Virus record (IMG/VR): IMGVR_UViG_3300046660_000192 | Span: 1 to 35,062 of that record | DNA length: 35,062 bases | Direction: 5' to 3' (one strand) | From: a virus | In this document: in pieces, positions 1 through 35,062 of the stretch | Layout: each line of letters starts with the position of its first letter | How positions within the stretch are numbered: the stretch's first letter is position 1 | Notes under the pieces: model-generated | The model's input: the letters and a program-made list of their open reading frames with translations, nothing else | What the model was told of the DNA's origin: nothing | Databases searched by the model: none | Translations under genes and position numbers: made by a program

Positions 1-1094
1 ATGCCAAGCATAGCCGCTGCCAGAGCGATCCTCCCCGGTGTGTCGAGTGAGAACAGCGTGTTCTTGAGATAACCGCGACCGCTCGTGCCGTATTGAACGA
101 AGCGCTCCTCAAGCCCGAGCTTATAGGCGATCTGACGAGTGAGGTTGCCGCCCGCCCATGCGTCAAAAAATCCCTGTGCCAAGCTGTCACCGGCAATTAG
201 AAGTTTTGCCACTTCAGTGTTTTCAGCCCACGGCAAAACGCTTACGCCGGTATCGACGTTAATGCCGCCGAAGCGAACACCGAAGCCGAGAATGATTTCT
301 ATAAACCGGACTTTTTTGGTGGTGTGGAGCTTGCCGAACGCGGTAGTGAAGGTCGCGCCCGTGCCTGAACCGGTCGTACTTCCCTGCGTCGTGGTCGCTG
401 GAGCAACAGTGTACGAACCGGCAACGTGGATAGCTGCCCCCGTGATAACGCCTGCATTCACACTGGTGACGCGGATTTGCGCAGCCGTGGAGAACGACCC
501 GCCCGCTTGAGTGAGGATGTCACCTACCGCATGACCCGACCCGCCCGACAAGATTACAGGGTTAACCAGTGCATAGGTTTGAGTGTCGTTCCCGAAATCC
601 ACCAGAACGAAATGTTCTGTATCGTCGCCAAGGCCGGGATGCTCTTCAGAAAATAGCGCCTTGGAAACCGGCTTTCCGTCGACCAGGATTGTGAACTGTC
701 CTTGCCCGAGATACGACCGTACGCGGAAATCGAACCGCGTTCCATCCATAATCCAACGATACCGAACACCGCCGCGTGAGCCGCGTTTGTAATTGCCGCT
801 GTCCTCAAACGTTCCGCCGAGCCGCGTCATCCGAACGTCGTCTTTGCTATAGCCGGGAGTCGTGGAACTGTTGATTGAGCTGACTGCAGCCGCCGCACCG
901 ATCGAAATAGTCGGTGGTAACGCCATTACGTCAGGAATTGGCAATAGACCGTTATATTTCAGCTTCCATCGGTGGAACTTCGACAGGCCGACATATGTCG
1001 CGCGCTCAACACCGATGTCACCCGCCCCAAGATGTCCCTTCAAAGCCTGGCGGCCGACCGCGGCGGAATTCTTCAGCCACTGTGCGACGGTCAT
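1..1094 (-). CDS. SGNH/GDSL-esterase tail-type protein (3' end cut by the window edge)
   Basis: An uninterrupted minus-strand frame starts at ATG 1094 and runs off the left edge after 364 codons. The first ~180 residues form an N-terminal module with beta-rich carbohydrate-binding character (inference). A Gly/Thr/Ser-rich linker follows at about 230-250 (TTTQGSTTGSGTGATFTT), a pattern common in tail-fibre proteins. Then LLIAGDS appears near residue 302, which is block I of SGNH hydrolases with the nucleophilic Ser, followed by a plausible Gly block (YGTSGRG). Blocks III and V (Asn, Asp/His) would lie beyond the edge. Known SGNH enzymes of this kind remove O-acetyl groups from glycans or sialic acids. 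It overlaps the 91-aa gene by ATGA and lies downstream of the lysis genes. A receptor de-O-acetylase is my inference. Confidence 0.8.
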   Translation of the reverse strand, partial: MTVAQWLKNSAAVGRQALKGHLGAGDIGVERATYVGLSKFHRWKLKYNGLLPIPDVMALPPTISIGAAAAVSSINSSTTPGYSKDDVRMTRLGGTFEDSGNYKRGSRGGVRYRWIMDGTRFDFRVRSYLGQGQFTILVDGKPVSKALFSEEHPGLGDDTEHFVLVDFGNDTQTYALVNPVILSGGSGHAVGDILTQAGGSFSTAAQIRVTSVNAGVITGAAIHVAGSYTVAPATTTQGSTTGSGTGATFTTAFGKLHTTKKVRFIEIILGFGVRFGGINVDTGVSVLPWAENTEVAKLLIAGDSLAQGFFDAWAGGNLTRQIAYKLGLEERFVQYGTSGRGYLKNTLFSLDTPGRIALAAAMLG

Positions 1095-1366
1095 TGTTTC
1101 ACCCACGCGCTAACGGCGGTCAAATTCGATCCGGTATAGGTGAGCGTCTGAACCCACGTCGAAACACCGTCCGTGACGGTGATCGTGGTCAGGTTGTCAC
1201 CGGTATAACCGAGCACCTGTGGAAGACTGTCGGGATTGAAACTGTCACCGGTCGAATCGTTCGTTGCGGCAACCACAGCGACGACTTCGGCCCACGTGCC
1301 GTCGCCCATGTCCATCAATTTCTTTTTCGTGTCGCCACTTAGGACGTTGAACGTTTTGTCAGCCAT
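1091..1366 (-). CDS. Small phage protein upstream of the SGNH gene
   Basis: This 91-aa ORF opens with MADKTFNVLSGDTKKKLMDMGDGTWAEV in two stretches, of which KLMDMGDGTWAEVV is a signature often seen in small proteins near tail-fibre genes. It has no signal peptide or membrane segment. The second half is Thr/Gly/Val rich (LGYTGDNL, LTYTGSNL) and looks like repeated short beta strands. It overlaps Rz1 by one base (TGATG) and the SGNH gene by ATGA, so it is translationally coupled to both. A role as a virion-associated or fibre accessory protein is suggested only by position; the function is unknown. Confidence 0.75.
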   Translation of the reverse strand: MADKTFNVLSGDTKKKLMDMGDGTWAEVVAVVAATNDSTGDSFNPDSLPQVLGYTGDNLTTITVTDGVSTWVQTLTYTGSNLTAVSAWVKQ

Positions 1367-1656
1367 CAGCGCAACACCTTTGCAACGTTATCGTAATTAT
1401 CTGCACAGCGAACCACCCGAGCGTTTGCCCGATCTGACACACCGCGTTCCCGCTTCCATCCTGACACCGGATCCGCGCCGACCGTCACCGGGGCGTGTGG
1501 TTCGACCTTCCGACAGTCATCAGGCAACGGCGGCAATGTGACCCGAGCGGCTGCGATACCGGCCCGCGTGGCTGAATGGTCAAGGGTCGAGCAAGAACTT
1601 GACGTCAGAAGGATCCACGCCGTCAGTGCGCCCAAGAGCCTTGCGCAAAGCCTCAT
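1366..1656 (-). CDS. Rz1-like outer-membrane spanin lipoprotein
   Basis: I place the start at ATG 1656 (MRLCARLLGALTAW), which gives 96 aa; an in-frame ATG nine codons upstream would only add a polar tail before the signal sequence. The N-terminus has a basic n-region, a hydrophobic core and a degenerate lipobox ending in SSSC, as expected for a lipoprotein. A proline-containing segment (TLPPLPDDC) follows, typical of Rz1. The gene starts inside Rz in another reading frame, the classic nested/overlapping spanin arrangement. With Rz it should bridge the periplasm and fuse the inner and outer membranes at the end of lysis. The assignment rests on architecture and position rather than strong residue conservation. 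Confidence 0.75.
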   Translation of the reverse strand: MRLCARLLGALTAWILLTSSSCSTLDHSATRAGIAAARVTLPPLPDDCRKVEPHAPVTVGADPVSGWKRERGVSDRANARVVRCADNYDNVAKVLR

Positions 1657-1942
1657 TTTCCGCGATTTTCCGTTCAAGGTCATTTGCCGTCGATTCCTCT
1701 TTGGACCGCACGTTCCGTAACTGGACCTGGTACGCGTCGATGACGATCTGACCGCCCTTCAATTGCCGCTGCAGCTCGTCCCGTTCCGCTTCGGCTGATA
1801 CCGCTCGATACTCGGTTTCCTGTGCGCGTTTCGCGTCGGCACGTTCCAGCGGCACCACAACGAGGAACATCAGCACTGCGGCGACACACGCACCGGCTAC
1901 GATACGCAACGCCCCGCTGAGACCGCCCACGAGCGCCCACAT
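1580..1942 (-). CDS. Rz-like inner-membrane spanin
   Basis: This 120-aa protein has one N-terminal membrane segment (about residues 9-32, IVAGACVAAVLMFLVVVPL). A long, charged, heptad-rich periplasmic helix follows, from about 34 to 105 (ERADAKRAQETEYRAVSAEAERDELQRQLK and onward). A signal-anchor plus coiled coil directly after the endolysin gene, with Rz1 nested in its 3' end, is diagnostic of an i-spanin. Its start codon abuts the endolysin stop (CAT 1940-1942, TCA 1943-1945). It should oligomerise and contact Rz1 across the periplasm to complete lysis of the Gram-negative envelope. Confidence 0.8.
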   Translation of the reverse strand: MWALVGGLSGALRIVAGACVAAVLMFLVVVPLERADAKRAQETEYRAVSAEAERDELQRQLKGGQIVIDAYQVQLRNVRSKEESTANDLERKIAENEALRKALGRTDGVDPSDVKFLLDP

Positions 1943-2443
1943 TCACAGCCCCGCCAAACAAAGCGAACGTTCGCTGATACGACCGGGCGAACCGTTTACG
2001 CGCCGGTTCGACAGACCTTTGACGACAACGCCCTTGACGAACACCCAACGGCTGAGCTGTTCGCACGCCCCGCGGATGTCCCCCGCCTTGACCTTGCGGA
2101 TAAGCGTCGAACTGCAGGCCGCGCCCGTGCCGACGTTGAAAGCCCAATCGTTAATCGCGATGTACGTCTTATCCGGCACGCGAAGCATTTCAGGAGCGCA
2201 CGCCAGCAAACGCGCCTCATGCGCTAACAGATCCTCACGCAACCAGGCGTCACATTGTTCGTTTGTGGCACGCATACCCATATGGACGTCTTTGGTCTTG
2301 CCGTCGCAGATCGTCGGCACACCGCCCGAATCCCGATACGCTTCCAGCCGCCGACCCTCCCACGAGCCTGTGAATGCCGTCGCAGCCGTCAGCAACGCAA
2401 AACCAGCCGCCCCGGCAAGATACCGGCTCTTAACTTTCGCCAT
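1943..2443 (-). CDS. SAR-type endolysin, GH24 lysozyme family
   Basis: Starting at ATG 2443, preceded by AAGAAGG, the protein has 166 aa; a longer version from 2479 would add a polar leader and lose this ribosome site. Residues ~8-27 (YLAGAAGFALLTAATAFTG) are a weakly hydrophobic, Gly/Ala-rich signal-arrest-release segment. The GH24 signature follows directly: Glu29 in WEGRRLEAY, Asp38 in YRDSGG and Thr44 in VPTIC, as in phage P21 lysozyme. It cleaves the glycan strands of peptidoglycan once released from the membrane. Against the usual GLxNRRxxERxLC ending, this one reads GLSNRRVNGSPGRISERSLC, an apparent insertion of about seven residues. It overlaps the holin by 14 bases. Confidence 0.9.
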   Translation of the reverse strand: MAKVKSRYLAGAAGFALLTAATAFTGSWEGRRLEAYRDSGGVPTICDGKTKDVHMGMRATNEQCDAWLREDLLAHEARLLACAPEMLRVPDKTYIAINDWAFNVGTGAACSSTLIRKVKAGDIRGACEQLSRWVFVKGVVVKGLSNRRVNGSPGRISERSLCLAGL

Positions 2444-2657
2444 TGTCCGAAACCTTCTTTTGCACGACGAATCGGGCAATAAACGCCCCTGTGACGACTA
2501 CGAAATTCAGCGCGGAAAATTGTCGATCGGTGAGATTGAGAAACGTCGGAAGATCCGGTACAACCGCTTCAAACCCGGTTAGCAGTCCGGCAAGGATATA
2601 AAGCCGAACGCTCCAGGCGTGTTTTAGGATTTCGTACCAGTTTGAAACGATTTTCAT
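2430..2657 (-). CDS. Putative holin
   Basis: This 75-aa protein opens the lysis cassette. It starts with a short amphipathic segment (MKIVSNWYEILKHAWSVR). Two hydrophobic stretches follow, about residues 18-34 (LYILAGLLTGFEAVVPD) and 48-64 (ALNFVVVTGAFIARFVV), and it ends with a charged tail (QKKVSDNGES). Small size, two membrane segments, a charged C-terminus and direct overlap with the endolysin gene support a holin or pinholin, the latter fitting a SAR endolysin. The pattern W..(I/V)L..AWS.R..(I/L)LAGLL.G.E recurs in holin-like proteins of alphaproteobacterial phages. Function is inferred from topology and context. Confidence 0.7.
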   Translation of the reverse strand: MKIVSNWYEILKHAWSVRLYILAGLLTGFEAVVPDLPTFLNLTDRQFSALNFVVVTGAFIARFVVQKKVSDNGES

Positions 2658-2694
2658 ACATCGCGTGATAACACGACGTCACAGACGTTACAAT
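2642..2694 (+). promoter_or_regulatory. Candidate promoter and operator for the 59-aa/pseF cassette
   Basis: TTGAAA (2642-2647) and TGATAA (2666-2671) are spaced by 18 bases. A TACAAT word (2689-2694) further on could serve as an alternative -10. CGTTACA at 2686-2692 matches the recurrent word seen in other noncoding gaps of this window. The first plus-strand gene begins at 2735. This is pattern matching by eye against the sigma-70 consensus. Confidence 0.4.
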
Positions 2695-2734
2695 ACGGGG
2701 TGTATGTCGTCCACAGGGGCAGGAGTTATCGATT

Positions 2735-2914
2735 ATGGCTTACTTCGTTGTCTATTCGGTCATGGGGAACACACAGAGAATAGAGTTTCCGGCGCTCACT
2801 GAAGCCTTGGAAGACTTTGCAGAAAAGAAACGCCTTGACGATCTGCTTATGTTTGATGACCGGTACGTCATCGGTATCGAGGATGACGAAGGGCGGCGCG
2901 TGACTGTTCAATGA
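2735..2914 (+). CDS. 59-aa protein coupled to the CMP-sugar synthetase
   Basis: ATG 2735 lies nine bases after AGGAG (2721-2725), and the stop overlaps the next start as ATGA (2911-2914). The product is 59 aa, acidic towards the C-terminus (DDLLMFDDRYVIGIEDDEG), with an N-terminal hydrophobic strand (MAYFVVYSVM). It has no clear signal peptide and I recognise no family. Good ribosome-site spacing, tight coupling to pseF and the shared opposite orientation to all neighbours indicate a real gene. It could be a small regulator or partner of the synthetase; this is not shown. Confidence 0.7.
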   Translation: MAYFVVYSVMGNTQRIEFPALTEALEDFAEKKRLDDLLMFDDRYVIGIEDDEGRRVTVQ

Positions 2915-3612
2915 AAAAGATAGTTGCGATCATCCCGGCGCGCGGCGGTAGTAAGCGAATCCCGAAAAAGAACATCAAGGCTTTTTGCGGCAAACCTATG
3001 ATCGGATGGCCGATCGATGCGCTTAGAGCCTCAGACCTTGTCAGTGACGTCATCGTGTCGACAGATAGCGAAGAAATTAAAGAGGTTGCTGAGGCATACG
3101 GTGCACGCGTTCCGTTCGTGCGTCCCGCGGCACTTGCCGATGATTTCACAGGGACTGCCGATGTGACGAAACATGCCGCTCAGTGGTATTGTGACAATGT
3201 GGGTAAACCAGACCTTTTTCTGACAGTTTATCCGACTGCAGTCTTTCTTTCTGCCGACGATCTCGGGAAAGCCGTCGACCGGATGACCGAAACGAATGCA
3301 GAGATCGTCTTCAGTGCCGCGGAATTTCCGTTCCCCATTCAGCGTGCGGTTTTTCTGGACGGCGACGACCGAGCGCTGATGTTTCAGCCGGAACACTACT
3401 ACACCCGTTCTCAGGATCTCCCCAAGGCATACCAGGACGCTGGTCAGTTCTATCTAGCTCGTGCCGAAACAGCACTTCTCGCGAAGCCGACATTCGGACC
3501 ACACACAACCATGTTGGTTCTGCCGCGCCATCGTGTCGTTGACATAGACACGATGGAAGATTTCGAGATAGCTGAAAGACTGTTCAGGTGTAGTAGATCA
3601 CAGTTCCGATAA
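2911..3612 (+). CDS. pseF: Pseudaminic-acid (nonulosonate) cytidylyltransferase, PseF-like moron
   Basis: CMP-nonulosonate synthetases activate a nine-carbon sugar with CTP, releasing pyrophosphate. The 233-aa protein has the full fold: the nucleotide loop IIPARGGSKRIPKKNI (7-22), GKPMIGW, VSTDSEEI (49-56), the PseF-typical block YTRSQDLPKAYQDAGQFY (164-181) and the late acidic metal site VDIDTMEDFEIAE (210-222). The TRSQDLP..Y.DAGQFY block favours PseF over NeuA; the usual TAPF is TAVF here. The genes needed to make pseudaminate are absent, so it must act on a host pool. It lies on the plus strand between minus-strand tail and lysis genes, coupled to the 59-aa ORF. Its last 29 bases overlap the 3' end of the propeller gene, so its tail (RCSRSQFR) is encoded antisense to that gene. 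Confidence 0.85.
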   Translation: MKKIVAIIPARGGSKRIPKKNIKAFCGKPMIGWPIDALRASDLVSDVIVSTDSEEIKEVAEAYGARVPFVRPAALADDFTGTADVTKHAAQWYCDNVGKPDLFLTVYPTAVFLSADDLGKAVDRMTETNAEIVFSAAEFPFPIQRAVFLDGDDRALMFQPEHYYTRSQDLPKAYQDAGQFYLARAETALLAKPTFGPHTTMLVLPRHRVVDIDTMEDFEIAERLFRCSRSQFR

Positions 3613-5413
3613 GGCGAACAGTTCCGGCTGTCGGCACGTCTGCTACAACAACGTCACCTGGAGTTTGACCGGAACCGCTTGCTCGAAAAACAACTTGGTT
3701 CGCGTTCGGGCCGACACGTGCGGTAATCTGTGTGAAACTGGCTTTGGTAATACCCCGCCACTCTAACCCGCCACTGAGAGTCTGACCGTCTGCACCGCTG
3801 ACATACGGCAAACCGGTAACGCGTAGAGCACCGCTTGCCGTCGTATGCGTGAAAGCGGACGTGACGATTTCGAAATGTGCAAAAACAAGACGGCCAATTT
3901 TGGTTACTTTTCCGACCTGTGTAGCGTATGTAACCGCCAAGTCCCCAGGTGTCGCAAACGACAAAACCGGAGTCCAGGTGTTATTTTCCAGAACGGCGGC
4001 AACGTCGACTTTCTTCGTTTCCACCCGCGCCGCATGGTAATACGCAGTTTCACGAGCGTATGCCAAGATCGCTTGATCGCCAAACGGGCTGATCCACAGT
4101 GACGGATAACCCGCCAAAGAACGCTCGGTACCGGGCGCTGTGTAACCAGCGAGAATTGTCGCACTGTCAACCACAACGTGTTCGGGTTCCCAATTTAGCG
4201 GGGACACAAGCAGTTTTTCAGCCTCACCGACTCTCATGGATATTGAGTTGATATTCGGCGCGACCGCTGTTGCAGTCTGGCGCGACATGTACGTTAGCGC
4301 AACATAGGTTTTTCCGTCTCGATAGAACGTCGCGAGGTCATGACTCTTGTAACCACCTGACGACGGAAGGTTCGTGTCACCCTGCGTCGTCCATGTGCCG
4401 TTCGCATCTTCTGTTTTGAACTGGACCATTGACCCGGCGACATTGTCGACACGCAACATTGCGATCCAACGTCGCTCGTCAATGATTGCGACGGTTATTT
4501 CACTATAAGTCGTTGCGCCGTCTGTAATGATGAGTTTTGAGACCCAATTCAGACCGCCGTTGTCAGAGTGCATGATGTAAGATTTAGTGTCATCGTACAC
4601 GCCGACAACAAGACGTCCGCCCGGTGTCATATGGACTTTAGAGAAAAACGCACACGTCGAAGGAACGTCACCGGTAATAGTGATTTGTTCTGCCGGTGTA
4701 CTCCAATCGATACCGTCGATCGACGTTTTACGAAGTGCACGACGCGTGTCTGTCGGAATTGTTATTTCCGTGCAGAGCGCAATAAAGGTGCGGTCCTTTC
4801 GGACACCGAGCGCACCCCAATAATAATTCTTCAGATCGGTGACACCGTCAAAAATCTTAATCGAGGACGACCAGGAGTACGCGCCGTTTGTTGAATATTT
4901 GTATTCAATGTTTTGCGGCACCATGAACAAGCCGACACGCACGTTTCCGACAGTGTTCCCGCTCACCTGAACTTGCGTGACGGTTGAGAAAACTTTCGTT
5001 GTCACGACAGCCGTCGTGTATCCTCCCGCGGGTCCTGCAATTGTCTCACTGTCCGCAACACCGTTCACCAGACCGTAGACGGTAAAGTTGAGCGCCGCTT
5101 CGTTTGCGTCCGAAAGAATTTCAACCTTCGTTGCCGCCAACGGCGTTGCGACACCACCCGACGCATACACCCCGTTAATTACAAGATTTTGCGCCCCACC
5201 TGCAGCCGGTTTTTGCGAAAGACACACGCCGGTATGATGTGAACTGTCGTGCTGCGGACCTGATTTAAACAGCATCCCCATTACGTTTTTTTCAAAAGCA
5301 ATAACCGGAAAATGCGAATAATCCGCACTGTCAACCACACTCGACAGATACGGGACTTGCGTCGTTTTTGCGATCGCTTCAATATCGATAACGTTCGATC
5401 TTACTTGTGTCAC
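3584..5413 (-). CDS. Sialidase-like (Asp-box beta-propeller) tail protein
   Basis: The 609-aa protein contains four Asp-box/BNR motifs: STNGAYSW (174-181), SIDGIDW (231-237), SDNGGLNW (283-290) and the weaker TEDANGTW (334-341). These mark a sialidase-type six-bladed propeller. Residues ~75-162 (LVINGVYASGG ... TETIAGP-like SETIAGPAGG) form a beta-sandwich module known from several virion proteins. The C-terminal ~150 residues (VTYATQVGKVTKIGRLVFAHFEI) resemble fibre C-terminal domains that follow a virion enzyme. It probably binds or cleaves a sialic-acid-like surface glycan; the catalytic Arg triad and Tyr/Glu pair cannot be assigned by eye, so it may only bind. It sits directly downstream of the tailspike and tail-to-tail with pseF. 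Confidence 0.75.
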   Translation of the reverse strand: MTQVRSNVIDIEAIAKTTQVPYLSSVVDSADYSHFPVIAFEKNVMGMLFKSGPQHDSSHHTGVCLSQKPAAGGAQNLVINGVYASGGVATPLAATKVEILSDANEAALNFTVYGLVNGVADSETIAGPAGGYTTAVVTTKVFSTVTQVQVSGNTVGNVRVGLFMVPQNIEYKYSTNGAYSWSSSIKIFDGVTDLKNYYWGALGVRKDRTFIALCTEITIPTDTRRALRKTSIDGIDWSTPAEQITITGDVPSTCAFFSKVHMTPGGRLVVGVYDDTKSYIMHSDNGGLNWVSKLIITDGATTYSEITVAIIDERRWIAMLRVDNVAGSMVQFKTEDANGTWTTQGDTNLPSSGGYKSHDLATFYRDGKTYVALTYMSRQTATAVAPNINSISMRVGEAEKLLVSPLNWEPEHVVVDSATILAGYTAPGTERSLAGYPSLWISPFGDQAILAYARETAYYHAARVETKKVDVAAVLENNTWTPVLSFATPGDLAVTYATQVGKVTKIGRLVFAHFEIVTSAFTHTTASGALRVTGLPYVSGADGQTLSGGLEWRGITKASFTQITARVGPNANQVVFRASGSGQTPGDVVVADVPTAGTVRLIGTVIYYT

Positions 5414-5428
5414 GGTATCTTCCTGTAT

Positions 5429-7663
5429 TTAAGCGGTTGTCGGCTGCAACACGCCTGTGGTCGCCCACGCGCTGAACGTGCCGTCGATTGTAGAAGTTAC
5501 TTCACGATACATCGTGTTGTTGGCGGGAGTATTGAGCGCAGTAAGGAACGGCATTGACGCGGCGTTGTCTCTGCCGACGCACCCCAGAAGTTTCATATTC
5601 AGCGAAGGGACTGTATCGGCTATCTGAATAGGGCTATACGAGCCGTCTTGTCCTATGCCTGTAAATATGATGTTGGTGAAATTGATGCCGCCATATGTAC
5701 CGTTACCGAGAAAGTTAACAGCGGCTTCCCTCGTCGGTCCGATCTTGCCGCCGATAAAGAAAATGTCACGAATCGGTAAAGCTACACTCGACGTCATGCG
5801 AATGCCGTGGTTCGAGATTCTGTTGCCGCTTACACCCATGTAACCGGCGCAATTGAAATTCACGAAAAAGCTATCGCGCGAACCAGGTGATAAATCGACA
5901 AGGCGCGATGACGCAAACCCGGAATAACGGCACTGAATGCCGGTCCACATTGCGTCGATCGCCACGCCGGTAAACAACCCGCCATCCGCGCCGACGTCAG
6001 CAATCAAGCCGTTTACTTCAATACCGCCGATGTTAACGGCATACGTCCCTGTGTTTTTCACAAAAGGTGCTTGCATCGCATGGGCGCGATTGTTGTTAAA
6101 TCGATACCCGCGCGTACCTGTGTCGATTCCGTCGATGGACGCACTGCCTCGCGGCGTCCAGGTCGCGGGTTGGTCAAGCTCGTTGCCCGCAATATGCAAA
6201 TCACTGTACAGGCATCCGCTTGCTTCAAGACCGCGACCCTTGTGATAGGTTCCGCGCCCGAGAACACTCATCTGTACGTTTATAAGTCGGGCGTCGATGT
6301 CACGATACGTGTCAACGGTGCGCTCAAACCAAAATGCGGTTGTCAATTCGTTGTCGCCCTGCCCGCGAACGGAGAAATTGGACGCTTCGAAATTGTCATT
6401 ACCGACTTGAAAAATAATCGGGACTGTATCGTCTTCGGCGTAAATGACGCTGCTAGATCCGCCCGGTTGGCGACTATCTATGGATGCGCCGATTTTCGCA
6501 CTCTGGTTGAGAACGCTGATTGTGTTGTTGATGTAAAGATTCGTTCCGGTGATATCGATCGCCTCACCGGATGACATAGCCGACTGTAGCGCAGCGGTAT
6601 CAACCGATACGTTCTCAGCGCCAACATCCGTTAGCGACGTACCGAACGCCTTCACATGCCACGCGCCACGCGCCTTGTGATAGTTGAGCTTCAATTGCTG
6701 TGCGCTCTCGACCACCAGAGCCGCATTTTCGGACAGGGATGGAATGTGTCCCTTAACCTCGACGGTCAACTGATTGACACCGACCGCGCCCGGTGCGGGA
6801 ACAGGGATACCGCGCGATGCGAACACGAAGCCGTGCACCCTGTCCGACGCGGTGGGAACGAGCGACGTAAACGTGACGTTGCTCCCCGAGTACGTGAAAT
6901 CCGTACCGATGATCTGTGCCACGCCAGATAAGAAAACGACAATCGCGCTGTCTGCCTCGATCGTCTCACCAACATCATACGGCCCGGTTGTACCGTTGCC
7001 GACAAGATCGAAACTGACAGGATCGCGCAAAGCCGCCGCTTCTGCCGCCGCTATCGCCGCTTCTGCCGCCGCTTCTGCCGCCGCTACGATAGCAGTTGAA
7101 ACCTGGTCGCTCACCAGCCGGAAAGTGGAACCAGAGACAAAGCCGAAAACGAGCATACCGGTCAACAAGCCATCAATCATGACGTTGTTACCGGAGTTCG
7201 TCTGAATAGTAAGAGCCGGTCCGCCGTTGAAAGACACGGTCACCGGGCTTGCTGTATTGGTCTCAGCAATGTTGAGCACGACGAGCGCGGACGACGACAC
7301 CGGTATGCTGGTCGTCGCCTGAATGGCGTTAGCTGTACCCGCGCCGACGTCACTTGCGATGATGAAGGAATACGGCAAATCCGCAACACGGATCCACGGA
7401 CCGACCAGCTTCTGATAAATGCCATTATTGGCAACCGTCGCGTCACCGATAACCCACGCTGACGAATTGGTCTCGTGAGCTAGATCGGCGTCCATCGCCG
7501 CTTTAGACGTGTAAATCAGACCGCCGTTCGAAATGAAGGCGCTAATGACGGATTCGTATTGCACGAGCAATTGCCGAACAGCAGATTTCTCAACCTTGTG
7601 TGCCCCTGAAGCCGGGACGCCGTCCGCGTTAAAATCACGAAAAACCTGTGATGCAGTTGCCAT
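5429..7663 (-). CDS. Tailspike/tail fibre with beta-helix domain
   Basis: The 744-aa protein has a virion-attachment-type N-terminus (MATASQVFRDFNADGVPASG). A phage fibre module (residues ~45-185) and an Ala-rich coiled coil near 192-215 (IVAAAEAAAEAAIAAAEAAA) follow. Then comes a beta-sandwich linker (NGTTGPYDVGETIEADSAIVVFLSG). From ~330 to the end there is a right-handed beta-helix-like region with repeated short strands and Asn/Gly turns (IDITGTNLYINNTI, SNFSVRGQGDN, GVSGNRISNHGIRM). Proteins with this plan are trimeric, often glycan-depolymerising, receptor-binding spikes. No catalytic residues can be assigned. It lies between the TipJ-like hub gene and the propeller protein, the usual receptor-binding position. 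Confidence 0.8.
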   Translation of the reverse strand: MATASQVFRDFNADGVPASGAHKVEKSAVRQLLVQYESVISAFISNGGLIYTSKAAMDADLAHETNSSAWVIGDATVANNGIYQKLVGPWIRVADLPYSFIIASDVGAGTANAIQATTSIPVSSSALVVLNIAETNTASPVTVSFNGGPALTIQTNSGNNVMIDGLLTGMLVFGFVSGSTFRLVSDQVSTAIVAAAEAAAEAAIAAAEAAALRDPVSFDLVGNGTTGPYDVGETIEADSAIVVFLSGVAQIIGTDFTYSGSNVTFTSLVPTASDRVHGFVFASRGIPVPAPGAVGVNQLTVEVKGHIPSLSENAALVVESAQQLKLNYHKARGAWHVKAFGTSLTDVGAENVSVDTAALQSAMSSGEAIDITGTNLYINNTISVLNQSAKIGASIDSRQPGGSSSVIYAEDDTVPIIFQVGNDNFEASNFSVRGQGDNELTTAFWFERTVDTYRDIDARLINVQMSVLGRGTYHKGRGLEASGCLYSDLHIAGNELDQPATWTPRGSASIDGIDTGTRGYRFNNNRAHAMQAPFVKNTGTYAVNIGGIEVNGLIADVGADGGLFTGVAIDAMWTGIQCRYSGFASSRLVDLSPGSRDSFFVNFNCAGYMGVSGNRISNHGIRMTSSVALPIRDIFFIGGKIGPTREAAVNFLGNGTYGGINFTNIIFTGIGQDGSYSPIQIADTVPSLNMKLLGCVGRDNAASMPFLTALNTPANNTMYREVTSTIDGTFSAWATTGVLQPTTA
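7033..7086 (-). repeat. Low-complexity repeat coding the Ala-rich coiled coil of the tailspike
   Basis: Units close to GCCGCCGCTTCT are iterated about four to five times with one CTATC variant. They encode EAAAEAAIAAAEAAA on the minus strand. The repeat is in frame and could change in copy number, lengthening or shortening the coiled coil between the attachment and receptor-binding parts. Confidence 0.7.
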
Positions 7664-7676
7664 ACCGTCCCCGAAT

Positions 7677-9755
7677 TTACGTTACAACAAGTGCACCAGT
7701 GGCAATTGCTGAGGCTTCTACACCCGACGCATTGGCAGCGGATAACCAGTAATAGTAGGTACCTGCAGCCAAGGCACTATCAGTTGACGTATAGCCGGTA
7801 TTCGGTGACCCGTAAACATACCCTATTACAGTTGACGTAACAAAGTTGTTAACTGTGTTACGTCGAACAACGACGTGACTAAAATTCGCGTTGTTCGGCG
7901 TTGTGAATGTGACGCTCGTTTGACCTACACCGCCCGCAGCACTGTTCAACACCACCGGTCCAGGCGCTGTCACGTCAGCCACAGGGGTGATTTTGATACT
8001 CGGTGTCGTATACGACCCCTTGCGACCCGTAGACGACACGTTACGCGCCTGGAATTCGTATTCGACTCCGTCGTCCATAATCGGACCATCGACAGACGTC
8101 GCACCTTCCGGCACGTTGATGTTTGTCCAATTCGACTCGCTCACCTTCTTGCCGCGCAACTGGACCGACAATGACGCAGCCGGTGCATCGAATCCGAGAA
8201 TTGCGTACGCCACTTCCGTGCCGGAAATGTTGCGCCTTCCGACCGTGACGTTAAAACTCGCAACGGCGGGGATAGCGCGGCTGACACTGGTTGTCGCCGT
8301 TACCGGGGCGGTACCTTCCTCGTCAGACGACCATTCGTACGCTTGTGCGTCGATCGACCGCAATGCAATCGTGAAGCTGCGCAGTACGCCTTTATCACCA
8401 ATGTTCCAGGTGAAATTCGTAACCTCGAAAGTACCAAATATCCGCTTCGGTCCGATCGTATAGTCAACCGTGACGAAAGGTTCCTGAAACGCAGCAATCG
8501 CCCCGAGACGGCAATTCACCGTCAACACCCATTCCGGGTTAAGCCGGTACGCACGGAGCTTCATCAGACGGCGCGCCTGGCTGTGCGACGGCGTCCAACT
8601 GAACTCCGTATCATCCACAAGTTCGCCGCGCGTGGAAACGCTTTCCTCGTCAACCCACGGGTCAGCGTCAACCAACAGATAATCATCGTCTTTCGAAAGG
8701 AATTTTGCCGTGATTTTGTTTGCAGTCGAACGGACATCCATTCCCTGTGTGATCGACACACAAGCGGTGATAAGATGCTTGTCGAGCGTGACGGTCGGTG
8801 ACGGGGAATTCCCGACATAAATCGACACTCCCCCGTCGCGCGTCAGGATCGGGCGCGCATCACAGTTCGCCAACATCGTTTCAAGTACCGAACCCGGTGT
8901 TTGCGAGAACTTGTAAGCACCCCACAACCGATAGCGCGCCTCTGTGCCGCCTGCCTTCAGCGAATAGAGTGCTGCGCATCTGGTCCATGCAGTCTTCCAA
9001 TGCTCGTGTGCTAGGGGTGTAGTGACAAGATCAATCGGAATACGCATTCCGCTAGGACTGATCATAAAATTTCGGATTACACCTGCCGCGTTGTCCGACC
9101 ACGCGATAACGCCCGTAACAGGGTTGTATATCTCAGTGAATCGCCCTTCGATTCGATAGAGTGTGTCTTTTAGACTTGGGAATGTTTGTGTTACGTCACT
9201 CGGGGACATCGCAAACTGAGTAGCATAGATCGTCACGACACCGTTGCCGCGGTGTGCAGACGTCCATTCGGGGAATGCCGCGGCAAGTTCCGAATAATAC
9301 GTTTCGGTCGGCAACCCCCTACGGTACAGAAAACGGCAATTGTTCTCATAGCTCCCGGTCTGCACGAGCCCGTCACCGTCAACGGTTACAATGTTGTCGT
9401 CAATCTTCAGGTTGAGGACGGTGACTAGTTTTCCCTCACAAACCACCAAAACTTTATGCAGTACACCGTCTTTCGAGTCACCGAAAATCCAGTTCCCCGT
9501 TGCCTGGTACTGACCGTAAATCCGCACTCGGTCGGAAATGGCGACACGCAAAGATTGCTGTACGTCTTCAGGTCGTGCGGGTTTCGGCTTGTACAACATG
9601 CCTGCAATTGCAGAAATACCGAATGAAAGCGCAACTTGCCCGATTGCGGTAAACACCGACCCGAGCGCACCGACGCCGACCAGCGCGTTAGCTAGCCAGA
9701 TCGGACCACCGGCCTGAAAGATCGCAAGTGCAAGAGGACCGAGAACGACAGGCAT
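7677..9755 (-). CDS. Tail tip/hub protein (TipJ-like, central fibre family)
   Basis: The 692-aa protein starts with hydrophobic segments (LALAIFQAGGPIWLANALVGVGALGSVF). Next is a J-like region: KPKPARPEDVQQSLRVAISDRVRIYGQYQATGNW, in several parts, a pattern typical of the host-specificity protein of siphophage tails. The middle holds the baseplate-hub-like fold (SLKAGGTEARYRLWGAYKF, LANCDARPILTRDGG). Residues ~505 to 692 look like two fibronectin-III-like domains (SLSVQLRGKKVSESNW, YYYWLSAANASGVEAS). It closes the tail tube distally and carries the receptor-binding proteins. It directly follows the NlpC-like gene (start 9755, that gene ends at 9756), matching the standard tail-tip order. Confidence 0.85.
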   Translation of the reverse strand: MPVVLGPLALAIFQAGGPIWLANALVGVGALGSVFTAIGQVALSFGISAIAGMLYKPKPARPEDVQQSLRVAISDRVRIYGQYQATGNWIFGDSKDGVLHKVLVVCEGKLVTVLNLKIDDNIVTVDGDGLVQTGSYENNCRFLYRRGLPTETYYSELAAAFPEWTSAHRGNGVVTIYATQFAMSPSDVTQTFPSLKDTLYRIEGRFTEIYNPVTGVIAWSDNAAGVIRNFMISPSGMRIPIDLVTTPLAHEHWKTAWTRCAALYSLKAGGTEARYRLWGAYKFSQTPGSVLETMLANCDARPILTRDGGVSIYVGNSPSPTVTLDKHLITACVSITQGMDVRSTANKITAKFLSKDDDYLLVDADPWVDEESVSTRGELVDDTEFSWTPSHSQARRLMKLRAYRLNPEWVLTVNCRLGAIAAFQEPFVTVDYTIGPKRIFGTFEVTNFTWNIGDKGVLRSFTIALRSIDAQAYEWSSDEEGTAPVTATTSVSRAIPAVASFNVTVGRRNISGTEVAYAILGFDAPAASLSVQLRGKKVSESNWTNINVPEGATSVDGPIMDDGVEYEFQARNVSSTGRKGSYTTPSIKITPVADVTAPGPVVLNSAAGGVGQTSVTFTTPNNANFSHVVVRRNTVNNFVTSTVIGYVYGSPNTGYTSTDSALAAGTYYYWLSAANASGVEASAIATGALVVT

Positions 9756-10145
9756 TTAGTGGGTACTCCATGCGACGTGCCGATATGAATCGTCGGCCGT
9801 GATAAATCCGTCCTCATCGCGGGACCACCAGTGTGATACGTCGAACACGGCGATACACGCGCGCTGACCCACGATGATTATCCCAACGTCACCCGGCAGC
9901 GGTGCACCGCTAACACGTGAAAATCCGGCATGGGTCAGGACTTCACGCATGCCGCGGATAATGCCACCTGGTTCCGCCAACCATTCGCGACCGGTTTCCT
10001 CGTCCACGGTTTTGCGCCCGTAGGCGTGCATAGCGGAATATCCGTGTCGATGTTCAAACCAGCGATCGGCAGTCGATGCACAGTCCGTCACCCCCCATTC
10101 AAATGGGCGTAACATTTCCAAACCGATGAAAGCCGTCACATCCAT
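9756..10145 (-). CDS. NlpC/P60-like (DUF6950-type) tail-tip protein
   Basis: The start is set at ATG 10145 (MDVTAFIGLEMLRPFEWG), one base after the stop of the preceding gene; an upstream extension to 10253 would overlap that gene by over 100 bases. The 129-aa product has WGVTDCASTADRW with the presumed nucleophile Cys22, and later PLPGDVGII. The position between tail-tip proteins and the TipJ hub is where NlpC/P60 cell-wall peptidases occur in siphophages and gene transfer agents. The canonical His after the GD motif is not evident (RACIAVF in place of the usual HxGI), so activity is uncertain and the DUF6950 label fits better than NlpC proper. Confidence 0.7.
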   Translation of the reverse strand: MDVTAFIGLEMLRPFEWGVTDCASTADRWFEHRHGYSAMHAYGRKTVDEETGREWLAEPGGIIRGMREVLTHAGFSRVSGAPLPGDVGIIIVGQRACIAVFDVSHWWSRDEDGFITADDSYRHVAWSTH

Positions 10146-10146
10146 G

Positions 10147-10737
10147 TCAAAAATCCGGGTAGTAAAATTGCTTGAAAACGAGCCGCGGCATGAACTCGAA
10201 AATCTTGTCGCCGGGGTGCGATATTTGCTGATCGCGGTCCGAATACCGACCACCAGGAATACGCGACCGGTTGAAATAGATATTCTCCGCTGCGATAGAA
10301 ATCGTCTGCGTCGGGGACGGTGCGCTAGGATCCTGCGTCACCTCGTCCTGTACGATTTCGGGCGGCTGCATATACCCGAAGAAAATCACAGGTGCCGCGG
10401 CGATCGGTTGCCAGTCATCATCAAACGACTGCAAATAAACCTTTACAAGCCGGTCCTGAACTTCCCCGATCTGCGTCAACGCCAGCCCGAGCAAATCGTT
10501 TTTCACACCACCAATTGTGAATGTCACGCGCTCCGAAACCGTGGAATTCGCGAAAGATAGACCATCGATCGAACCTGCACCGAATAGCGGCTGAAACAGA
10601 GTGTCGTTTACTGTCAACCGGGTGTTGCCGTTCCAGACGCCCATTTTTTCAGACACAAAATCGAATTCGACCAGAAACGCGACACGAACCTTGCCTGTAG
10701 AAAATCGCTCTATTTCGTCGGCGTTGAAGAACGTCAC
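10147..10737 (-). CDS. Tail-tip protein
   Basis: This 196-aa protein lies between the distal-tail-like gene and the NlpC-like gene. It contains VRVAFLVEFDF near the start, a baseplate-like domain with a charged loop (EVQDRLVKVYLQSFDDDW) and an FFGYMQPPEI strand. It ends with RSRIPGGRYSDRDQQISHPGDKIFEFMPRL, in two parts, whose R.P..RYSD.DQ...PGD pattern I recognise from hub-proximal tail proteins of this phage group. No enzyme motif is visible. It overlaps the upstream gene by ATGA. It probably builds the adaptor between tail tube and hub. Confidence 0.65.
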   Translation of the reverse strand: MTFFNADEIERFSTGKVRVAFLVEFDFVSEKMGVWNGNTRLTVNDTLFQPLFGAGSIDGLSFANSTVSERVTFTIGGVKNDLLGLALTQIGEVQDRLVKVYLQSFDDDWQPIAAAPVIFFGYMQPPEIVQDEVTQDPSAPSPTQTISIAAENIYFNRSRIPGGRYSDRDQQISHPGDKIFEFMPRLVFKQFYYPDF

Positions 10738-11405
10738 GATACAAGATCCTCGACAAAATTAACGGTCGGAAAGCCACGACGATTTGCGTCAAGTGACAGC
10801 ATCATTTCGTCATCGGTCGCCAGGCGCATACGACAAACCGGGCGCGTGAATTCCAACTCGTCACCGGCCGTCACCGCTGCACGCAAGGGGGGTTGCCAGC
10901 GCAAAGCCGCTGTGGTGTCAGACGTGTAAACGACCGAATCGAGCCGGTACATATGTTCATCGAACGAGAACACTTGACCGGGTTGCAGCATGTCTCCGAA
11001 TGCAATATCCACAGTGCCCGCAACCGACCTTTCAATCAGATCGGTGGTAATCGTTACATGTGTACCCGATCCGACGTACCCCGTATCATCGTCAAAAAAT
11101 GAATCGTCACTGTGCGGAACTTCTGTCAGGACGGCGTCTGGGTCGATCGGCTGATACGCATGACAATACGGCACCAGGATGGGGTACAAGCGACCCTGGA
11201 GCTTCGCAGCGATGCCGTTGAATGCGAGTACCCGGTTACGCGTCGTGACAACCACACTGCCGAACGTTGCGCGCCAAAACCCGGCGTCACCTGAAATGAC
11301 GTCTGCGGCACCCGCGGCCGACACAGGACCGCTGATGTTCATACCGGAAATGTGAAACATCGGTTCTTGTGGTGGGAGTACGTGGCGCGGCCATTGTATC
11401 GTCAT
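10734..11405 (-). CDS. Distal-tail-like protein
   Basis: The 223-aa protein follows directly after the tape measure gene, whose stop overlaps its start by one base. It starts MTIQWPRHVLPPQEPMFHISG. The middle is beta-rich with VSAAGAADVISGDAGFWRA, VVTTRNRVLAFNGIAA and FSFDEHMYRLDSVVY. It ends CRMRLATDDEMMLSLDANRRG, a pattern seen in the first gene after the tape measure in related phages. Position suggests a distal tail protein that caps the tube. No catalytic motif is seen. Confidence 0.65.
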   Translation of the reverse strand: MTIQWPRHVLPPQEPMFHISGMNISGPVSAAGAADVISGDAGFWRATFGSVVVTTRNRVLAFNGIAAKLQGRLYPILVPYCHAYQPIDPDAVLTEVPHSDDSFFDDDTGYVGSGTHVTITTDLIERSVAGTVDIAFGDMLQPGQVFSFDEHMYRLDSVVYTSDTTAALRWQPPLRAAVTAGDELEFTRPVCRMRLATDDEMMLSLDANRRGFPTVNFVEDLVS

Positions 11406-13534
11406 CAGAATTGCCGATCCTGTGTGTCGGTGATCAGACCGCCCATATTGGCTTTTACCGTCTTGAACGACTGTTCGACCGAGACCTGAATAATCGTCCC
11501 CGATGCGGTGCGTATGCGCTGGTCGGCAATATCAGCCATGCGGCCGGAATCGTCCGACAAACGAAGCTCGACAACGTCGCGGCTGGATTTGTTTTGTTGA
11601 ACGGTTGGCGACGAAATAGTGACCGGGACTTTTCCGCCAGCTGGCAACGGGATAACGGCTTCCTCACCGTGGACAATGCCTGCAGGTTGACCGCGCCGAC
11701 CTGGTGTTTTCGCCGTGCCGGATGCGAAACCGAAGATTTTCCCGATACCACCAAGGATAGAGCCGAACAGCCCTGAGCCCGCCCCGCCCCCTGTGCCGCC
11801 CTTGGTCGAAAACAGACCATCAACGGCCATGTCGAGCAACTTATCAGCAACCTTGTTCAAGGCGTTTGACAGTGCTTCAGCGCCGGATTTGCCGTCTTTC
11901 AGGTCGGATATGAAACCCTTGAAAACGTCCTTTTCCAGAGACGCCCATTCTTCGGCGTTCTTTTGGATTTCCTTCTGTGATTCCGACAGCTTTTTAGCGT
12001 CCGCCGACGCTTCGGCATAACCCGTTGCAAGCGCAGAAATCTGTTCTCGCAATGCAGGTGTGATCTCCATGCCTTCGCGCTGTGCGTCTGCTAGCAACTT
12101 CTGTTCGGCCTGAGCTTTCTCGAGAGCGAAACCATAATCATTCACAAGGGGGTTTACCGCCGCTTGCGCTGCCGTCGATTCGCGGAGCGCCGTTGTCCGT
12201 TCCTTGATCCCGGCGACTTCAGAAGCGTAGGAGTCCGCGCCCTTGCCTCCACCACCTTTGCGCTTCGCCCCGCCGCCATATTTCGAGCCAGGCATACCGT
12301 CCAGCTCGATCAACGGTCGCGAATCGGGTGTCGGAACGTTAAACCCCGGCGTGTTGTTTTCCCGTAGCAGCCGACGCCGACGCGCCTCGTCATCCTGTAG
12401 CGCGTTGCGGCGCTTCTCTGCGTCGGTCACGCGGTCGAGATCAGACGGACGGTTATCCGGCTTCGGCGTTTCACCGGTCGGTTTGAAATCATCACCTGAA
12501 AAGAATTTGCCACCTTCCGAAAACAACGGTGGTAGCGCGGCTAAATTTTGACTGGCAAGCAGGGCTTGCATTGCCGATCGACGCAATCCGTCAGCCTGAC
12601 GTGCCGCACCGAAGAACGTATCACCCAACGACGCAATAACACCGGCAAGCGAATTCGCGGCAGGAATACCGGTTTGTGTGAATGCGTCAGCAAGCGCGTC
12701 CTGTAGGTCTTTCAGTTCCTGCGTACCGTCTTTGCCGTCCCGAGCCGCTGCGGCCACCTTGTCGAACGCTGTATGAAGCGCGTCGATCGTCTCGGATTTC
12801 GCACCGGCTTCAATCAACTGTTCTTCCAGTTCGGCCAGGTCAAGTTTCAGACCTTCAAGCTCTTTAGTGACCGGTTCAAATTTCTGTTTTGACAGGATAT
12901 CGACCGCAGCAAGCAACTCGGTCTGTTCCTTGGCATCAGCAAGACGGTCAATGTACGATTGCAGTTCGGGGACCGCCTCCCCCCAACGCTTCGCAACGGT
13001 CTCAATTAACTTCGCTTGCTCTTCGATGGCTTTGTTTGCTTCCTCACCACCAGAAGCCATTTCCATGAACGCCTGGACAGCATAGCCGCCAAGGCCGATC
13101 ACGGCGAACGTCAGGAGCGAAAAAGGATTGAGAACAGACATTGCAGCCTGTGCAAGTGTGCTACCAAACTGCTTGATTGACATACCTGTTGACTGGAACT
13201 GTTGCGAAATTTGCGTTCCTTGCTGGAGCATGATCAGAAACGGAGACTGACCACCAGCCAACTGCACACCGATGTCATTCAACTGATACGAAAGCTGTGT
13301 CGCGGCACCCGTGGCGTTTTTAAGTCCGCCCACCGCTTGCTGTGAACCCACGCCGATACCGGAGAACGCCCGCTGTGCACCCTTGCCGATGTTGGTGTTT
13401 GCCGCGTCGAACGACTTTTCCATAGCACCGGCAGACTTTGCGGCATCCTTTACCAGCTTAGCAAGTTCACGCTCCATCCGCGCTTGTGTAACGCCGATCT
13501 GAACCAACAAGCCGCCCGAGTCTTCACCAGCCAT
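11405..13534 (-). CDS. Tape measure protein
   Basis: This 709-aa protein is largely helical and Ala/Gln/Lys rich. The N-terminal part contains LSYQLNDIGVQLAGGQSPF and LLQQGTQISQQFQ, signatures of the lambda-H-like tail length tape measure family. Membrane-like stretches follow at ~130-155 (VLNPFSLLTFAVIGLGGYAVQ) and a long coiled-coil region with EEQAKLIETVAKRW. The C-terminal end has AGIVHGEEAVIPLPAGGKVP, the usual tape-measure tail segment. It sets tail length and may form the genome-ejection channel. By the usual ~1.5 angstrom per residue, the tail would be roughly 100 nm (inference). It lies between the chaperone genes and the tail-tip genes as expected. Confidence 0.9.
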   Translation of the reverse strand: MAGEDSGGLLVQIGVTQARMERELAKLVKDAAKSAGAMEKSFDAANTNIGKGAQRAFSGIGVGSQQAVGGLKNATGAATQLSYQLNDIGVQLAGGQSPFLIMLQQGTQISQQFQSTGMSIKQFGSTLAQAAMSVLNPFSLLTFAVIGLGGYAVQAFMEMASGGEEANKAIEEQAKLIETVAKRWGEAVPELQSYIDRLADAKEQTELLAAVDILSKQKFEPVTKELEGLKLDLAELEEQLIEAGAKSETIDALHTAFDKVAAAARDGKDGTQELKDLQDALADAFTQTGIPAANSLAGVIASLGDTFFGAARQADGLRRSAMQALLASQNLAALPPLFSEGGKFFSGDDFKPTGETPKPDNRPSDLDRVTDAEKRRNALQDDEARRRRLLRENNTPGFNVPTPDSRPLIELDGMPGSKYGGGAKRKGGGGKGADSYASEVAGIKERTTALRESTAAQAAVNPLVNDYGFALEKAQAEQKLLADAQREGMEITPALREQISALATGYAEASADAKKLSESQKEIQKNAEEWASLEKDVFKGFISDLKDGKSGAEALSNALNKVADKLLDMAVDGLFSTKGGTGGGAGSGLFGSILGGIGKIFGFASGTAKTPGRRGQPAGIVHGEEAVIPLPAGGKVPVTISSPTVQQNKSSRDVVELRLSDDSGRMADIADQRIRTASGTIIQVSVEQSFKTVKANMGGLITDTQDRQF

Positions 13535-13792
13535 TTAGAAACCCACGATGCCCATTTCGGCCAAACGTTCGTCGCTGATATCAGCGTTACGTTTCGATTT
13601 AACACCGTTAACAGCTTTCCAGCCATCAAAACAGGCGTTGAATTCCCAAAGTGTCATTTCATCCACAGTGCGGGGAGAGAAACCCATAGCCGTGCCGGAG
13701 GCGTAAAAGTGTGACCACTTTATACGTCCGAATTCGTCACGCTCCCCGCCACTATCTCCCCCGGCGCATCGTCCCCCGTGGGGTCGGCAGGC
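13535..13792 (-). CDS. Tail assembly chaperone C-terminal part, probable -1 frameshift product
   Basis: Frame -1 relative to the upstream chaperone gene is open from 13792 to the stop at 13537-13535, one base upstream of the tape measure start. It encodes WSHFYASGTAMGFSP, RTVDEMTLWEFNACFDGW and KAVNGVKSKRNADIS. This matches the short rcc01693-like (TAC) family: W.xFYxxAxxxGxxP.....T.WEF....xGW. There is no ATG or GTG before the domain in this frame, so expression by ribosomal slippage from the gene ending at 13720 is likely, giving a G-GT-style fusion. Runs of five G on the coding strand (13758-13762 and 13773-13777) lie in the overlap, but no textbook XXXYYYZ heptamer is present. Confidence 0.65.
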   Translation of the reverse strand, partial: ACRPHGGRCAGGDSGGERDEFGRIKWSHFYASGTAMGFSPRTVDEMTLWEFNACFDGWKAVNGVKSKRNADISDERLAEMGIVGF

Positions 13793-14082
13793 TCACCCAT
13801 GACGGCGTCACGTAACACCCGCGTGGCAAGTAGCATCGATCGATACAGCGCGGGCGTGTTGTCGGTGAAAACCTTGTCGGTCAGCTTTTTCGCCGCGCCC
13901 GGTTCCATGCCACCACCGACCAGCCCGAGCCGCACGGTGTCAACGATATCGTCAACGAACCACTGTGACCCGGTGATGCGACCGAGCAAGAAAAGCGGCC
14001 CGACACCGGTCGCAGACTGCAAAGCCCGCAATTCACCGATGCCGAGCCGGAACGGGTGTTCTCCGCCTTCCCAAACGTACAT
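13720..14082 (-). CDS. Tail assembly chaperone, GTA gp10-like
   Basis: The 120-aa protein has the signature of the gene-transfer-agent gp10/TAC family: EHPFRLGIGELRALQSATGVGP in two parts, then FVDDIVDTVRLGLVGGGMEP and AAKKLTDKVF. It lies between tail tube and tape measure, where siphophages encode the chaperone that coats the tape measure. The last ~25 residues (EPADPTGDDAPGEIVAG) are a polar tail read over the segment where the -1 frame is also open. The 120-aa product and a longer frameshift product are expected to coexist. Confidence 0.8.
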   Translation of the reverse strand: MYVWEGGEHPFRLGIGELRALQSATGVGPLFLLGRITGSQWFVDDIVDTVRLGLVGGGMEPGAAKKLTDKVFTDNTPALYRSMLLATRVLRDAVMGEPADPTGDDAPGEIVAGSVTNSDV

Positions 14083-14085
14083 GCG

Positions 14086-14541
14086 TTACGCCTTGTTCGT
14101 GGCGGTCGGCACGCCGTCGAAGCGGATAGCGATTTCTCGGGTCACCTTCTGTCCCTTGGTGCGTGCGTCAACCACAGACGTCAGCAGCGCGGGACCGGCT
14201 TCCGTTTCCGGGTCGCCCGACAAAGCGGCAGTGTTGCGAATGCGGATGTTCTTGGTCGCGCCGGAATAGAACCAATCGAACATCGCCTTGTTGGACTGTG
14301 CGGCCCATACGCCGGTACCATCGACCGTTACGGTGATCGACCGTACTGCGACTTCGACCGAGACCGGCAACGATTCATCGTCGCAGTACGGAACTTCCGT
14401 CTCGTCAACGTTCGCAGTGCGCGTGACTGTAACGTCAGTGATTCCGCAAAGCGAGGTGTAAACGCCAGGCGAACCGATCGGATCAACCTCAACGTCTAGG
14501 ACTAGTTCTTCATATTTTTCGGTTGCCGCCTTGATAGCCAT
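14086..14541 (-). CDS. Major tail tube protein
   Basis: This 151-aa protein begins MAIKAATEKYEELVLDVEV and contains ITDVTVTRTANVDETEVPYCDD, in parts, then SITVTVDGTGVW and SNKAMFDWFYSGATKNIRI. That alternating beta pattern with a late (I/V)R(I/V)RNT strand belongs to the phage tail tube family of TP901/HK97-like phages. It should polymerise as stacked hexamers. It lies immediately upstream of the chaperone pair, and its start overlaps the end of the 60-aa ORF by 40 bases. Confidence 0.85.
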   Translation of the reverse strand: MAIKAATEKYEELVLDVEVDPIGSPGVYTSLCGITDVTVTRTANVDETEVPYCDDESLPVSVEVAVRSITVTVDGTGVWAAQSNKAMFDWFYSGATKNIRIRNTAALSGDPETEAGPALLTSVVDARTKGQKVTREIAIRFDGVPTATNKA

Positions 14542-14684
14542 ATCGTTGCTTTCCCTGCTTTAACAGCCGCTTCCACAACGTCGCGCGGCAAATTCTGTGG
14601 TTCACTGGACGGCTGCACGACAAATGCAACCGCTTGCGCCGGTCGGCGGTCGAACTCGAAACGCTCGTGAAAAACCGCCTTCAT
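14502..14684 (-). CDS. Small protein before the tail tube gene
   Basis: The 60-aa ORF starts by ATGA overlap with the DUF3168 gene and reads MKAVFHERFEFDRRPAQAVAF, then VVQPSSEPQNLPRDVVEAAV and KAGKATI. The pattern F.FD.RP..AVAF.....P..LPR.VVEAAV.AG is recurrent in short proteins at this spot in alphaproteobacterial phages. Its last 40 bases overlap the tail tube start in another frame, which is unusual, but the conserved-looking core lies before the overlap. The function is unknown, probably a small tail-assembly accessory. Confidence 0.65.
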   Translation of the reverse strand: MKAVFHERFEFDRRPAQAVAFVVQPSSEPQNLPRDVVEAAVKAGKATIWLSRRQPKNMKN

Positions 14685-15079
14685 TCGGGCTCGGGTTCCT
14701 CTATCAACGCTTCAAACTGCACGACGCCGTGATAATTAACACCATCGGGCTCTTGTAACACGGCGCTGCGTACAAATCGAATAGAATGTAACGCGTTATC
14801 CGTCAATTCCCCCGGATACTTATGCAACGAACGTTTCACGAGCCCCATCATATCCTTTAGTTCGGACATGCCAGCCTCACTGTGATAGAGATCGACTTGA
14901 AACTGATGGTTCGTGCCGGTAATACACTCGTCATCGTCTTCCTGGACGTCTTCCGGTCCGAACTCGATAAACGGCATAGACTGTTGCGGGTCCGCGCGAT
15001 CGAACACAGGCCATGTGATCGTCGGATCTGACGTCAGACGGCGGTAAATCATGTCCTGGAGGTCGAGTGACGGCGTCAT
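14681..15079 (-). CDS. DUF3168-family tail completion protein
   Basis: This 132-aa protein has the DUF3168 layout: LQDMIYRRLTSDPTI at the N-terminus, MPFIEFGPEDVQEDDD, then HQFQVDLYHSEAGMSELKDM and a strand-rich C-terminus RSAVLQEPDGVNYHGVVQFEALIE. Family members act as tail terminator or completion proteins at the head-proximal end of the tail. It starts within an ATGA overlap with the HK97 gp10-like gene and is coupled to the next gene in the same way, consistent with the standard connector order. Confidence 0.85.
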   Translation of the reverse strand: MTPSLDLQDMIYRRLTSDPTITWPVFDRADPQQSMPFIEFGPEDVQEDDDECITGTNHQFQVDLYHSEAGMSELKDMMGLVKRSLHKYPGELTDNALHSIRFVRSAVLQEPDGVNYHGVVQFEALIEEPEPE

Positions 15080-15552
15080 ACCATCCCCATTTCTTTGATT
15101 GCTTTGCGAATGGCTCGGGTTAGTTGACCCTTCACCTTCCGTTTATTGTTCCGCCATGTGCTGAAAAAGAACGGGTTTCCGACCCATTTCCGCGTACCGA
15201 ATTCGACCCACCGGGCGTAAAACGCCTTCCGGTCGCCCGCGTAAATGGTCAGTTTGGTAGTACCTTCCTTGGTCAGACCCGTTTGCACGGATCCGAGCGA
15301 AACGGTACCTTTCGGCGCGTCCCCCCACGTCCACCCGATACTGTCACGCAACGCGCCGGGTATGACCGGTTCGCCTTTGTGGCGCTTGTCGCTCCGTATC
15401 TCGGGCGGACCGGCATAGACAGGGGCGCGCGTCTTCATTTGCGCGACCACCTGCGTTGCTGCCTTTTCAAGTGCCTCTTTCACGCGTTGTTCAACGAGCG
15501 CAGGGAACACCACCGTTAATTTCTTCTGGAGTTCCGCAACGCCCTTGACCAT
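15076..15552 (-). CDS. HK97 gp10-like head-tail joining/tail component
   Basis: The 158-aa protein starts with a helical segment (MVKGVAELQKKLTVVF). The gp10-type core follows: KAATQVVAQMKTRAPVYAG, then GALRDSIGW, an AGDRKAFYARWVEFGTRKW block and a terminal basic helix (KGQLTRAIRKAIKEMG). The combination RAPV......LRxSI.......(Y/F)ARWVEFGT is characteristic of the HK97 gp10 family. It sits between the possible decoration protein and DUF3168. It is thought to act in joining tails to heads. Confidence 0.85.
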   Translation of the reverse strand: MVKGVAELQKKLTVVFPALVEQRVKEALEKAATQVVAQMKTRAPVYAGPPEIRSDKRHKGEPVIPGALRDSIGWTWGDAPKGTVSLGSVQTGLTKEGTTKLTIYAGDRKAFYARWVEFGTRKWVGNPFFFSTWRNNKRKVKGQLTRAIRKAIKEMGMV

Positions 15553-15556
15553 GTCG

Positions 15557-16063
15557 TTAAGCGGTACGCGCCAAAATCGCGATCTGGTACAGGGCCGACG
15601 CGCCCGAGCTGTTGACGATCGTCAGAATATCCGCGGTCGTCGCGGTAACAGTCTTGACGCCTGCAGCATCACCGGCCGCAAGGAGGAACACCGCACCAGG
15701 CTTCAACACGAACGGCATAGCCGACGCAAAGACGCCTGCAGCACCGCCGCCGATGGTCAAATCCGTGGTGTTGACAGGTGATCCGGCGCGCGGTTTGTTG
15801 ATGATCATCAGCGCGACGATTTCCGCCGCTGCGACGGTCGCGCCAAACGCATCGGTCAGGACGCCGACCAAATCAAGGCTTTCCGTCGCGCCGGTCGCAA
15901 CTGTGCGCTCGTCCACGAAAGCAATGTTCGCCTTGTTGACTGTCGTTCCGTCCGTCAGTTGAATCAGCGTTTCGAGAACCGGCTTGAATTCCGGCCCACC
16001 GAAATCGTTTGATCCAGATTGGGAAATCTTCAGGCGTGCGAGAATTTCAGCGGTAACGGTCAT
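15557..16063 (-). CDS. Structural accessory protein of the head-tail region
   Basis: This 168-aa protein is rich in Ala, Val, Thr and Gly and probably all-beta. It has IQLTDGTTVNKANIAFVDERTVATGATESLDLVG in parts, then IMIINKP-type strands (ALMIINKPRAGS) and MPFVLKPGAVFLLAAGD. The pattern TDGT...A...F.DERT.A.GA.E.LDL.G recurs in small structural proteins of siphophages. It lies between the head-tail adaptor (ATGA overlap) and gp10. It may be a capsid decoration or connector-associated protein. The exact role is unknown. Confidence 0.6.
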   Translation of the reverse strand: MTVTAEILARLKISQSGSNDFGGPEFKPVLETLIQLTDGTTVNKANIAFVDERTVATGATESLDLVGVLTDAFGATVAAAEIVALMIINKPRAGSPVNTTDLTIGGGAAGVFASAMPFVLKPGAVFLLAAGDAAGVKTVTATTADILTIVNSSGASALYQIAILARTA

Positions 16064-16419
16064 CCGAGTTGTACCCCTTTTTCAACCACAATCTCATAAT
16101 CGCGGCTTCGTTGATCTGGATTTTCGATAGAATAGATGCGGTGCGAAACGTCGCCCGATTGCTCGTGTACAACCATGATGTCAGCCGGTGTGAGCGACCG
16201 AACCGCGTCACATCCCTGCAGCGTGACGAAACCCACCGTTGCGGATTCCAACCGGCCCGCCTGGACACGTTCGCGCCCGCGCTGTGGCTGATACTGGACC
16301 GGCACACGGACCAAGCCGGGAATGTCCGTCCAATGACGCGTTTTCGAACCGCCGACGCCGATCGTGCCGGTATCGCGCTGGAACGTTACACGCTTGGTCA
16401 TGCTCCCCTGTGTTGCCAT
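16060..16419 (-). CDS. Head-tail adaptor (head closure) protein
   Basis: I choose ATG 16419, which overlaps the connector stop as TGATG, giving 119 aa (MATQGSMTKRVTFQRD); a GTG start four codons upstream is less likely. RVTFQRDTGTIGVGGSKTRHW and ARVPVQYQPQRGRERVQAGRLES-like segments fit the phage head-tail adaptor family (SPP1 gp16/HK97 gp7-like). The C-terminus (IYSIENPDQRSRDYEIVVEKG) matches the family's I..I..PD.R.R...I......G ending. It seals the portal exit after packaging. It is coupled to the genes on both sides. Confidence 0.8.
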   Translation of the reverse strand: MATQGSMTKRVTFQRDTGTIGVGGSKTRHWTDIPGLVRVPVQYQPQRGRERVQAGRLESATVGFVTLQGCDAVRSLTPADIMVVHEQSGDVSHRIYSIENPDQRSRDYEIVVEKGVQLG

Positions 16420-16976
16420 CAGAAGGCCCACGTGTGAGGCGCAAGCAACGCCTTGACCGAGAACGGTATCTTTGCCGGGACAGCACCGAACGCCACCGGT
16501 TCGCGGTTACGGTACCAGTGCGCCACAAGGATCTTTATCGCCAGCAGCAACGAATCGGGGACCGTGTCATAACCGTGCGTCGTGACGATCGATATCGGGT
16601 CGTCACGGTCTGTCTCGATCGCCGGAAACGCGAAATCGTTCTTCAGTCGGATATAATCCGGGTAAATCTGATACGACGCCGGGTCTAGCGTCTGTTCGTC
16701 ACCGTCCTCGTCATAATACTTAATCACGGCGTCGGTCGTGTCGGTGAAAATCGTCTCCATTTTACGGCACCACGAGGTGCGCGTTACCTGCCACTCTTGT
16801 TCGACAATGCAGCGGTTCAGGATGCCTTGATATCCGTCCAGGTGCGACACTGCCGCTTTGATGAGTGCGGCAATATAAACGTCATCATCCGTGAACCACG
16901 TCACCCGCAAATGTTCCTTCACCTCTTGCAAGGTCACCGGATCAGTCGCGGGTGCTGTGATAAGCTTCGGCTTCAT
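16419..16976 (-). CDS. Head-tail connector (HK97 gp6/phiE125 gp8-like)
   Basis: The 185-aa protein has the classic start: LITAPATDPVTLQEVKEHLR, then DDDVYIAALIKAAVSHLDGY and a Cys/Trp-rich middle (EQEWQVTRTSWC). A late helix reads LLLAIKILVAHWYRNREPV. The string P..PVTL.E.K.HLRV......D..I..LI.AA...L is diagnostic of the head-tail connector family. It forms a ring under the portal. It overlaps the upstream gene by ATGA and the adaptor by TGATG. Confidence 0.88.
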   Translation of the reverse strand: MKPKLITAPATDPVTLQEVKEHLRVTWFTDDDVYIAALIKAAVSHLDGYQGILNRCIVEQEWQVTRTSWCRKMETIFTDTTDAVIKYYDEDGDEQTLDPASYQIYPDYIRLKNDFAFPAIETDRDDPISIVTTHGYDTVPDSLLLAIKILVAHWYRNREPVAFGAVPAKIPFSVKALLAPHTWAF

Positions 16977-17305
16977 TTCTTCGGCAGACCAGGAAGGCCG
17001 ATCGACGGCACCACCGGGGCGGCAACAGCCTTGTCAGCCGCTTCCTTCTCGGCAACAGCCTTGTCAGCCGCTTCCTTCTCGGCAACAGCCTTGTCAGCCG
17101 CTTCGGACGATTTCGCGCCCTTTGCCTTCAGCTTGTCCGCGACGGACTGCTTTTCTTCCTCGACTTCCGTCGCTTCACCGGCTTCGATAAAGACTTCCCC
17201 GAGCGCGTCGGAAACAGTATAGATAACGCCCTTGGCATACTGACGAACGGTCGCGCCGTCGTCGGCACCCTTCACGCCATCTTTCGCAATCTTAACTTTG
17301 ATCAT
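16973..17305 (-). CDS. Head-region protein with a decapeptide tandem repeat
   Basis: This 110-aa protein begins MIKVKIAKDGVKGADDGATV, then YAKGVIYTVSDALGEVFIEAG, a small beta domain of the type found in short head proteins of phages. The C-terminal half is lysine-, alanine- and glutamate-rich with an AADKAVAEKE decapeptide repeated (EAADKAVAEK EAADKAVAEK EAADKAV), followed by a short hydrophobic tail (PSIGLPGLPKK). The repeat reflects a perfect 30-bp DNA tandem repeat. It lies between the connector and a structural gene. I assume a head accessory or decoration role with a flexible arm. Confidence 0.65.
   Translation of the reverse strand: MIKVKIAKDGVKGADDGATVRQYAKGVIYTVSDALGEVFIEAGEATEVEEEKQSVADKLKAKGAKSSEAADKAVAEKEAADKAVAEKEAADKAVAAPVVPSIGLPGLPKK
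17021..17104 (+). repeat. 30-bp tandem repeat, about 2.8 copies
   Basis: The unit GGCAACAGCCTTGTCAGCCG plus CTTCCTTCTC repeats at 17021, 17051 and 17081. The first two copies are identical over 30 bases and the third diverges after CTTC. It encodes the AADKAVAEKE decapeptide of the 110-aa protein. A multiple-of-three unit keeps the frame, so copy number could vary freely. Confidence 0.95.
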
Positions 17306-17343
17306 CGTCGTTTTACCTTGTTGCGCCGAACGTTACGTGACGG

Positions 17344-17757
17344 TTAGTTGACCGTACCGTGAACGTTCATTTCTTCGATGCAGACAGCGGAGAACGACGC
17401 AGCCGACGCGTTCGCAGCCGGGGTGATCGTCAGGCGCGTGTAGCGCTTGTAGCCGATGTACCCGAGCGTCTTCACGGTGTTGTCGCCGGAGAAAATGAAC
17501 GATGCCAGCGCTTCCGTACCGAGCATATCGGCGTCTGCAACAGCTGCAGCGTCGGAAAGGTTCGCTGCGTCACCTTCTTCAAGCAGGACGGTAAACGTCG
17601 CGTCGGCGTCGACCAGCGAACCGGCGTGAATGACGTAGGTGTGCGACTTCGAGCCGCGATGGTCCTGGATCGCACCGACTGCCGCCGTGTTGTCGGCGGG
17701 GTCGGAATGCAGAACCGGGTTGACGGTAATGTTATTTTTCAGGTCACGGGGTGCCAT
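17344..17757 (-). CDS. Small structural protein next to the major capsid gene
   Basis: The 137-aa protein starts MAPRDLKNNITVNPVLHSD and has an all-beta look with DHRGSKSHTYVIHAGSLVDA, then FTVLLEEGDAANLSDAAAV, DADMLGTEALASF and a final Y..YKRYTRLTITPAANASA strand pair. That Y.GYKRY.RL...P pattern is common in small proteins encoded just after the major capsid gene in this phage type. It may be a capsid decoration protein. It lies downstream of a hairpin after the capsid gene. Confidence 0.65.
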   Translation of the reverse strand: MAPRDLKNNITVNPVLHSDPADNTAAVGAIQDHRGSKSHTYVIHAGSLVDADATFTVLLEEGDAANLSDAAAVADADMLGTEALASFIFSGDNTVKTLGYIGYKRYTRLTITPAANASAASFSAVCIEEMNVHGTVN

Positions 17758-17787
17758 GTGGGTTTTCCCTTTCAGAGAGTAGCGAAA

Positions 17788-17807
17788 GGGGCGGGATTAA
17801 CCGCCCC
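17788..17807 (-). terminator. Hairpin between capsid gene and the 137-aa gene
   Basis: GGGGCGG (17788-17794) and CCGCCCC (17801-17807) form a perfect 7-bp stem with a 6-base loop. On the minus strand it is followed by only TTTCGC, so termination would be partial at most. It may attenuate transcription past the abundant capsid gene or act as an RNA stabiliser. Confidence 0.45.
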
Positions 17808-17825
17808 AAGGTCAGCCAGTGGCCG

Positions 17826-19157
17826 TTACGAAGCGGCGAATTTCATGAACTTCGCGGAATCGAAGTCCATCGCGTCACCACCGATCCGCTTGGTGGTGTA
17901 GAGCTTCACAAAGCCCTTTTCTGTGTAAGGGTCGCGAAGAACGCGGATCCCCATACGGTCAACGATCTGGTATGCAGCCTTGAAATCACCGAAGCCGATG
18001 GACAGCGCGTTCGAAGCGATGTCGGGCATATCTTCGGCTTCAACGATGCCGTAACCGAGAAGCGCGCCGCCCTGACGCTGCGAGAAATCAGGCTGCCACA
18101 GGTAGTTTCCGTCGCCGTCCTTCAGCGTGCGGATGTAACCGAGCGTCTTCCGGTTCATAGTGAAGTTCGCGTTTGCCCGATAGCCGGCCTTCAGTGCAAA
18201 GACGAGGTTGATCAGGAAATCGGTGTTCGTGATCGAACCGGTAGCGCCGGAAGCGATGTGTTCCCAAACCTGCCAAGCGCGGGTAGCGTCGGCGGTCGCA
18301 GCCGTGGAATAGGTCAGCAGACCGCGTGGCTTGTTGTTGCCGTCGCCAGAGAACGACGCGGAATTTTCGGTACGAGCGAACTTGTCGGCAACCTTGCCGG
18401 AAAGCCAGCCTTCGATATCGAAGCCGGAATCGTCCAGCAGCTTCTGCGTCACCTTCGGCATGGCGTACTGTTCGTGAACGTCGATGCGCCATTTGCCAAG
18501 CTCGGGCGTGTCGGTCTCGGGGCGCGCCTGCTTTTCACCGACCCAACCGGTCGTCAGGTCGTCACGGTCGATAAGACCTTCCATCGCGTCCGTGCCGATT
18601 GAAACGACGCTGAAAAGCTGACGTGCCGGGGACGTTTCGAAAATCTTCTTGATGATACGGCCGGAAAGATCCGGGGTGACGGTGTAGCCGCCTGCCGGGT
18701 CGCTGCCGACTTCCATCAGGTTACGGACTTCCGAGAAACGGCGATTGTCCGCGCCGACGCGCATATAGGTATCGAGACCACTGGCATACTTGCCAAGGTC
18801 TTCGGCGCTCACGTCCTGACCGACAGTTTTCGAAAAATCGCGGGCTGCTGCCTGGATATCAGCCGACGCACCGGATCCGGCAAGATCGCTTGCGGCGAAC
18901 TTTTCCATGATACGACCGATTTCGGCCTGAACGTCGGTCAGCGCATTGTTGATCTTGTCGACCTTTTCGGCCTGAACCGGGTCGTTTTTGCCCGCTTCGA
19001 TCGCCTTCAGGCGGTCATCATTGGCGGTCTTGAACTCAGCAAACGTCTTGTTGAACGTTTCGAGCATTGCCTTGACTTCCGGCGTTTCGGCACGGACACC
19101 GGCAGCACCGAGACCGCGGAACGACGCGGAATTCATCATACGGTTATGGATGGTCAT
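17826..19157 (-). CDS. Major capsid protein, HK97 fold
   Basis: The 443-aa protein has an N-terminal helical delta domain (~30-120, ETFNKTFAEFKTANDDRLKA) with a processing region before the mature fold. Then come the HK97 hallmarks: VGSDPAGGYTVTPDLSGRII, FETSPARQLFSVVSI, TGWVGEKQARPETDTPELGK in parts, MPKVTQKLLDDSGFDIEGWL and FSGDGNNKPRGLL. The late part has GFGDFKAAYQIVDRMGIRVLRDPYT and F.KLYTTKRIGGD. It builds the icosahedral head; the upstream ClpP-like protease probably removes the delta domain. GAGGG precedes the start. Its promoter probably lies in the 176-bp gap shared with a plus-strand gene. Confidence 0.93.
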   Translation of the reverse strand: MTIHNRMMNSASFRGLGAAGVRAETPEVKAMLETFNKTFAEFKTANDDRLKAIEAGKNDPVQAEKVDKINNALTDVQAEIGRIMEKFAASDLAGSGASADIQAAARDFSKTVGQDVSAEDLGKYASGLDTYMRVGADNRRFSEVRNLMEVGSDPAGGYTVTPDLSGRIIKKIFETSPARQLFSVVSIGTDAMEGLIDRDDLTTGWVGEKQARPETDTPELGKWRIDVHEQYAMPKVTQKLLDDSGFDIEGWLSGKVADKFARTENSASFSGDGNNKPRGLLTYSTAATADATRAWQVWEHIASGATGSITNTDFLINLVFALKAGYRANANFTMNRKTLGYIRTLKDGDGNYLWQPDFSQRQGGALLGYGIVEAEDMPDIASNALSIGFGDFKAAYQIVDRMGIRVLRDPYTEKGFVKLYTTKRIGGDAMDFDSAKFMKFAAS

Positions 19158-19214
19158 GTTTTACCCTCGCGTTTATCAAATCTCGTATGACTTGCATCGC
19201 GCGGGGTCATATTC

Positions 19215-19310
19215 GTTACGGTGTAACATTCACAGTGTGGCGTGACAATAGGTGTTGTTATTTTATCCAAAACTGTTGACACACGTAACGCTGTGTAATA
19301 TGAATGTTAC
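19215..19310. promoter_or_regulatory. Back-to-back promoters with operator-like inverted repeats
   Basis: On the plus strand TTGACA (19276-19281) is 17 bases from TATGAA (19299-19304). A GTAAC...GTTAC inverted repeat (19285-19310) covers the spacer and the -10. On the minus strand, towards the capsid gene, TTGTCA has a TACACC-like -10, and GTTACGGTGTAAC (19215-19227) forms a tight inverted repeat. Both sides share the words TGAATGTTACA followed by YC. A common regulator for both directions is plausible. Confidence 0.5.
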
Positions 19311-19332
19311 ATCAACAACGGAGACGAATGAA

Positions 19333-19563
19333 ATGAAAAATATCGCCGAGAACAAAGCCGCTGTTGACCAAAAAATGAAATCGGTCAAAGCACACTGCAT
19401 GTGTGCGAAATTCGAAGACGACGGGCGTTATTTTCGTGTCATTTACCCGCACGGTGATTTCGCTACGCACGGCGCGCAAGCAAATTACGGAGACGGCAAA
19501 GCCATCGCTCTTGATCGCCTTCTAGCCGTGATGGAACGCCACTGGACGCAGTCGTTCCTTTAA
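19333..19563 (+). CDS. 76-aa protein inserted against the capsid operon (moron)
   Basis: The start at ATG 19333 has GGAGA eight bases upstream (19320-19324). The 76-aa product reads MKNIAENKAAVDQKMKSVKA, then HCMCAKFEDDGRYFRVIYPH and GDFATHGAQANYGDGKAIAL, ending RLLAVMERHWTQSFL. It is small and soluble with an HCMC pair that could bind metal, but I recognise no family. It is the only plus-strand gene inside the head cassette, with its own promoter. Its stop TAA shares the palindrome TTAA with the protease stop, a four-base tail-to-tail overlap. Expression from the prophage is likely but unproven. Confidence 0.75.
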   Translation: MKNIAENKAAVDQKMKSVKAHCMCAKFEDDGRYFRVIYPHGDFATHGAQANYGDGKAIALDRLLAVMERHWTQSFL

Positions 19564-20405
19564 CCCTTCATCGTCGCCATGAGGTTTTCAAATTCACGGC
19601 TGATATCTGGTGCTGGTTCTTCCCGACCGTTCATTTTCGCGAACGCGTCGGCGCGATCCTTGCGGGAAAGACCAGCTTTCGCCATCGCAGCCTCCACGCG
19701 GCGGCGCGCTACGATCGCTTCGCGCTTATCCTGTGGAAGACTTGCCGAGGCCGTCGCGTCATCCTCGAATTCGCCGTCAGCAAATTTCAGTTCGACCGCT
19801 TCGGCAGCGGTCATCCACGTACCGTCGCTGCGACGATTCGGACCAGCAAGCATGGCGATGATTTTCGCCTCGTCCAGTCCGGTACGGGCCGCATAGACCG
19901 CCGCAAGAGATTTGTCGATTTTGTTAAAGACGGTCGCGCCTTCCTCCAGGTCGTCCGCATTCCCGATGATGACGCCCCAGGCTTTGTGCACCATCATCAT
20001 GGATCCGGTCGCCATGTGGATTTCGTCACCGGCCATTGCGATCACACTGGCAGCACTTGCCGCAATACCACGCACGCGTACCGTTACCTTTGCCGGGTGG
20101 TCGCGCAGCTGGTCATAGATCGCCAGTCCGTCGAACACGCTCCCGCCAGGTGAATTGATGTTCACTGTGACGTCGCGCGGGCCGATGTTCCGCAGGATTC
20201 CGGCCATCTTGACGTCAGAGAAACCATCACCGAACCAGTCTTCACCGATCCGCTCATAAATATTGATGGTTGTATCGTCGGACGTCGCCGCGGCGTAAAC
20301 CCGGTCCGTCCATTCTTCGAGCGCCGCACTCGGGGCGTCATAGTCGTACCATGCGGGTTGACGCGCCATAATGCGACCCTTGGGGAGATTCTTCAGGAGG
20401 CTCAT
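19560..20405 (-). CDS. ClpP-like prohead protease (S49/S14 family)
   Basis: The 281-aa protein shows VTVNINSPGGSVFDGLAIYD (79-98), the serine loop GIAASAASVIAMAGDE with the likely nucleophile Ser117, and MMMVHKAWG with His140. These define a ClpP-type phage head protease. The C-terminal ~80 residues are charged and helical and may bind the scaffold or capsid. It should cleave the delta domain of the capsid precursor during maturation. It is coupled to the portal gene by ATGA (20402-20405) and precedes the capsid gene, as in HK97-like phages. Confidence 0.9.
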   Translation of the reverse strand: MSLLKNLPKGRIMARQPAWYDYDAPSAALEEWTDRVYAAATSDDTTINIYERIGEDWFGDGFSDVKMAGILRNIGPRDVTVNINSPGGSVFDGLAIYDQLRDHPAKVTVRVRGIAASAASVIAMAGDEIHMATGSMMMVHKAWGVIIGNADDLEEGATVFNKIDKSLAAVYAARTGLDEAKIIAMLAGPNRRSDGTWMTAAEAVELKFADGEFEDDATASASLPQDKREAIVARRRVEAAMAKAGLSRKDRADAFAKMNGREEPAPDISREFENLMATMKG

Positions 20406-21658
20406 TTGTCGTCATCCTCTAATGGCGGACCGCCGTTATGTCCGATATCGGGGTTTTGGTTCGGGGGAGCGGCGTATTCATCGCCTTCGGGGTCGGTACG
20501 CGGGTTCATGTCGAGCAGCGCGCGGACGTCGTTCGCACTGTAGACGCCCCACTGGCGACCAGCTGTGAATGCCGCCCATTGTGCCTTGCTGTCACCCTTC
20601 AGCAGTCCTTGCGTGAAGAACCGAACGTCCAAGGTGTCCCAGTCGCGTTCATTGATCGTGTCGCGCTTCAGCGCCTCTTGCCACATCACAAGCCAATCGT
20701 TCAGCGTGTACGTGACAAAGCCGATGTTCTGTTGCTCGATACCCGAGCCCCACGAGGTCGTTTTCTCGGTCGCCCCGATCATATGGGGCGGAACACCGAA
20801 GAACATGGCGATGTCGTATCGCTGGAAATCACGGGACTGGATAAACTGGAGGTCGTTAGCGGACATCGACGTTTTGACGAGATCCGCGCCTTCCTCAAGA
20901 ATGGCGGTCTTTCCGGTGTTATCGACGCCGGACTTGCGACCCTCCCAAGATTCTTTGAGGCGGTTGTACGCCTCTTTCGACATGGTTTCGGGGTGCTTGA
21001 TAACGGTGTCGATAAACGAACCGTTCTTCATCAGCGTAGCGGCGGCAACTTCGCCGTCGATCGCGATACCGAGCGATTCCCGCATATGCGACAGAACAGA
21101 CAGACCGGAATAGCCGTTCAGCGACAAGCCGCGCAAATGCAGCACGTCCGCCGACCGATAGACCTTCAAGGACCCGTCAGCCGCCGTAACTGTGTATTTC
21201 ATCTGGAGGCTGTTTTCTTGCTCGATCAGCACCCGGTCAGGATGAATCGGGATGAGTGCGACGACTTCCCCGAGCGCCTTGACTTTCACAGCGACCGCGT
21301 TCCCGCGCAACATGACGTGTGCCTGCATGAGCTGTTTGAATTCTTTCGGGGTTTGCCAGGCGTTCGGACGGACCGTCAGCACGCGACGCAATGGATGCCC
21401 CACGGCAGGCTTACGGACGTCCTCGCTTTCGCGGCGAATGATGTCCATCGGAAGCCACGACACGACGCCTGAAATGATGGTCGTGCAACGGTACGCCGCT
21501 GCGACCTTCATCGCGCTATTCTCGGTAATCGAGCGTCCGCTAATAGATGTGTTCGAACCGTCACGCAGGAAGTCGCGGATTTCCGTATCGGTCGCGCTGG
21601 TGACGTTGATCGTCTGCCCTATGGCCGCGCGAAAAGCCGATGTCAGAATATTCGCCAA
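20402..21658 (-). CDS. Portal protein, HK97 family
   Basis: The 418-aa protein has AMKVAAAYRCTTIISGVVSW, then PLRRVLTVRPNAWQTPKEFK, MLRGNAVAVKVKALGEVVAL, IPIHPDRV and VLHLRGLSLNGYSGLSVLSH, the standard portal series. It also has DIAMFFGVPPHMIGATEKTT and LEQQNIGFVTYTLNDW-like text. The start is TTG 21658 (MANILTSAFR) with GGGGA nearby; the overlapping ATG is out of frame. It forms the dodecameric packaging and ejection channel. The extreme C-terminus reads DIGHNGGPPLEDDDK, a motif also found in the large terminase of this phage. Confidence 0.92.
   Translation of the reverse strand: MANILTSAFRAAIGQTINVTSATDTEIRDFLRDGSNTSISGRSITENSAMKVAAAYRCTTIISGVVSWLPMDIIRRESEDVRKPAVGHPLRRVLTVRPNAWQTPKEFKQLMQAHVMLRGNAVAVKVKALGEVVALIPIHPDRVLIEQENSLQMKYTVTAADGSLKVYRSADVLHLRGLSLNGYSGLSVLSHMRESLGIAIDGEVAAATLMKNGSFIDTVIKHPETMSKEAYNRLKESWEGRKSGVDNTGKTAILEEGADLVKTSMSANDLQFIQSRDFQRYDIAMFFGVPPHMIGATEKTTSWGSGIEQQNIGFVTYTLNDWLVMWQEALKRDTINERDWDTLDVRFFTQGLLKGDSKAQWAAFTAGRQWGVYSANDVRALLDMNPRTDPEGDEYAAPPNQNPDIGHNGGPPLEDDDK
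20411..20449 (-). repeat. IGHNGGPPL-tag coding repeat, copy in the portal gene
   Basis: CGGACCGCCGTTATGTCCGA (20426-20445) differs at one base from CGGACCGCCGTTATGACCGA (23341-23360) in the large terminase gene. Both are in the same coding frame and give IGHNGGPxL followed by acidic residues. The tag is at the C-terminus of portal and near residue 57 of the terminase. Confidence 0.9.
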
Positions 21659-21729
21659 ACCGGCATTCCCCGAGTGAAACGTTACACGTGCGTTAACGTG
21701 ATATCAAACACAGTGGCACGTTACAACCC
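21659..21729. promoter_or_regulatory. Operator-like gap between large terminase and portal
   Basis: This 71-bp noncoding gap is unusual in an otherwise tightly packed operon. It has CGTTACA at 21680-21686 and 21719-21725, plus a central GCGTTAACGTG and inverted CACGT words. No clear sigma-70 promoter is evident on the minus strand. It may be an operator or a secondary promoter for portal onwards. Confidence 0.4.
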
Positions 21730-23526
21730 TTACACCATGAGTATCCCACGGCTTTCATACACCGACTTGTTGTCCTCGATTAACATCCAGCGGGCCATTG
21801 CCATGATCTTTGCAACCGGTCCGTCAATTTTGTTCTCGACACGGTCCTTGTTGGGATAATCGTTGTCCTTCCGGTCGGGCTTGCTGACCACGTTCGACAG
21901 CATCCAGGTGTAAACCGGGTCACCGTTGTGGGCGATTGCGCGCGACCGTATCAGCGCCTCGATTTCTTTCATCGGTTCGGAGAAGTTCAGCACGAGCGGC
22001 GCAACTTCTACGCACGGGATACCTTCAGCGATCAATTCCGAGACCATCATTCGCGCCTGGTGCTGGTCAAAAGCCAGTTCTTCAAGCTGGAATTGATCGC
22101 GATCGTCTAGAATTTCGTCGCGGATCTGGACATAATCGATCATGTCGCCGGGGGTGTCAGTTATCCAATTATCACCCACCCACCCCTGATAATGCTCATT
22201 TTCACCAAGGGAAACCGTCTTTTCAGGCAGGTAATACCGGCCGAAACTTGCGTACTTGTACCCCTCATCCTGCAAAATCTTCGCAATGTCACAATTGCAC
22301 TGATCAAGCCGAAACAGGTACATTTTCGCCGCAATGTCCACCTTTGACGCAAGGTCAAGCCCGATCTTCACCGGCTGATTGTGGAACATGTCGAGCGTCA
22401 GCGTCGGTTTCGCGGATTCCCTCCAACGCTGGATATTGAAATACGCGTTGCGCGCTTGCACCCACAGGTTCAGGTGCTTGGTCTTGAACGCGCCGACCTT
22501 ACGGGCGTTCTGTATCGCGTCCTTCTGCATCGACTTGAGAAATTCGCCGCGGATCGATACGTCATAATTCGGGTTCGCCTGGAGCAGTGCAAGCTCAGTG
22601 GTCCAATCGACGTCGGGATCTGCGGAATAGATGATACCGAAAAGTTCCTCGTTAGGTGTGACCCCTTCAAGCATCTTCTCGACTTCCTGTTGCATCGCGT
22701 AACACGGACCGGCGATATTGTCGCCAGCTGTGGAAATGATCAACAGCAGCGGTTGATCACGCGCACCCATGCCGGTCTCAAACGTCGATACCATCGCGTC
22801 TGTGTCATGCTCGTGATACTCGTCCACGATCGCGCATGACGGGCTTGCGCCGTCGCCAGGGTTGCCGACAACTGTTTCAAACTTCGCACCGTCAGCCAGC
22901 TTATAGAGGTTCGACCCGGCACCCTTTCCGGTTTCGACGCCATAATACGCCGTCAGTGCCGGGGAGTTCTTCGCCATGAGGCGCGCGGGCTTGAAAACCT
23001 CCCACGCCTGCTTTTCGTTCGTCGCTCCGCTGTAAACTTCAGCGCCGAATTCATTATCCGCGCATAGCATGTACAGACCGACAGCCGCGGCCCATGCGGA
23101 CTTGCCGTTCTTGCGGCTTTCCAGCACAAACGCCTTACGAAACCGTCGAAGGCCGTCGCTGGCACGTTTCCAACCGAAAATGCACATGGTTTTGAAACAC
23201 TGCCACGGTTCCATGACCAGTTTCTGCCGTTTTGCAGCCCATTTTCCCTTCGTGTGGGGCAACAATTCTATGAAATTGCACGCTTTTTCAGCGGCTTTTG
23301 GGTCAAAAAAGTACGGAAAAACGTCCTCGTCATCCAAAGACGGACCGCCGTTATGACCGATCGACGCCCGGTCCAGGTCGTCCAAATGGCGCTTACAGGC
23401 TAGTTTTACCCACTTTCCGGCCACAACCGCCCCGGATAGGACATCACGAGCGTATTGCGTACCCTTCTCGACATGCGTCCAGGCGGGCGCGGCTTTCGGA
23501 ATGACACCGGGCGGGTAACCGAGCAT
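21730..23526 (-). CDS. terL: Terminase large subunit
   Basis: I choose ATG 23526 (MLGYPPGVIPKAAPAW, 598 aa), which follows the 58-aa gene stop by one base, over a TTG start at 23577 that would lie inside that gene. Residues ~40-52 (KWVKLACKRHLDDL) are the usual P27-type start. Walker A is SRKNGKS (137-143) after FRKAFVLE; Walker B is CAIVDEYHEH. KIGLDLASKVD and ELAFDQHQARM carry nuclease-domain acidic residues, and the end has RWMLIEDNKSVYESRGI. It is the ATP-driven packaging motor and genome-cutting nuclease. Unusually, IGHNGGPSLDDED is inserted near residue 57, between the N-terminal region and the ATPase. Confidence 0.92.
   Translation of the reverse strand: MLGYPPGVIPKAAPAWTHVEKGTQYARDVLSGAVVAGKWVKLACKRHLDDLDRASIGHNGGPSLDDEDVFPYFFDPKAAEKACNFIELLPHTKGKWAAKRQKLVMEPWQCFKTMCIFGWKRASDGLRRFRKAFVLESRKNGKSAWAAAVGLYMLCADNEFGAEVYSGATNEKQAWEVFKPARLMAKNSPALTAYYGVETGKGAGSNLYKLADGAKFETVVGNPGDGASPSCAIVDEYHEHDTDAMVSTFETGMGARDQPLLLIISTAGDNIAGPCYAMQQEVEKMLEGVTPNEELFGIIYSADPDVDWTTELALLQANPNYDVSIRGEFLKSMQKDAIQNARKVGAFKTKHLNLWVQARNAYFNIQRWRESAKPTLTLDMFHNQPVKIGLDLASKVDIAAKMYLFRLDQCNCDIAKILQDEGYKYASFGRYYLPEKTVSLGENEHYQGWVGDNWITDTPGDMIDYVQIRDEILDDRDQFQLEELAFDQHQARMMVSELIAEGIPCVEVAPLVLNFSEPMKEIEALIRSRAIAHNGDPVYTWMLSNVVSKPDRKDNDYPNKDRVENKIDGPVAKIMAMARWMLIEDNKSVYESRGILMV
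23341..23361 (-). repeat. IGHNGGPSL-tag coding repeat, copy in the large terminase gene
   Basis: This is the second copy of the 21-bp block, with one substitution against the portal copy at 20426-20446. It encodes IGHNGGP, with SLDDED downstream. The two copies are 2.9 kb apart. Confidence 0.9.
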
Positions 23527-23527
23527 G

Positions 23528-23704
23528 TCAGCGACCCCGACGAAGGTTAAGCACCCGCAAGACGCCGTATTTGCCAACTTTCCACGACAAACGAATTTTC
23601 AACGGGATGTGTTTTTCAAACATCACCCTGCCACCGACGTACCAAGCTACATCGGGGCGACGTGCGATAATCAAAGGCTGGCGTACCGACCGCGTCCGCA
23701 TCAT
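23528..23704 (-). CDS. 58-aa basic protein between small and large terminase
   Basis: The start ATG 23704 overlaps the small terminase stop as ATGA and the stop lies one base before the large terminase ATG. AGGA precedes the start. The 58-aa product is very basic and aromatic: MMRTRSVRQPLIIARRPD, then VAWYVGGRVMFEKHIPLKI and a C-terminal LNLRRGR. It fills a gap that would otherwise be non-coding in a tightly coupled operon. It may bind DNA or the terminase; no family is recognised. Coupling and codon frame are the evidence. Confidence 0.7.
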   Translation of the reverse strand: MMRTRSVRQPLIIARRPDVAWYVGGRVMFEKHIPLKIRLSWKVGKYGVLRVLNLRRGR

Positions 23705-24168
23705 TCCTGGTCCAGTATCGCAAACGGATTATCCGGCTTGTTGCCGAGCTGCGCACTGACCCGCGATCGTGCCGCGGGTGACAGACCAAATTCGATCAAC
23801 AGCGATTGAGCGTGTCGCATTGCCTCGTTACGCATGGCAACTTCCGGTCGTGACTTCCACAGTCCCGATTTCGGATGCAAGTAAATGTACCCTTCCGATT
23901 CAATCGTCCAGCTGTGTTCCTCAACCTCCTGTAGCCGAGACGCCAGCAGTGAAAGCATGGGGACATCTTCAACGTTCAGAATTTTCATTCCGATCATCGA
24001 CAATGCCAGCTGACGGAATAATTCGGCGGCTCGAAAATTCAGGTAATCGGGCGGTGAAGGAATGTATGACGGGACATTCGCAGCCGGTGAATTATCCGCG
24101 TCACGGCACGACTGGTGCGTGCCTTTCAATTGTTTCAACGCCGTAGGTAACGGCCTGGACCCGCCCAT
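23701..24168 (-). CDS. terS: Terminase small subunit, P27-like
   Basis: The 155-aa protein begins MGGSRPLPTALKQLKGTHQ, then has NVPSYIPSPPDYLNFRAAEL, LSMIGMKILNVEDVPMLSLL and a helical stretch around EVEEHSW. It ends with MRNEAMRHAQSLLIEFGLSP, then AARSRVSAQ. The P..L....A...F..L......L...D.P.L..LA and FGLSPAARSRV signatures are typical of the P27 (terminase_4) small subunit. It recognises the packaging site and recruits the large subunit. It lies directly upstream of the 58-aa gene and the large terminase, three bases after the preceding gene's stop. Confidence 0.9.
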   Translation of the reverse strand: MGGSRPLPTALKQLKGTHQSCRDADNSPAANVPSYIPSPPDYLNFRAAELFRQLALSMIGMKILNVEDVPMLSLLASRLQEVEEHSWTIESEGYIYLHPKSGLWKSRPEVAMRNEAMRHAQSLLIEFGLSPAARSRVSAQLGNKPDNPFAILDQE

Positions 24169-24171
24169 ATG

Positions 24172-24396
24172 TCAAGCACTCGCTTCCATGTGTTCCGCGT
24201 GGTCGAGCAGTTCGGCAAAGACCGTTTCCTTTTTCTCGGGTGCGGTCGTCAACAACTGATACGAGGAAGCGGCCCCGGCAAAAAATACGATCTGCAGCAG
24301 TTTGATTTGTTCACCCGCTACGATGCTCGGAAAATAGGTCTTCAGGACGTCGTCAAAATCGGCCTGCAGCGGTGTGTATGTTTTATCGTTCTGCAT
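24172..24396 (-). CDS. Small protein upstream of terS
   Basis: The likely start is ATG 24396 (MQNDKTYTPLQADFDDVLKT), two bases after the stop of the membrane protein gene, giving 74 aa. A longer frame up to 24615 would overlap that gene fully. The product has a central hydrophobic helix (IKLLQIVFFAGAASSYQLL) and acidic ends (EKKETVFAELLDHAEHMEAS). It could be peripheral or membrane associated. No family is recognised. Its tight packing between the membrane protein and terminase genes makes it likely real. Confidence 0.65.
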   Translation of the reverse strand: MQNDKTYTPLQADFDDVLKTYFPSIVAGEQIKLLQIVFFAGAASSYQLLTTAPEKKETVFAELLDHAEHMEASA

Positions 24397-24398
24397 GA

Positions 24399-24605
24399 TC
24401 AACTCCAAAAGCCTCCCCAAAACAAAATCGCAACAAGAACGATCTTTCCGACCAGATCGGCTGACCAAGTTCCCCAATATTCCCGCCAAGGACAGAAACC
24501 CTTCGCGCCACCATCGATCATCAAATACCGGGCGACCGGCGCACCGATGATGATCACGATCAGATACAACGCTAAAATAATCTGCGGTACACCCAAGGAA
24601 TACAT
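24399..24605 (-). CDS. Small membrane protein
   Basis: The 68-aa protein begins MYSLGVPQIILALYLIVIII. It has one strong N-terminal membrane segment (~8-25), a polar middle (RYLMIDGGAKGFCPWREYWG) and a second hydrophobic helix near the C-terminus (LVGKIVLVAILFWGGFW). Such two-span proteins are found beside HNH and terminase genes in several siphophages and could be a second holin-like or superinfection-related protein. The start lies two bases after the HNH stop; GAAGG precedes it. The function is unknown. Confidence 0.7.
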   Translation of the reverse strand: MYSLGVPQIILALYLIVIIIGAPVARYLMIDGGAKGFCPWREYWGTWSADLVGKIVLVAILFWGGFWS

Positions 24606-24607
24606 TC

Positions 24608-24943
24608 CTATTCACCTTCTGTCAAACTCTGTTCCATCCGCTGTTTTGTGCGGGTGTGACACGGATAATCACACAAGCACTGGAGGTTCTCCGGATCTGA
24701 AAACAACTCCCAATCGCCGCGGTGCGGTGTTCTGTGATCGACAACCAGGCGGCGCGTCTCGTGACCCCAATTCCGCCCGCACATCTGGCAAGCGTAGTTG
24801 TCACGTTTCATCGTCTTCGGTCGAAGAACGGTCGTCCAAAGCCGCCGCTTGTACCAGAGCCGCCACACCCGTTCGTCAGCAACCACATGCCGGGTTGCCC
24901 CGGTCGGTCGCTGCGTTTTGTGTGTGGGCGGGGAGAACGGCAC
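24608..24943 (-). CDS. HNH endonuclease of the packaging module
   Basis: I choose GTG 24943 (MPFSPPTHKTQRPTGATRHV), with GAGG at a good distance, giving 111 aa. An ATG at 25015 would read through a promoter-like and operator-like stretch. RDNYACQMCGRNWGHETRRL holds the first Cys pair. LVVDHRTPHRGDWELFSDPE contains the H of the HNH core, and NLQCLCDYPCHTRTKQRM supplies the second zinc pair and the closing His. HNH proteins next to terS/terL are required for packaging-site cleavage in HK97-like cos phages, so this one probably takes part in terminase action rather than homing. Confidence 0.85.
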   Translation of the reverse strand: MPFSPPTHKTQRPTGATRHVVADERVWRLWYKRRLWTTVLRPKTMKRDNYACQMCGRNWGHETRRLVVDHRTPHRGDWELFSDPENLQCLCDYPCHTRTKQRMEQSLTEGE

Positions 24944-24967
24944 GACTACCTCAAATGTATTACGGGG

Positions 24968-25015
24968 CGTTACATGTGTTACACTGTTATGACGGATTGT
25001 GCCGCATGATGTCAA
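24968..25015 (-). promoter_or_regulatory. Candidate late-operon promoter with tandem operator words
   Basis: Reading the minus strand, TTGACA (25015-25010) is 17 bases from TCATAA (24992-24987). Downstream lie GTGTAAC and CATGTAACG, that is CGTTACATGTGTTACA on the plus strand (24968-24983). The HNH gene starts at 24943. This is a plausible start for the late transcript and would be controlled by a GTAAC-binding regulator. Confidence 0.5.
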
Positions 25016-25439
25016 CGCTTGATTGCATTTTTATCATAATAATTAATAACCTTGTAACGTTATAACGGACCATCCGGCCCGCCAACCGTTGTTTCTGGAT
25101 CGGATCGACAGGGGTCGTCAACCCGAAAACTAGTGAGTAATGTTATAACAACGGATTTTGTCCAGACGGTGCATCAGCGGAAATGTGCCTTGGGGGCCGG
25201 TCCGTACCAAATCGACCTCTAGACTTTCGACCCACCCCCGGTACCCATCATCAACCGTTCGACAGCCGGTCCTTGACGCGGCGTTGCCCTGTGACGCGTG
25301 TCGTCGGTGTGTCAGCCGTCCGCATTCGTTACACCTGCCGATGACGCTCTGTGACGCCCTATTACAATCCATAATTATCCTCGACCATCCATAATTATCC
25401 ACCATCATCCACAGTGCCACCTCTCAATGACCCGTTCTG
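25016..25439. other. Gene-poor region before the AT-rich stretch
   Basis: This 424-bp stretch has TGTAACG at 25053 and CGTTACA at 25327, near-palindromic GTTATAAC words (25058, 25142) and the phased 14-mers below. A 96-codon minus-strand frame (25130-25420) exists with a CNECG motif, but it has no ribosome site I trust and begins inside the repeats. A packaging (cos/pac) site could also lie here next to the HNH/terS genes, but nothing in the sequence identifies it. Confidence 0.4.
25367..25400 (+). repeat. Phased 14-bp direct repeats near a DnaA-box-like site
   Basis: ATCCATAATTATCC occurs at 25367-25380 and 25387-25400, exactly 20 bases apart. The second copy runs into ACCATCATCCACAG. TTATCCACC (25395-25403) matches the DnaA box TTATNCACA at eight of nine positions. 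This is a candidate part of a replication origin or of an initiator-binding site. Confidence 0.6.
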
Positions 25440-25872
25440 ATCCACTATCGGTCCATGTCTCTTTGATCGATACACAACATTAATAAGACATCCTATTGAA
25501 ATAGATAGAATACTTCTAGTTGTGTTAACACCGTATAATAATCATATAAAAGAGCGTACATCGTTGATTCTATTATCTATTTAACTATTATTAACTACTA
25601 AGTCTCAATAAAGTAATATAGAAAAGGTATACATAAGGGAAACGTGTATACCGTATATGTGTCATAATCATACGATACGGACATTCCCTATAGAGAGTAA
25701 TAGGAAGGGGAGTCTTTTTATAACCGAAAACGCTATACGGCACGGGATGAGTGAGCTTAACCAATGGGTTATTCCGTGTCTCGATAGCTATCTGTTAAGA
25801 CGCCTATACGGAGCTTGACACGCCTCGTTGACAGCGTTACGTGTGGTGAAACGGTATAAGTGAGGTTATAAA
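25440..25872. other. AT-rich noncoding stretch with CCGTATA/TATACGG iterons, candidate origin
   Basis: The 433-bp region is visibly AT-richer than the rest and holds no credible ORF. CCGTATA occurs at 25531-25537 and 25651-25657, and its complement TATACGG at 25734-25740 and 25805-25811, with related words such as GATACGG and GGTATAAG. TTGACA occurs at 25815-25820 and 25828-25833, followed by CGTTACG and GGTATAAG before the AP2-like gene. A DNA-unwinding element plus iterons next to a DnaA-like box suggests an origin; this is inference. Confidence 0.45.
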
Positions 25873-26445
25873 ATGATACTGGTCGGCACGGTGGAAATTT
25901 ATGGGATGAATTTATCCGCTCGGATGGAAATAAACGACAAGCGTATAATTATACGACCACGAGCGTATAAATTACCGAGCGGAAAATGGCGCGCGTATAA
26001 AACTGTGGATGGGGTGCAGAAGGCGTTCGGTACTCATGACACGAAAGAGCAAGCGTTAATCGCAGCTCGACTGGAACGAAAACCGGCGTCACGAAAATCC
26101 GGGGGTGCACTCGGGGTGTATCGTAAAGCCAGTAAGACCGAGAACGGCATGTGGCGTGTGGTGTTGACCATAGAGCGGCGCACAGTGCGACTTGGGGAGT
26201 ATGCGACGTACGGTCATGCTATCCTTGTCCGTGACGTCGTGGCGCGCCGCTGTGGTATGCGGGCACACGTGATGGAATATGAAATGCCACTGTGGCTAGT
26301 GTCGAACCCTGTCGCCCGTTCGTATATCCTGGACAGGGTGCATGAGCCGACGCCGTCACAGGTCAACGAATATCTGCAGCGTGTGAATGAATTGAACCAC
26401 AGCGGCGCGCCTGTGACGCTGGACGCGGAGAGAATGGTGATATGA
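25873..26445 (+). CDS. AP2-like DNA-binding protein with two domains
   Basis: ATG 25873 follows GAGG by seven bases. The 190-aa protein has two similar units. Unit one (~32-70) reads YKLPSGKWRAYKTVDGVQKA and FGTHDTKEQALIAARLERK. Unit two (~81-128) reads GVYRKASKTENGMWRVVLTI and RRTVRLGEYATYGHAILVRD. Both show the AP2/ERF-like plan: three strands with (G)KWRA, a LG.(F/Y).T strand and a helix with A..AR(D/L). The remaining ~60 residues are helical with no known motif. Phage AP2 domains usually sit in homing endonucleases or transposon-type proteins; this one stands alone next to the candidate origin. An initiator or regulator role is inferred. Confidence 0.65.
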   Translation: MILVGTVEIYGMNLSARMEINDKRIIIRPRAYKLPSGKWRAYKTVDGVQKAFGTHDTKEQALIAARLERKPASRKSGGALGVYRKASKTENGMWRVVLTIERRTVRLGEYATYGHAILVRDVVARRCGMRAHVMEYEMPLWLVSNPVARSYILDRVHEPTPSQVNEYLQRVNELNHSGAPVTLDAERMVI

Positions 26446-26528
26446 CACGTTCCCTACGCATTTCGGATAACAGATACGCTTTATGTCTATGAAATTAACC
26501 GTATTTCATTCGTGACAAGCGGCGTGCT

Positions 26529-26557
26529 TTGACATTTAATAATTCGTGATGTAAAAC
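26529..26557 (+). promoter_or_regulatory. Promoter of the 109-aa gene
   Basis: TTGACA (26529-26534) and TAAAAC (26552-26557) are spaced by 17 bases. AGGAGA (26575-26580) lies eight bases before the ATG at 26589. No CGTTACA word is present here, unlike at the other promoters, so this gene may be outside that control. Confidence 0.6.
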
Positions 26558-26588
26558 GTATTTGTCAAATTCATAGGAGAATCCGTTA

Positions 26589-26918
26589 ATGCAAATTCAT
26601 GCAATGTTGGAAACGCGCCGTGCGCAGATCCTGACCGAACTCGAAACGCTCCAGGCGGAACTAGCCGAGATTGATCGCATGATGTCAGGCGGCACGGTTG
26701 TGACGAAACATCCGGTCGGCGCAGTACCCGAAACCAAGGATGAAGCGATTCTCCAGGCGATCACCGCGGGCAACAGAACACCGGCTGCGATATCGGAATT
26801 CATCCGGTCGAAACTCGGTATGCCCGTTAATCCCGCATCCACGCGCACCAGGTTATCGCGGATGAAATCGGCCGAGAAGATTTCGCACGATGGCGCGGGT
26901 TGGAAACTGAAGGACTAA
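26589..26918 (+). CDS. Coiled-coil plus winged-helix-like protein
   Basis: The 109-aa protein has an N-terminal coiled coil (MLETRRAQILTELETLQAEL, AEIDRMM). A linker follows, then a winged-helix-like domain of ~55 residues: KDEAILQAITAGNRTPAAIS, EFIRSKLGMPVNPASTRTRL and SRMKSAEKISHDGAGWKL. The last part, an L.RL...G.I....G.WKL-type wing, fits small regulators of phage early regions. It has its own strong promoter and is closed by a strong terminator, so it is a monocistronic unit. It may be a transcription regulator that dimerises via the coiled coil. Confidence 0.75.
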   Translation: MQIHAMLETRRAQILTELETLQAELAEIDRMMSGGTVVTKHPVGAVPETKDEAILQAITAGNRTPAAISEFIRSKLGMPVNPASTRTRLSRMKSAEKISHDGAGWKLKD

Positions 26919-26959
26919 TTCGGGACCGACTAAAACCACCCTCACCCGCCTGCCCCGAG

Positions 26960-26988
26960 CCCGCCCGTAACACGGCGGGTTTTTCTTT
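26960..26988 (+). terminator. Rho-independent terminator
   Basis: CCCGCC (26960-26965) pairs with GGCGGG (26974-26979) across an 8-base loop, and TTTTTCTTT follows. It ends the transcript of the 109-aa gene and separates it from the next promoter. Confidence 0.9.
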
Positions 26989-26999
26989 GTAATATCCGT

Positions 27000-27046
27000 T
27001 TGACCGCTGTAACGTTTCGTGTAATACATATGTAACGAACGTAACG
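27000..27046 (+). promoter_or_regulatory. Early promoter with three GTAACG words
   Basis: TTGACC (27000-27005) and TAATAC (27022-27027) are spaced by 16 bases. TGTAACG lies in the spacer (27008-27014) and again just downstream (27031-27037), and GTAACG follows at 27041-27046. GGAG (27046-27049) precedes the first start. The placement of repeated words inside and after the promoter looks like repressor control of the small-gene operon. Confidence 0.6.
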
Positions 27047-27057
27047 GAGTGATGTGG

Positions 27058-27156
27058 ATGAAATTCATGTTGGCAGGCTTTGCGGTCTCACTCGTCATCA
27101 TGGCGTTCCGCCTGGTCGAATATGCGGACTATCTCGCATCGGCGGCACGCGTATGA
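27058..27156 (+). CDS. 32-aa single-span membrane peptide
   Basis: The first gene of the early operon reads MKFMLAGFAVSLVIMAFRLV and ends EYADYLASAARV. The N-terminal 20 residues form one membrane helix. GGAG lies eight bases upstream of ATG 27058. The stop overlaps the next start as ATGA. Its function is unknown. Confidence 0.6.
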   Translation: MKFMLAGFAVSLVIMAFRLVEYADYLASAARV

Positions 27157-27284
27157 CCGCCTACCTCATCTATGTCGGCGTTGCGTTCGGCTTTTACGCA
27201 CAAACGGACCGCCTTCGACTGTCGCTGTTTTGGCCCGTAACGCTCGGTCGAATTATCGCCGTAGCGTGGGAGGACCGTCGATGA
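27153..27284 (+). CDS. 43-aa membrane peptide
   Basis: The product reads MTAYLIYVGVAFGFYAQTDR, then LRLSLFWPVTLGRIIAVAWE. It has one N-terminal membrane segment and a second amphipathic or membrane stretch. ATGA overlaps at both ends place it firmly in the operon. No family is recognised. Confidence 0.65.
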   Translation: MTAYLIYVGVAFGFYAQTDRLRLSLFWPVTLGRIIAVAWEDRR

Positions 27285-27487
27285 CCAAGCGTCTCGCTAT
27301 CGATCCGAACAACCCGCCTGCAAACCTGATCGTCACGGACGGCACGATATCGTGGGCGACTGTCGGTGGTTATGTGCTCGACGCTGAACGCAGGTTCGCA
27401 GAAGTCTGTAAAATTCGTCACAAGCGGAACCCCGAGCATTACGCACGTCCGATGTGCATCGTCAGGCTGAAGGCGTACCGGACATGA
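27281..27487 (+). CDS. 68-aa protein of the early operon
   Basis: It starts at ATG 27281 inside an ATGA overlap and reads MTKRLAIDPNNPPANLIVTD, GTISWATVGGYVLDAERRFA and a basic C-terminus with KIRHKRNPEHYARPMC. It is soluble, with a basic patch that could touch nucleic acid. No family is recognised; coupling to both neighbours is the evidence. Confidence 0.65.
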   Translation: MTKRLAIDPNNPPANLIVTDGTISWATVGGYVLDAERRFAEVCKIRHKRNPEHYARPMCIVRLKAYRT

Positions 27488-27573
27488 CCGAACATATCAT
27501 GCGTACGCTCTTGGTCTGTGTTTTCCTTCCCCTGACCGCTGCCGGTCTTATCGTTCTGTGGTGCATCGCATGA
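27484..27573 (+). CDS. 29-aa single-span membrane peptide
   Basis: The product is MTEHIMRTLLVCVFLPLTAA followed by GLIVLWCIA. Most of it is a hydrophobic helix. It overlaps the previous and next genes by ATGA. It may be an early membrane toxin or regulator of the envelope; this is only inferred from size. Confidence 0.55.
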   Translation: MTEHIMRTLLVCVFLPLTAAGLIVLWCIA

Positions 27574-27764
27574 AATACGAGCTCGAAGCACGGAAGGCCG
27601 TCGAACACAAGTTGCAGCCGATTTCCCCGGAAGCCACGTGCGACCACTGGAAAGCGCTCGGGGTCACCCGGCAGACTGCGCACCGCTGGCGATCGTCGCC
27701 GGATCTGGTGCCCGTCGCGGCCCGGTTTGCGGCTGCATGGTTGATCGTGCGAGGTGGTGAGTGA
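27570..27764 (+). CDS. Small HTH protein, single copy of the domain in the 110-aa repressor-like gene
   Basis: The 64-aa product has EATCDHWKALGVTRQTAHRW, then RSSPDLVPVAARFAAAWLIV. It aligns with the second half of the divergent minus-strand protein: (Y/H)WK.LGV.......W..S...VPV.AR.A.AW.I. This looks like a Cro-type HTH (helix, turn, recognition helix ending in W). ATGA overlaps the upstream gene. It may compete with the tandem protein at the same operators. Confidence 0.7.
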   Translation: MKYELEARKAVEHKLQPISPEATCDHWKALGVTRQTAHRWRSSPDLVPVAARFAAAWLIVRGGE

Positions 27765-27765
27765 A

Positions 27766-28227
27766 ATGGGCACACAAGCGGACGAAATCAGACGGACTAT
27801 GGCAATCATGGCGGATGCTGTTGCTGAATTCGCTGACGATCGCGAACGGCTTAAGACCGAGAACGATAAGCTTCGCTCCAGATGTTACCCGACGCATGTC
27901 GTGTTGGTCGGATCGGTCGGGCACTACGTCAATTTCGAGGTGTTCAAGCATATCGAGGAACTGAACGCGAAACTGGAGACAGCAAGCGCGCTCGTGACGT
28001 GCTGTTGCGGTAGTCCTGTGGACACGCACGGTATGGGCGACGGTCATTCACCGGTCGATATGTATCACTACAGCCATATGAAACTCACCCAACAGAACGA
28101 AAAGCTGACCGAGTTGGTTAAGCTGTTACTTTATAACAACCCGGCTGAATCCGTTTCTGACGGTGGTCATACCGTTCTGGACCTATGGCGTCACGATGCC
28201 TGTGAAGCGTTGGGGATCCGGGTATGA
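27766..28227 (+). CDS. 153-aa early protein with coiled coils and a Cys cluster
   Basis: ATG 27766 follows the HTH stop by one base. The protein has two coiled-coil segments, at ~20-40 (ADDRERLKTENDKLRSR) and ~66-76 (HIEELNAKLET), and then a Cys-rich site TCCCGSPVDTHGMGDGHS, perhaps a metal site. The C-terminal half has KLTQQNEKLTELVKLLLYN and DACEALGIRV. No family is recognised. It is coupled by ATGA to the next gene. Confidence 0.65.
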   Translation: MGTQADEIRRTMAIMADAVAEFADDRERLKTENDKLRSRCYPTHVVLVGSVGHYVNFEVFKHIEELNAKLETASALVTCCCGSPVDTHGMGDGHSPVDMYHYSHMKLTQQNEKLTELVKLLLYNNPAESVSDGGHTVLDLWRHDACEALGIRV

Positions 28228-28397
28228 AGAAATACGATTATCTGACAGGCATCCATGACGAGCAATCGGAGTACAGCGAACCGCTATCCGTGTTGATCGC
28301 GAGACGTGCGAATGAAGGTTGGCGACTGGTCAACTGTCAGCACATCAGCGCTTATCGTTATTTCCTCGTTATGGAACGTGAGGCGCTGCCGCTATGA
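28224..28397 (+). CDS. 57-aa DUF4177-like protein
   Basis: The product starts MKKYDYLTGIHDEQSEYSEP. It then has the short DUF4177-like core LIARRANEGWRLVNCQ and a final strand YRYFLVMERE. The (N/A)EGW.LV signature followed by a (Y/F)(Y/F)(F)L..ER strand is typical. ATGA overlaps both neighbours. The role is unknown. Confidence 0.65.
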   Translation: MKKYDYLTGIHDEQSEYSEPLSVLIARRANEGWRLVNCQHISAYRYFLVMEREALPL

Positions 28398-28582
28398 CAG
28401 CCACAGTCCAGCAAATCAAAAAAGCAATGGCCGATCTAGCCGCAATTATCGAGACCTCACCCCGCGGTGACCGCGCATGGCCGATCTTTGAGCGCCTGGA
28501 GCGCGAACTAGCCACACGGGACACACGCGCCGCACGGTTGGCGGCGGCTCGGGCGGCGGTACAGAGCGGGGCACATGCGTGA
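28394..28582 (+). CDS. 62-aa helical protein
   Basis: The product reads MTATVQQIKKAMADLAAIIE, then TSPRGDRAWPIFERLERELA and an Arg/Ala-rich end (TRAARLAAARAAVQSGAHA). It is likely two helices with a basic tail. The ATGA overlap at both ends is the main evidence. No family is recognised. Confidence 0.6.
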   Translation: MTATVQQIKKAMADLAAIIETSPRGDRAWPIFERLERELATRDTRAARLAAARAAVQSGAHA

Positions 28583-28806
28583 CCGAGCTGCTAGCGGAAA
28601 TCGCTCGGGATCTTCCCGGTTGGTCATGGACGGTTTACAGCAAGTGCGGCGCACACGGACCACGAGCGGTCCTAGTTAACCCTGACTGCCGTATTCAGGT
28701 GGGCGAGGACGGCGCGACGGTCGAACAAGCGCTTAGAAACACGATCGACCGGGTAAAGAGTACCTGGAGCGAAACAGGGACATTGTGGACGAGACGTACG
28801 GTCTGA
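28579..28806 (+). CDS. 75-aa protein (phage ABA-sandwich-like)
   Basis: GTG 28579 overlaps the previous stop. The product is MTELLAEIARDLPGWSWTVY, then KCGAHGPRAVLVNPD, and ATVEQALRNTIDRVKST. The L..LPGWSW.V.........V......A..EQALRN...R plan is familiar from small phage proteins of early operons (ABA-sandwich type). Its 3' part overlaps the SLOG remnant in another frame. Confidence 0.6.
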   Translation: MTELLAEIARDLPGWSWTVYSKCGAHGPRAVLVNPDCRIQVGEDGATVEQALRNTIDRVKSTWSETGTLWTRRTV

Positions 28807-28949
28807 TCGCCTGCCCTAAGTTCGGCATGGAAGAACTGAGATCCGGCACGTGGGCGACGGTCCGTTATGCTCGAAAGCTGAAACGCCCGATCATGATCAT
28901 TCACAGTGACGGCAACTGCCGATTCGAAAACGTCACCGACGCCCCGTAA
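28737..28949 (+). pseudogene. 5'-truncated SLOG/DprA-like gene remnant
   Basis: A frame open from just after TAG (28734-28736) to TAA (28947-28949) encodes DRPGKEYLERNRDIVDETYG, then LIACPKFGMEELRSGTWATV and RYARKLKRPIMIIHSDG. This is the C-terminal half of a SLOG/DprA-like Rossmann protein: LERN..IVDE...LIA.P.....LRSGTWATVRYARK...P..II...G. The N-terminal half (FTGT...GM and the nucleotide loop) is missing and no ATG exists. The only start candidate is GTG 28785 (54 aa), which would begin mid-domain. The 5' part overlaps the 75-aa gene in another frame. It could still be a short expressed fragment. Confidence 0.65.
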
Positions 28950-29265
28950 CCCTGCAATGAATGATCCAGGCGACCGCCATCCGAGCCGGTACCGGTACCT
29001 GACCGCTGTCAAGCCAGAACTTCACGCGTGACTCATCAACCCCAAGCTCTTTCCAGTATTTGCGCACGAGCGGTTTAGCGATCGGATGAAGACCGGCGCG
29101 GGCCGCTCGTATCGCTGCGTCGAAATACGGCGGACGTTGTTTCGTACCGGATAACCACCCGTCGACCATTTCCGGGGAAACGCGAAGGTGATAAATAAGC
29201 TCGTCTCGTGTTAGTCCGTAGGTGTTTACCGTCGTCGCAGGCGTGGCATTTTGAACGGCTAACAT
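28933..29265 (-). CDS. Tandem-HTH regulator, probable lysogeny repressor
   Basis: This 110-aa protein is read divergently from the integrase. It contains two similar units. Unit one (~16-58) has YGLTRDELIYHLRVSPEMVD, GWLSGTKQRPPYF and DAAIRAARAGL. Unit two (~66-108) has VRKYWKELGVDESRVKFWLD, SGQVPVPARMAVAWIIH. In each a helix, a VS/VD.....V..W turn and a recognition helix are followed by a P....A helix. The second unit is similar to the 64-aa HTH gene. It is the best candidate for the repressor, controlling the 210-bp gap and its own gene. AGGA precedes the ATG. No peptidase (LexA-type) domain is present, so induction would not be by self-cleavage. Confidence 0.7.
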   Translation of the reverse strand: MLAVQNATPATTVNTYGLTRDELIYHLRVSPEMVDGWLSGTKQRPPYFDAAIRAARAGLHPIAKPLVRKYWKELGVDESRVKFWLDSGQVPVPARMAVAWIIHCRVTGRR

Positions 29266-29275
29266 CGGCGAATCC

Positions 29276-29299
29276 TGTGTTACAAAACGTGCTACACAG
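29276..29299. promoter_or_regulatory. Operator-like element near the repressor start
   Basis: The 24-bp element begins TGTGTTACAAAACGTGCTAC. It matches the element at 29454-29477 at about 19 of 24 positions. It overlaps the ribosome-site region of the repressor gene, suitable for autoregulation. Confidence 0.55.
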
Positions 29300-29317
29300 T
29301 AACATAAACCTTACACC

Positions 29318-29406
29318 AAGTCATTGATTTCATTGGGGTGCGGTAGAAAATCGACCCCCGTCGTCCGCACCAACGATTTTAACCATTAAGTATTTGATTT
29401 AATTGC
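29318..29406 (+). repeat. Imperfect direct repeats flanking the candidate attP
   Basis: AAGTCATTGATTTCATTGG (29318-29336) and AAGTATTTGATTTAATTGC (29388-29406) agree at 15 of 19 positions, 70 bp apart. They flank the tRNA-like sequence and could be integrase arm-type sites. Confidence 0.5.
29351..29372 (+). other. Candidate attP core, 3' end of a tRNA-Leu-like gene
   Basis: The stretch ends CCCCGTCGTCCGCACCA (29356-29372). TCGAC at 29351-29355 suits a T-loop, then a T-stem, a 7-base acceptor strand CGTCCGC, a discriminator A and CCA. Alphaproteobacterial tRNA-Leu genes begin GCGGACG and end CGTCCGCACCA, which fits. Only the 3' part is here, as expected of an attP that restores a host tRNA. 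It lies about 100 bp upstream of the integrase. Confidence 0.45.
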
Positions 29407-29453
29407 ATAATTTACAACGTAAAATTCCACCATATTGACCGATTTTTGTTTTC

Positions 29454-29477
29454 TGTGCTACAAATCGTGTAACAAGT
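29454..29477. promoter_or_regulatory. Operator-like element at the integrase start
   Basis: TGTGCTACAAATCGTGTAAC (29454-29473) plus AAGT is the second copy of the element at 29276. It lies just before, and touches, the integrase start, where a bound repressor would block integrase expression. Confidence 0.55.
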
Positions 29478-30828
29478 GAACATGAAAAGGTGCATATTGC
29501 GAATCACCCAACCTAAGCTTGACCCGATGCGGTACCTTTCGGCGCGCGGGTCAAAGTGGAGTTATGTACGGCGCGTTCCCGGTCACTTCTCTTTGCTGGA
29601 CGATCGAGGAACTATCCGCGTTTCGCTCAAGACCTCATCTGTGGATGTGGCGAAACTTCGACGGGACGCGCTGGAACGGGCGGATGATCTGTTCTGGCAA
29701 GGTCTGGCGATCAACGACCAAGCGCAAGCGTCCCACGCACAGTACGCCGCGGCAAAGGCTCGGGCGATCGCGCTCGGGTTCGAATACAAAGCCGCTGCCG
29801 ATATTGCGGAGACATCCACGGTTGAGGAAATCATACGACGCATCACAGCAGCCGCAGCGGCACCGCGTGACGCCGACGCCGCAATAGGGTTGGCCGACGA
29901 ACCACAGCTGACCGTGCGGCAAGTCCTGACCCTCTACACGGAAGAAATAGCCGCAGACGAGCTTCAGGGGATGAGCGAAACACAGGTTCGTAAATGGGGC
30001 GAAATCAAACTGAACGCCGTCGAACAGTTTTGCACGATCGTCGGGGATAAAGCGTTGCTCGATATCACCCGTGACGACGCGCACAAGTTCCACCGGCATT
30101 ATCTGGACCGGGTGAAGTCTCGAGACTTATCGGGGAACACGGCTAACCGTCAGTTCGGAAACATGCGCAAGCTGTTCCGAGAGTATACGAAATACATGCA
30201 AATCGACGTTCAGAACCCGTTCGAAAAGCTCTCGTATGCGGATCCGAAGCGGCACCGGAAAATCGTTCCACCGTTTGAGACCGCCTATATCCGTGACACG
30301 TTCCTGAAGGGCGAAGCATTGCGCGGTCTGAATCGAGGGGCGCGCTTGATCTTCCTGGCTATGGTGGAAACCGGTTGCAGACCATCCGAGCTGTGTAACA
30401 TTCGGCCCGAGAATATCCACCTTGACGCCGCGGTGCCGTACCTGTCGGTCACATTCGTGGATGATAGGCGACTGAAGACGGAAAACAGCGTTCGCAAGGT
30501 GCCGTTGGTCGGTGTGTCGCTGGAGGCGATGAAGCGGGCAAAGAACGGTTTCCCGCGGTATCTCGACAAAGAGGGGAACTTTTCAAACGCTGCGATGAAG
30601 TTCTTACGGGAAAATGAATTACTGCCGACCGTCAACCACAGGGTTTATTCGATCCGGCACAGCTACGAGAAAAGAATGCTTGAAGGCGGGATGGATGACG
30701 AGTTCCGCCGCCGCACGCTCGGGCATGACACGAACCGGCCGGAATACGGTGACGGTGGGGCGCTGACGTGGCGCGCGGAACAGATGGAAAGGATTGCCCT
30801 AACGTTTGATAAAGCGATATTCGATTAA
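29476..30828 (+). CDS. int: Tyrosine integrase (site-specific recombinase)
   Basis: The frame opens at GTG 29476; ATG 29482 or ATG 29527 (MRYLSARGSKWSYVRRVPGH) are alternatives, and the last matches the usual DUF6538-type start. Up to 450 aa: an N-terminal arm domain (RYLS.RGSKW.YVRRVP), a core-binding domain (~145-240, VLTLYTEEIAADELQ) and a catalytic domain. Catalytic residues (numbered from 29476) are Arg302 in TGCRPSEL, Lys334 in RRLKTENSV, Arg394-His395 in YSIRHSY, His417 in LGHDT and Tyr424 in PEYGDGG. The first His of box II is Tyr, common in this subfamily. It integrates and, with accessory factors, excises the prophage. It is convergent with the primase gene; the stops share TTAA. 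Confidence 0.9.
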   Translation: MNMKRCILRITQPKLDPMRYLSARGSKWSYVRRVPGHFSLLDDRGTIRVSLKTSSVDVAKLRRDALERADDLFWQGLAINDQAQASHAQYAAAKARAIALGFEYKAAADIAETSTVEEIIRRITAAAAAPRDADAAIGLADEPQLTVRQVLTLYTEEIAADELQGMSETQVRKWGEIKLNAVEQFCTIVGDKALLDITRDDAHKFHRHYLDRVKSRDLSGNTANRQFGNMRKLFREYTKYMQIDVQNPFEKLSYADPKRHRKIVPPFETAYIRDTFLKGEALRGLNRGARLIFLAMVETGCRPSELCNIRPENIHLDAAVPYLSVTFVDDRRLKTENSVRKVPLVGVSLEAMKRAKNGFPRYLDKEGNFSNAAMKFLRENELLPTVNHRVYSIRHSYEKRMLEGGMDDEFRRRTLGHDTNRPEYGDGGALTWRAEQMERIALTFDKAIFD

Positions 30829-33101
30829 CCGACCGCCCGCACAGCCGCCCCGATGTACCCCTGTGCAACGTCGTACTGCAGCGTCACGCCAGCCTTTGCG
30901 TACAGAGTCGGGCGGGTGTTCCCCTCTTGCATGATCGTTGTCGTCGCCTTCCCCATAGGAACGTACCCGAGCGCTTCACAGATCGCGGCGACCTTGCGCG
31001 GGGCGCGCTTCAGGTTGTGCGTCTGCAGAAGGTTCGACACGGCCCACGATGACAGCCAGCCGCCACGGAACCCCGGCACGTCGCTTTCGATAGCGTCGAT
31101 GATGTACTGTTCAGCCACACCGAACGAATTGCTGATGGCTTCCTGTGTGCTGGACGTCCGTGGGGCACGTACGCAATCTTCAGCCGGGTTGAATTCATCG
31201 GATATCTGGTGTTTTAGCAGAAAATTACGGAGAATTGCAAAGCCGTCAGCGTTCAGCCAACGCCACAGCTTCGGCAAATAGTTGTCCGTCAACAAGCCGT
31301 CGCGCTCCAGGTCTTCATAACACTGTTGCGCTGTGTAGAAGATCGCGAACCGTCGATCGTTCTTGTCCTTGATAATCGCGTCCCTGTGATTGGTGCAGAA
31401 AAACCAGTTGGCGCAATAGTCGCGGTTCATACCGGCGTCGATACCCTTTTTCTCGATTTCTACTTTCATCCCGGTAATATAGTTTTTCAATTTCTCCAGC
31501 ATTTCGAGACGCTCGAACATGTGGATTTCTTCGACGTTGATAAACAGCCGATTTCCCAAGAACGGATTGAATTGTTTCGTGATGGATTCCGCTTCAGGTG
31601 TCCACGAATACTTGTCACCGATCGCGTACGACAGGACTTCACCGATCGTTGATTTACCGTTTCCGTTCGTTCCTTGGATCACGGGAGACCACAGGAACTT
31701 TTTACCGGGATATTGAACAAGCGCGGCCATCCATGACAACAGTATTTCCCGGTCGAGCGGATCCGGCAACAGCCGACGCAACAGATCAAGAAACGGTGTC
31801 GGATCACCTTCAATGGTGCGTATCTCTTCCGGGTGATAGATGTTGATCGCCTCACCCACCACCAAGCCCGAGCCGACCATAGGTTTGAAACAGGTCCGTT
31901 GCACCTTGGGAAACCGTACGGCCCGGTTGACCGTGAAAGCCTCCCAAGCGGACATGGTCGGTTTGCTGCCGTCGAAGGACATGGCGAATTGATGACCACC
32001 ATAGACCACGTCGAATTGCGTTTTCTTCAGCAGCCGACCACCAGGAATCATCACCCGTTCGTCAAGCTCGACATAAACGCAGCCTTTGAAATAGTCGGGC
32101 AGTTCCCCGATACCGATAAATTCCCGCCCGTCGCCCGCCACAGCCACAGGTGTTTCGCCCGCGACGGCAAGCGGTACGGTCAGCTGACGAGGGCGTGCGT
32201 AGACGTTCCGGGTGGACCTGACGGCCTTCGACATGGTTTCGGCGCGATAGTCGGGACGTTTGTCGTACTTCTCACGCATCAGCCCCGAGCGACGGAACAG
32301 CCGGTCCATGCGGGCAGTGTTCTTGCCGGTGTAGAACGCCAGATGATTAAACAGTGCCTGGTCGGCGCTGGAATGGTCGAACGCGTCACCTGTGGTTGAT
32401 GGGTACACCTTGCCGAGAACATCCGCCCGCGCTTCCCACAGGTCCGCCACGGTTGCGCTTTCACCGAACGCGGCACCGATACCACCCTTTGACGCGCACA
32501 TTGTCTTTATCAGTTCGTCATCGTCGGTCGGTCCGTTCCACGCCGGGTCCGTGACATCAACGAACGGGACAGCGTCGGCGGGGTCACTCGATACGGGTAC
32601 AATCGCGGCAAGTGTAGCGGTCCAATCAAGATTGAAATCACCATTGAACCCGTGCCCGAGCGCCATAAAGCGGCGGTCAGTGTAAAATTCCAACCAATTG
32701 CCGGGTACAATCGCGGTGCCAAATTTATGTTTGCGCGGACCGAGCGCAAGCGCATCACCGTGACCAACGATGTGCAGGCCGGTGCCGCTGATAGAAACTT
32801 CCATAGCCGCGCCGGGGAATAGTCCAGCGATGCGGAGCGCTTCAGGGTGCCATGTTCCTGTCACCGGGTCGCGGCAACCGTCCAGGTCGAAAAAGGTATA
32901 CGGATCCGCCGCGGTGAAAACGAACCCGATCGGCCAACCGGTCGCGACGGCTTCGGCGTGGGTCATCCACTGTGCCGGATCGAGGTGATCGCACGGGCGA
33001 CCGGTCCGCGGGTCGTGCGGAACCTTGCGCGGCTTGGTCGATGGCGGAATCGGCGGCAGCTCTTGCCAGCATACGAACTGTTTCAGGCTGAAGATGCTCA
33101 T
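30825..33101 (-). CDS. Primase-polymerase / D5-type helicase
   Basis: The 758-aa protein has an N-terminal prim-pol domain: YTFFDLDGCRDP (metal Asp pair at ~72-74) and EVSISGTGLHIVGHG (~101-114). A middle region follows (LFNHLAFYTGKNTARMDRLF). The C-terminal superfamily-3-like helicase has Walker A GTNGNGKST (477-485) and Walker B LFINVEEIH (519-527). It also has a sensor-like WFFCTNHRDAI and a positively charged NDRRFAIF. Such fused proteins start and drive replication of phages and plasmids of this kind, as in DUF5906 proteins. The C-terminus has a winged-helix-like ~90 residues. It overlaps DUF1643 by ATGA. Confidence 0.9.
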   Translation of the reverse strand: MSIFSLKQFVCWQELPPIPPSTKPRKVPHDPRTGRPCDHLDPAQWMTHAEAVATGWPIGFVFTAADPYTFFDLDGCRDPVTGTWHPEALRIAGLFPGAAMEVSISGTGLHIVGHGDALALGPRKHKFGTAIVPGNWLEFYTDRRFMALGHGFNGDFNLDWTATLAAIVPVSSDPADAVPFVDVTDPAWNGPTDDDELIKTMCASKGGIGAAFGESATVADLWEARADVLGKVYPSTTGDAFDHSSADQALFNHLAFYTGKNTARMDRLFRRSGLMREKYDKRPDYRAETMSKAVRSTRNVYARPRQLTVPLAVAGETPVAVAGDGREFIGIGELPDYFKGCVYVELDERVMIPGGRLLKKTQFDVVYGGHQFAMSFDGSKPTMSAWEAFTVNRAVRFPKVQRTCFKPMVGSGLVVGEAINIYHPEEIRTIEGDPTPFLDLLRRLLPDPLDREILLSWMAALVQYPGKKFLWSPVIQGTNGNGKSTIGEVLSYAIGDKYSWTPEAESITKQFNPFLGNRLFINVEEIHMFERLEMLEKLKNYITGMKVEIEKKGIDAGMNRDYCANWFFCTNHRDAIIKDKNDRRFAIFYTAQQCYEDLERDGLLTDNYLPKLWRWLNADGFAILRNFLLKHQISDEFNPAEDCVRAPRTSSTQEAISNSFGVAEQYIIDAIESDVPGFRGGWLSSWAVSNLLQTHNLKRAPRKVAAICEALGYVPMGKATTTIMQEGNTRPTLYAKAGVTLQYDVAQGYIGAAVRAVG

Positions 33102-33592
33102 GCGGACCGACCGTGATAAGGCGACGGTGTGGCCGTCTTCAGGAGATAAAGCGGGTGACGGGGAAAACCGTCCTTTGTCAGTTCGAAGGCAAGTGGCTGG
33201 ATACCGTTCGACTTCAGCAACTGCATCACGTGAGTGTCACGATTCAGATTGCCACCCTTTGCACCCCATCCGACAACCGTAGCGCAGCACGAGCGCGCGA
33301 CGTTCAGTATGAATTCGTCATTGTTCGCCCCGATCGGTTCCGCGACTTTGCGAAGCTCCCCGGAATAGGTTTCCCGCCATGCGAAAAGGTTCGCCACGGT
33401 GAAACCGCCTAAGTTCCAGTCTCGGGCGTACCCGATCAATCGGTTAATCGTCTTGTCGTTATCGACCTCGTCGGCAATCGACGGATTGAGCATGACGAAC
33501 GCCACGCGCGGTCGGTCGGACCACCAACGGTCCAGGCGGTAACGATACTTCCTGCAGTCGGACAAAACGGCGGATGTCTTGATCTCTGTCAT
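33098..33592 (-). CDS. DUF1643-family protein
   Basis: The 164-aa protein has KYRYRLDRWWSDRPRVAFVM, then LNPSIADEVDNDKTINRLIG and YARDWNLGGFTVANLFAWRE. That is the DUF1643 series R(Y/W).L.R.W......FVMLNPS.AD...ND.T..R...(F/Y)A. The C-terminal half reads VVGWGAKGGNLNRD, then PLAFELTKDGFPRHPLYL. DUF1643 proteins are common in phages and mobile elements and lack an established function. It is coupled by ATGA on both sides within the replication operon. Confidence 0.9.
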   Translation of the reverse strand: MTEIKTSAVLSDCRKYRYRLDRWWSDRPRVAFVMLNPSIADEVDNDKTINRLIGYARDWNLGGFTVANLFAWRETYSGELRKVAEPIGANNDEFILNVARSCCATVVGWGAKGGNLNRDTHVMQLLKSNGIQPLAFELTKDGFPRHPLYLLKTATPSPYHGRSA

Positions 33593-33900
33593 ACTTTACC
33601 CGGTCGATCGTCGCGACCGATGCCGCGGATTTCCAGTGCGATGAGGAACAGCGCGCAAGATCCGGCGTGCCAAAGGTGCGAGTGTCCCGTTTCGTCGTCC
33701 TTATCCTCACCCTCCCACCACAGCCACAGGTGACGTTGCAGCGCTCCGAAAATGCGCGACCAGTCCATACCTTTTTCCCAATTCCGAGCCGGGTACTTGA
33801 TCGCGCCGAACGTCAGGATAACGGCGATCGCGCGCAACGCGTCACCCGGCAGAAGCTCGAAACGAACCTTGCCGCTGTCGTCCTTCCGTCCTTCACTCAT
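33589..33900 (-). CDS. DUF5664-type (dATP/dGTP diphosphohydrolase-like) protein
   Basis: The start is set at ATG 33900 (MSEGRKDDSGKVRFELLPGD), just at the end of the preceding gene; an upstream start at 33930 would add ten residues inside it. The 103-aa protein shows the family pattern: KDDSGKVRFELLP, GAIKYPARNWEKGMDWSRIF, ALQRHLWLWWEGED and DDETGHSHLWHAGSCALFLI. These small helical proteins are annotated as dNTP-hydrolase-like or unknown phage proteins. It may act on nucleotide pools during replication. It overlaps DUF1643 by ATGA. Confidence 0.85.
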   Translation of the reverse strand: MSEGRKDDSGKVRFELLPGDALRAIAVILTFGAIKYPARNWEKGMDWSRIFGALQRHLWLWWEGEDKDDETGHSHLWHAGSCALFLIALEIRGIGRDDRPGKV

Positions 33901-34111
33901 CTGCGCACCTGAACCGCAGACCGACCACAATCGCCCGTTCGGCTTCTGTCGCGGGTCGAAACGTCGGGACGTACTGGAGCGACCGCGAACCGTCGCGCAA
34001 CGTCACGGACTCCAGCGGTGTGCTGTAGCGGATCGCGCGGGCCGGTGATTTGGCGACGGCGGCATGAGCGTTGCGCCGACCTGTGAATGATTTGAAACGG
34101 ACGTGTGTCAC
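33893..34111 (-). CDS. 72-aa protein of the replication operon
   Basis: GTG 34111 overlaps the methyltransferase stop as GTGA. The product is MTHVRFKSFTGRRNAHAAVA, then SPARAIRYSTPLESVTLRDG and SLQYVPTFRPATEAERAIVV. The end overlaps the start of the DUF5664 gene. It is basic at the N-terminus with beta-strand character later. The family is not recognised, but the packing is that of a real gene. Confidence 0.65.
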   Translation of the reverse strand: MTHVRFKSFTGRRNAHAAVAKSPARAIRYSTPLESVTLRDGSRSLQYVPTFRPATEAERAIVVGLRFRCADE

Positions 34112-35062
34112 GCTTTCGACCTCCGTAACGGTTCATTTGATACAGGCACCATATCGCCCCATATGACCCACTGGCAATCCATTGTTGCGTTTCCTCCCCC
34201 GGTGAAATCGACCCGCCACGTCAACGGATGACACGCTTTCGGCGGGTGTTTCTCCCACAGTGCGTAACGTTTCGCGGCGTTCCAGTAGGTCGATTTCAGG
34301 TACATGGCGATGAACGGAAACCCGAGCCGGTGCGCCTGGCTGATAAACTCGTCTGCAGCAAAGAAAGGCGGGTTGGTGATGAGTGCCATTTTCTTCCACG
34401 CTGACGAGTCAGGCAGACCGAGAAAGTCCATCCCGCCCCATCCATAGCCGCGGTGAAACTTGTCCGACGACAGGACCGTGAAGCCGTGTGCCGCGATCAC
34501 CCGAGACATCGCCCCGTTGCCGCAAGCCGGTTCAAGGACGTGGCGCGGAATGACGTCAATGTAATACTGTAACAGTGCTTCGGTGGGCTCGGGCGGGGTC
34601 GGATAAAAATGGTCAGGGTGCGAAACGGCTAGACCACCAGCCATAAGACCGCCGATGTTCTTTTTCTCAGCCACGGGTGGCGTTTCCGAAACTGTGGCTG
34701 TCGAACGCTTCAATGAAGGCTTTCGCTTGTTGCGCGTTGATCGCGTTACCATAGCCGCGCAATCGTCCCACTCGGGCGGAAGCCCCATTAGCCAGCGGGA
34801 ATGTGCCGGGTTCAACTGGCCTCCATCGCTCATCCCGGCATCTAAGCCAATCAGCAGCTGACCAGAAACCGTTTGTCGGGCCGGTTGGTCCGTGGTCGTC
34901 AGCTTTGACGCCGAATTCAACGAGTGACCCCGGTTCCCCTTTTCGATACAGGTCGCCCCGCCCGCTTGTTCGCTGTCCATGACGGTCGGTGTCGGCCACG
35001 AGGCTAATTGATGCACCTGTTCGTTCAGCGGTTTGCCCCGAGAATGTTCCGCCCGCTTCGCA
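34108..35062 (-). CDS. DNA methyltransferase fusion (Dcm-like C-terminal part plus N6-adenine-type domain), 5' end cut
   Basis: The frame stays open to the right edge. The visible N-terminal ~95 residues resemble the C-terminal end of phage C5-cytosine methyltransferases: RGKPLNEQVHQLASWPTPT, then GQLNPAHSRWLMGLPPEWDD. After a Lys/Ser/Thr-rich linker, the last ~190 residues are a class I methyltransferase: FYPTPPEPTEALL, VLEPACGNGAMSRVIAAHGF (motif I), then MALITNPPFFAADEF (NPPF, motif IV). This could be one bifunctional enzyme (C5 and N6A) or a fusion with one inactive part. It leads the visible operon and would modify phage DNA against host restriction. The Dcm catalytic PC motif would lie beyond the edge. 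Confidence 0.75.
   Translation of the reverse strand, partial: AKRAEHSRGKPLNEQVHQLASWPTPTVMDSEQAGGATCIEKGNRGHSLNSASKLTTTDQPARQTVSGQLLIGLDAGMSDGGQLNPAHSRWLMGLPPEWDDCAAMVTRSTRNKRKPSLKRSTATVSETPPVAEKKNIGGLMAGGLAVSHPDHFYPTPPEPTEALLQYYIDVIPRHVLEPACGNGAMSRVIAAHGFTVLSSDKFHRGYGWGGMDFLGLPDSSAWKKMALITNPPFFAADEFISQAHRLGFPFIAMYLKSTYWNAAKRYALWEKHPPKACHPLTWRVDFTGGGNATMDCQWVIWGDMVPVSNEPLRRSKA

Follow-up and report, generated by a model that had tools for sequence, protein, structure and literature searches.

The sliding-clamp-binding motif and the C-terminal tail of SSB are short docking motifs of bacteria, and encapsulins receive their cargo through short terminal tags that are carried by unrelated proteins and read by shells related to HK97. 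The peptide IGHNGGP resembles the sliding-clamp-binding motif and the SSB tail in being short, in lying in tails and linkers, in being common to unrelated proteins and in its convergent gain, but it differs from them in sequence and, as sampled, is confined to a single class of bacteria and the phages of that class. With the encapsulin cargo peptides it shares the form of a short terminal tag, unrelated carriers and HK97-related shells; unlike them it has another sequence, is also found internally, and occurs on terminases, a methylase and an apparently cellular family.

A third parallel is the imitation of short linear motifs of the host by viruses, reportedly best known in eukaryotic viruses (PMC10694346). 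As there, a short peptide in flexible regions is common to virus and host proteins, whereas the tag occurs in phages and bacteria and its host reader is putative.

The tag was noticed in an IMG/VR virus record of 35,062 bases, the whole of which is called the window. A head and packaging block on its minus strand encodes the small terminase, the large terminase subunit (TerL), the portal protein, a ClpP-type protease and an HK97-type capsid protein. The preliminary description placed near-identical copies at the C-terminus of the portal and inside TerL, and both were found there, with 20 of 21 bases equal and one mismatch. The portal gene (20402..21658, minus strand; PF04860 Phage_portal, E 3.8e-90) carries the tag codons at 20426..20446 (minus strand), corresponding to residues 405-411 of 418, followed by PLEDDDK and the stop codon; the tail reads PDIGHNGGPPLEDDDK. 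In TerL (21730..23577, minus strand; PF03354 ATPase and PF20441 nuclease) the codons lie at 23341..23361 (minus strand) and encode residues 73-79 of 615, numbered from an assumed TTG start. There the tag precedes SLDDED, in the context RASIGHNGGPSLDDEDV, upstream of the ATPase domain, which begins at residue 124. Both copies lie outside the regions alignable to solved structures, namely the HK97-type portal 8cez (residues 41-393 of 418) and the terminase 6z6d (residues 150-594 of 615). The window contains exactly two matches to the degenerate IGHNGGP pattern, and three sites when up to two mismatches are allowed, against 1.06 expected. For a fixed peptide, the codon usage of this phage gives a probability of 0.020 that two copies differ at no more than one wobble position, and equally similar tag DNA is seen in 0.054 of 6677 carrier pairs drawn from different families; the near-identity of the two copies adds little.

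With all synonymous codons allowed, IGHNGGP was found in at least 118 stretches (at least 119 sites) of IMG/VR, compared with 13 stretches for the scramble IGPGNGH and 10 for IGNHGGP in the whole of that collection. It is thus roughly ten-fold or more commoner than the scrambles and far above chance. The preliminary description had named chance-level frequency as an outcome that would tell against the motif, and this is not what the scrambled controls gave. Related forms are also frequent: VGHNGGP occurs 112 times in the whole of IMG/VR, IGHNNPP at least 120 times, and IGHNRGP (with CGN codons) 22 times, the last including repeated short frames of incidental appearance. The IGHNGGP, IGHNNPP and genomic-carrier sets used below are samples, consisting of the matches listed in the scan. 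Open frames of at least 150 residues contain 87 of the 119 listed viral IGHNGGP matches, and 108 of the 112 VGHNGGP matches lie in open frames of at least 100 residues. The motif VGHNGGP is directly followed by (L/I/M)(D/E) in 70 of 112 cases, the scrambles in 0 of 13 and 0 of 10. A literature search on the peptide found no mention in print; the motif is real and apparently undescribed.

After masking of the motif, the 119 listed viral proteins and the two of the window fell into 31 clusters without similarity outside it. They include four Pfam portal families, several TerL families, HNH proteins, a C5 methylase, NifU-like proteins, a helicase, an exonuclease and capsid proteins. Recurrence in unrelated proteins above chance, a hallmark of short linear motifs, is therefore observed. 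Among the 114 non-redundant carriers of at least 30 residues, out of the 119 listed, on which Pfam was run, 28 are portals (PF04860 22, PF05136 3, PF16510 2, PF06381 1, taken as non-overlapping), and terminases match PF04466 (13), PF03237 (9) and PF03354 (8) in sets that may overlap. HNH (8), NifU (4), C5 methylase (4) and major capsid (2) families follow, with single matches to Acb1, a helicase, an integrase and a PAPS reductase. Portal or TerL proteins make up at least 10 of the 31 clusters; in the window these two genes occupy 8.9% of the length. Ten of 31 has a probability of 1.6e-6 to 6e-4 at an expected share of 5-10% and of 0.012 at 15%, an over-representation that is only suggestive because the clusters are not fully independent.

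The tag favours the ends of proteins. In complete viral open reading frames of at least 150 residues, IGHNGGP lies within 50 residues of an end in 46 of 66, against a null mean of 16 and a maximum of 28 in 2000 trials, and IGHNNPP in 53 of 64 (null mean 26). The IGHNNPP carriers differ: of the 120 listed, 39 belong to one nameless family of about 240 residues and 34 to a NifU-like cluster. The two forms seem interchangeable, since one and the same N-terminal slot of a TerL family is filled by IGHNGGP in two phages (L029 and L090) and by IGHNNPP in a third (L371, 1306-2790). In an integrase (L297:10352-11740, minus strand) IGHNNPP is found at residue 331, within the region of the catalytic domain (237-436), unlike the usual terminal place. 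In a marine phage contig (L003), VGHNNPP ends a protein resembling the NifU-like carriers (188-607, plus strand) and IGHNGGPK ends a 43-residue protein (5067-5195, plus strand). A protein with an IGHN form at L030 was considered as GapR, which was not borne out, no family being matched.

Among phages the tag is readily gained and lost. Of eight portal relatives in IMG/VR, three have it (L387, which is identical, L388 and L389) and five (L390-L394) lack it, even L390-L392 with 84-88% identity to the portal of the window. Six related TerLs were read in these loci, and one of them is tagged, from the near-identical phage L387; L389 retains a VGPSLDE stretch, which looks like a remnant. The portal copy of the window phage is common to two sister phages, and the TerL copy is sporadic. 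A scan of 43 whole virus records, 37 picked for the tag and six containing portal relatives, gave a site in 39, two copies in one record, and none for the reversed control. A second copy was present in 1 of the 37 records picked for the tag. The pairing in the window, though rare, has a parallel, because L015 has copies in both TerL and a protein of a portal cluster. An element of portal-terminase interaction would be kept in both partners across related phages, which was not the case in these loci. The argument of the preliminary description that two copies in one motor speak for function finds no support in the form given; the pair by itself is no evidence that the motor needs the tag. Lability weakens the motor-specific argument, and the large number of portal and TerL carriers gives back part of its force.

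The same lability is seen in the HNH family, which was searched from tag-carrying seeds with a query ending before the motif. In the best 80 of 141 relatives the slot is either cleanly present or cleanly absent between AKRAM and CEE: it is present in 59 (31 exact IGHNGGP, 40 GHNxGP, 19 altered), absent in 20 and ambiguous in one. With 19 of 59 slots altered and 20 of 80 proteins lacking the slot, the tag is dispensable in this family. Of eight named alphaproteobacterial phages, three of them scanned in part, two have GHNx(G/P)P in a named gene, namely the TerL of Paracoccus phage vB_PmaS-R3 (MGHNGGPPLEDD) and p091 of Rhizobium phage 16-3 (KGHNQPP). Caulobacter phage TMCBR2 has a match in a short frame within a tail fibre gene, which appears incidental. 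An HNH protein of phi2LM21 has the near variant IGHNGEP, and RHph_N2 has IGNNGGP; tblastn of a 24-residue tail against the named phages was near the noise limit. No copy of GHNx(G/P)P was present in SfV or in a Paraburkholderia phage, which served as controls with other hosts.

Contigs of cellular genomes contain the tag in at least 119 stretches, and the 80 titles examined are mostly alphaproteobacterial with scattered others. In class samples that included the seeds, it was found in 13 of 289 alphaproteobacterial genomes and in 1 of 185 and 1 of 148 genomes of two other classes, both of these being the seeds; with the seeds removed, the counts are 12 of 288 and 0 of 331 (Fisher p 9e-5). Among the classes sampled the tag is bounded to the Alphaproteobacteria. 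The statement in the preliminary description that the peptide is frequent in unrelated proteins of Hyphomicrobiales is confirmed, but for the class as a whole and not for that order alone.

A single family of small proteins accounts for 58 of the 119 listed genomic carriers. In its members the tag is followed by W...W..A(H/R)...P.E...R...A..LG..Y..Y. A profile search located the family in 9 of 115 class genomes and 15 of 41 family genomes, and all 24 members found keep GHNx(G/P)P with the fifth residue free, a count to be read in the light of a profile that included the motif columns and so favours members keeping the motif. The family has no name in Pfam, NCBIfam or PHROGs, and a fold search gave no match at E <=0.001, only weak Arc/CopG-like and HAD-like resemblance. 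Its neighbours, judged from open-frame listings, include nothing constant. This alphaproteobacterial family with a GHNx(G/P)P tail, with members in L142, L163, L177 and other loci, is apparently undescribed. A longer Rhodobacterales form has a weakly HAD-like second part.

In the most plausible model, to which we give a probability of about one half, IGHNGGP is a convergent docking motif read by a putative alphaproteobacterial partner. It would be one form of a consensus, hydrophobic-G-H-N-x-(G/P)-P-x-(L/I/M)-(D/E), borne in tails and linkers, and a binding partner that Alphaproteobacteria possess would recognize it in trans. The likeliest native client would be the host family with its invariant N-terminal tail, predicted to be disordered, and phage proteins would have gained the same peptide convergently to reach the host partner, perhaps so that low-copy proteins, portal and terminase among them, are folded, placed or recruited. 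The docking model is supported by recurrence above chance, protein-level conservation, the class boundary, the preference for termini and frequent gain and loss. Counted against it are the single copy that carriers usually have in the 43 records, a convincing copy in only two of eight named phages, the putative status of Alphaproteobacteria as hosts of the marine myovirus-like carriers, the dispensability in the HNH family and the deviating codons 5-7. A phmmer search of the tail against the PDB gave no match.

A more far-reaching form of the docking model, which we consider possible but doubtful, is a class-wide address tag: an alphaproteobacterial hub would bind the GHNx(G/P)P tails of the cell's own small proteins, and phages would repeatedly graft the tag onto the packaging motor and onto enzymes acting on DNA, so as to exploit the hub or obstruct it. 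If true, this would parallel in bacteria the mimicry of short motifs by viruses. A docking role would point to an unrecognized system of peptide recognition common to a whole class of bacteria, with the short peptide as a ready bait for the reader. It would also mean that phages evolve docking motifs of host type in the packaging machinery, which to our knowledge has rarely been documented in bacteria.

The position of the tag also bears on the idea that it is a cleavage or turnover signal, through which a host or phage protease or adaptor trims or degrades the carrier. Sites at termini or between domains fit this idea, as in the TerL of L015, where the tag (residue 288) separates the ATPase from the nuclease, which starts at residue 296; sites inside large multi-domain proteins fit as well. 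However, cleavage at copies very near an end would cost few residues, and the host family retains its tail, which makes such a signal unlikely. Deamidation or cleavage at Asn-Gly was dropped from consideration, as Asn is followed by different residues (N, R, M, L, F, Q).

It is rather improbable that the peptide acts in cis by capping or pinning a flexible tail on its own protein or oligomer. Its conservation in the host family beside a conserved three-helix region, which it adjoins, would be explained in this way. Yet the tail is predicted at low confidence, in a disorder-like manner: the 181-residue form has a predicted mean pLDDT of 91.1 against 49 in the tag block, and the 66-residue form 80.6 against 59. 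Furthermore, no family is common to the carriers. A conserved, apparently disordered N-terminal tail fits docking in trans according to these models, and occurrence in disordered tails and linkers is in keeping with short linear motifs, the low model confidence that points to disorder being a result for the host family only.

The preliminary description had left the choice between a mobile micro-exon-like sequence and a selected docking motif. A mobile DNA block copied between genes would account for the single mismatch in 21 bases of the window and for the clean presence or absence of the HNH slot. However, 121 viral copies comprise 83 distinct 20-mers, codons 1-4 largely match the usage of the carrier gene, and AT-rich phages encode the same peptide in AT-rich codons. 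Flanking DNA is no more similar between different families (0.278 and 0.282) than sites 70 codons away (0.274), so copies in different genes are not alike in DNA beyond the demand of the peptide. Since the codons vary and the flanks are unrelated, selection acts on the peptide and no copied DNA block is needed. The motif is conserved as protein; some codon bias remains at positions 5-7, which deviate from the gene averages. Of the two options, the docking motif gains from this, from recurrence, from the location in tails and linkers, from the class boundary and from the over-representation of portal and TerL, while the mobile element is disfavoured as very improbable and, like the two explanations that follow, was rejected on codon, flank and scramble evidence.

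A functionless accident of composition in proline- and acid-rich linkers would agree with the labile tails and with sister portals that have PP(L/Q)(K/E)DD without IGHNGG, but the rarity of scrambles of the same composition, the class boundary and the protein-level conservation disfavour it so strongly that hardly any weight remains to it. A site acting as DNA, for instance in recombination or packaging, whose translation as IGHNGGP would be incidental, has next to no credibility: codon 5 is GGC in 0.86 of the copies, against 0.69 for Gly before Gly elsewhere in the same genes and 0.56 for all Gly, an excess of which Gly-Gly codon-pair preference explains much, though only part, but third positions vary most, in the HNH slot well above first and second positions, and the IGHNNPP form has other DNA.

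Two further genes of the window deserve mention. A small protein at 16973-17305 (minus strand), without a family match, contains near-perfect EAADKAVAEK repeats. A cytidylyltransferase gene at 2911-3612 (plus strand; PF02348, E 6.3e-27) runs in the opposite direction to the structural genes and is perhaps a moron acting on surface sugars.

Follow-up and report, generated by a model that had tools for sequence, protein, structure and literature searches.

A candidate stem-loop replication origin beside a probable cos site in a family of Rhizobiales phages

How phages with a primase-polymerase/SF3-helicase replicase choose the site at which replication starts is an open question, which we address here. 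The closest described system is pRN1, in which a stem-loop of about 100 nt is essential for replication; its sequence is variable, while its fold is kept and its flanks are conserved (PMC4234260). In relatives of pRN1, the stem-loop is the sole segment without sequence conservation, and yet its fold is retained; the same kind of origin was suggested by the pRN1 authors for the Bordetella phage BIP-1 (PMC4234260). In the literature that we found, the stem-loop idea so far draws on a single archaeal plasmid family plus one phage that was inspected. The six related phages described below carry a pRN1-like signature, so that the idea could be tested directly in a bacterial system.

The initial annotation of this locus had proposed a replication origin built from paired 14-mers, a DnaA box, an AT-rich block, and CCGTATA words, with the adjacent AP2-like protein as initiator or origin regulator. 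We favor, with moderate confidence, a reading in which the locus combines a cos site with a pRN1-like stem-loop origin and the replicase of the phage acts as the initiator. A candidate origin is thus retained as the leading hypothesis by virtue of the AT-rich block, a hairpin, and a pRN1/NrS-1-class replicase rather than the CCGTATA words and 14-mers, which are missing in relatives.

The phage family and its replicase

The window analyzed here is a whole IMG/VR contig of 35,062 nt, representing a temperate phage whose structural genes run leftward and whose early genes run rightward. Its two arms are separated by a 923-bp gap (24950-25872), the longest in the contig (next longest, 253). A query with the large terminase retrieved five close viral contigs (81 to 87% identity at the protein level) and a near-identical fragment, L002. 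The whole gap and a homologue of the AP2-like gene are present in four of these five; the fifth breaks inside the gap and carries a partial AP2 gene at its opposite end. An additional prophage relative, L019, lies within a contig of a Rhizobiales bacterium, and the family consists of viruses of Rhizobiales bacteria. Comparison of the gap was based on six phages (the window, L003, L004, L006, L018, and L019), which are few and mutually related. Gene order in the relatives is the same as in the window, and no relatives at the DNA level were found among phage and plasmid records. The main features of the arms are as follows.

21730-23577, leftward late operon: large terminase
23701-24168, leftward late operon: small terminase
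24608..24949, minus strand: HNH endonuclease of the packaging module (Pfam HNH and PHROG matches), heading the leftward late operon
25873..26445, plus strand: two-domain AP2-like protein of 190 aa, with AP2 units at residues 30-67 and 81-126 and a conserved C-terminal part
26589..26918, plus strand: g2, a small conserved neighbor of 109 aa, present in all relatives at 53 to 57% identity
30825..33101, minus strand: replicase with an archaeo-eukaryotic primase (AEP), an NrS-1-type helix-bundle, and an SF3-type helicase, the proposed initiator

For the HNH open frame, homology in the relatives begins near residue 20 to 23. No Pfam or PHROG family match was found for g2. The fragment L002, a separate metagenome contig, is 99.7% identical across 9 kb (window 14484-23469), which places the phage in a second assembled record. 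The orientation of the integrase gene (29476-30828) relative to the AP2 gene is reversed compared with L003 and L004, and this module seems to have been inverted or exchanged. An attP site inside the gap was judged unlikely because the contig ends of relatives adjoin the integrase.

The replicase is 75 to 88% identical in all six relatives searched and matches PF22763 (4e-23) and DUF5906 (8.5e-16). PDB "Primase" chains, which we take to be NrS-1 polymerase entries, were matched in both its primase and its helicase halves. By these matches, it belongs to the AEP, helix-bundle, and SF3 class and is related to the NrS-1 and pRN1 ORF904 primase-polymerase-helicases. The likeness to the NrS-1 phage primase-polymerase (PMC8718748) lies in the homologous helix-bundle PF22763 and in the chain matches to both halves; the recognition motif of NrSPol, TTTGGTTA, was however not found when searched for in the phage gap.

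Conserved and private elements of the gap

Among the six phages, only three parts of the gap are conserved in sequence: the probable cos site, the AT-rich block, and, at the far left, the side of the late promoter. From left to right, the gap contains the following elements.

25010..25015, minus strand: -35-like TTGACA, putative promoter of the leftward HNH/terminase operon, surrounded by CGTTACA operator words
25150..25245: probable cos site, a 55-bp core (25150-25204) plus flank, with a GC-rich block at 25158-25245
25367..25446, plus strand: paired 14-mers and three DnaA-like boxes, a window-specific cluster
25395: DnaA-like box TTATCCACC
25405: DnaA-like box TCATCCACA
25438: DnaA-like box TGATCCACT
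25455..25491: AGACAT/ATGTCT words (25455, minus strand; 25486, plus strand), showing the greatest excess over expectation of any word in the post-cos gap
25543..25625: conserved AT-rich block, GACATCATTGATTCTATTATCTATTTAA...GTCTYAATAAA, a candidate unwinding or initiator-binding element
25636..25689: hairpin followed by CTATAGRGG, conserved in position and variable in sequence, the candidate stem-loop origin
25815..25843, plus strand: promoter-like TTGACA-17-TACGTG upstream of the AP2 gene; an operator word, CGTTAC, lies at 25834

The AT-rich block noted previously is borne out: no other 200 bp of the contig is as AT-rich as positions 25471-25670, whose GC content is 27% (contig mean, 55%). 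Mean pairwise identity in the conserved block is 55 to 75%, versus 30 to 45% in its surroundings. A scan of viral contigs with the AT-rich core word gave 62 matches, and the flanking GTCTYAA accompanied it only in four known relatives. RAGACAT words are kept in the gaps of the relatives, and in the post-cos gap of the six phages together AGACAT/ATGTCT occurs 17 times versus 2.85 expected, a density of 2 to 4 per kb as opposed to 0.1 to 0.4 per kb elsewhere. This count partly reflects shared descent of identical copies, yet each phage has 2 to 4 copies, at differing places.

The segment adjoining the AT-rich block is only 36 to 43% identical, yet it folds into a hairpin in all six phages, with unrelated stems:

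window: AGGGAA/TTCCCT
L003: TGTACC/GGTACA
L004: TACCATACCATA/TATGGTATGGTA
L006: CATATGGG/CCTATATG
L018: GTGCAC
L019: TATAGGGACA/TGTCCCTATA

With RNA parameters, the combined Stouffer z for the six phages is -5.1, in a frame that was picked after viewing the sequences. When the frame was slid over 35 positions of the gap, which lessens this bias but leaves some of it, scores of -4.1 and -4.4 were reached at the hairpin only, and non-overlapping places gave -2.1 or weaker. DNA parameters gave z values of -1.7 to -3.1 in all six; the weakest hairpin is that of L003 (-0.6 with RNA and -1.7 with DNA parameters).

These properties bear directly on the comparison with pRN1. As there, a replicase of the AEP, helix-bundle, and SF3 class is encoded by the same replicon, and a stem-loop is kept in fold but not in sequence between conserved flanks and without iterons, L003 being the weakest case. 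The phage stem-loop is however shorter (about 55 nt versus 100) and lies 5 kb from the replicase gene, whereas those of pRN1 and BIP-1 are located just 3' of it; at that place in the phage, 28 frame positions gave nothing below -1.8. Furthermore, the phage hairpin has a cos site and an AP2 gene as neighbors, and it is a candidate element, while essentiality is established for pRN1.

The other elements in the initial annotation are all real, and each is singly above chance. The 14-mer ATCCATAATTATCC occurs exactly at 25367-25380 and 25387-25400, 20 bp apart, and none of 500 shuffles of the region gave any such repeat. What had been described as one DnaA box is in fact three same-strand DnaA-like boxes in 52 bp, each with one mismatch to the E. 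coli or Caulobacter consensus; no second such cluster exists in the 35 kb, and simulation of 60 sequences produced none. CCGTATA/TATACGG is present in four copies within 281 bp (25531, 25651, 25734, and 25805) where 0.2 are expected (P ~0.002 for the word itself, 0.008 to 0.04 if any word is allowed). In the relatives, the picture is different. The 14-mer pair is absent from all five and is private to the window, and CCGTATA was not found in the gap of any of them. The equivalent place holds zero or one DnaA-like box in each: L018 and L019 retain TCATCCACA only, L003 has one different box, and L004 and L006 have none. A test for lineage-specific words was significant in the window and L004 only, and the L004 word is explained by its own hairpin. 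A DnaA-driven, oriC-like origin was rejected because the box cluster is not conserved, and CCGTATA was rejected as an AP2 operator because the gaps of the relatives lack it.

Analysis of GC skew, which had been proposed as a check, does place the cumulative minimum in the gap, but gene directions flip there, and third-position skew shows no consistent replicative flip. For these reasons, GC skew was rejected as an origin marker.

The packaging site and satellite-like elements

The GC-rich block adjoins the HNH/terminase genes and shows a mean pairwise identity of 71 to 87% across the six phages; it is very probably the cos packaging site. The strongest sign comes from two satellite-like prophage elements, L094 (14,028 nt) and L095 (11,810 nt), in which the 55-bp core is 87 to 95% identical. 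No recognizable terminase was found in either element, and because the core is common to the phages and to these terminase-less elements, we read it as the packaging site: a conserved GC-rich site beside HNH/terminase genes that is common to packaging parasites. In samplings of genomes, the core was present in 1 of 397 and 1 of 396, the same genome both times. The Rhodobacter phage RcapNL and the Caulobacter phage W2 likewise have a cohesive end near HNH/terminase genes, but the candidate sequence is unrelated to their cos regions.

Both elements encode an integrase, portal, protease, capsid, tape-measure protein, and primase/D5-helicase, a satellite-like layout that would suit a capsid-forming satellite. 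The tape-measure protein is their own and is homologous to that of the window (11405-13534); such a gene would be unusual in a capsid-forming satellite.

The two elements provide a natural comparison, with cos in common, the primase half in common in one of them, the helicase half different, and iterons at the same place. The L094 primase is 57% identical to the phage replicase over the first 303 residues and 24% identical in the helicase/C-terminal part; D5_N and Pox_D5 domains are found in both L094 and L095, and the phage replicase is without them. An unbiased repeat scan of each whole element revealed exactly one iteron array. In each case, the array lies between cos and the gene of the replicase, in the segment next to cos where the phages have the origin candidate. 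The two arrays are mutually different and are therefore not sites of a shared terminase. Given the shared cos, the altered replicase half, and iterons at the same spot, the C-terminal half and the cis-element have changed together while cos remained constant. This behavior is reminiscent of the PLE satellites, in which the DNA-binding domain of RepA covaries with the origin (PMC8263062). The arrangement also resembles the iteron origins of P4/PICI-type satellites, with an origin candidate beside cos and an SF3-type helicase replicase, except that the iteron array is absent from all phages here: scans for at least three to four short phased direct repeats found no arrays in the phages outside coding repeats.

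The proposed mechanism and its alternatives

In the mechanism that we infer from computed conservation, position, folding, and protein families, covering replication function, identity of the initiator, and the AP2 target, the gap would be a cis-acting control region with several components, lying between the two phage arms. Its order from left to right would be the late-operon promoter, cos (~25150-25245), the origin (~25450-25700), and the AP2 promoter, the origin consisting of the conserved AT-rich block, repeated AGACAT half-sites, and the adjacent hairpin of preserved shape. The replicase would recognize the conserved AT-rich flank, assemble at the hairpin, melt the AT-rich DNA, and prime synthesis, as has been proposed for pRN1/ORF904. 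The AP2 protein may bind somewhere in the gap, as a transcriptional regulator or an accessory origin-binding protein.

We favor this stem-loop origin because the longest gap also holds the most AT-rich segment of the contig, because the shape of the hairpin is kept despite a variable sequence and only at that place, and because the replicase is of the class of pRN1, whose stem-loop is essential. It is also favored by the concentration of AGACAT in the gap and by the satellites, in which the cis-element has changed along with the C-terminal half of the replicase.

Part of the same evidence could be accommodated by transcription control. Here, the gap would be an early/late switch plus a packaging site, with the AT-rich block and hairpin as regulator-binding DNA governing the AP2 gene and the late operon and with AP2 as an autoregulator. 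The gap indeed sits between divergent operons, where an AT-rich control region is also expected around early regulatory sites, a point against the origin reading; the AP2 gene lies immediately downstream. The TTGACA/CGTTACA layout before the HNH operon is the same in the relatives, and the TTGACA-17-TA pattern before the AP2 gene recurs at the equivalent place, consistent with their serving as promoters. The word ACGTTACA is the top intergenic-enriched word across the family (35 versus 3.5 expected) and is dispersed phage-wide (e.g., 24969, 24978, 25053, 21681, 27008, and 29279). It accompanies TTGACA promoters, inside them or next to them, frequently in the palindromic form TGTAACGTTACA, and flanks both gap promoters; together, the two form a candidate phage-wide operator set. 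However, these operators and promoters occupy the ends of the gap, whereas the AT-rich block and hairpin are in its interior, before the AP2 promoter. Moreover, AGACAT, in contrast to the dispersed ACGTTACA, was not found at other phage promoters. We therefore regard pure transcription control as rather unlikely, though still to be taken seriously. In the intergenic regions of the relatives L097 to L102, another pattern, TGACATnATGTGTCATCA / GTGACACTAAATGACAT, recurs in promoter regions and is possibly a second operator family.

The assignment of the AP2 protein rests on several lines. As previously annotated, its gene starts directly downstream of the motif region, at 25873, and has two domains. 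The structure model contains two strand-strand-strand-helix units, a fold search retrieved AP2/ERF phage proteins in BFVD with probability 1.0, and PHROG 99 (the AP2 part of HNH endonucleases) was matched in all six members, Pfam AP2 in two of the six (best, 1.5e-7). AP2 DNA-binding domains are shared with HNH-AP2 homing endonucleases (IPA-HNH type, PMC10448857; PHROG 99), from which the phage protein differs by its pair of AP2 units with a conserved C-terminal part, by the lack of an HNH match (only the AP2 part of PHROG 99 was matched), and by a gene fixed beside the cos/origin candidate in all relatives. The suggestion that AP2-like domains are used here outside homing endonucleases thus holds as far as the missing HNH domain is concerned; it is not new, as stand-alone phage AP2 proteins are already annotated.

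That this protein is itself the initiator, opening the origin via CCGTATA or other words of the gap, finds some encouragement in the adjacency of its gene in all six phages with the gap, in a true two-domain AP2 fold without nuclease, and in the AT-rich block, which co-occurs with AP2 and is missing from the cos-sharing satellites. We nevertheless consider it very unlikely, and the initiator role originally considered for AP2 finds no support: the CCGTATA words are not conserved, and the phage has a replicase whose class is self-initiating, at 75 to 88% identity versus 40 to 50% for AP2 among relatives. To our knowledge, there is no AP2-domain initiator. A helper or regulator is the more likely role, with AGACAT and ACGTTACA as candidate targets, although the palindrome TGTAACGTTACA would suit an HTH repressor better. 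Conceivably, a two-domain AP2 module derived from a homing endonuclease whose nuclease was lost has turned into a dedicated origin-binding factor and licenses the stem-loop origin for the NrS-1-type replicase, and a cos-origin-regulator cassette is swapped as a unit among phages and satellites that exchange the C-terminal half of the replicase along with the origin; we rate this scenario as doubtful, less improbable than AP2 as the initiator.

It is just as improbable as the latter that the AT-rich block and hairpin serve in packaging, as terminase or IHF sites extending cos. They do lie 300 to 450 bp from the cos core, and cos regions often contain AT-rich bending sites, but in L094 and L095, presumably packaged by the same terminase, nothing beyond the 55-bp core is retained and the sequence on this side is unrelated, and no consensus IHF site was recognized in the block by eye. 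Least probable of all is that the hairpin is part of an RNA (a small RNA, leader, or antitermination element), since a structure retained without sequence, as in many RNAs, and folding scores that hold with RNA parameters are set against the lack of an Rfam match or terminator-like site in the region and a position upstream of the AP2 promoter-like site.

Two further observations concern the leftward arm. A perfect 30-bp coding repeat (17020-17104, 2.8 copies) lies inside the gene at 16973-17305. A rightward gene (2911-3612) is located amid the leftward tail genes, and its product has an N terminus (IPARGGSKRIPKKN) that we take to be typical of sugar-acid cytidylyltransferases.
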